This document shows, piece by piece, positions 1 through 32,805 of a DNA stretch of 32,805 nucleotides. The notes beneath the pieces were generated by a model that was given only the letters and a program-made list of their open reading frames with translations, made no database searches and had not been told where the DNA came from. The stretch is taken from the NCBI RefSeq assembly GCF_007625075.1, contig NZ_QMIE01000023.1, positions 1 to 32,805 of the forward strand. The letters are read 5' to 3'. The translations under genes were made by a program, and so were the position numbers. Numbering within the stretch: position 1 is the stretch's first letter; each line of letters begins with the position of its first letter. This DNA is from Oceanidesulfovibrio indonesiensis (GTDB lineage: Bacteria > Desulfobacterota > Desulfovibrionia > Desulfovibrionales > Desulfovibrionaceae).

Positions 1-45
1 CGCGCTTCCAATTGAATTGGGCCGCGCTTTCGAATCGACGCCATA

Positions 46-86
46 GCTCCTCCTCGCTCCAGTGAAATCCTGGAGCGAGGAGGAGC
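46..86. repeat. Perfect 16-bp inverted repeat beside tRNA-Leu
   Basis: The arms at 46-61 and 71-86 (GCTCCTCCTCGCTCCA and its exact complement) flank a 9-nt loop. The hairpin lies about 70 bp beyond the 3' end of tRNA-Leu and has no T-tract on either side, so it is a poor fit to an intrinsic terminator. Its right arm runs into two further GGAGCAAAA units at 82-90 and 93-101, spaced 11 bp. Read in the direction of the tRNA these are tandem TTTTGCTCC motifs, the kind of array found at integrase arm sites. Confidence 0.6.
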
Positions 87-156
87 AAAATTGGAGCAAA
101 AAGGCAATCAGAAGAAGGAGAGAATTAAGATAGAATACGTAATACACTGAAATTAT

Positions 157-243
157 TGGTACCCGGGACGGGAATCGAACCCGTACAGCCTTGCGGCCGA
201 GGGATTTTAAGTCCCTTGCGTCTACCAGTTCCGCCACCCGGGC
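157..243 (-). tRNA. tRNA-Leu (anticodon TAA)
   Basis: An 87-nt class II tRNA with an encoded 3' CCA. On the minus strand it starts GCCCGGGTGGCGGAAC, has the anticodon arm GGGACTTAAAATCCC (anticodon TAA), a long variable arm (CTCGGCCGCAAGGCTG) and the T-loop GGTTCGATTCC. The acceptor stem GCCCGGG pairs with CCCGGGT apart from the expected terminal position. No ordinary terminator follows its 3' end. Confidence 0.97.
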
Positions 244-260
244 ACACGGGGTTGAATGGG

Positions 261-288
261 GTTATATTGCCGGTGGGGTCCTGGTCAA
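261..288 (-). promoter_or_regulatory. Probable sigma-70 promoter of tRNA-Leu
   Basis: On the minus strand TTGACC (283-288) is separated by 16 bp from TATAAC (261-266), about 18 bp upstream of the tRNA 5' end. The same hexamers and spacing recur upstream of carA. Confidence 0.7.
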
Positions 289-703
289 GACAAGGGGTGA
301 TACTCCGGGAGAGGGGTTCAAGCTCAAGCAACGTCAAAAATGCCACCACTTTTCTCCAGAACATAGCGTGTTACGGGCGAAGCGAAATACACGTCCCGGA
401 GAGTATGGTCAGGAGCAGCATGTTCTATTGGTTGTCGTTCGCTGGCGTCAGGATGGCTCCGCTCCTGCAGGACCACACGCAGATACTGCGTGAGCACGAG
501 GCCACCTATCTTCTGTTCCGGCAACATATGCGGTTGGTGCAACACGGTTCTTCCACACATCCGTTGATATTGCAGGGAGCAGTGTACTACAGCACCCATT
601 CTAACTGGTTGATTTTCTACAGATTCAGGACGTTGCGCGGAAAGAGCTGACGCAGTACATCGGCTTGACAATACGCAATCACAAACAACAGGATGAAGCA
701 GCC
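289..703. other. Non-coding stretch upstream of the GyrI-like gene
   Basis: Open frames occur on both strands, including 115 codons on minus and 164 on plus, but none has recognisable domain content, a good ribosome binding site or consistent codon bias. The frame of the downstream gene runs back to a stop near 602, without an ATG before 704. I see no RNA gene here. It may contain decayed coding sequence. Confidence 0.5.
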
Positions 704-1165
704 ATGAATGTTGAGATCGTGAAAGTGGGACCGAAAAAGCTGGCGTGCGTTCGCCACGCAGGGCCGTACCAGGAATCCTTCAAGGCATGGGGCTCGCTGA
801 TGGCCCGGGCCGCGTCCAAAGGGCTGCAGCGGCCGGAGGCCAAGTATCTCGGCTTCAGCCATGACGACCCCAACGTTACCCCAGCCGCCGAGTTGCGCTA
901 TGATGCGTGCATTACCGTTCACGACGGCGCCGAGGGCGACGGCGATGTCCAGATCAGCGAGTTAGTCGGCGGCGAGTACGCCAAGTATCTGCACAAGGGG
1001 CCGTACGACGGCTTGATGAAGGTGTACAGCAACCTCTACACCAAGTGGCTGCCCGAATCCGGCCGGGAGGCGCGCCATGAACCGCCGTTCGGGAAGTGCC
1101 TGAACGATCCGAACTCCACGCCGCCGGAGGACCTGTTGACCGAGGTGTATATTCCGCTGGAGTAG
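704..1165 (+). CDS. GyrI-like small-molecule binding domain protein (SbmC family)
   Basis: The 153-aa product matches the effector-binding (GyrI-like) fold that forms the C-terminal half of many AraC regulators and the whole of E. coli SbmC/GyrI. It opens with NVEIVKVGPKKLACVRHAGPY, the usual first strand ending in R-H-x-GPY, has AELRYDACITV in the middle, and ends in LTEVYIPLE, the typical last strand of the family. The frame is open upstream to a TTG at 665, but the ATG at 704 follows an AGGA-type site and gives the normal family length. No HTH is attached, so it is a stand-alone domain. Members bind hydrophobic or cationic small molecules, or inhibit gyrase; the ligand cannot be told from sequence. 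It stands alone between tRNA-Leu and a convergent small gene. Confidence 0.85.
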   Translation: MNVEIVKVGPKKLACVRHAGPYQESFKAWGSLMARAASKGLQRPEAKYLGFSHDDPNVTPAAELRYDACITVHDGAEGDGDVQISELVGGEYAKYLHKGPYDGLMKVYSNLYTKWLPESGREARHEPPFGKCLNDPNSTPPEDLLTEVYIPLE

Positions 1166-1225
1166 CGGCGGCTCTTCGAGCGGCCAGAAACGTTGAACAG
1201 CGCGAAGGCCAGTCACCAGAATGAC

Positions 1226-1250
1226 AAGGGCCCCACTCTTGGAGGCCCTT
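1226..1250. terminator. Hairpin between convergent genes
   Basis: AAGGGCC (1226-1232) and GGCCCTT (1244-1250) form a 7-bp stem with an 11-nt loop. It lies between the stop of the GyrI-like gene and the stop of the small minus-strand gene, so it could end transcription from both sides. T-tracts are short, so this is a moderate call. Confidence 0.5.
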
Positions 1251-1271
1251 GATATACATCTGAAGCAAAGC

Positions 1272-1430
1272 TTACTTGGCTTTGCAGGTATTGCACTGCT
1301 CACGGTTGGGCTTCGTGTTCGTTTTCTTCCAGCTTGGAGAAGGATGGTGGTTCTTGTGGCAATCCTCTTCCCGGTGGTACGCGTCGCTGCCTTCTTCCTT
1401 GTAGTAATACGGCGGTTTCGTCTCAGACAT
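1272..1430 (-). CDS. Small Cys/His-rich protein, putative zinc-binding
   Basis: A 52-aa open frame on the minus strand beginning MSETKPPYYYKEEGSDAYHR and ending EQCNTCKAK. A strong Shine-Dalgarno sequence (AAAGGAG) lies 6 nt before the ATG. The product is very hydrophilic and rich in Lys, Glu, Tyr and His. Its arrangement YHxxxxC...CNTCK, with one Cys early and a CxxC near the end, resembles the small Ada-type metal-binding fold in which four Cys/His ligands hold zinc; that comparison is inference. It is monocistronic, between asnS and the convergent GyrI-like gene, with a hairpin after the stop. I believe similar short proteins occur in sulfate reducers, but I cannot name a function. Confidence 0.75.
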   Translation of the reverse strand: MSETKPPYYYKEEGSDAYHREEDCHKNHHPSPSWKKTNTKPNREQCNTCKAK

Positions 1431-1507
1431 TTCTTTCTCCTTTCCCTGTTTGCGGTTGCCGATTCCTTTGCGGAATACCCCGACGAAAAAGGAGATATTA
1501 CTTGGAG

Positions 1508-1551
1508 CAGAAAATTTTTACATTTTCGCGCCCCAGTTATAAGGACGGCCA
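1508..1551 (+). repeat. Dispersed intergenic repeat, copy A
   Basis: The segment starting CAGAAAATTTTTACATTTTC and ending TTATAAGGACGGCC is closely matched at 21327-21371 (CAGAAAATTCTTACATGTTC ... TTCTAAGGACAGCC), with shared blocks CAGAAAATT, TTACAT, TTCGC and TAAGGAC and similar spacing. Both copies lie between genes. This suggests a short interspersed, REP- or MITE-like element. Confidence 0.5.
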
Positions 1552-1583
1552 CGCTCCAGGCGGGGCCACGCGGCTAACGCCGC

Positions 1584-1614
1584 GGGAGCAAGAAGTTTAA
1601 AATTTCTTGCTCCC
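1584..1614. terminator. Inverted repeat downstream of asnS
   Basis: GGGAGCAAGAA (1584-1594) and TTCTTGCTCCC (1604-1614) are perfect complements around an AT-rich 9-nt loop. It lies about 50 bp past the asnS stop. No clear T-run follows on either strand, so it may be a weak terminator or an mRNA 3'-end stabiliser. Confidence 0.5.
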
Positions 1615-1660
1615 AGTAATAAATTGAAAAGCCTTGACCGAAAGAGTTCTATCCGCCGCT

Positions 1661-3049
1661 CTAAAAGTCCAGATGCCTGGGGGTACGCGGGAAGGCGATG
1701 ACGTCTCGGATATTCGTGATTCCCGTGACCAGCATGAGCAGCCGTTCGAACCCGAGTCCGAAGCCCGCATGAGGCGCCGACCCAAACTTACGCAACTCCA
1801 GGTACCACCAGTAAGGCGCCTTATCCAGCGAGCACTCATCCATGCGCGCCTCAAGCACATCCAGCCGTTCCTCGCGCTGGGAGCCGCCGATGAGTTCACC
1901 GATGCGCGGCACGAGCAGGTCCATGGCGGCCACAGTCTCGGGGTCGCCGGCATCGTCGTTCACCCGCATATAGAAGGGTTTGATGGAGCGCGGGTAGTCG
2001 TGCACGATGACCGGCCGCCTGAAATGCGTCTCGGTGAGGTAGCGCTCGTGCTCGGTCTGCAAATCCGTACCGAACTCCACCGGGTAATCGAACGTCTGTT
2101 TAGATTGCTTCAGAATCTCCACTGCCTCGCGATATGGCACGCGCTCGAAAGGCTGGGACACGATGTTCTCAAGCGTGGACATGAGCTCTTTGTCCACAAA
2201 CCTGGCGAAGAGCTCGATGTCATCGGCCGATGCGTCGAGCACTGAAGTCAAGAGATCCTTGGTAAATTCCTCGGCCAAGTCCATGTTCATGGACAGATCG
2301 TAGAAAGCCATCTCCGGCTCGATCATCCAGAACTCGGCGGCGTGGCGAGGGGTGTTGGAGTTCTCCGCCCGGAACGTGGGGCCGAAAGTGTACACCTTGG
2401 ACAGCGCCAGGGCGTATGGTTCGGCCTCCAGTTGGCCGGACACGGTGAGGTTGGCAGCGCGGCCGAAAAAATCTTCGGTGTGGTAGTCGCTGTCTTTGTC
2501 CGCGGTATAGCCGGGGGGCAAGGTGGTGACGCGGAACATCTCGCCCGCGCCCTCACAGTCCGAGCCGGTGATGATGGGCGTGTGCACGTAGTGGAACCCG
2601 CGGTTGTGGAAGAAGCGGTGCACGGCGAACGCCGCTTCGGAACGGATGCGCGCCATGGCCGAGTACTTGTTGGTGCGCGGGCGCAGATGCGCGATGGTGC
2701 GCAGGTACTCGTCGCTGTGGCGCTTCTTCTGCAGGGGGTAGTCCTCGGGCGCCGTTCCCACGATGCTCAGCTCGCGGCCCTTGAGCTCCCAGGCCTGGCC
2801 CTTGCCGGGGGACTCCACGAGATCGCCGATGACGGCTACCGCAGCGCCTGTGTTGGCGTCTTCGATAGATGCGTAGCCCGGCGCGTCGGCATCGAGGATG
2901 GCCTGGAGGTTTTTGAGGCAGGAGCCGTCGTTGATCTCAAGGAAGGAGAATCCCTTGGAATCGCGGCGGGTACGCACCCAGCCTCGGATGCGGACGTTTT
3001 CCAAAGGGCCTTCGGCATTGAGCGCGTCTTTTACGGTCAGATCAATCAT
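1661..3049 (-). CDS. asnS: Asparaginyl-tRNA synthetase
   Basis: The 462-aa product charges tRNA-Asn with asparagine in the cytoplasm. The N-terminal OB-fold anticodon-binding domain spans about residues 18-110 ([20 protein letters not shown]). A class IIb catalytic domain follows, with motif 2 near residues 224-245 ([20 protein letters not shown]) and motif 3 near 425-440 ([10 protein letters not shown]), ending in [10 protein letters not shown]. The family is typically 430-470 aa. The frame extends 44 codons further upstream to an ATG at 3181, but that extension is low-complexity and unlike the family; the ATG at 3049 gives the normal start ([10 protein letters not shown]), although its Shine-Dalgarno is weak. 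It is the first gene left of the integrated element and ends 50 bp before a hairpin. Confidence 0.97.
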
Positions 3050-3102
3050 GGTCGTATCGTCTAATATCGAGCGTTTCAGGTTCGATGCGTCGGAACCGGA
3101 AT

Positions 3103-3131
3103 ACAATAAAGACGGAGAAAGGGGGAGTAAA
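3103..3131 (-). promoter_or_regulatory. Possible asnS promoter
   Basis: On the minus strand TTTACT (3126-3131), 17 bp, TATTGT (3103-3108), about 55 bp before the asnS ATG. Each hexamer matches the consensus at four of six positions. Confidence 0.4.
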
Positions 3132-3366
3132 GGGGGGAACGTATGGCGTGTCAGTGGTCGGCAACGGTCATGCCGGTGCACTTGCCGTTGTGAGTATAAT
3201 GAAAGGCGTTTTGAGTCCAGTGAGGCTATGGTAAACCAGAGAATGTGCCGATATGGATTGGATACCTGTCGGCTTGAGAATTTGTTGACCCTTCCCCTAT
3301 TTTAAAAAAGTTTGCTTCACCTTCAGCTTCGAGCCGGTAAACACCCTAGTAGACAAAACTTGAACA
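3132..3366. other. Intergenic flank between asnS and the att site
   Basis: No gene is supported here. The frame that continues asnS upstream to 3181 is not family sequence. AT-rich stretches, including a TATAAT near 3200, are present without a matching -35. This is the chromosomal side of the left junction. Confidence 0.5.
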
Positions 3367-3400
3367 GAAAAAGGGCCTAGCGATTTAACACTAAGCCCTT
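3367..3400 (-). terminator. Orphaned original terminator of tRNA-Ala
   Basis: On the minus strand AAGGGCTTAG and CTAGGCCCTT pair around a 10-nt loop and are followed by a T-run. It directly follows the orphan tRNA-Ala 3' fragment. Before integration it would have terminated the tRNA-Ala transcript; it is now about 16 kb from the intact gene. Confidence 0.75.
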
Positions 3401-3455
3401 GAAATTCTTTTGGTGGAGCTGGAGGGAATCGAACCCACGACCTCTTGAATGCCAT
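3396..3455. repeat. Left attachment-site repeat with tRNA-Ala 3' fragment
   Basis: 60 bp identical to 19434-19493. Positions 3411-3455 equal the last 45 nt of tRNA-Ala including CCA; beyond 3455 the sequence departs from the tRNA inside the anticodon stem. This is the classic footprint of an integrase recombining within a tRNA gene. Confidence 0.93.
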
Positions 3456-3550
3456 GCCTAGTCCCCACCGTGAAAGATTATTTATTTTAGCTGGTTATGG
3501 GATAGAGGGAAACGGGATTTGGATGAATGAGGACTATATCATTGGGAAAT

Positions 3551-3584
3551 AAGGTTCACCCGATGTTCACCCAAGTTAGCCCGC
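3551..3584. repeat. Tandem GTTCACCC array, putative left integrase arm sites
   Basis: Three units GTTCACCC, GTTCACCC and GTTAGCCC lie 10-11 bp apart, about 95 bp inside the left repeat. The first part, AAGGTTCACCCGATGTTC, is nearly the same as AAGGTTCCCCGATGTTC at the other end of the element (19367-19400) and is in the same orientation. Helical spacing, presence at both ends and closeness to the core fit arm-type binding sites of a tyrosine integrase. Confidence 0.6.
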
Positions 3585-3659
3585 CCCAGCGCTTTTTTGC
3601 TGGATGCTCTGCTCCATGAAGGGGGTGATGCCGACGTAGAAGAAATCAAACCGACTAAG
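3576..3659 (-). pseudogene. Possible 3' remnant of a coding gene
   Basis: On the minus strand a short open frame with G/C-rich third positions reads RFDFFYVGITPFMEQSIQQ followed by five residues and a TAA at 3576-3578. No plausible start or Shine-Dalgarno is found upstream, and only about 28 codons look coding-like. The stop falls in the tandem arm-site array. It may be the tail of a gene lost when an earlier element excised or recombined here. I do not recognise the family. Confidence 0.3.
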
Positions 3660-3710
3660 GCCCGGGCACACAAGCCCAATACGCAACCAGACTACTGAAA
3701 TGTTGGAACT

Positions 3711-3722
3711 AACAAATTTGTT
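3711..3722. promoter_or_regulatory. Palindrome upstream of the primase gene
   Basis: AACAAATTTGTT is a perfect 12-bp palindrome, with TATTATACA 9 bp further on. It lies about 100 bp before the primase start and could be an operator over the promoter. No good -35 is visible. The remainder of 3585-3814 holds no gene. Confidence 0.4.
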
Positions 3723-3814
3723 GCCACACGTATTATACACGAGAGACTCTACTTAAAGTTCCGAGGTTGCAAACCTTTCTGTCCAGGCAGCGACTGGCTG
3801 CCAAGGAGAAGGGA

Positions 3815-6667
3815 ATGCATAACAGCGCATTACCCACAACTGCAAATCTCCCGCTCGCGTTAGCAGGAGGGGGACAGCATTTTGACTTACTCACCGTCTT
3901 GTACGGTGATCCGCTTCCGCAGGGAGTGTTTAATCTCTGGACGAAGCACAATCACGCTACCAAGAGCTTCACGCTGCCTGCTCAGGGCATGGCGGCGGGT
4001 GCGGCAATTGCTCAGCTGTCTCAGCAGCACTTGGACCTCTACTACGAGGTGGGGCTCCAGGCGAAGATACCGGCCCCGGGAAAGCGTGGCAATGAAGACG
4101 GTGTAGCGTTCATTCCTGGCGTGTGGATGGACATCGACATCGCCGGGCCCAATCATAAGGCCACGGACCTGCCGCCTGACGAACAGGCGGTCTGGGAGGT
4201 GATCAACCACTTCCCGCTGGAACCTACACTTGTTGTCCATTCCGGGGGCGGCCTGCATGTCTACTGGCTCTTCAAAAGGCCATGGGCTCTCTCCTTGGAC
4301 GAGGATCGAGAGCAGGCCAAGGCGCTGTCACGTAATTTCCAGGAGCATCTGGCCCAGTTTGCTCGCGGCAAAGGTTGGAAGCTGGACAAGACGCACGACC
4401 TCTGCCGCATCCTCCGGGTTCCTGGCTCATCCAACTACAAGGATCCGAATAACCCGGTGTCGGTCACGCTCATCCACTACGACGAGGTAGCGCGTTATGA
4501 GCCTGCGGAGATTGCCAAGCTGGTTAACCCGATTCAGGCTTCAGCCCCGAAAACGAAGGCAATTGCGATAGAGCCAGAGGTCATGCCATTGGCCAATATA
4601 CCGAAGGCCGACGCCGACAAGGTAATTGGCGAATGCGCTTGGCTTAAGCACTGCCGTGATGATGCAGCGACCCTGCCCGAACCGGAGTGGTTCGCAATGA
4701 TTAGCGTCGTCGCACCTTGTAAAGATGGGCCCGCGAAAGTCCATGAGCTGAGCAAGCCGTACCCGGGGTACAACGAGAAAGAAACCACGGCGAAGATCGC
4801 CCAGGCGCTCAGTGGCCCTGGTCCACATATGTGCTCAACAATCCGTAGTGACCGTGGCGGTGAAGCATACTGTTCGGCATGTTCCCACTGGGGCAAGGTG
4901 AAAAGCCCGATAGTTCTCGGGCTCGACCCTGCAGTGCGTGCGCTGATGCCTGTGCCTGTCAGCACTACGCTGACGCATGTCGAGGTTGAGTATGACGCTC
5001 TGGTCCCCCCCGGGTATGCGGTTTTGCCAACGGGCATTACAAAATCCGGTGCCCAAAAAGTCGATATCCAGGTGCTTGCTGTGCCGTTGTTGATCCGTTC
5101 GCGCGCCAAGGACATGGCAACAGGCAAGGAAGTGGTAGAAGTCACATGGGACAAGGACCGCGAATGGAATAAAGCCGCAGTCCCCCGTAAGACTATCTCA
5201 ACAACACGTGATATCGTAGCGTTAACCGACTATGGTCTGCCAGTGACCTCCACGAATGCGAAGCTGGTTGTGGATTTTCTGCACGACTTCGAGGTTGCGA
5301 ACCCGGCCATTCCCCTGGTCCGCTGCTCAAGTAAGCTGGGGTGGCAGGGTGAGGACTCTTTCCTGTGGGGCAATACTCTGCTGACGGCAACTGGAGGTGC
5401 TTCCGGTCTCGTCTTCCGTGGATTAGATTCCGGCGATGAACAGTTAGCGACGGCGTTTCATGCCAACGGTACCATGGATACATGGGCAACTGCGATCAAT
5501 CAGTTGTATCATTATCATCGCGTAATGGTGATGATTTACGCCTCGCTGGCAGCACCCTTCATGCAGGTTATGGGCGTTGCAAATTTCGTCGTGGATCTCG
5601 CAGGCGAGACCTCGAAAGGCAAGACCATCAGTTTGCGTGCTGCTGTGTCGGCCTGGGGGAATCCAGGTGAGCGCTCCTCAGCCTCGGCTCTCCACACCTG
5701 GGATAGTACAAAAGTGTGGCTTGAGAGCACCTCAAATCTGTTGAACGGCCTGCCGTTGGCACTGGACGATTCGAAAACTGCAAGTTCGTCCGACATCATT
5801 GGCGAGATGGTCTACCGGTACACGGCGGGAAAAGGCCGTGGTCGTGGGTCTCTTCAAGGCACCCGCCATATGGGGAACTGGTGCAGTGTTATGCTCTCCA
5901 CCGGTGAACAATCGGCGGTGGATTACTCGAAGCGACATGGTGGCACCCGTGCGCGCGTTTTGAGTCTTCAAGGCGCGCCGTTTGGCGATGGGAATCAGGG
6001 AATGCTGGTCAAGTCTCTGGATCAAGCTGTGAAGCGCAATTACGGTCATGCAGGGCCGGCGGTGGTGCAGTTTATCCTGGACCACAAGGCGGACTGGCCG
6101 CTGTGGCGCGAGGCATATCATGAAATGCAGGATCGCTACTCAAGGATGGCAGGCGATAACTCTATCGCTGGCCGTCTGGGCGACATCGTGGCCTTCCTGC
6201 ATGTAGCTATCCCGCTTATTCATGCAGCACTCCCGGCACTCAAGCCTACTCTTCCAGTTTCCACCATCATGGAGGCGCTGTGGGATGAGGTCAGTGGCCG
6301 CGCTGATGAGGCAGATCGTGCCCTGGAGGCGCTCAAGGCATTGTGGGAATGGTCGGTCACCAACCAGGACAAGTTCTGGGACAAGCACCAGGTGGACATG
6401 AGCGGAAAGCCGAAAACTCCGCATTCGGGCTGGGCCGGTGCATGGAAAGAAACGTTTCTCGCGTTCACTACCAGAACCCTCGAAACAGTGCTCAACGACT
6501 TCGATATGCCAGCAGTCCTCAACAGCTGGAAGGATCGAGGCTGGCTCGCAACCGGTTCATCGAAAGGCAAGCAGCGCAGCGTACGCATAAATGGCGTACC
6601 GACAAGTTGCTACTGCATCGATATCGGCACGTTCCAGGCAGTACTTCAGCTGCCTGTGGATAGTTAA
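3815..6667 (+). CDS. PrimPol-DUF927 primase-helicase replication protein
   Basis: The 950-aa product combines a primase and a helicase. The archaeo-eukaryotic primase-like N-terminal domain shows the metal-binding D106-I-D108 (WMDIDIAG), the nucleotide-binding S143-GGGLH148, and a downstream DLCRILRVPGSSNYKD. A middle region has a CxxCxxW (YCSACSHWG) of possible zinc-binding type. The C-terminal half is a DUF927-type SF3-like ATPase with Walker A GETSKGKT (597-604) and Walker B LALDDS (D651, D652). Such fusions replicate plasmids, satellites and integrative elements after excision. The frame is open to a TTG at 3767, but the ATG at 3815 follows AAGGAG at good spacing. It is the leftmost gene of the element, followed by iteron-like repeats that could be its origin. 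Confidence 0.88.
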   Translation: MHNSALPTTANLPLALAGGGQHFDLLTVLYGDPLPQGVFNLWTKHNHATKSFTLPAQGMAAGAAIAQLSQQHLDLYYEVGLQAKIPAPGKRGNEDGVAFIPGVWMDIDIAGPNHKATDLPPDEQAVWEVINHFPLEPTLVVHSGGGLHVYWLFKRPWALSLDEDREQAKALSRNFQEHLAQFARGKGWKLDKTHDLCRILRVPGSSNYKDPNNPVSVTLIHYDEVARYEPAEIAKLVNPIQASAPKTKAIAIEPEVMPLANIPKADADKVIGECAWLKHCRDDAATLPEPEWFAMISVVAPCKDGPAKVHELSKPYPGYNEKETTAKIAQALSGPGPHMCSTIRSDRGGEAYCSACSHWGKVKSPIVLGLDPAVRALMPVPVSTTLTHVEVEYDALVPPGYAVLPTGITKSGAQKVDIQVLAVPLLIRSRAKDMATGKEVVEVTWDKDREWNKAAVPRKTISTTRDIVALTDYGLPVTSTNAKLVVDFLHDFEVANPAIPLVRCSSKLGWQGEDSFLWGNTLLTATGGASGLVFRGLDSGDEQLATAFHANGTMDTWATAINQLYHYHRVMVMIYASLAAPFMQVMGVANFVVDLAGETSKGKTISLRAAVSAWGNPGERSSASALHTWDSTKVWLESTSNLLNGLPLALDDSKTASSSDIIGEMVYRYTAGKGRGRGSLQGTRHMGNWCSVMLSTGEQSAVDYSKRHGGTRARVLSLQGAPFGDGNQGMLVKSLDQAVKRNYGHAGPAVVQFILDHKADWPLWREAYHEMQDRYSRMAGDNSIAGRLGDIVAFLHVAIPLIHAALPALKPTLPVSTIMEALWDEVSGRADEADRALEALKALWEWSVTNQDKFWDKHQVDMSGKPKTPHSGWAGAWKETFLAFTTRTLETVLNDFDMPAVLNSWKDRGWLATGSSKGKQRSVRINGVPTSCYCIDIGTFQAVLQLPVDS

Positions 6668-6679
6668 CGAGTCAGGAAT

Positions 6680-6812
6680 GGTATGGAGGTATGGAGGTAA
6701 TTTGCCGGGGCAGACTGAAATATGGGCCAAAAGGATTCCAAAAAAGTGGAGTCCAGGGGCTTATAGCTCCGGCGTCGAAAATTGCGTCCATACCGTCCAT
6801 ACCGTCCATACC
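6680..6812. repeat. Iteron-like inverted GGTATGGA repeats, candidate replication origin
   Basis: Two direct copies of GGTATGGA (6680-6695, 8-bp period) are followed about 90 bp later by three direct copies of CGTCCATAC (6785-6811, 9-bp period). The second set is the reverse complement of the first apart from a 1-bp spacer. The two sets can pair as a long stem or act as iterons in opposite orientation. Their place right after the primase-helicase stop suggests an origin or a binding site for that protein. The repeats are also within an open frame, where they read IPSIPSIP. Confidence 0.5.
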
Positions 6813-6873
6813 AGAATTTGCAGGATTACTGGAAATTTACCACAACCCTCGACTCCCCTTATGGAGGCGCAAG

Positions 6874-7218
6874 ATGGATAAATACAATGAAATGTTGGAT
6901 AGATACTCACTGGACACGCTGATATTCGGACTCGGTGGTTCGGAAGAGGCATTGGTAAAACCTGAATCGGCGCAGGAACCGCATGCGGCTGCAGAAACCG
7001 CCGCTCAATACCCGCAACCGCCTTTTCTTGATCTGAGCTTCATCCCGTCCGAAGCTCCATTTGAAATCGCGCCTGATGCAGAGCCCCCCGATTGGATGGC
7101 AATGGAACCTCCATGCCCTGAAGACGTGTTCGAGGACCAAGTTGATTGGGGATTGGAGAACGATGAGCACGAGCACCATCTGTGCAGCGATGAGCCACAC
7201 GATCCGTTCGCGAAATAG
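6874..7218 (+). CDS. Small acidic hypothetical protein
   Basis: The 114-aa product starts MDKYNEMLDRYSLDTLIFGL and becomes strongly acidic, with a Pro- and Glu-rich middle and an Asp/Glu/His-rich end (NDEHEHHLCSDEP). The ATG at 6874 follows GGAGG by 7 nt and is preferred; the frame is open to 6691, but that start has a Shine-Dalgarno almost touching it. No domain is recognised. It is co-directional with the primase-helicase and followed by a terminator, so it is probably the second gene of the replication module. Acidic partners of this kind can be DNA mimics or replication accessory proteins, but nothing in the sequence decides this. Confidence 0.6.
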   Translation: MDKYNEMLDRYSLDTLIFGLGGSEEALVKPESAQEPHAAAETAAQYPQPPFLDLSFIPSEAPFEIAPDAEPPDWMAMEPPCPEDVFEDQVDWGLENDEHEHHLCSDEPHDPFAK

Positions 7219-7244
7219 CTACCCGGCTTGAACCCGCCACCCAC

Positions 7245-7297
7245 GCGGCCGCAGGCGAGAGGCTTACTTTGGTCTCCGTGTGCGGCCGCTCCTTTTT
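7245..7297 (+). terminator. Terminator of the replication module
   Basis: GCGGCCGCA (7245-7253) and TGCGGCCGC (7281-7289) form a GC-rich stem followed by TCCTTTTTG. It separates the primase module from the restriction-modification operon. Confidence 0.75.
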
Positions 7298-7546
7298 GTT
7301 GACCCCTGATATCCTGTTTGATCTTGTAAACGCTCAAGCTGGACGCCGGTACTACTAATCGGGTAAGTGTCCAGCTATGGAAAGTTGTTAGCTTTTTCCC
7401 GGGGTGGAAAATGGTGCAAGGGGCTGATATTTTTCATGTTGATGGTCGAGGTTTAGGACTTTACGCTAGGTTGCGGATTATCTTTCATCGAAGCCGTTTT
7501 TATCTTCAACGGCATTACCTATATATAACGAGAGTGCCTGAAAACG
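7298..7546 (+). promoter_or_regulatory. Control region of the hsd operon
   Basis: No gene is seen here. AGCTGGAC (7337-7344) and GTCCAGCT (7369-7376) form a perfect 8-bp inverted repeat 24 bp apart. GCCGTT (7493-7498) and AACGGC (7508-7513) form a second one. A TATAAC at 7524-7529 could be the -10 of the hsdM promoter, though its -35 is poor; TTGACC at 7299-7304 is an alternative without a good -10. These repeats may be operators that delay restriction after entry of the element. Confidence 0.45.
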
Positions 7547-9085
7547 ATGGCGAATACGAATAATGGCGCAACGCTCGGCTTCGAGGCGGACCTGTGGGCG
7601 GCTGCGGACGCAATGCGTGGGGGAATGGATGCTTCGGAATACAAGCACGTTGCCCTGGGTCTGATCTTCCTGAAGTACATCTCGGATGCATTCGAGGCCA
7701 AGTATCAGGAACTGCAAGCCGATGACCTTAGCGACCCCGAGGACCCGGAAGAGTACCTGGCTGAGAATATCTTCTGGGTGCCGAAAGAGGCGCGTTGGGC
7801 TTCGCTTAGGGACAACGCCAAGCAGCCCACTATCGGCAAAATTATTGATGACGCCATGATCGCCATCGAGAAGGAGAACCCCTCCCTCAAGGGCGTTCTG
7901 CCCAAGGATTACTCCCGTCCCTCCCTGAACAAGCAGGCGGTGGGAAAGCTCATCGACCTATTCAGCAAGATCGGCATGGGCGACGAGAAGGCCAAGTCCA
8001 AGGACGTGCTGGGCCGCGTGTACGAATACTTTCTAGGTCGCTTTGCCAGCGCCGAGGGACGCGCCGGCGGCGAGTTCTACACGCCCCGCTCCGTGGTCCG
8101 TTTGCTGGTCAACATGCTGGAGCCTTTCAAAGGCCGTGTGTACGACCCCTGCTGTGGCTCAGGCGGCATGTTCGTGCAATCCGAGAAGTTTGTGAAGGAG
8201 CACGATGGCCGTTTGGGCGACATCGCCATCTACGGGCAGGAGATGAACCACACCACGTGGAGACTGGCCAAGATGAACATGGCGGTGCGCGGCATCGACG
8301 CCGATATCAAGTGGAACGCAGAAGGCACCTTCCACGCCGACGAGTTCAAGGACCTGAAATTCGATTACATCCTGGCCAACCCGCCGTTTAACGTCAGCGA
8401 TTGGGGCGGCGAGCGACTGCGCGAGGACGTGCGCTGGAAGTGGGGAGCCCCGCCAGTGGGTAACGCGAACTATGGCTGGCTTTCACACATTCTACACCAC
8501 CTCAAGCCGGCCGGCACCGCAGGTGTCGTTCTGGCCAATGGATCGATGTCCACCAACCAGACTGACGAACGCACTGTCCGCAAGAACTTTGTCGATCAGG
8601 ATCTTGTGGACTGCATGATCGCGCTGCCCGGTCAGTTGTTCTACTCCACGCAGATTCCGGCGTGTCTCTGGTTCCTCACCCGCTCCAAGAAACCCAATGG
8701 TTTTCGCGCCAGAGAAAGGGAGCTGCTGTTCATCGACGCCCGCAAGATGGGCTATCTGGTGGACCGTGTGCGCCGTGAGCTGACCGATGAAGAAATCCAG
8801 AAGATTACCGCCACGTACCACGCCTGGAGGGGAGAAAAGGGGACCGGCGAGTACGAGGACACCCCCGGCTTCTGCAAGGCCGCCACACTGGAAGAGGTAC
8901 GGGCCAACGATTACGTGCTCACCCCAGGCCGCTACGTGGGCGCGGAGGAAGTGGAGGACGACGGCGTGCCCTTTGAGGAAAAGATGGCCGAGCTGACCAG
9001 CACGCTCTATGCCCAGATGGAGGAAGGCCGGGAGCTGGATGCGAAGATAAAGATGAATCTGGAGGGGCTGGGGTATGGAAGTTAA
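7547..9085 (+). CDS. hsdM: Type I restriction-modification methyltransferase subunit HsdM
   Basis: The 512-aa protein transfers a methyl group from S-adenosylmethionine to adenine N6 in the recognition sequence and is the core of the M2S and R2M2S complexes. It has the HsdM N-terminal helical domain (about residues 10-150, including [16 protein letters not shown]), the SAM-binding motif I DPCCGSGG at 200-207 and the catalytic NPPF at 278-281. Length fits the family. The ATG follows only a weak GAGAG site. Its 3' end overlaps hsdS by 11 bp, showing translational coupling. It is the first gene of the operon. Confidence 0.95.
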
Positions 9086-10352
9086 TCCTCCTTTTTTTCT
9101 TCCTGCATCGTGGCCCACCTATCCGATGGGTGAGGTCTGCAGAAAAGGGGGGGGCGACATACAAACTGGTCCTTTTGGGAACCAGTTACACAAATCCGAC
9201 TACGTAGCGGTAGGTATACCGTCAATAATGCCTGTAAATATAGGTGATAATCAAATCAACGATGTAGGAATAGCACGAATTACCGCGACAGATGCACAAC
9301 GGCTTGGCAAATATTTAGTCCGAGCAGGTGACATTGTATATAGCAGAAGAGGTGATGTAGAGCGCCGTGCGCTTGTCCGGGAAAAGGAGGATGGTTGGCT
9401 TTGCGGAACCGGTTGTCTGAGGGTGCGTTTTGGTGAAGGCGTTGTTATTCCAGAATTTGGAGCCTACTACTTAGGACACCCTGCCGTTAGAGAATGGATC
9501 GTTCGACATGCAATCGGCGCTACAATGCCGAATTTGAACACTAAGATATTGTCTGCCCTTCCGTTTGTCTTACCTCCCCTGCCTGAGCAACAAGCCATAG
9601 CCAACATTCTGGGCACGCTGGATGACAAGATCGACCTGAACCGGCGCATGAACGAGACGCTGGAGGCCATGGCGCGGGCGATCTTCAAGTCCTGGTTCAT
9701 CGACTTCGACGGCCACACCGAGTTCGAGGACAGCGAGCTCGGCCCGATCCCCAAGGGCTGGCGGGTTGGGAAGCTGGCAGATGTTGCCGACAACCCACGT
9801 CGAACTATTCAGCCATCCGATGTGCCATCCACGACACCCTACATTGGACTGCATCACATGCCGCGTCGTTGCATCGCGCTGGATGCCTGGGGTCGAGCCG
9901 ATGAGGTTGGCAGCGGCAAGTCATGGTTCAAAAAAGGTGAGATTCTGTTCGGCAAGTTGAGGCCATACTTCCATAAAGTCGGAATCGCTCCGGTCGATGG
10001 TGTGTGCTCGACGGACATTCTCGTGGTGGTGCCAAAGTCGGCTGAGTGGCACAGCTATGTAATGTCTCTGGTATCAAGCAAAGACTTTGTCGATTACACG
10101 GACACCTACTCGACTGGTACCAAGATGCCCCGCACCAACTGGAAAGACATGGGGAATTACCCTTTAGCAATCCCACCGAAATCTTTGGCAAAGGCATTCC
10201 AGGATATTACTGAAGTGTTCTACCATCGTATCGGACAGGATGTGCACCAGAACTACAGCCTTGCTAGTTTGCGAGACGCTCTCCTGCCCAAGCTAATTTC
10301 TGGCGAGTTATCGCTGACGGAAACAGAGAAAATGGTTGCGGAAGCAATATAA
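9075..10352 (+). CDS. hsdS: Type I restriction-modification specificity subunit HsdS
   Basis: The 425-aa subunit determines the DNA target of the complex. Its layout is typical: target-recognition domain 1 (about 10-165), a central conserved helix (about 170-240, containing [20 protein letters not shown] and [10 protein letters not shown]), target-recognition domain 2 (about 240-380) and a C-terminal conserved helix ending [12 protein letters not shown]. The DNA of the first recognition domain (about 9090-9560) is clearly more AT-rich than the GC-rich conserved parts around it, consistent with domain swapping. The start overlaps the hsdM end; a 17-nt gap separates it from the next gene. Target sequence cannot be predicted here. 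Confidence 0.93.
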
Positions 10353-10369
10353 GCTGAAAGGAGTCTTTC

Positions 10370-11095
10370 ATGCAGCTAGAAAATATACTTAACAAAGGCG
10401 TGTACACAATTGCTGAAGCTTCTACGCTTACAGGAGTACCGAAGAAGTCATTTTACAATTGGGTTCAAAGCTATAAAAACTTCAAGGCTAAATATAGCAA
10501 TGAACAGTTGCGGCACTTCTGGAATCCTGATTTCATTGACTTCGATGGGGGAATACTTCTTACCTTCAGGGACATAATGGAAGCAAGATTTGTTAATATG
10601 TTTCGAAAATATAATATCCCGTTCAAAAGAATCGCTTCTGCCGCATCATATTTGTCACTTGAGCTGAAAGTAATGTCTCCTTTCTCTTCTAGGATATTTG
10701 AGACAGAAGGTATAAAAATACTTGTTTTCAACGACGAAAATAAAACTCGACTGGACACACATACTAAACAGTTTCTTCTCCCGGACATGGACTTTTTAAT
10801 GAAACCAGAACGCATTGAGGCTATCAAAAGGGATGCAACAATACTGATTGACGGCATAGAATATGACGAGAAAGGAACTCCTGTATTATGGAAACCTTGC
10901 CCGAATGATTTTCCAGATATCACCATCAGGCCAGGATTGCATACGGGAAAGCCAACAATAGACAACCTTAGCGTAAGCACTCTTGTGATGCAATACGAAT
11001 TAGAAAATGACTTCCAAGAGATTGCAAAAGCATATGATACTAGACCGGAATTCGTACAGCAAGCATATGAATTTAGCAGGCGGGTAATTCAATGA
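10370..11095 (+). CDS. DUF433-type antitoxin-like DNA-binding protein
   Basis: The 241-aa product has an N-terminal MerR-like HTH (about 13-35, YTIAEASTLTGVPKKSFYNW) and a C-terminal DUF433-like HTH domain (about 184-239). The latter begins ITIRPGLHTGKPTID, close to the family pattern I-x-x-x-P-x-x-x-x-GKPxI, and ends FVQQAYEFSRR. DUF433 proteins are commonly the antitoxin partner of DUF5615 PIN-like toxins. The Shine-Dalgarno AAAGGAG is good. The stop overlaps the next start as ATGA. Base composition is much more AT-rich than hsdM or hsdR on either side, so the pair seems to be a separate cassette inserted in the operon. Alternatively it regulates the operon directly. Confidence 0.7.
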   Translation: MQLENILNKGVYTIAEASTLTGVPKKSFYNWVQSYKNFKAKYSNEQLRHFWNPDFIDFDGGILLTFRDIMEARFVNMFRKYNIPFKRIASAASYLSLELKVMSPFSSRIFETEGIKILVFNDENKTRLDTHTKQFLLPDMDFLMKPERIEAIKRDATILIDGIEYDEKGTPVLWKPCPNDFPDITIRPGLHTGKPTIDNLSVSTLVMQYELENDFQEIAKAYDTRPEFVQQAYEFSRRVIQ

Positions 11096-11478
11096 ACTTT
11101 TTAGTGGATGAATGTATAAGCCCGAAAGTGGCAAATTCATTGAAAGCTGTCTTTAACGGTAAAAGATCTGATATTAACTTTTATCATGTAGTCAAAGACA
11201 AGCCCTTTTACAAAGGGATGCCGGATAGTGAATTTTTTGACATTCTCCAAAATAAAAGTGACTGGTGTGTTTTGTCTCTAGATGGGTTCCGCCAATGGAA
11301 ACTGCTTATTAAATCTAGCGATTTTCTTGTGGTTAACTTAAAGGTTATAAAAAAAGATAAAATACCAAAGCAGGCATCGCTGTTGATCGATAACGTGCTC
11401 TGTAACAGTTCTGATTGGTGTAAAAAGCGTAGAGGACAGATTTATGCCATGACGAGAACTGGAAAATTAAAGAGCTAA
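11092..11478 (+). CDS. DUF5615-like PIN-fold toxin candidate
   Basis: The 128-aa product begins [17 protein letters not shown], the acidic N-terminal strand typical of DUF5615/Mut7-C-like PIN proteins (FLVDENLPP...), and has [10 protein letters not shown] in the middle where the family has a strand ending in an acidic residue. PIN-fold toxins are metal-dependent RNases, with acidic D6/E7 as likely metal ligands. It is Lys-rich, and its start is coupled to the DUF433-like gene by a 4-bp overlap, as usual in toxin-antitoxin pairs. Only 4 nt separate its stop from hsdR. The toxin role is inferred from family and order; the C-terminal half is not recognised. Confidence 0.65.
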
Positions 11479-11482
11479 ATAT

Positions 11483-14400
11483 ATGGTTACCACCATCAAC
11501 GAGTCCTCCATAGAAGAACTCGTTCTCGAGTTACTTGACGACCTGGGTTACACCATTGCCCATGGTCCAGATGTCGCGCCGGATGGTCCCCAGCCAGAGC
11601 GTCTTTCCTATGGGGACGTGATTCTTCTCGAGCGGCTCAAAACCTCGCTGGCGCGTATCAACCCGCACCTGAGCCCTGATGTCCTGGGCGAGGTCATCCG
11701 TAAGATACAGCAGCAGGAAACACCTTCACTGGAAGATGAGAACCATCGTCTGCACCTGTTCATGGTTGACGGTGTGGACGTGGAAGTTACCCGCGAGGAT
11801 GGGTCCATCGGCGGCGACAAGGCTTGGCTGGTGGATTTCGACAACCTGGACAACAACGATTGGCTGGCGCTGAATCAGTTCACCGTCATCGAAGGCATTA
11901 ACAACCGGCGGCCAGACATCGTCGTGTTCCTCAATGGCTTACCCGTGGCCGTGCTTGAGCTGAAGAACCCTGGTTCAGAAGACGCCACCCTTGAATCCGC
12001 CTACAACCAGCTCCAGACTTACAAAGCCCAGGTTCCCACTTTATTCCGAAGCAACATAGTGCTTGGCACGTCTGACGGTATTCTTGCCCGCCTGGGCTCT
12101 TTGACCGCCGGCGAGGAGCGGTTCATGCCCTGGCGCACTGTGGACGGCCACGAGATATTGCATAAGGGCATGCCCGAGCTGCCCACACTGCTGGAAGGTG
12201 TTTTCGATAAGCGGCGCTTTCTAGATTACTTGCGCGGGTTTGTTGTGTTCGAGAGCGACGGGGCCAAGCTGATAAAAAAGATCGCCGGATATCATCAGTT
12301 TCATGCTGTGCAACATGCGGTAGGGTGCACGGTCCAGGCGTCCAGCCCTGAGGGGGACCGTCGGGTAGGCGTTATCTGGCACACGCAGGGCTCGGGAAAA
12401 AGTCTGCTTATGGTGTTCTATGCAGGCCGAATAATCTTGCACCCCGCCATGGCTAACCCGACCATAGTTGTCATTACCGACAGGAACGACCTGGACGACC
12501 AGCTATATGGCACGTTCTGTGGCTGCTCCGACCTGCTCAGACAGATGCCTGTGAAGGCCGAATCCCGGGAGCACCTCAAAGAGTTGTTGTCCGTGGCTTC
12601 TGGCGGCATCGTATTCACCACTATCCAAAAGTTTTCTCCCGAGAAAGGGGAGGAGTATCCACTTCTCACGGACCGCCGCAATGTCGTTGTCATTGCCGAC
12701 GAGGCGCACAGGAGCCAGTACGGGTTCAGGGCCAAGGTATCTAGGGAGAGCGGCGAAATCTCGTACGGTTTCGCCAAGCACATGCGGGATGCCCTGCCCG
12801 GCGCTTCGTTCATCGGCTTCACCGGCACGCCCATCGAGGCGACTGACGTTAATACACCAGCTGTTTTCGGCAATTACATCGATATTTACGACATCCAGCG
12901 TGCGGTGGAAGACGAAGCAACCGTTCCAATTTTCTACGAAAGCAGGTTGGCCAAGATCGAACTGGACGAGAACGAGAAGCCCAGTCTGGATGAAGTGGAC
13001 GAGCTGGCTGGATATGATGACGAGTCTACCGCTGAGCGTCGCAAGGCCAAATGGTCGCGCGTGGAGGCGCTTGTTGGCGCTGAAAAGCGACTGAAGCTGA
13101 TTGCCAAGGACATTGTGGAGCACTTTGAAAGCCGCGTAGCTGCCATGCAGGGTAAAGCCATGATCGTCTGCATGAGCCGCAGAATCTGTGTGGCTTTGTA
13201 CGACGAATTGGTTGCCCTCAGGCCAGAGTGGCACCACCAGGACGACGATAAGGGCGCTGTGAAAGTTGTCATGACTGGTTCTGCATCCGATCCTTTGGAA
13301 TGGCAGAAACACAGTGGTTCTAAAGCCAGACGCGACCTGCTTGCCAAGCGAGCCAAGCAACCCGATGACGCGTTGAAGCTTGTCATCGTGCGGGACATGT
13401 GGCTGACAGGCTTTGATGCACCCTGCCTGCACACCATGTATGTTGATAAGCCCATGCAAGGGCACGGCTTGATGCAGGCCATTGCCAGGGTCAACCGGGT
13501 ATTTAAGGACAAGCCGGGCGGTCTCATCGTAGATTATATCGGATTGGCCCAGCGGCTCAAATCAGCACTGGCACAGTACTCCGAAGGCGATCGCAAGCAG
13601 GCTGGCATTGACGAACGCGAAGCCGTGGCCCTGATGAGAGAGAAGTACGAGGTGGTCCGGGATATGTACCACGGCTTTGACTACTCCAAGGCCATCACCG
13701 GCACCAATAGAGAGCGGCTATATACCATCGCTTTAGCCATGGACTGGATTCAGGAGATGCACCGAAAAGCCGCCGAGAGGGAAGACAGAGAGGAAGACAA
13801 GAAGAAGGCTTGGCGGCGCTATAGCGATGCAGTGCTGGCTCTTTCAAAGGCGTATGCCCTGGCGGCCCAGAGTGACGAAGCGAAACGTATTCGCGATGAG
13901 GTGGGCTTCTTTCAGACGGTCAAGGCCGCGCTGACCAAATCAGCGGCATCCAACAATGGCGATAAGAAGAAGGACGTGGATCTGGCTGTACAACAGATAA
14001 TCAGCCGCGCCGTTATCTCCACTGAGATTGTGGACATTCTGGAAGCCGCCGGTATTGATACGCCGGACATTTCCATCCTCTCTGACGAGTTCCTGGCCGA
14101 GCTGAAGGGGATGGAGCAGAAAAATTTTGCATTAGAGGCGCTGAAGAAGCTGCTCAATGGGCAGATCAGGTCCCAGGCCAACACCAATGTTGTGAAGAAA
14201 CGAGCGTTCTCGGATCGCTTGCAGGATGCGATCAACAGATACCACACGAATGCCATCACTACTGCCCAGGTGCTCGAAGAGCTGATCGGCCTTGCCAAGG
14301 ATCTCCGGGCGGCCAGACAACGGGGAGAAGAAGACGGCCTTTCACAGGAGGAGATCGCTTTTTATGACGCCCTAGCCGAAAACGAAAGCGCCGTACAGAT

Positions 14401-14629
14401 TATGGGGGATGTGCAGCTTAAGGTCATCGCCCACGAACTGCTTATGAGGATTAAGGCCAACGTGGGAGTTGACTGGACGCATAGCGAAAACGCCCGCGCC
14501 CGTATACGGGTGATGGTGAAGAAGATATTACGGAAGTATGGATATCCACCAGACATGCAGGACGAAGCGGTAAGAACTGTATTGGAGCAGGCTGAGGCAT
14601 TATCGGCGCAATGGAGCGAGGTTGCTTAA
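11483..14629 (+). CDS. hsdR: Type I restriction-modification restriction subunit HsdR
   Basis: The 1048-aa motor and nuclease subunit cleaves unmethylated DNA after ATP-driven translocation. The PD-(D/E)xK nuclease site is D145 with E159-L-K161 (RRPDIVV...VLELKNP). The SF2 motor shows Walker A QGSGKS (302-307), DEAH (406-409), motif III FTGTP and motif [12 protein letters not shown]. The C-terminal third (from about residue 800) is helical and resembles the DUF3387-type region that docks onto HsdM. Length is normal and no catalytic residue seems missing, so restriction should be active. Its start lies 4 nt after the toxin-like gene with only a weak AAAGAG site, implying translational coupling to that gene. 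Confidence 0.95.
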
Positions 14630-14734
14630 CTGTAAACTGACCGCGTCATTGCCTACAAGTTGCACGTGTGTCGGTATGGTGGATCATACTGTTGATAGAA
14701 TTTATGTCTCAGAGATTTTCATAGCGAAATAATA

Positions 14735-14750
14735 GGGGCCTCGCGGCCCC
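14735..14750. terminator. Terminator between convergent hsdR and recombinase
   Basis: GGGGCC TCGC GGCCCC is a tight 6-bp hairpin, 5 bp past the stop of the minus-strand recombinase and about 105 bp past the hsdR stop. The minus-strand side is followed by TATTATTTC. It probably serves both genes. Confidence 0.6.
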
Positions 14751-14754
14751 GATG

Positions 14755-15315
14755 TTACAACCAGTTTTCCAGCAACACGGTCTCGATTTCTTCTTCCTGT
14801 ATGCCCAGGTAGGCGCGGGTCACGGCTGGACTCGAATGGTTCAACCGCTTGGCTAATACCTCCCAGCTGACGCCGAACGTCTTGCGCTGATGATAAGTCC
14901 AGGTCTTGCGGAGAGTGTGCGCCCCGTAATTACCCTTAAGGTTCACGGCTGCGCACCATCGTTTAACCATCTTCGTCACCGCGTAGGTGGAGAGCGGTGC
15001 GTTGAAGCCCTTCCGGCTCTTGAACAGGTAATGTTCCTCCTTGTGGTCGGCGGTTTGCAAATGGGCGTCCAGCGCCTGCTTGATCTCTTTATTGACGATG
15101 AAGACGTTTTCTTTGTTCGTCTTGCGTTCGCGTATGGTGACGCGGTCGCCGACCTTGCGGTACATGAGGTCGCTGACTTTCAAGGCCAGCAGGTCCTGCA
15201 CGCGCAAGCCCGTATTGATGCCCATGACGAACAGCAAACGGTCGCGCGGCGACTCTACCAGCAGTTTCTTGATGCTCTTCACGTCCTTCAGCGAAATGAT
15301 GGGATCGACCTTCAT
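14755..15315 (-). CDS. Small tyrosine recombinase, catalytic domain only
   Basis: The 186-aa protein is a phage-integrase-family catalytic domain with every active-site position present: R38 (NTGLRVQDL), K65 (ERKTNK), H133 and R136 (HTLRKTW), H160 (LNHSS) and Y169. It lacks the N-terminal core-binding and arm-binding domains of a standard integrase, and the ATG has a good GGAGG site 7 nt upstream, so it is complete rather than truncated. Short recombinases of this kind resolve dimers or invert DNA segments, including hsdS genes in some type I systems. It is separate from the main integrase and is probably not the enzyme that inserted this element. Its target is unknown. Confidence 0.85.
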   Translation of the reverse strand: MKVDPIISLKDVKSIKKLLVESPRDRLLFVMGINTGLRVQDLLALKVSDLMYRKVGDRVTIRERKTNKENVFIVNKEIKQALDAHLQTADHKEEHYLFKSRKGFNAPLSTYAVTKMVKRWCAAVNLKGNYGAHTLRKTWTYHQRKTFGVSWEVLAKRLNHSSPAVTRAYLGIQEEEIETVLLENWL

Positions 15316-15489
15316 GTGCGCCCCTCCAAAGTCGGTTTTGCTGTGTAAACAGCAGGGAAACGAGCGTTCAGAATGCCCGCTCCAGGGTTAATGCTGCGAT
15401 GGCAGCAGGTAAACAGCTATGTTTTTTGTAATTTCTCACGAAAAGCCCGGGAAAGTCCGTTTCTAGAGAGAATCGTACTTTGGAAATGA

Positions 15490-15514
15490 AATGCCCCGCG
15501 CATGGCGAGGCATT
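15490..15514 (-). terminator. Hairpin downstream of the HTH/AbrB-like regulator
   Basis: On the minus strand AATGCCTCGC and GCGGGGCATT pair around a 5-nt loop, with a weak T-rich tail. It lies 25 bp past the regulator stop and about 175 bp before the small recombinase gene, so the two genes may be transcribed separately. The remainder of 15316-15489 shows no gene. Confidence 0.55.
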
Positions 15515-15539
15515 ATTTCCGATGACACGGTTTGTTGAA

Positions 15540-15899
15540 TCACAGCTTATCCAGCACGATTCTGCCGTTATCAACGGCCACGCTGAACTCATCACCGTGA
15601 TTCACGTCCAAATCGCCCAGGTCCACACTTTTGAGGGAGATTCTCAGCTCCATCTTAGCGTTGACCCGGGGGCGTGACGAGTTGCGTGCGTGCAAGCCCT
15701 TGATCTCGTAGTAAGCCCGATCCTCGTGCATGAGGCGTAGCAAGTAGCGCTTGAGCGTCTGTCGGTTCTTGATGCCCAACACCTTGAGCATTTCGTCCGC
15801 ATTCATGTCCTGTTGGACACAATCGCGCAGGAGCGTGGCATCGTACTTGGACTCGATGATTTTCTTGCCCTCGCCGGTGTCCTTCTTGTCTTTTGCCAT
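15540..15899 (-). CDS. Putative HTH/AbrB-like transcriptional regulator
   Basis: The 119-aa product starts MAKDKKDTGEGKKIIESKYD. A likely HTH spans about residues 30-57 (MNADEMLKVLGIKNRQTLKR). The C-terminal 25 residues (LDVNHGDEFSVAVDNGRIVL) resemble the swapped-hairpin half of AbrB/SpoVT DNA-binding domains, in which G-D-x-F/V is typical. The Shine-Dalgarno GGAGG is strong. An operator-like palindrome and inverted repeat lie directly upstream, suggesting autoregulation. I do not recognise a named family. It is the nearest upstream gene to the small recombinase and may control it. Confidence 0.65.
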   Translation of the reverse strand: MAKDKKDTGEGKKIIESKYDATLLRDCVQQDMNADEMLKVLGIKNRQTLKRYLLRLMHEDRAYYEIKGLHARNSSRPRVNAKMELRISLKSVDLGDLDVNHGDEFSVAVDNGRIVLDKL

Positions 15900-15910
15900 G
15901 TCGAACCTCC

Positions 15911-15971
15911 GTGTTTATGGTTGCATATTCATCTAATTTCTCTCTGTATCCAGAGATAGTTCAATAAACAC
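15911..15971 (-). promoter_or_regulatory. Operator-like promoter region of the regulator
   Basis: GTGTTTAT (15911-15918) and ATAAACAC (15964-15971) are an outer 8-bp inverted repeat. Between them TCTCTG (15941-15946) and CAGAGA (15951-15956) form a second palindrome. A TTGAAC -35-like hexamer on the minus strand overlaps the outer right arm. The symmetric layout suggests binding by the encoded regulator. Confidence 0.5.
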
Positions 15972-16201
15972 GGCAGCGTATTTCATCATTCCCTCGTCTG
16001 AAATGATGGTTTAGTGCATATGGAAACGGGCTTTGGGCCATATTTCGCGTCTCCTGGGCGTTAGCCCCTGAGGGTAGCCCAACCCCCGGGGCAGGGGGAG
16101 AAAACCCAGGAGGAGGGCTCCTAGGGGGTCAGATTTAGGGGGATGGAGAGTCATCCCAGCCTGGATGGCGTCCGAAAGGATGAAGAGGTGGGCTTTCAGT
16201 T
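15972..16201. other. Non-coding G-rich stretch
   Basis: No gene is supported. CATCATT and AATGATG form a 7-bp inverted repeat near 15986-16011, and a purine- and G-rich tract spans about 16080-16150 (CCCCCGGGGCAGGGGG). Function is unknown. Confidence 0.4.
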
Positions 16202-16230
16202 AAAAAAAGGGAGCCGCCGTAGCGGCTCCC
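16202..16230 (-). terminator. Strong intrinsic terminator of the DUF488-like gene
   Basis: On the minus strand GGGAGCCGC TACG GCGGCTCCC, a 9-bp stem, is followed by seven T residues. It lies 60 bp past the stop of the 16291-16725 gene. Confidence 0.9.
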
Positions 16231-16290
16231 GGTGAAGATGCTCAGGCTGGCGGGATAGCCTGATGCACCAAAAAGAACATGTGTTATACT

Positions 16291-16725
16291 TTACAGTGGG
16301 TTGTCAGCGATGATCTGCGCATAGTCCACTTCAATAAGTTGATGTTGTTCGCTTACCTCGACAGCTTGATGTTCTGTATGCTCATTAATAAACTCAGCAA
16401 GGATTGATCGATGACATTTGCTAGGATTCTTCTGGCAGCCGAGAAGAACTATACCATTTCCAAATCTATCGAACAGTGCATCAATTGTACATCTGAATTG
16501 TTCTAAATCAATTGCTACAAGTTGCCGATATATTTCTTTCAATGCGGCATAACTGATCTCTCCTTTGTTAAACTTAGCACTGATATCAAACGGCGGAGAG
16601 AGCCATGGTGCATGTCTGTTACTTGATAGTGATGATCCTGAAGGAATACCAGAGGTGATACCAACGGGATTTTGGAATTGCGATTCCTTTCCGTAATAGG
16701 ACATGCCAATCTTATTAGTGGGCAT
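16291..16725 (-). CDS. DUF488-like hypothetical protein
   Basis: The 144-aa product contains VLLGCQKNPSKCHRSILAEF near residue 98, matching the signature LLCxEKDPxxCHR of DUF488 proteins, a family of unknown function with a conserved Cys-His-Arg. Its N-terminal part carries PWLSPPFDISAKFNKGEISY rather than the usual DUF488 opening, so it is a divergent or partial member. The frame has an earlier ATG at 16740 without a ribosome binding site; the ATG at 16725 follows GGAG by 9 nt and is preferred. It is AT-rich compared with its neighbours and forms a single-gene unit with its own strong terminator. DUF488 proteins turn up often in mobile elements. Confidence 0.65.
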   Translation of the reverse strand: MPTNKIGMSYYGKESQFQNPVGITSGIPSGSSLSSNRHAPWLSPPFDISAKFNKGEISYAALKEIYRQLVAIDLEQFRCTIDALFDRFGNGIVLLGCQKNPSKCHRSILAEFINEHTEHQAVEVSEQHQLIEVDYAQIIADNPL

Positions 16726-16872
16726 TATAGGTGTCTCCATATTTTAGGTTTGTCATTGTCTCATGTCTTTCCCGCCAGAGATGATGATTATCACGAGACT
16801 GTGGGTATATTTAATATGTTATGTGATTGGAGTATCCGGAATGTTTGAGAGGGATTGCATTTTGTAGCCTGC

Positions 16873-16903
16873 AAAGAAAAAGCCCTGCCATGCACAGGGC
16901 TTT
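16873..16903 (-). terminator. Intrinsic terminator at the end of a structured region
   Basis: On the minus strand AAAGCCCTG TGCATGG CAGGGCTTT is followed by TTCTTT. It would end a leftward transcript coming from 16.9-17.6 kb, although no convincing gene is found there. Confidence 0.65.
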
Positions 16904-17580
16904 GCAACTGCCACTTGACCACATGGGCCAAGTAGCAGCCATACCAGAAGTCGAATGGTACGTCGCCGGACCAAGCGCTTCATTGTTTCCAGGCGTGCGG
17001 TTTTCCCGCACCTGGCGTCGCCGGACGATAAATTGTTGGAAAGTGAATAGTTCAGAAGAACTTTTTTAGATGGAAGTAGTGTAGAGTGAAAGAATTGCAT
17101 GGTAAATTACCGTCCGGTGTGCCCTTACGGCACGCAGTCACCATCAGGCCGTGTGTAGCTTCCCATTGCTATTGGCTCGAATGAGCCACGGAATGATGGC
17201 TTCCCTTGGTCGCCGCGCCGACCATTCACGTCGTCCCCGTACATTAGCGGATGCAGGTGTCCCCAACAGGTAGTAACCGAAACCTGCTAGGCGTTGGCCA
17301 TGGAGTGGTCAACGAAGTACGCGTAGCCGTTACGATCCTCGGCATCACAACATCCTCAGTCTAAGAGATACTCAAACGGGTCCGTCGCTCGGTCTCAGCC
17401 CCTCCCCCGACGGAATCGCTTCCTACCGGGTTGGCGCTCCTTCGGCGAGCGTGGTTCGAATGGGATCGACCACGAAGTTGAATCCGAAGCAAGCATGTTT
17501 TTTTGACCTCGACCCACTCGGTTATGGGTCGTCCGCACTTCAGCGGCACTCGGTCGGCAAATCGACTGCAAGGCACCCTC
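16904..17580 (-). other. Structured region without a convincing gene; ncRNA candidate
   Basis: About 680 bp, GC-rich between 17100 and 17580, with many short hairpins: ACTTGACC/GGCCAAGT near 16913-16933, GTGCGG/CCGCAC near 17000, GTGCC/GGCAC near 17118-17133 and CGCTC/GAGCG near 17430-17450. The motif CGTCGCCGGAC occurs twice (about 16962 and 17023). Minus-strand frames of 64-93 codons exist but lack ribosome binding sites and consistent codon bias. The longest (16819-17100) shows a short hydrophobic stretch that may be coincidental. A leftward terminator lies at the left end. No group II intron domain V, tmRNA or tRNA features were found. Confidence 0.4.
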
Positions 17581-17637
17581 GGCTAGCAAAATTGTATCGT
17601 TATCAGCTGATTTATTTCCCTATTTCTCTATCAAAAC

Positions 17638-17656
17638 GCAAAATTTACAATTTTGC
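17638..17656. promoter_or_regulatory. AT-rich palindrome, operator candidate
   Basis: GCAAAATT TAC AATTTTGC is a perfect 8-bp palindrome with a 3-bp spacer. A further half-site GCAAAATT lies at 17585-17592. It is part of the control region upstream of the excisionase-like and integrase genes. Confidence 0.5.
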
Positions 17657-17699
17657 ACAAGAAATTTTTTTCGTTGTATATTTCCAATGTGTAAAAAGC

Positions 17700-17748
17700 G
17701 TTCGTCGCCCTATGTGCGAGCTAATTATATTGTTCGTCGCCCTGTGTA
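17700..17748. repeat. Two direct repeats GTTCGTCGCCCTRTGTR, 32 bp apart
   Basis: Copies at 17700-17716 and 17732-17748 differ at one position and are 32 bp apart, which is three helical turns. This suggests cooperative protein binding, for example by the excisionase-like protein or a repressor. There are only two copies and no CRISPR-type array. Confidence 0.5.
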
Positions 17749-17769
17749 GCCTTTGTTTTTGATTATGTA

Positions 17770-17828
17770 TAGGCACCTGAAATTCATGAAAAATGTGGGT
17801 TGACGGACCCCGGCGTGGTGCCTAAATG
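17770..17828 (+). promoter_or_regulatory. Promoter with flanking inverted repeat, for xis-int
   Basis: TTGACG (17800-17805), 17 bp, TAAATG (17823-17828) forms a sigma-70-like promoter. TAGGCACC (17770-17777) and GGTGCCTA (17817-17824) are a perfect inverted repeat that places one arm over the -10. Binding there could repress the downstream genes. The leader contains GCCACG/CGTGGC and other hairpins. Confidence 0.5.
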
Positions 17829-17954
17829 GAGTTGCACGACGGAAGTGCCCAGCTTGAGTCTGCTCCTGACAGGCTGGCACATCAAGAACCGGCAGAGGCA
17901 TGCCACGCCGTGCTACGTGGCGATAAACAAAAGTCCCTACAGAATGGAGGGTGA
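17826..17954 (+). CDS. Possible 42-aa leader peptide or small ORF
   Basis: An open frame starting MELHDGSAQLESAPDRLAHQ ends at TGA just before the Shine-Dalgarno of the next frame (GGAGGGTGAAATGG). It has no ribosome binding site of its own, and its ATG overlaps the proposed -10. It is given only because it fills the leader of the xis-int transcript; it may be chance. Confidence 0.25.
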   Translation: MELHDGSAQLESAPDRLAHQEPAEACHAVLRGDKQKSLQNGG

Positions 17955-17971
17955 AATGGAGAATGTAAGCC

Positions 17972-18202
17972 GTGCCTGATGGGCGAGGCCCTTTTCATAA
18001 TTTAAATTCTGCGGCGGCGTACTGCGGATACGCCCCAGATTATTTCCGCAAAAAGATTAAAGAATTCAATGTGCCACGATGTGGCCCTGGGAATCGGCAC
18101 TTTGCCCAGGCAGATTTGGACGCGTGGATGGAGCGCCCTGAACGCTATATAAGGGGTGGTACCCGGCAGAAGTCGAGAACCCCTATAAAGCTGGAGGTGT
18201 AA
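17972..18202 (+). CDS. Excisionase/AlpA-like HTH DNA-binding protein
   Basis: The 76-aa product has a winged-HTH of the excisionase (HTH_17) type at about residues 11-52: LNSAAAYCGYAPDYFRKKI, then the wing RHFAQADLDAWMER. Proteins of this size next to an integrase direct excision or activate the integrase gene. The start is GTG, with GGAG 11 nt upstream. The stop is 4 nt before the integrase ATG, so both are one transcript. Directionality factor is the likeliest role; a pure transcription activator (AlpA-like) is the alternative. Confidence 0.8.
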   Translation: MPDGRGPFHNLNSAAAYCGYAPDYFRKKIKEFNVPRCGPGNRHFAQADLDAWMERPERYIRGGTRQKSRTPIKLEV

Positions 18203-18206
18203 CTGA

Positions 18207-19349
18207 ATGAGCGTTCAAAGAAAGAAGCGCGATGGATCTTACCATTGTCATTTCCGAGACTATAACGGAAAGCAACGAGCCCCTTCCTTTGGGAAGGGGC
18301 GCACGGGCAAGCGGAAGGCCACGGAGTTCGATAAGCAGGTCAAAGCCTGCAAGCGCATGGGGCTCCCCCTGCCTGATCCGAAAAATCCTGAGGCAACATC
18401 AGTGGTGGAACAGCAGCCTTCTGTCGCATCCGGGCAGGTGCTGTCACCGAAACGGGTGCATGTTGCTACCGGCCCACGAGAATCGCTTTACCTGGATGAA
18501 CTGGCCCAGAAGTGGATCAACTCCCTGAGGGCTGAAGGAAAGGGGGACAGCTGGCTGCCGTATTGGGTTCGCATACTGCAGGATCACATACTGCCCGAGC
18601 TCTGCACCAGTGAGATTAATGCTCTCAACCAGGATGACATCCTGGCCGTGATGTTGCCTCTGACAGAAGGGAAGAGGCAGAGCACGCGCAACCGCTACAT
18701 GTCCTACCTGAAGATTATGATCAACTTTGGTGTGAAGCACGGTTACTGCTCGAAAAACCCGCTGCAGCATTGGCAAAAGGCAAAGGAGGCACCGCGGCAC
18801 CCTGAGGTCACTTTGGACGATGTCGATGCGATTTATCAACACGCCGCTCCCCATGTTCAATGGGCCCTTGAGGTTATGTCGTACACTGGCGCGCGTCCCG
18901 GGCCATCCGAATTGTTTGCGATGACGTGGTCTAACATCGATTGGAGTCAGCGTATGCTGTCATATTACGCCTCAAAAGTGAGAAAATGGGTGAGGATACC
19001 CCTCAACGACGACTTCTTCATGGAGTTGGCCGAAAAGCACGAACTGGCCAAGACGCCATACATTATCGAATACAATGGCAAGCCCGTGAAGAGCATCAAG
19101 AAAGCATTCGCGAACGCGGTGAGACGCGCAGGTATTGAAAAGAGGGTCTGCCCGTACGACATTCGCCACCTGTTTGCGACCAATGCCTTAAACAAAGGGG
19201 GAGACCTCAAGGCGCTGTCGGCTTTTCTCAGCCACAGCAGCACGAAGATGACAGCGGACCAGTACTACATGAACATGCGCGGCGAGATGGAGCGTATGGC
19301 CCAATTGCTTGAGGGACCGGCAAAAAGGCTCGCCAAAGCGGAGCAATAA
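18207..19349 (+). CDS. int: Tyrosine integrase of the tRNA-Ala element
   Basis: The 380-aa integrase has an N-terminal arm/AP2-like region (about 1-60, GSYHCHFRDYNGKQRAPSFG), a core-binding SAM-like domain (about 95-190) and a catalytic domain. Active-site residues are R230 (TGARPGPSEL), R320 in YDIRH, H343 (LSHSS) and the nucleophile Y353 or Y354 (ADQYYM). The first position of the HxxR box is Tyr317 instead of His, a tolerated substitution. The Shine-Dalgarno GGAGG is good. It sits 85 bp from the right attachment repeat with arm-like repeats between, the standard place for the enzyme that inserted the element into tRNA-Ala. Confidence 0.93.
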   Translation: MSVQRKKRDGSYHCHFRDYNGKQRAPSFGKGRTGKRKATEFDKQVKACKRMGLPLPDPKNPEATSVVEQQPSVASGQVLSPKRVHVATGPRESLYLDELAQKWINSLRAEGKGDSWLPYWVRILQDHILPELCTSEINALNQDDILAVMLPLTEGKRQSTRNRYMSYLKIMINFGVKHGYCSKNPLQHWQKAKEAPRHPEVTLDDVDAIYQHAAPHVQWALEVMSYTGARPGPSELFAMTWSNIDWSQRMLSYYASKVRKWVRIPLNDDFFMELAEKHELAKTPYIIEYNGKPVKSIKKAFANAVRRAGIEKRVCPYDIRHLFATNALNKGGDLKALSAFLSHSSTKMTADQYYMNMRGEMERMAQLLEGPAKRLAKAEQ

Positions 19350-19366
19350 CTATGTGTTGCGGCCGA

Positions 19367-19400
19367 AAGGTTCCCCGATGTTCGCCCAGCGGTTCGCCCG
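19367..19400. repeat. Tandem GTTCGCCC array, putative right integrase arm sites
   Basis: Units GTTCCCC, GTTCGCCC and GTTCGCCC are spaced 10-12 bp, immediately after the integrase stop and about 35 bp before the right repeat. They match the array at 3551-3584 in sequence and orientation. Confidence 0.6.
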
Positions 19401-19405
19401 CAAAG

Positions 19406-19433
19406 AAAAAGGGGTCAGCCATTGCTAGCTAAC

Positions 19434-19438
<5 letters not shown>
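19406..19438 (-). terminator. Element-borne terminator for the restored tRNA-Ala
   Basis: On the minus strand AAGGGGTTAGC and GGCTGACCCC pair and are followed by five T residues. It lies 11 bp beyond the tRNA 3' end, inside the element, and replaces the original terminator left at 3367-3400. Confidence 0.85.
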
Positions 19439-19524
<86 letters not shown>

Positions 19525-19537
19525 TCAAGAAGCGACC

Positions 19538-19565
19538 TTTTTACGCGAATCCTGCGCCATGTCAA
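19538..19565 (-). promoter_or_regulatory. tRNA-Ala promoter
   Basis: On the minus strand TTGACA (19560-19565) is 16 bp from TAAAAA (19538-19543), about 14 bp before the tRNA 5' end. The -35 is perfect and the -10 poor. Confidence 0.6.
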
Positions 19566-19868
19566 GCACCATGAGTTTGAATTTGCCTAAAATTTTTCTT
19601 TTGTCATTTCAGTATAATATACTGTTGCTCTGCCAAGGCGCGTCCGGTTGAGCTGGCTGGCCCGGGTTCGTATGCCTCTTGCCCTCAGCCACGTCGGTGG
19701 ATATGACGGGAAACCGCAGATGCAACGCGGTTCAGATGTCCGACCGTCGGCAACCCGCGCGGATTTCGTATGCGCAAGACGGCACGGACAGCTGCTTTAC
19801 ACTGATGCATCCCAGGCGAATAATCGTCGTTTCATTCCATGAATACAGTATTTCCAGAGGATGACCCC
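19566..19868 (+). promoter_or_regulatory. thrC promoter region and 240-nt leader
   Basis: A perfect TATAAT at 19613-19618 is a likely -10, though no good -35 lies 16-18 bp upstream. The following 240 nt are GC-rich and contain several possible stems (for example CCACGTCGGTGG and around GACCGTCGGC). No known riboswitch class or leader peptide with Thr/Ile runs could be recognised. A long leader before thrC could still be regulatory. Confidence 0.4.
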
Positions 19869-21320
19869 ATGACTCACGCATTTCCCGTCTACCGCGGCTC
19901 CATGCAGTATCGATGTCTCGGCTGCGAGGCCGTCTATTCCATCGAGGAGCTCCATTACACCTGCCCCGAATGCGGTGGCGTCTTCCTTCTAGAGGACACG
20001 AGCTTCGAGCGGTTGACCGAGACGCCCGGCGAGATGTGGCGCGACGTGTTCGACGCACGGGCAGCGGCCAAGCGCGCGTCCATCCGGGGCATCTTCAGGT
20101 TTTACGAGCTCATGGCCCCGGTGCTGGAGGAAGAGGACGTAGTCTACCTCGGCGAGGGAAGCACTCCGGTCATCGAGGCGAACGACGCCCTGGCCCAGCG
20201 CATTGGCCGGCGCTTCGCTTTCAAAAACGACGGCCAGAATCCATCGGCCTCATTCAAGGATCGCGGCATGGCCTGCGCCTTCAGCTATCTCAAACGTCTG
20301 GTGCGCGAGAACGACTGGGATCAGGTGCTTACAGTCTGCGCGTCCACGGGGGACACCTCGGCCGCCGCGGCGCTTTACGCCGCTTATGTGGGCGCCCCAC
20401 TCACCTCGGTGGTCATCCTGCCGCAGGGCAAGGTCACGCCGCAACAGCTGGCCCAGCCTCTGGGCAGCGGTGCCACCGTGCTGGAAGTCCCGGGCGTGTT
20501 CGACGACTGCATGAAGGTGGTGGAGCACCTGGCCGAGCACTACCGCGTGGCGCTGCTCAACTCCAAGAACGCGTGGCGCATTCTGGGGCAGGAGTCGTAC
20601 GCCTTCGAGGTGGCGCAGTGGCATGACTGGAAGGTGGGCGACCTCGCGGTCTTCGTGCCTATCGGCAACGCCGGCAACATCACCGCCATCATGAGCGGCT
20701 TCCTCAAGATGCACAAGCTGGGCATTATCAACGACTTGCCGCGCTTCGTGGGCGTACAGTCCCACCATGCGGACCCGGTCTACCGTTACTACAAGGAAAA
20801 GGACCCGACAGCGCGAAAATACGAGCCCGTGGCGGTGACGCCTTCCGTGGCCCAGGCCGCCATGATCGGCAATCCGGTTTCCTTCCCGCGGGTCAAACAC
20901 TTTGCCGACCAGGTTGTGGCCATCGGCGGAGACGACAAATTCGCAGTGGTTCAGGTCTCGGAGCAGGAGATTATCGAGTCCATGCTGCTGGCCAACCGAC
21001 ATGGCCACATCGCGGACACCCAGGGCGGCGAGTGTCTGGCTGGCCTGCAGAAAGCCATCGAGGCCGGTGTGGTGGGCGAGGATGAGTTCGCCGTGCTGGA
21101 CGCCACGGCCCACGCCCTCAAGTTCATCGGATTCCAGGAAATGTACTTCGAGAACTCGTTCCCGGCGGAGTATGGAATTACCCCGAAGAAGGATCTCTCC
21201 AACGCGCCCCGACTGCTAATCGACCCCTCGCGTAAGGATGCCCTGGCGCCACAAGATTATTATCTTGAGGCTGCGACTGCCGCGGCGGAGCTGCTCGGTC
21301 TCGAGGCGAAAATAGACTGA
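19869..21320 (+). CDS. thrC: Threonine synthase
   Basis: The 483-aa PLP enzyme converts O-phosphohomoserine to threonine, the last step of threonine synthesis. It has an N-terminal zinc-ribbon (C16-x-x-C19 and C32-x-x-C35) seen in a subset of threonine synthases. The PLP-binding Lys is K130 in NPSASFKDRG, with the phosphate-binding loop at about 260 (PIGNAGNITA). The C-terminal part is of the longer family type. The frame begins at an ATG at 19839, but the ATG at 19869 follows AGAGG by 8 nt and fits the usual start. It is the first chromosomal gene right of the element and has no thr neighbours. Confidence 0.95.
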   Translation: MTHAFPVYRGSMQYRCLGCEAVYSIEELHYTCPECGGVFLLEDTSFERLTETPGEMWRDVFDARAAAKRASIRGIFRFYELMAPVLEEEDVVYLGEGSTPVIEANDALAQRIGRRFAFKNDGQNPSASFKDRGMACAFSYLKRLVRENDWDQVLTVCASTGDTSAAAALYAAYVGAPLTSVVILPQGKVTPQQLAQPLGSGATVLEVPGVFDDCMKVVEHLAEHYRVALLNSKNAWRILGQESYAFEVAQWHDWKVGDLAVFVPIGNAGNITAIMSGFLKMHKLGIINDLPRFVGVQSHHADPVYRYYKEKDPTARKYEPVAVTPSVAQAAMIGNPVSFPRVKHFADQVVAIGGDDKFAVVQVSEQEIIESMLLANRHGHIADTQGGECLAGLQKAIEAGVVGEDEFAVLDATAHALKFIGFQEMYFENSFPAEYGITPKKDLSNAPRLLIDPSRKDALAPQDYYLEAATAAAELLGLEAKID

Positions 21321-21326
21321 CGGGAA

Positions 21327-21371
21327 CAGAAAATTCTTACATGTTCGCTTCCCATTTCTAAGGACAGCCAG
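21327..21371 (+). repeat. Dispersed intergenic repeat, copy B
   Basis: Partner of 1508-1551, lying just after the thrC stop. The left half can fold back (GGGAA ... TTCCC, GAACA ... TGTTC). The rest of 21372-21546 holds no gene. Confidence 0.5.
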
Positions 21372-21546
21372 ATCTCAGCCTGGGTCTCGCGACGGACGCC
21401 CCAGGAGCTCGACGTTGAAAACTGTGTGGTCCAAATAATCAGGAAGGGGTTCACATGAGGCGCGGGCCACTTTGTCTTTCCCGCACACCTTCCACAGACG
21501 GCTGCGTCCACCAGACAACCAATTCAACCACCATCGGATACACATC

Positions 21547-22056
21547 ATGGCAGACAACCCGCACGTGCTCATCGAGACCACGCTGGGCGAGATCCTCGTC
21601 GAGCTCTTTCCGGACAAGGCTCCGAAAACCGTGGAGAACTTCCTGCGCTATGTGGACGACGGCCACTACGACGAGACCATTTTCCATCGCGTGGTGCGCA
21701 ACTTCGTCATACAGGGCGGCGGCTACACGTCCCTGCTGGAGAAGAAGCCCACACGAGAACCCGTCCCCAACGAGGCTACCAACGGGCTGCAGAACAAGGC
21801 CGGCACTCTGGCTATGGCCCGCGCCATGGAAAAGGACTCGGCCACGGACGAGTTCTTCATCAACGCCGCCGACAACCCGGATCTGGATCATGCAGGCGAT
21901 ACGGACGAGGATTACGGCTACGCCGTGTTCGGGCAGGTGGTGGAGGGCATGGACGTAGTCAAGAAGATCAACTGGAAAGTGGTCAAGCCTCGGGACGGAT
22001 TCGACGAGTTGCCGGTGGATGCCATGGAGATCCTGTCCGTCAGCCGCTACGAGTGA
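21547..22056 (+). CDS. Cyclophilin-type peptidyl-prolyl cis-trans isomerase
   Basis: The 169-aa enzyme speeds cis-trans isomerisation of prolyl bonds during protein folding. Cyclophilin hallmarks are present: FHRVV (46-50, with catalytic R48), FVIQGG (53-58) and TLAMAR near residues 97-102, then SATDEFFINAADN. There is no signal peptide with this start, so it is cytoplasmic like PpiB. An upstream ATG at 21472 would add a 25-residue extension unlike the family; 21547 is preferred, although its Shine-Dalgarno is weak. A single gene, convergent with the next. Confidence 0.93.
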   Translation: MADNPHVLIETTLGEILVELFPDKAPKTVENFLRYVDDGHYDETIFHRVVRNFVIQGGGYTSLLEKKPTREPVPNEATNGLQNKAGTLAMARAMEKDSATDEFFINAADNPDLDHAGDTDEDYGYAVFGQVVEGMDVVKKINWKVVKPRDGFDELPVDAMEILSVSRYE

Positions 22057-22112
22057 TGTTCGACAGCTCCTGCCGGGCATCAACACAGCAATCGAACGTT
22101 TTCGCCAGCCAC

Positions 22113-22424
22113 CTACAGCTCTTTCATCCGCGGCCGCTCCTCCGCGGGGTCGAAGGCCTCCAGTGTGTAGAGCCGAATCTTGGTTGAGCGCGGGAATTCT
22201 TTTTTGAACAGCGTCTTGAGGAGTTTCTTCAGCTTTTTCGCGTTCAGGTCTTCATACACCGCCTTTTCGTAGCCATCCTGGATCGCGTTGTAGCTGTCTT
22301 CGCCGGTCTTGTGCAGCACCACGGAGCGGTTGCGCTTGTAAGTGCGCATGTCCAGGGCGTCGCCCGCCGGGAGCTTGGCGAGTCTCTCCAGAACGGTTTC
22401 CATGGCTGTGGCCTTGTCGATCAT
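22113..22424 (-). CDS. Conserved small basic hypothetical protein
   Basis: The 103-aa product starts MIDKATAMETVLERLAKLPA. It contains LDMRTYKRNRSVVLHKTGED and a Lys-rich segment (NAKKLKKLLKTLFKKEFPRS), ending in a hydrophilic tail. No signal peptide or membrane segment is seen. The ATG at 22424 has a good Shine-Dalgarno (GGAG, 9 nt upstream) and is preferred over 22505. Function is not recognised; the basic helix suggests nucleic acid binding, which is inference. It is separated by 131 bp from the HDOD gene upstream and could share its transcript. Confidence 0.75.
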   Translation of the reverse strand: MIDKATAMETVLERLAKLPAGDALDMRTYKRNRSVVLHKTGEDSYNAIQDGYEKAVYEDLNAKKLKKLLKTLFKKEFPRSTKIRLYTLEAFDPAEERPRMKEL

Positions 22425-22555
22425 CGGCTTATCTCCTGGACGGAAGTCGTACCGCTCCGCCGGCCGGACTGGCAAGGCCGGAGATAATCGGTGCGCGTTC
22501 TGCACAAAGTCGGACGGGCACGGCGTGGAATGAAAGCGGCCAGAAGTTGGGACGC

Positions 22556-23407
22556 TCAGCCGAGAAAGGACGCCCGGGACTTCTCGAACTCAAGGCGCAC
22601 GTCCATGAATATGGACTGGAAGGTGTCCTCGTCGATGTTGAAGTAATCGCCTGTTTCGGGGGCCAGCTCATACTGCAGTGTGTCGGCGCCTGTACCCACT
22701 CCGTGCATCTGGGCCATGGCGTCGCCCAGGTGCACGCAGTACACCAACGCACGGTGTTCCTCCGGCGCCTTGCCAGGGTCGTGATGGTGGCGGACCACGG
22801 CAAGCAACTCTTCGGGCAGGTTCCAGTGCAGGCCCAGCACCATGCCGGCTTCGCTGTGGTCGGTTTCCAGGGCGAGGCGTTCCGCCTCCACGAAATCCTG
22901 CACCGCGCGGGACTCCATGGCCTTCATCAGGGTGAGCGTTTCGCCGGCCAGATACTGCGAGAGCACGGACTTGCCGATGTCGTGCAGGATGCCGCCGGTG
23001 AACGCTTCTTCCGGTCGCAGCTCTCGGGTGGAGTGCCCGGCTATCTCGCGGCTCGCTATGGCCGTGAGCAGACTGTGCTGCCAGAGCTGGCCGCGTTGCG
23101 CCGCGTATCCTTCCAGCTCGGAGTTGTAGACCTCCGGCGCGCAGGAAGCAATGGCGATGCCGGCAATCATCTTTTCACCGAGGAAGGATACCGCGCGGCT
23201 CACCGAGGTGACATGGTGGCCCAGCCCAAAGGCCGGCGCGTTGACCACCTTGAGCACGTTGGCGGTCAGCGCACCGTCATACTCCACGATACGCGCGACC
23301 TGCTCGAAATCCGAGTCGGGCGATTGCAACAGCGCAAGCAGCCTGGTCGCCGACGGGGACAGCGGGGAAAGCCTTTTGATCGCCCTGACGATGTCCTTGA
23401 GGTCCAT
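22556..23407 (-). CDS. HDOD domain signalling protein
   Basis: The 283-aa product is an HDOD protein, a degenerate relative of HD phosphohydrolases that acts as a non-catalytic signalling scaffold. The N-terminal section (LSPLSPSATRLLALLQSPDSD, then VLKVVNAPAFGL) is characteristic. An HDIGK motif is kept near residue 140 (GGILHDIGKSVLSQYL), followed by an extra His-rich stretch (VRHHHDPG) near 215. The whole protein is the domain; no sensor or receiver is attached. Such proteins are abundant in sulfate reducers and often linked to motility and chemotaxis. It lies 54 bp downstream of cheD and is probably co-transcribed with it. Confidence 0.9.
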   Translation of the reverse strand: MDLKDIVRAIKRLSPLSPSATRLLALLQSPDSDFEQVARIVEYDGALTANVLKVVNAPAFGLGHHVTSVSRAVSFLGEKMIAGIAIASCAPEVYNSELEGYAAQRGQLWQHSLLTAIASREIAGHSTRELRPEEAFTGGILHDIGKSVLSQYLAGETLTLMKAMESRAVQDFVEAERLALETDHSEAGMVLGLHWNLPEELLAVVRHHHDPGKAPEEHRALVYCVHLGDAMAQMHGVGTGADTLQYELAPETGDYFNIDEDTFQSIFMDVRLEFEKSRASFLG

Positions 23408-23461
23408 GCTTTTCTCTGGTCTTACGGCTGCGGACGTTGTCGGTTCACGGTTCGGGTGCTT

Positions 23462-23953
23462 TTACAGACCCCAGGCAGGGCGGCCCGGGGAGGCCACGGT
23501 GACGCGCCCCGTACCCCGCTCGATACTCACGGTCCTGCTGATGTTGCCGCCGAGATCGGAGGCTGAAACACGCAATCCCTTGTTCGTAAGAAGCTGCACC
23601 ACGGCTTCCGAGTTGCGTTTGCCGATATTGAAGCTCGCGCTGGATTTGATGATGCTGGCGCCGCCGGCGACCTTGACCACGAGATCGTTCAGCCGCTTGC
23701 CGCCACGCATCCGGGCGGCCTGCTTCAGCAGCTCGGCGATGCCCGTATCAGCGAAATATCCGGGCAGAGTCCCTGCGCGCGTGCGATTGGTGGAGGAGTT
23801 CGGCAGCGCCACGTGCACCATGCCTACGAATCCGCTTTTTGGATCGTGCACCATGACGGCCACGCAGGAGCCCAATGCGAAGGTTTTCACCCCTTCGTAG
23901 TCTCCGTTATTGGCCAGCCCAATTCCCCCGACTCCTATTACCAGCATACTCAT
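23462..23953 (-). CDS. cheD: Chemoreceptor glutamine deamidase CheD
   Basis: The 163-aa enzyme deamidates specific glutamines of methyl-accepting chemotaxis proteins and can work with CheC. The expected triad is present at the right spacing: T24, C30 (LGSCVAVMVHD) and H47 (GMVHVALP), equivalent to T21, C27 and H44 of the Thermotoga enzyme. Other family features are GGxxI (KVAGGASI) and NIGKRN. The frame is open to 23983, but the ATG at 23953 (MSMLVIGVGG) fits the family better. No other che genes are nearby; the HDOD gene follows in the same direction, which suggests a two-gene signalling unit. Confidence 0.93.
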   Translation of the reverse strand: MSMLVIGVGGIGLANNGDYEGVKTFALGSCVAVMVHDPKSGFVGMVHVALPNSSTNRTRAGTLPGYFADTGIAELLKQAARMRGGKRLNDLVVKVAGGASIIKSSASFNIGKRNSEAVVQLLTNKGLRVSASDLGGNISRTVSIERGTGRVTVASPGRPAWGL

Positions 23954-24303
23954 CTCGCTCAGTGCCCCCCGGCAGAGAGTCATCAGGCGTGACGGATATT
24001 CCTATACCATTCCCTGTTTTATGGAAAGGGTGCATCTGTTCGTTCTTCTTCCTTGACCGCCTCCCGGTTCCTTGGGGTATGATGTTCCACTTTGGGCGCA
24101 CCCATGCACGATGCGCCGACAGCTGGCCGTTGAAGGACATTTCCGGATGCTGTTCCAAAATGTTCGTGTGCACGACATGAAGAAAGATCAAGGTCGGCAT
24201 GCCCTTTCAGTGTGCAAGGTGCTGAAATTTTTGCATCAACGCAGCCGAGTGTTATTTTCCAACAGCCTGATAGAATATCCGAAAGCCTTGAGGAGAACAG
24301 TCC
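23954..24303. other. Intergenic region between divergent cheD and malQ
   Basis: No convincing gene is present; minus-strand frames here lack family content. It should carry promoters for both neighbours. A TAGAAT about 25 bp before the malQ Shine-Dalgarno is a possible -10 with a poor -35. Confidence 0.5.
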
Positions 24304-25818
24304 ATGAAGTTGAGAGGAAGCGGAATCCTGCTGCACGTGAGTTCGCTGCCGTCGGGCTTCGGCATTGGCGATGCCGGCCCCAGGGCTCGCGCATTCGTGG
24401 ACCTGCTCGTCAAGGCCAGGCAGCGCTACTGGCAAATATTGCCGTTGGGGCCCACATCTACGGCCATAGGCAACTCGCCGTATTCCTCGTTCTCTGCATT
24501 TGCAGGCAACCCTTTGCTCATCAGCCCGGACGAGATAGCCGCCGCCGGCATCCTGCCGGCATCCGAGCTGGGCCATATGGTGGAAGAAAACCCCAGCCGC
24601 ACCGACTATGAAAGCGTAGAGGCGCACAAGACCGCACTGCTGCATCGCGCGTTCGCCGCGGTGGAGGATGGTCTGGACGGCCATGCCGGATTCAAGAAAT
24701 TCTGCCGGCGGGAGCAACACTGGCTTGATGACTACGTCCTCTTCGTGAGCCTGAAGCAACGCTTCGGCGGGGCCGTATGGAGCGCCTGGCCGGACGAATA
24801 CCGGGACCGCGACCCGCAGGCGCTTGAGGACTGGCGCAACAGTTCGGCCCGGCAGCTTCAGTATGAACGGTTCGTTCAGTACCTTTTCCAGAGCCAGTGG
24901 GTCGCGCTCAAACGATACGCAAACGCCAAAGGCGTGCGCATCGTGGGCGACATGCCCATATACGTTTCCTTCGACTCCGCCGACGTCTGGGGCAATACCC
25001 ACCTGTTCAAGCTCGACGAACACCGGCAACCGTACGTGGTGGCTGGCGTTCCGCCTGACTTCTTCAGCGCCACCGGGCAGCTCTGGGGCAACCCCATCTA
25101 CGACTGGCAGCGCCACCAGGACGAAGGCTTCGACTGGTGGATACGGCGCATCGCCCGCACCCTGCAGCACACGGACTCTGTGCGGCTCGACCATTTCCGC
25201 GGATTCGCCGCCTATTGGGAGGTTCCTGCCGGCGAAAAGACGGCCCAGAACGGCGCCTGGGTGGAAAGCCCCGGCGAGGCGCTTTTTTCCACGCTCATCA
25301 AGACCCTGGACTGCGTGCCCATCATCGCCGAGGACCTGGGGCTCATCACGGCCGACGTCCGCGAACTCAAGGATCGCTTCGGCTTTCCGGGCATGAAGGT
25401 GCTGCTCTTCGCCTTCGGCGACAACATCGCCGAATCGCCGTACATCCCGCACGTGGTGGAGGAAAACTCCATCATCTACACCGGCACCCACGACAACAAC
25501 ACTTTCAACGGCTGGTACTTCGGCGAGGCCTCGAATGAGGACAAGGAGCGCTTCAGAAAGTACTGCGGCCTTACCATGGACCCGCACCACCCCCACCAGC
25601 ACGCCCTCCGGCTGGCCATGACCAGCGTGTCCCGCACGGCGCTGTTTCCCATGCAGGACGTCTTCGGCCTGGGCAGCGATTCGCGAATGAACGTCCCGGC
25701 CGTGGCCGGCGGCAACTGGACCTGGCGGATGCGGCCCGAAGATCTGGACAAGTCCCGCGCCTTCGAGCGCGGCATGGGATATCTCGAAGAAATGACGCGA
25801 CTCACCGGACGCGACTGA
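24304..25818 (+). CDS. malQ: 4-alpha-glucanotransferase (amylomaltase)
   Basis: The 504-aa GH77 enzyme transfers alpha-1,4-glucan segments in maltodextrin and glycogen metabolism. It opens with LRGSGILLHVSSLPSGFGIG, the usual family start. The catalytic triad is D296 (DSVRLDHFRG), E343 (IIAEDLG) and D397 (THDNN), in positions matching characterised amylomaltases. Length is normal. The Shine-Dalgarno AGGAG sits 8 nt before the ATG. It is the first gene of the rightward block; no other glycogen genes are in the window. Confidence 0.96.
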   Translation: MKLRGSGILLHVSSLPSGFGIGDAGPRARAFVDLLVKARQRYWQILPLGPTSTAIGNSPYSSFSAFAGNPLLISPDEIAAAGILPASELGHMVEENPSRTDYESVEAHKTALLHRAFAAVEDGLDGHAGFKKFCRREQHWLDDYVLFVSLKQRFGGAVWSAWPDEYRDRDPQALEDWRNSSARQLQYERFVQYLFQSQWVALKRYANAKGVRIVGDMPIYVSFDSADVWGNTHLFKLDEHRQPYVVAGVPPDFFSATGQLWGNPIYDWQRHQDEGFDWWIRRIARTLQHTDSVRLDHFRGFAAYWEVPAGEKTAQNGAWVESPGEALFSTLIKTLDCVPIIAEDLGLITADVRELKDRFGFPGMKVLLFAFGDNIAESPYIPHVVEENSIIYTGTHDNNTFNGWYFGEASNEDKERFRKYCGLTMDPHHPHQHALRLAMTSVSRTALFPMQDVFGLGSDSRMNVPAVAGGNWTWRMRPEDLDKSRAFERGMGYLEEMTRLTGRD

Positions 25819-25919
25819 TTCTTTGCCTTTCTCCGGACGAGTTGGTAGCATGACGTTGCCACGGCGGGGCCGGCTTTCGCCTGTTTCCGGCCGTGTTCGA
25901 TGCGGATGGCGAACACTGT

Positions 25920-26621
25920 ATGCCTACTTTCGAATCCGATAACTCGGTCCTCTCTTTCCTCGGTTTCTCGCCGTATGCCATGAATTCCGAGTCGTTCGAA
26001 AGCGAATCGGCACTTGATCCCACGCAGGCGCCGCCTCAGCCTCTTGCGCCTTTCGAACCGGCAGGGGCGATGACCCCGGACGCGACGTTCTGCCGGGGGT
26101 TGTGGGACCGATTCGGCATGCCGGAACACATACGCGAGCATTCGCGGCTGGTCTCGCAGATCGCCCACGGCCTGGCCAGGGCCGGCCGGGAAGCCGGCGC
26201 GGCCGTGAACCCGAACAACGTGCTGGCCTGCGGACTGCTCCACGACATCGCCAAGGACTTCACCATCCGCCACGGCGGCAACCACGCCGTGCTGGGTGCG
26301 GCCTGGGCTCTGGAGGCGACCCGCAACCCGGTCATCGCGCAGGGGGTCATGCACCATGTGTACTGGCCCTGGGCCGTGGAGCTGGAAACCGCTTTCCTGC
26401 CGTTGGCCATCATCTATGCGGACAAGCGCGTGCGCCACGACGCGATCGTGAGCCTGGAGGATCGCTTCGACGACCTCATGGCGCGCTACGGAAAAAACGA
26501 ATCGATCCGCGCGCGGATCAGAATCTCACAACGGCAGGCCGAAGCCATCGGTTCGCGCTTCAGCAGCCTGCTCGGTACGGACGTCAATGCGTGTTCTTTT
26601 GATAGCGGGCGGCTGGTCTGA
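25920..26621 (+). CDS. HD domain hydrolase
   Basis: The 233-aa protein has an N-terminal low-complexity acidic and Pro-rich section (about 1-60), then a canonical HD domain: H near the start (PEHIREHSRLVSQIAHGLAR), LLHDIAKD near residue 110 with the metal-binding HD pair, and LAIIYADKRV later, with the final conserved Asp. The arrangement resembles small HD phosphohydrolases of the kind that act on nucleotides. The frame is open to a GTG at 25893, but the ATG at 25920 is preferred; neither has a strong Shine-Dalgarno. Its end overlaps ddl by 35 bp, so the two are translationally linked. Confidence 0.85.
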   Translation: MPTFESDNSVLSFLGFSPYAMNSESFESESALDPTQAPPQPLAPFEPAGAMTPDATFCRGLWDRFGMPEHIREHSRLVSQIAHGLARAGREAGAAVNPNNVLACGLLHDIAKDFTIRHGGNHAVLGAAWALEATRNPVIAQGVMHHVYWPWAVELETAFLPLAIIYADKRVRHDAIVSLEDRFDDLMARYGKNESIRARIRISQRQAEAIGSRFSSLLGTDVNACSFDSGRLV

Positions 26622-27513
26622 CGAACGCGAGGTCTCCCTGTCCGGAGCCCGCGGCATCGAAAACGCCCTGTTCGCCCTCGGCCACGAGGTCATCCTCTTC
26701 GATCCCACGGACCGGCTCACCGAGCTGCCCGATGCCGCGCGCAACGTGGATTTCGCGTTCCTGAACCTTCACGGCGCACCCGGGGAGGACGGGCTCGTGC
26801 AGGCTCTGCTGGACCGCGTGGGCTGCCCATACCAGGGCGCTGCGCCGGCAGGATCGTTCTTGGCCCTGCACAAGGCCGCGGCCAAGGCGCTTTTCGTGGA
26901 CGCCGGGCTGCGCACACCGGCCTGGGAGTTCCTCACCGCGCCCCCGCCGGAAGGCTGGGAACCGTCCATCGGCTACCCGCTGTACGTCAAGCCGAACCTG
27001 GGCGGCTCCAGCGTGGGCATGGGCCGCGCGGACGACCGCGCGCAGCTGGACGCCGTCCTCGCCCTCGCCTTCCGCCACGGCCACGAAGTTCTTGTGGAGG
27101 AGGCGCTTGCCGGCGAGGAAGTCACGGTGGCCGTGCTCGGCGGCGAAGCATTGCCGCCCATCCTCATCCGGCCAAAACGCGGCGAGTTCTTCGATTACGC
27201 CTCCAAGTACGAACAGGGCGGCGCGGAAGAGATCTGCCCCGCCCCCATCTCCCGGGAGCTGACGGAAGAGACGGCGGTCATGGCCAAAGCGGCGCACGAA
27301 GTGCTCGGGCTCCAGGGCTATAGCCGCTCCGACTTCATGGTGAAGGACGGCGTCCCATATCTGCTGGAGGTGAACACCCTGCCGGGCATGACGCCCACGA
27401 GCCTGCTGCCACAATCGGCCGCCGCGGCAGGACTGGACTTCCCGGCGCTCGTGGCGCGGCTCATCGAACTCGGCCTCCGTGACCATGGACATTCGGATTC
27501 GCACAACCCTTGA
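26587..27513 (+). CDS. ddl: D-alanine-D-alanine ligase
   Basis: The 308-aa ATP-grasp enzyme joins two D-alanines for peptidoglycan synthesis. It starts MRVLLIAGGWSDEREVSLSG; the E15 and S18 positions in this loop match the conserved substrate-binding E and S of Ddl. The ATP-grasp core shows YPLYVKPNLGGSSVGMGR and the ending YLLEVNTLPGMTPTSLLPQ contains the Mg-binding E and N of the family. The first motif has GGWSDERE rather than GGxSxEHE, a mild variation. The start overlaps the HD hydrolase; the stop overlaps the carA promoter. A ddl away from the mur cluster suggests this may be the only or a secondary copy, which cannot be told here. Confidence 0.93.
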   Translation: MRVLLIAGGWSDEREVSLSGARGIENALFALGHEVILFDPTDRLTELPDAARNVDFAFLNLHGAPGEDGLVQALLDRVGCPYQGAAPAGSFLALHKAAAKALFVDAGLRTPAWEFLTAPPPEGWEPSIGYPLYVKPNLGGSSVGMGRADDRAQLDAVLALAFRHGHEVLVEEALAGEEVTVAVLGGEALPPILIRPKRGEFFDYASKYEQGGAEEICPAPISRELTEETAVMAKAAHEVLGLQGYSRSDFMVKDGVPYLLEVNTLPGMTPTSLLPQSAAAAGLDFPALVARLIELGLRDHGHSDSHNP

Positions 27514-27547
27514 CCGAATGCCCACGCGTTTTATAACGCACTGGGCA
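27510..27547 (+). promoter_or_regulatory. carA promoter with overlapping hairpin
   Basis: TTGACC (27510-27515), 16 bp, TATAAC (27532-27537) is identical in hexamers and spacing to the tRNA-Leu promoter. An imperfect hairpin, TGCCCACGCGTT with AACGCACTGGGCA, spans 27519-27547 across the -10 and may be an operator. Confidence 0.6.
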
Positions 27548-27575
27548 CGTATACATTTTCACCAAGGATGAACGC

Positions 27576-28736
27576 ATGCGCGCACTGCTCGCTCTGGAAG
27601 ACGGCCTCGTGTTCGAGGGCCGCTCCTTCACCGGCCCCGGGGAGACCTCCGGCGAAGTCATTTTCAATACAGGCATGACCGGCTACCAGGAAGTGCTCAC
27701 TGACCCTTCCTACGCCGGCCAGCTGGTCGCCATGACCTACCCCCTCGTAGGCAACTACGGCGTGAACCAGGAGGACGTAGAGTCCCACCGCGTTTTCGTG
27801 GAAGGCTTCATCGTCAAGGAATGCTGCAAGACGCCTTCCAACTGGCGCGCCACGCAATCCCTGCCCGACTACCTGGCCGAGCAGGGCGTGGTGGGCATTG
27901 AAGGCGTGGACACCCGCGCCCTGACTCGTCACCTGCGCCTGCACGGCGCAAAGCGCGGCATCATCTCCACCGAGGAATCCGATCCCATGGTTCTGGTGGA
28001 GCGCGCCAGAAACCTGCCCACCATGGAAGGCCGCAATCTGGCCGAGGTCGTCTCGCCCGCCAGCCCATACATCTGGAACGGCACACGCCCCGAGCCCGCC
28101 CCCATGGCCGCGGACGGATCCTATGCGTGGCCCGGCATGCCAAACGGCGACCGCGGCATCCGTGTGCTCGTCTATGATTTCGGCATCAAGTGGAACATCC
28201 TGCGTCTGCTCCAGGAGCAAGGCATGGATCTGCTCGTCGTGCCGGCGTCCTTCACCGCATCCCAGGTGCGTAGCGTCCGGCCCGACGCCGTATTCCTCTC
28301 CAACGGCCCCGGCGACCCGGCCGCGCTCACCAGCACCATCGAGGAGCTCACCGCGCTCACCCGAGATTATCCCATGGCCGGCATCTGCCTGGGCCACCAG
28401 CTCCTCGGCCACGCTCTGGGCGGCTCCACCTTCAAGCTCAAGTTCGGCCACCACGGCATCAACCATCCAGTGCAGGACCTTTCCGACGGCCACATCGAGG
28501 TTTCTTCCCAAAACCACGGCTTCTGCGTGGACATCGACACCCTCGAAGACGTGGCTCTCACGCACATGAACCTGAACGACAACACCCTGGAAGGATTCGC
28601 GCACAACAAGCTGCCCATCATCGCCATCCAGTACCACCCGGAGGCGAGCCCGGGGCCGCACGACAGCCGCAACTTCTTCCGCCGCTTCCGCAACCTGGCC
28701 ATGGAGGCCGCCGGACTCCAGGCGAACGCGGAATAA
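27576..28736 (+). CDS. carA: Carbamoyl-phosphate synthase small subunit
   Basis: The 386-aa glutamine amidotransferase subunit supplies ammonia to CarB for carbamoyl phosphate, used in arginine and pyrimidine synthesis. The N-terminal CPSase small domain (about 1-150) has [16 protein letters not shown] and [11 protein letters not shown]. The class I amidotransferase domain shows the triad C271 ([10 protein letters not shown]), H354 and E356 ([12 protein letters not shown]). The Shine-Dalgarno AAGGA is good. It has its own promoter. carB is not adjacent; it may be elsewhere, as in other members of this group. Confidence 0.96.
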
Positions 28737-28799
28737 CGTGCGCGGCTCTGCCGCCGGGACATATTGGACACGCTCCAGACCCTAACCGAGGACGCCTGC

Positions 28800-29603
28800 A
28801 TGTCTACCGAGCTGACGCAAGCACGACAGAAGATTTCCCAGGTCAATACGTTCCTCAAGCAGGAGAAGTACATCCCCGCGGTGGAGGCGCTGCACCAGGC
28901 CGTGCGTATCGTGCTCTCCCAGCCCCTGATGCGTCAGGAGAAAGAGGAGTTCGTCGAGCTGTTCAGGAAAGCGGCCTACACCCTGGATTCGCACAAGGGG
29001 TTCCGGCAGCTCATACCGCTCAAGGTTGAGTACTCGCCAGGCAAGGAGCGAGAACTGCTGGATGTTCTTGGCGAGTGCCTGCGCGAACTGCGCGACTCTG
29101 CCGTGAGCGAAGCCCGGGGCCAGCTCGCGGCACTGGAAAAACGCCGGGAGGAGTACCTCACCCGCGGCCAGCAACACATCGGCTCTGCCGAGTACGACCA
29201 GGCGCGATCGGTCTTCGATGAACTGCTGACAATGATCCCCGACGATCCGGATCTCAAGGCCGACATCGGCGACCGGTTCCTGCGCGCCGGCCGGTACGAA
29301 GAAGCTTTCCACTACCTCTCTCAGGCCCTTGAGGAGTCGCCGGAGTCCATCCATTTCTACAACCGCATCGGCATAGCCCTGCGCAAGCTAGGCCGCTTCG
29401 AAACGGCGGAGCGCTATTATCTCAAGGCGCTGGAGTACTCCAAAGACGATCCCAACCTCTATTTCAACGTGGGCCGCCTCTACGTGGACTGGAAAAAGTG
29501 GGATGACGTGGCGCACATGGCCCAGAAAGCCTTGCGACACAACCCCGATTTCAAGGAGGCTGGCAAAATGCTCGCCTTCGCCAACAAGCAGAAAGGTAAG
29601 TAA
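28800..29603 (+). CDS. TPR repeat protein
   Basis: The 267-aa product has an N-terminal helical segment (about 1-115, MSTELTQARQKISQVNTFLK) with a coiled-coil-like stretch, and at least four tetratricopeptide repeats from about 120 to 260 (for example AEYDQARSVFDELLTMIPDD, AGRYEEAFHYLSQALEESPE and LGRFETAERYYLKALEYSKD). TPRs mediate protein-protein contacts. No signal peptide is seen, so it is cytoplasmic. The start at 28800 (GAGGA, 9 nt upstream) is preferred over 28764. It follows carA by 63 bp. The partner is unknown. Confidence 0.88.
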   Translation: MSTELTQARQKISQVNTFLKQEKYIPAVEALHQAVRIVLSQPLMRQEKEEFVELFRKAAYTLDSHKGFRQLIPLKVEYSPGKERELLDVLGECLRELRDSAVSEARGQLAALEKRREEYLTRGQQHIGSAEYDQARSVFDELLTMIPDDPDLKADIGDRFLRAGRYEEAFHYLSQALEESPESIHFYNRIGIALRKLGRFETAERYYLKALEYSKDDPNLYFNVGRLYVDWKKWDDVAHMAQKALRHNPDFKEAGKMLAFANKQKGK

Positions 29604-29621
29604 CGGGCGTGGGGGCAGCCG

Positions 29622-31028
29622 ATGCGCCTGGTCGAGACCGATGTCCTGGTGCTCGGCGCCGGGCTCGCCGGCCTGCGCGCTGCCTGGGCCGCGCTCGATG
29701 GCAAGCGGAAGGACCAGCTCCGGGTGACCGTGGCATGGGCAGGTCGTGGTCCCAGCGGCTCATCCTTTGCCAACCGCAATGACGGCTGGGGCCTGTTGGC
29801 CCCGCAGAACGATGCTGAACGCGAACGCTTTGTCTCCCGCGCACTGGAGATCGCGCCGCCCGGTCGCATCGCCCCGTCCCTTCTCGCCATCCTTGCTGAG
29901 GAATCCGCTTCCAGGCTCCATGAACTCCAGTCCCTCGGAATCCGGCCGCTGCCGAGGTCCAGCCGCGTGTGTTTCGCGCCGGATCTGCGCGCTGCCGTGT
30001 TTCGTGATTCGCATACACTCTTCCCCGCGCTTGCCGAGCAGATAGTTGCCCGCGGCGGCGTGTTGCTGCCCGGAGTTCAGGCCCTCACAATCCTGCGCCG
30101 AAACGACACTGCGTGCGGCGCATTGCTCGTGGATGATACTGGCGAACTCGTCCTGCATGGCGCACGCGCGGTCATCTGCGCTCTGGGTGGTCCGGCGCCT
30201 CTGTTTCCGCGCCACGTGGCCGGAACGGAGAACCCCGGCACGGCGCCGGCCATTCTTGCGGAGGCTGGAGTAACGCTGGACAACCTGCCATACCTGCAGT
30301 GGATGTGGCACGATCTGGACTCGGGCCGCTTCGCACCCATCGACCGGCTTGCCGGCGGGTCTGTTTCGATTGGCGACGGCGAAACGCCCCTGCCCCATGT
30401 ATTTGCCGCGCTGGCCGGAGATCGTGCCAGCCACTTCCCTCGCGCATACGACCTGCCCAGCGAGGCCATGGATATGCACCTGGGCCGGATTGCCTGCTCC
30501 GGTGACGGGAAGGGAGTCCGTATACGACAGGAAGGCGCCAGCCCTCTTCGCATTCTGCCCCATGCGCACGCCGCCAACGGCGGCGCCCGAATCGACGCGC
30601 TCGGTCGCACGAATGTCCCAGGCCTATGGGCATGCGGTGAATGCGCCACAGGAATGCACGGCGCCAACCGCCTGGGCGGGGCCATGGTCGCCGCGGCGCT
30701 CGTGTTCGGCCGCCGCGCCGGCATGAATGCCGGAATACATGCCCGTCAGGCCGTGCCCGTGGCGGAGGGTTCAGAGCTCAAGGAATTTGCGAAGCTCTGG
30801 ATCGAGAATGAACGCCGCAACACATCACAGGACGTCCTCCGACCAGACCCGCACCGCATCCTACGCGCATTGTTTCTCCGGAAAACAGACGAAGCCCGAG
30901 ACCTGCTCGTTGAGTTCTCAGAAAACAAGGCTGCCCATATCGGCATCCATGCCGACTCGTTCACGAAACTCATTATTCAGCTCGCTGGCGGACGCCTCCG
31001 GAAAGCGCTTCCGTCCACAGCCGCATGA
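29622..31028 (+). CDS. FAD-dependent oxidoreductase, NadB/fumarate-reductase-like
   Basis: The 468-aa flavoprotein has the FAD-binding Rossmann motif GAGLAG (12-17) near the start (TDVLVLGAGLAGLRAAW) and, further on, VPGLWACGECATGMHGANRL, the second FAD-contact typical of fumarate reductase, succinate dehydrogenase and L-aspartate oxidase. A short helical C-terminal region follows, as in the SdhA/NadB family. It is shorter than NadB (about 530 aa), and the region that carries the NadB active-site motifs is not obvious, so substrate is uncertain. It starts 18 nt after the TPR gene, hence likely the same transcript, and ends 10 nt from the convergent glycosyltransferase gene. Confidence 0.8.
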   Translation: MRLVETDVLVLGAGLAGLRAAWAALDGKRKDQLRVTVAWAGRGPSGSSFANRNDGWGLLAPQNDAERERFVSRALEIAPPGRIAPSLLAILAEESASRLHELQSLGIRPLPRSSRVCFAPDLRAAVFRDSHTLFPALAEQIVARGGVLLPGVQALTILRRNDTACGALLVDDTGELVLHGARAVICALGGPAPLFPRHVAGTENPGTAPAILAEAGVTLDNLPYLQWMWHDLDSGRFAPIDRLAGGSVSIGDGETPLPHVFAALAGDRASHFPRAYDLPSEAMDMHLGRIACSGDGKGVRIRQEGASPLRILPHAHAANGGARIDALGRTNVPGLWACGECATGMHGANRLGGAMVAAALVFGRRAGMNAGIHARQAVPVAEGSELKEFAKLWIENERRNTSQDVLRPDPHRILRALFLRKTDEARDLLVEFSENKAAHIGIHADSFTKLIIQLAGGRLRKALPSTAA

Positions 31029-31038
31029 ACACGGCCGA

Positions 31039-32001
31039 CTACGCAGCTATCGCATCGTAAAATCGTCCCAGAATCTGCGCCACGGCGCGCTCGCTCCACA
31101 CATCTTCCATAAATTGCCTGGCGGTCATTCCGGCAGCCGCTGCGCGTTCTGGCTCATGGAGCAACTCCCGCAGCAAAGCTTCGAGTTCCTCTGCATTCCG
31201 CGCCAGGAGCCAGGGTATCGTATCGCAGCCGAATGTCTCGCGGATGGTGTCCATGGTATGATCCGCGAGGCCCGCGATGGTCGCCACGCCCTGGCTGAGG
31301 GATTCGAGAGAGGCCATGCCGTAGTATCCCTGCATGTGGTCGAACACAGCATGACAGCGCCGTTTGCGCGCCAGGCACTGCGCATGAGGAATGTCGTCCA
31401 TGATATCGAGGTCCAGCGGGGGACCTATGCGCTCATTCGCGGCGAGCAGGTCCCCGGTGTTCTTGAGTTCTTTGCGCGTCGGTGAGTGCCCCACGCGAAA
31501 CAGCTTGCGAGGGTCCCCGCGCTCGGCAAAGGGCAGGGGGAGGTATGCCGGATCGCTCTGCGGCACGAGATTGGGTTGGAATCGCGCCTCTGGGAGGAAG
31601 TGCAGCAGATCAGGCGTGGAGACAAGCAGATTGCGCCGATCTCGCTCAGCATATTTTTGCCGATATTTTTGTGGCGTGCCGCGGAAATCCGGATGGCCAT
31701 GATGATGGTGGACGATGGTCTTGCCTGCCAGAAAATCCCGCGGGAGATACGGCCCGAATGTGGTGTCCTCATCCGCCGTCATGTGGAAATGAAGGATGTC
31801 GGCGTGTTCGAACAGCATGCCCAGTTCGTCCATGCCGGCCGCATCCAGGTTGGGAACGTGGAGATCGGTTTCCCAGCCGTGTGTGTAACGGGTTTCCAGA
31901 GTGACCACCCGGCATGAGTGGGGTGTATGTCGCCCCAGCGCGCGGGCGAATCGGATGGCCGTACCGGCTGGGTCATTGATGGCAAGCATCAGGATGTTCA
32001 C
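31039..32001 (-). CDS. Glycosyltransferase family protein
   Basis: The 320-aa product starts with NILMLAINDPAGTAIRFARA, the first Rossmann strand and loop of a GT-B fold, and has a C-terminal nucleotide-sugar-binding half with YYGMASLESLSQGVATIAGL, resembling the E-x7-E region of GT4 enzymes. HFHMTADEDTTFGPY and KTIVHHHHGHPDF mark the acceptor domain. It probably moves a sugar onto a surface polysaccharide or lipid; the substrate is unknown. A GTG at 32001 has an ideal GGGAGG 5 nt upstream and is preferred over a GTG at 32007. It stands alone and converges with the FAD gene. Confidence 0.82.
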   Translation of the reverse strand: MNILMLAINDPAGTAIRFARALGRHTPHSCRVVTLETRYTHGWETDLHVPNLDAAGMDELGMLFEHADILHFHMTADEDTTFGPYLPRDFLAGKTIVHHHHGHPDFRGTPQKYRQKYAERDRRNLLVSTPDLLHFLPEARFQPNLVPQSDPAYLPLPFAERGDPRKLFRVGHSPTRKELKNTGDLLAANERIGPPLDLDIMDDIPHAQCLARKRRCHAVFDHMQGYYGMASLESLSQGVATIAGLADHTMDTIRETFGCDTIPWLLARNAEELEALLRELLHEPERAAAAGMTARQFMEDVWSERAVAQILGRFYDAIAA

Positions 32002-32147
32002 GGCCACCTCCCTGAATTTCGGCTGTCCGGCATTTTCGAACTACAGACAAATGCACAGAGCGACGCATGTGGAAAAGATAACGAAACACCGTCGCCGGCG
32101 CCACTCCCCCTGCACCGCGTTTTGTCCGGAGAAATCGCATCCTGCAG

Positions 32148-32176
32148 TTGACAGCCGCAAAGGTGTCGGATAAATA
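32148..32176 (+). promoter_or_regulatory. tRNA-Pro promoter
   Basis: TTGACA (32148-32153), 17 bp, TAAATA (32171-32176), 14 bp before the tRNA. A near-consensus sigma-70 promoter. Confidence 0.8.
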
Positions 32177-32190
32177 TTCCCTCCTTGCGT

Positions 32191-32267
32191 CGGGATGTAG
32201 CGCAGTCTGGGAGCGCACCTGAATGGGGTTCAGGGGGCCGGAGGTTCAAATCCTCTCATCCCGACCA
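32191..32267 (+). tRNA. tRNA-Pro (anticodon GGG)
   Basis: A 77-nt tRNA with encoded CCA, starting CGGGATGTAGCGCAGTCTGG. The anticodon arm CCTGAATGGGGTTCAGG contains GGG, and the T-arm is GGAGGTTCAAATCCTCTC. The acceptor stem pairs CGGGATG with CATCCCG. Confidence 0.97.
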
Positions 32268-32277
32268 GATATTTCGA

Positions 32278-32310
32278 GGGGTTACGAGTCAAGCTCGTGA
32301 CCCCTTTCTT
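32278..32310 (+). terminator. Terminator of tRNA-Pro
   Basis: GGGGTTACGAG (32278-32288) and CTCGTGACCCC (32294-32304) form an 11-bp stem with one G-T pair and a 5-nt loop, followed by TTTCTT. Confidence 0.85.
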
Positions 32311-32323
32311 CGTTGTGGAGCTT

Positions 32324-32341
32324 TTGCCCCGCTCTTGCCCC
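32324..32341. repeat. Tandem TTGCCCC motif beside tRNA-Pro
   Basis: TTGCCCC occurs at 32324-32330 and 32335-32341, an 11-bp period, about 55 bp beyond the tRNA 3' end. It has the same orientation relative to its tRNA as the TTTTGCTCC pair beside tRNA-Leu. Probably arm sites of another integrative element, most of which lies outside the window. Confidence 0.45.
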
Positions 32342-32366
32342 GCTTTTTTGGGCAAAAAAAAGAGGT

Positions 32367-32805
32367 TCATCGCGGAATTCCGGGAAACGCTGCTCTGATC
32401 TTGAGGAAAAAGTATTCGTCGTCCCGAAAGCCGTAAGCCATACGTTTGATCACCTTGATCTTGTTGTTGATTCCCTCAAGCAGGCTGGTGTGCAGACCAA
32501 AGCGGCAGTGCGCCAGAATGCCTGGCACATACGGCTTCAGACGTCTGGCGAATCGGCGTAGCGGCTCAATGGCGCTTTGCATCGCCCGCCGGTGCCAGTT
32601 CTTCCAGGCGCGATGCGCCGCCTTGGGATATTTGTACTGCCACAGCTGCTTCAGGTCCTCCTTGAGCACGTAGACGATCATCAGATTCCGGTTGGCATCC
32701 AGCAGATCGTACAGCCTGACGCGGTCCTCTCCCCGGGTGATGTTTGCCTTGTTCCTTAGCAGCAGCCAGCGCGACCCTTTGATTACCGTGCGAGAGGCGT
32801 TGTCG
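32367..32805 (-). CDS. ISL3-family transposase, 5' part beyond the window
   Basis: The last 145 or so residues of a DDE transposase of the ISL3 family are visible, running off the right edge. The frame reads VIKGSRWLLLRNKANITRGE, then AHCRFGLHTSLLEGINNKIK, then AYGFRDDEYFFLKIRAAFPG. The last two segments, LEGxNNKIKxxKRxAYGFR and F-x-L-x-I-R, are hallmarks of the ISL3 C-terminus. It is intact as far as visible. The IS end should lie between the stop and about 32300, but I could not identify its terminal repeat. Confidence 0.9.
   Translation of the reverse strand, partial: DNASRTVIKGSRWLLLRNKANITRGEDRVRLYDLLDANRNLMIVYVLKEDLKQLWQYKYPKAAHRAWKNWHRRAMQSAIEPLRRFARRLKPYVPGILAHCRFGLHTSLLEGINNKIKVIKRMAYGFRDDEYFFLKIRAAFPGIPR

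Follow-up and report, generated by a model that had tools for sequence, protein, structure and literature searches.

A predicted replication origin of opposed iterons behind a PrimPol-DUF927 initiator gene in an integrative element of Oceanidesulfovibrio indonesiensis

Why should five copies of one octamer lie, in two opposed groups, directly behind a gene coding for a fused primase and helicase? The question arises from a stretch of 32,805 nucleotides from Oceanidesulfovibrio indonesiensis (the window), for which an earlier note had proposed a replication origin next to the PrimPol-DUF927 gene. Our comparison with homologous loci supported this proposal: the array very probably is, or was made as, a site of Rep-dependent initiation, that is, a replication origin.

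The octamer array and its initiator

The features at and around the array are the following.

3767..6667, plus strand: rep (longest open reading frame, 966 aa), coding for a primase-polymerase, a DUF927 MCM-like helicase and a C-terminal winged-helix domain
6320..6625, plus strand: segment of rep coding HTH_56 (Cch helix-turn-helix; family match), the predicted iteron reader
6680..6695, plus strand: forward iteron pair, GGTATGGA twice (GGTATGGAGGTATGGA), 8-bp period
6696..6786, no strand: spacer of 91 bp separating the two iteron groups, not rich in AT (GC 0.51)
6787..6812, minus strand: reverse iteron triplet, TCCATACC three times, 9-bp period
6874..7218, plus strand: acidic 114-aa open reading frame with GGAGG 6 nt before its ATG, beginning past the array

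The earlier description of five motif copies within 133 bp, two in one orientation and three in the other with periods of 8 and 9 bp, was exact (6680-6812). Copies of GGTATGGA start at 6680 and 6688 on the plus strand and at 6787, 6796 and 6805 on the minus strand, and the array does follow the replication gene immediately, beginning 12 nt past the rep stop codon, which ends at 6667. By chance, 0.66 copies of GGTATGGA would be expected in 32.8 kb. When 6668-6873 was shuffled 20,000 times with its dinucleotides preserved, three copies of any octamer arose in 25 shuffles and four in none. No other 200-bp stretch of the window held at least four copies of any octamer, and 21 others (20-bp steps) held three. 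The pattern of GGTATGGA and TCCATACC separated by 80 to 110 bp had no second occurrence in the 4.29-Mb, 330-contig genome. The likeness to iterons was upheld by the shuffles and by repeats found at the same place in homologues (see below). A sixth exact GGTATGGA, at 9072-9079 on the hsdM/hsdS junction, is probably there by chance.

The array can also form a long stem, as had been suggested, and 144 nt folded as single-stranded DNA gave z = -6.4. However, the 91-bp spacer folded without its iterons gave only z = -1.6, so most of the stem arises from the opposed copies, and the long stem as a conserved object was set aside. A strong single-strand fold would also suit a transcription terminator or attenuator hairpin after rep, but terminator and promoter scans of 6400-7600 found no site, the loop would be long, and the octamer is kept in relatives beyond the needs of a stem, all of which makes a hairpin of this kind highly improbable. 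Rfam searches at gathering scores over 3200-19600 returned tRNA only.

The rep frame, with a further in-frame ATG at 3815, begins with a primase-polymerase (PHROG 2478, 3.1e-19) and contains a DUF927 match (4.8e-47). HTH_56 was matched at residues 852-953 with 21.3 bits in one scan, against a Pfam cut-off of 26.2, and with 25.6 bits in a second scan (26.7 with neighbours); a search over 395 genomes of the phylum gave eight with a match, six of them above the cut-off, own genome included. The structure of the helicase and C-terminal half was predicted from 17 sequences (pLDDT 85.2). The best fold matches of this model were to SaPIbov1 Rep (8tch; Z 35.9 over 477 residues) and to SCCmec Cch (5dgk; Z 33.5 over 480 residues), followed by MCM helicases with Z 14 and below. 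Sequence searching also found 8tch (2.1e-39) and 5dgk (6.7e-19). For the C-terminal part alone, the match was a pCW3 relaxosome accessory protein (5vfy, Z 11.9 over 95 residues; 5vfx, Z 11.4), the structures of which were solved without and with oriT DNA. Rep has both parts of a SaPI/Cch-type initiator, a DUF927 MCM-like helicase and a C-terminal helix-turn-helix.

An AT-rich region flanked by iterons, a feature of SaPI/Cch-type origins, is not present in the window array. The spacer has a GC content of 0.51 compared with 0.53 for the whole element, and the lowest GC over 40 bp after rep (0.30, from +203) lies outside the array. The outer iterons and AT-rich blocks of the two closest homologues (L110, L112) are also missing from it, and for these reasons the window array may be reduced, minimal, decaying or inactive. 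One explanation is a decayed origin, once functional, which has lost its AT-rich blocks and outer iterons and is kept only by recency. The missing parts speak for decay. Against it, no differences separate the five core copies, and both rep and the integrase gene have kept open frames; we give decay a minor but real chance. It partly overlaps with the origin reading, as does the control-site explanation considered below.

Arrays behind homologous genes

If the array is an origin, homologues of rep may carry comparable repeats, and comparing their downstream regions had been proposed as a check. The comparison found the same octamer in the two closest homologues, while most of the homologues tested had repeats of a different word. 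A search of genome and viral contigs with the single Rep protein gave no relative, and a profile search with the rep alignment gave two loci in genome contigs and seven in viral contigs. The two closest full-length homologues (L002/L036 and L003/L037, 48% identical) carry GGTATGGA(C) right behind the stop, both forward and reversed, with 109 bp between the opposed groups in L002 and 87 bp in L003, compared with 91 bp in the window. Remoter homologues use other words, GGTAATGA in L039/L113 and GTGAACA in L062.

We surveyed 70 genes: 49 from genome and viral contigs including the window, 20 named plasmid or phage records, and P4; PT1028 is not among them. The rows are not 70 independent cases, since they hold near-duplicates (L034/L041/L042, L106/L107, L063/L064 and L117/L118). 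Opposed tandem pairs 40-180 bp apart lay directly 3' of the stop in 23/70 genes, and a tandem pair with one opposed copy was found in 18/70. At least four copies of one 7-mer were present in 47/70, and fewer than four of any 7-mer in 23/70. As controls, opposed pairs occurred in none of 70 gene interiors, none of 62 stretches 900-1300 bp downstream and none of 1400 shuffles, and in the last 400 bp of the gene in 3/70. The tandem pair with one opposed copy was seen far downstream in 1/62 and in 3/1400 shuffles, and at least four copies of a 7-mer in the gene (1/70), at the gene end (6/70) and far downstream (5/62). The gap between opposed pairs was 84-109 bp in 14 of 23; by the same 7-mer measure, that of the window is 93.

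Eight of the 20 named DUF927 records had opposed tandem pairs, five had a tandem pair with one opposed copy and seven had neither. The opposed pairs belonged to Geobacillus, Kosakonia and two Streptomyces plasmids and to phages (THSA-485A and phages of Ruminococcus, Faecalibacterium and Pseudomonas, the last being phiAH14b). Neither form was found in a Nitrosoglobus plasmid, which has its own RepM, in Pseudomonas phage U10 and Rhizobium phage TM27A, or in plasmids of Methylobacterium aquaticum, Cereibacter, Antarctobacter and Paracoccus. An Anoxybacillus primase-only gene, outside the 70, was also without an array.

In L030, L078 and L099 the array lies inside the initiator open frame, as a repetitive tail past the DNA-binding domain region (VPSVPSVP in L099, RVTRVT in L078), and we infer that these are the 3/70 positives of the gene-end control. 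They bear on another explanation, namely that the window array merely encodes a protein repeat, IPSIPSIP, within a 175-aa product. A frame (6691-7218) is indeed open across the reverse triplet. However, the 8-bp period of the forward pair is not a codon multiple, the copies are opposed, and ATG 6691 lies 1 nt past a GGAGG, compared with 6 nt for ATG 6874. Moreover, homologues conserve the DNA words in both orientations, and since the three loci above translate their in-frame arrays as other repetitive tails, IPSIPSIP looks like a by-product. The earlier note had named conservation at the protein level only as the outcome that would speak against an origin; the 8-bp period, the 114-aa protein without a relative among the loci compared, and the array-bearing homologues show otherwise, and the protein-repeat reading, the chance of which we put as next to negligible, was rejected.

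The spacers themselves were folded without iterons in a set of 23, made up of 21 of the 23 full opposed-pair cores (minus L064 and L118) together with L110 and L112. Their mean z was -1.33, compared with -0.14 in 88 control stretches (Mann-Whitney p 0.0017), and z fell below -2 in 7/23 spacers and 7/88 controls. The spacers are somewhat more self-complementary than control stretches.

Two loci deserve a separate remark. A single contig (G173 contig C2) holds six DUF927 genes of this type (L031-L033, L038, L108 and L109), and two DUF927 genes on it about 5 kb apart (4742814-4744385 and 4749340-4751022) have different repeated words. At L061/L050 (G104 contig C30) the homologue is broken near its C-terminal end by two in-frame stops, and no iterons were found within the stretch tested.

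The C-terminal domain and the iteron word

In order to relate the iteron word to the protein, we compared gene pairs within a clade of DUF927 proteins only distantly related to the window Rep (about 25% identity). Of its 48 genes, 32 have at least four copies of a word, whereas in 16 no 7-mer reaches four copies; the pairing and the Mantel test on this clade left out the latter, L183 (short flank) and genes with identical C-termini. Where both the core and the C-terminal domain were at least 75% identical, 20 of 22 pairs shared the iteron word, one of the two exceptions being L171/L169, whereas with a core equally similar and a C-terminal domain below 60% none of 24 pairs did. With the core at least 60% identical, sharing was 20/22 for similar C-termini versus 3/138 for C-termini below 60%, a contrast reached by none of 5000 permutations within clusters. 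At intermediate C-terminal identity (0.60-0.75) sharing was 2/4 for cores of at least 0.75 and 4/11 for cores of 0.60-0.75, and when both identities were below 0.60 it was 14/321.

Individual pairs illustrate this link. L120 and L117 have 235 of 254 core residues in common and 40 of 71 in the C-terminus; their words are GGTGACA and GGCGACA, respectively, and neither was found in the other's 260 bp after the stop. L191 has TGGGACA, compared with GGTGACA in L190, L163 and L192 (core 0.97, C-terminus 0.55), and the words of L174 and L173 differ likewise (core 0.93, C-terminus 0.53).

Iteron identity was also set against C-terminal identity in a partial Mantel test on ranks, which gave 0.158 (2/2000) in a 31-gene set, from which P4, L064, L123, L041, L042, L107, L118 and genes with fewer than five copies of a 7-mer were left out. 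In the 32 distant-clade genes the same test was not significant (0.023, 369/1000), and the helicase-core term was 0.272 (1/1000). As only one of the two sets gave a positive result, the cassette claim rests on the close pairs. These pairs suggest the C-terminal domain as the reader of the iterons; as it adjoins the array, the two may be exchanged together.

We lean slightly towards a wider reading, in which DUF927 initiators of plasmids, phages and integrated elements in several phyla share one origin plan and the reader and its iterons form one cassette that recombination exchanges around an unchanged helicase core. The plan would consist of tandem octamers in opposed groups, with a gap most often of 84-109 bp, directly behind the gene segment for the winged helix. 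The joint reading would contradict the statement, in the part of PMC6092414 cited here, that this layout belongs to PICIs only and to no other known bacterial replicon.

The integrated element and known origins

The array lies in an element of about 16.0 kb, bounded by att repeats at tRNA-Ala and carrying an integrase, with the following features.

3396..3455, minus strand: left att copy, 60-bp identical repeat, 3' end of tRNA-Ala
7547..14629, plus strand: cargo, type I restriction-modification genes hsdM, hsdS and hsdR
14755..15315, minus strand: short tyrosine recombinase, 186 aa, catalytic domain only
17972..18202, plus strand: 76-aa excisionase-like open reading frame, named by its place beside the integrase and by an L110 homologue at the same place
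18207..19349, plus strand: tyrosine integrase, 380 aa
19434..19493, minus strand: right att copy, 60-bp identical repeat, extending into tRNA-Ala
19449..19524, minus strand: tRNA-Ala(GGC), the integration target

Direct repeats at a tRNA 3' end together with an integrase are what an integrative element carries, and a wider 90-bp match of the repeats is 89% identical. The tRNA-Ala locus of one same-genus genome was matched at 96.7% by the left 90-bp att region (3366-3455) and at 90.5% by the right flank (19401-19568). Compared with this genome, the sequence to the left of the repeat looks native and that to its right differs, a pattern that integration at a tRNA 3' end would leave. The match was confined to these two regions; asnS was not found in 3.1 kb of that locus, and a clean empty site was accordingly not seen.

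The earlier note had taken the element to lack conjugation genes, and in agreement with this no relaxase was recognised among the element's open reading frames scanned with PHROGs and Pfam. It had also likened the element to a phage satellite; this part was not borne out, as the same scan recognised no terminase, capsid, or other structural or packaging family. Several small open reading frames match no family, and the 114-aa protein behind the array has no family match and no relative among the related loci compared.

Other genes of the element are of interest in themselves. The 186-aa recombinase is 66-74% identical across the rep loci L034, L035, L106, L109, L110 and L113 (in L109 over 47 residues only) and is better conserved than rep across them; one guess is that it serves as a dimer resolvase for a replicating circle. 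Between hsdS and hsdR (10370-11478) lie HTH/DUF433-like and PIN-like proteins, a toxin-antitoxin-like pair, and a DUF488-like protein at 16291-16740 matches the candidate defence model PDC-M45C.

The closest known systems are those of SaPIs, Gram-negative PICIs, SCCmec Cch, phage P4 and plasmid pRN1. According to the parts of PMC6092414 and PMC7581432 cited here, the origins of SaPIs and E. coli PICIs sit directly 3' of the initiator gene; PMC6092414 further describes an EcCICFT073 rep-ori segment that supported a plasmid in E. coli and, in its Fig. 2 legend, PICI origins with an AT-rich region always flanked by iterons. Like the window, SaPIbov1 has a DUF927/MCM-like Rep with a C-terminal DNA-binding domain and opposed iterons directly 3' of rep, and the window likewise has two opposed sets of short iterons immediately behind the gene. 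It differs in the primase-polymerase fused to Rep, in an array reduced to the core, in a spacer that is not AT-rich, and in that no phage-hijacking genes were recognised in the element. The SaPI-like PT1028 has AGTTCCC at +90 and +99 with an opposed copy at +196, a gap of 90 bp (93 in the window), and further copies on both sides. Gram-negative PICIs such as EcCICFT073 also share with the window two sets of iterons right behind the initiator gene, an integrase and att sites (as described in the cited part of PMC6092414), whereas the window element has no AT-rich region and no recognised packaging or interference genes, and carries type I restriction-modification cargo. Since the AT-rich feature is absent and packaging genes were not recognised, we claim no PICI membership; on our best reading the element is likened to a SaPI in the working of its origin and yet not filed as a PICI.

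SCCmec Cch (pattern 1) resembles the window Rep in having DUF927 and the Cch helix-turn-helix domain as well as in predicted fold (Z 33.5), but the window element has a tyrosine integrase at a tRNA where SCCmec has Ccr recombinases. That Cch contains DUF927 is given in PMC7581432, the cited part of which also reports that no SCC origin had been identified earlier and that one was characterised for Cch2, a different helicase. The plasmid pRN1 likewise pairs a PrimPol-helicase-winged-helix protein with a downstream element, here an essential, conserved 100-nt stem-loop and not octamer iterons, and its helicase is of superfamily 3 (PMC4234260, in the part cited). Many such primases, some of them fused to DUF927, sit in integrated mobile elements, as stated in the cited part of PMC5862659. 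Our literature search joining DUF927 with iteron gave no match beyond PMC7581432.

Phage P4 lends itself to a different explanation, in which the array binds Rep as a control site (copy number, incompatibility or repression) and the true start lies elsewhere in the element. The annotated P4 crr resembles the window array in having octamer repeats in both orientations beside a primase-helicase gene (alpha), yet the annotated origin of P4, with more type 1 repeats, is a different site some 4.5 kb from it. In contrast, the window has one array: apart from the lone copy at 9072, no second cluster of at least four octamers was found in it, so that the P4-like combination of a crr array and repeats at a separate origin is missing. 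P4 also differs from the window in the family of its helicase. The position occupied by the window array is, moreover, that of the origin in SaPIs and E. coli PICIs in the cited parts of PMC6092414 and PMC7581432, and we consider a control site quite unlikely.

Returning to the origin reading, we propose that the array acts as the replication origin of the 16-kb integrative element. Each GGTATGGA octamer would be bound by the winged helix at the C-terminus of the PrimPol-DUF927 protein. Through the opposed iteron groups, 91 bp apart, two MCM-like helicase rings would be loaded; these rings may melt the spacer and then move apart. The fused primase-polymerase domain would lay the first primers, to be extended by host enzymes, with initiation taking place on the circle that the integrase is expected to release; excision and subsequent replication are thus part of the proposal. 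Judged from sequence, the array is a predicted SaPI/Cch-type origin in a core-only variant, associated with restriction-modification cargo.

Pfam still lists DUF927 under a name that stands for unknown function. If our reading holds, the origin of a DUF927 initiator and its DNA word would often be predictable from sequence alone, because the array lies right behind the gene. The natural exchanges provide ready-made pairs for studying how the C-terminal domain reads its octamer, and they also suggest that a SaPI-like origin plan extends beyond phage satellites. In O. indonesiensis, such an origin would let the restriction-modification cargo replicate as its own replicon.
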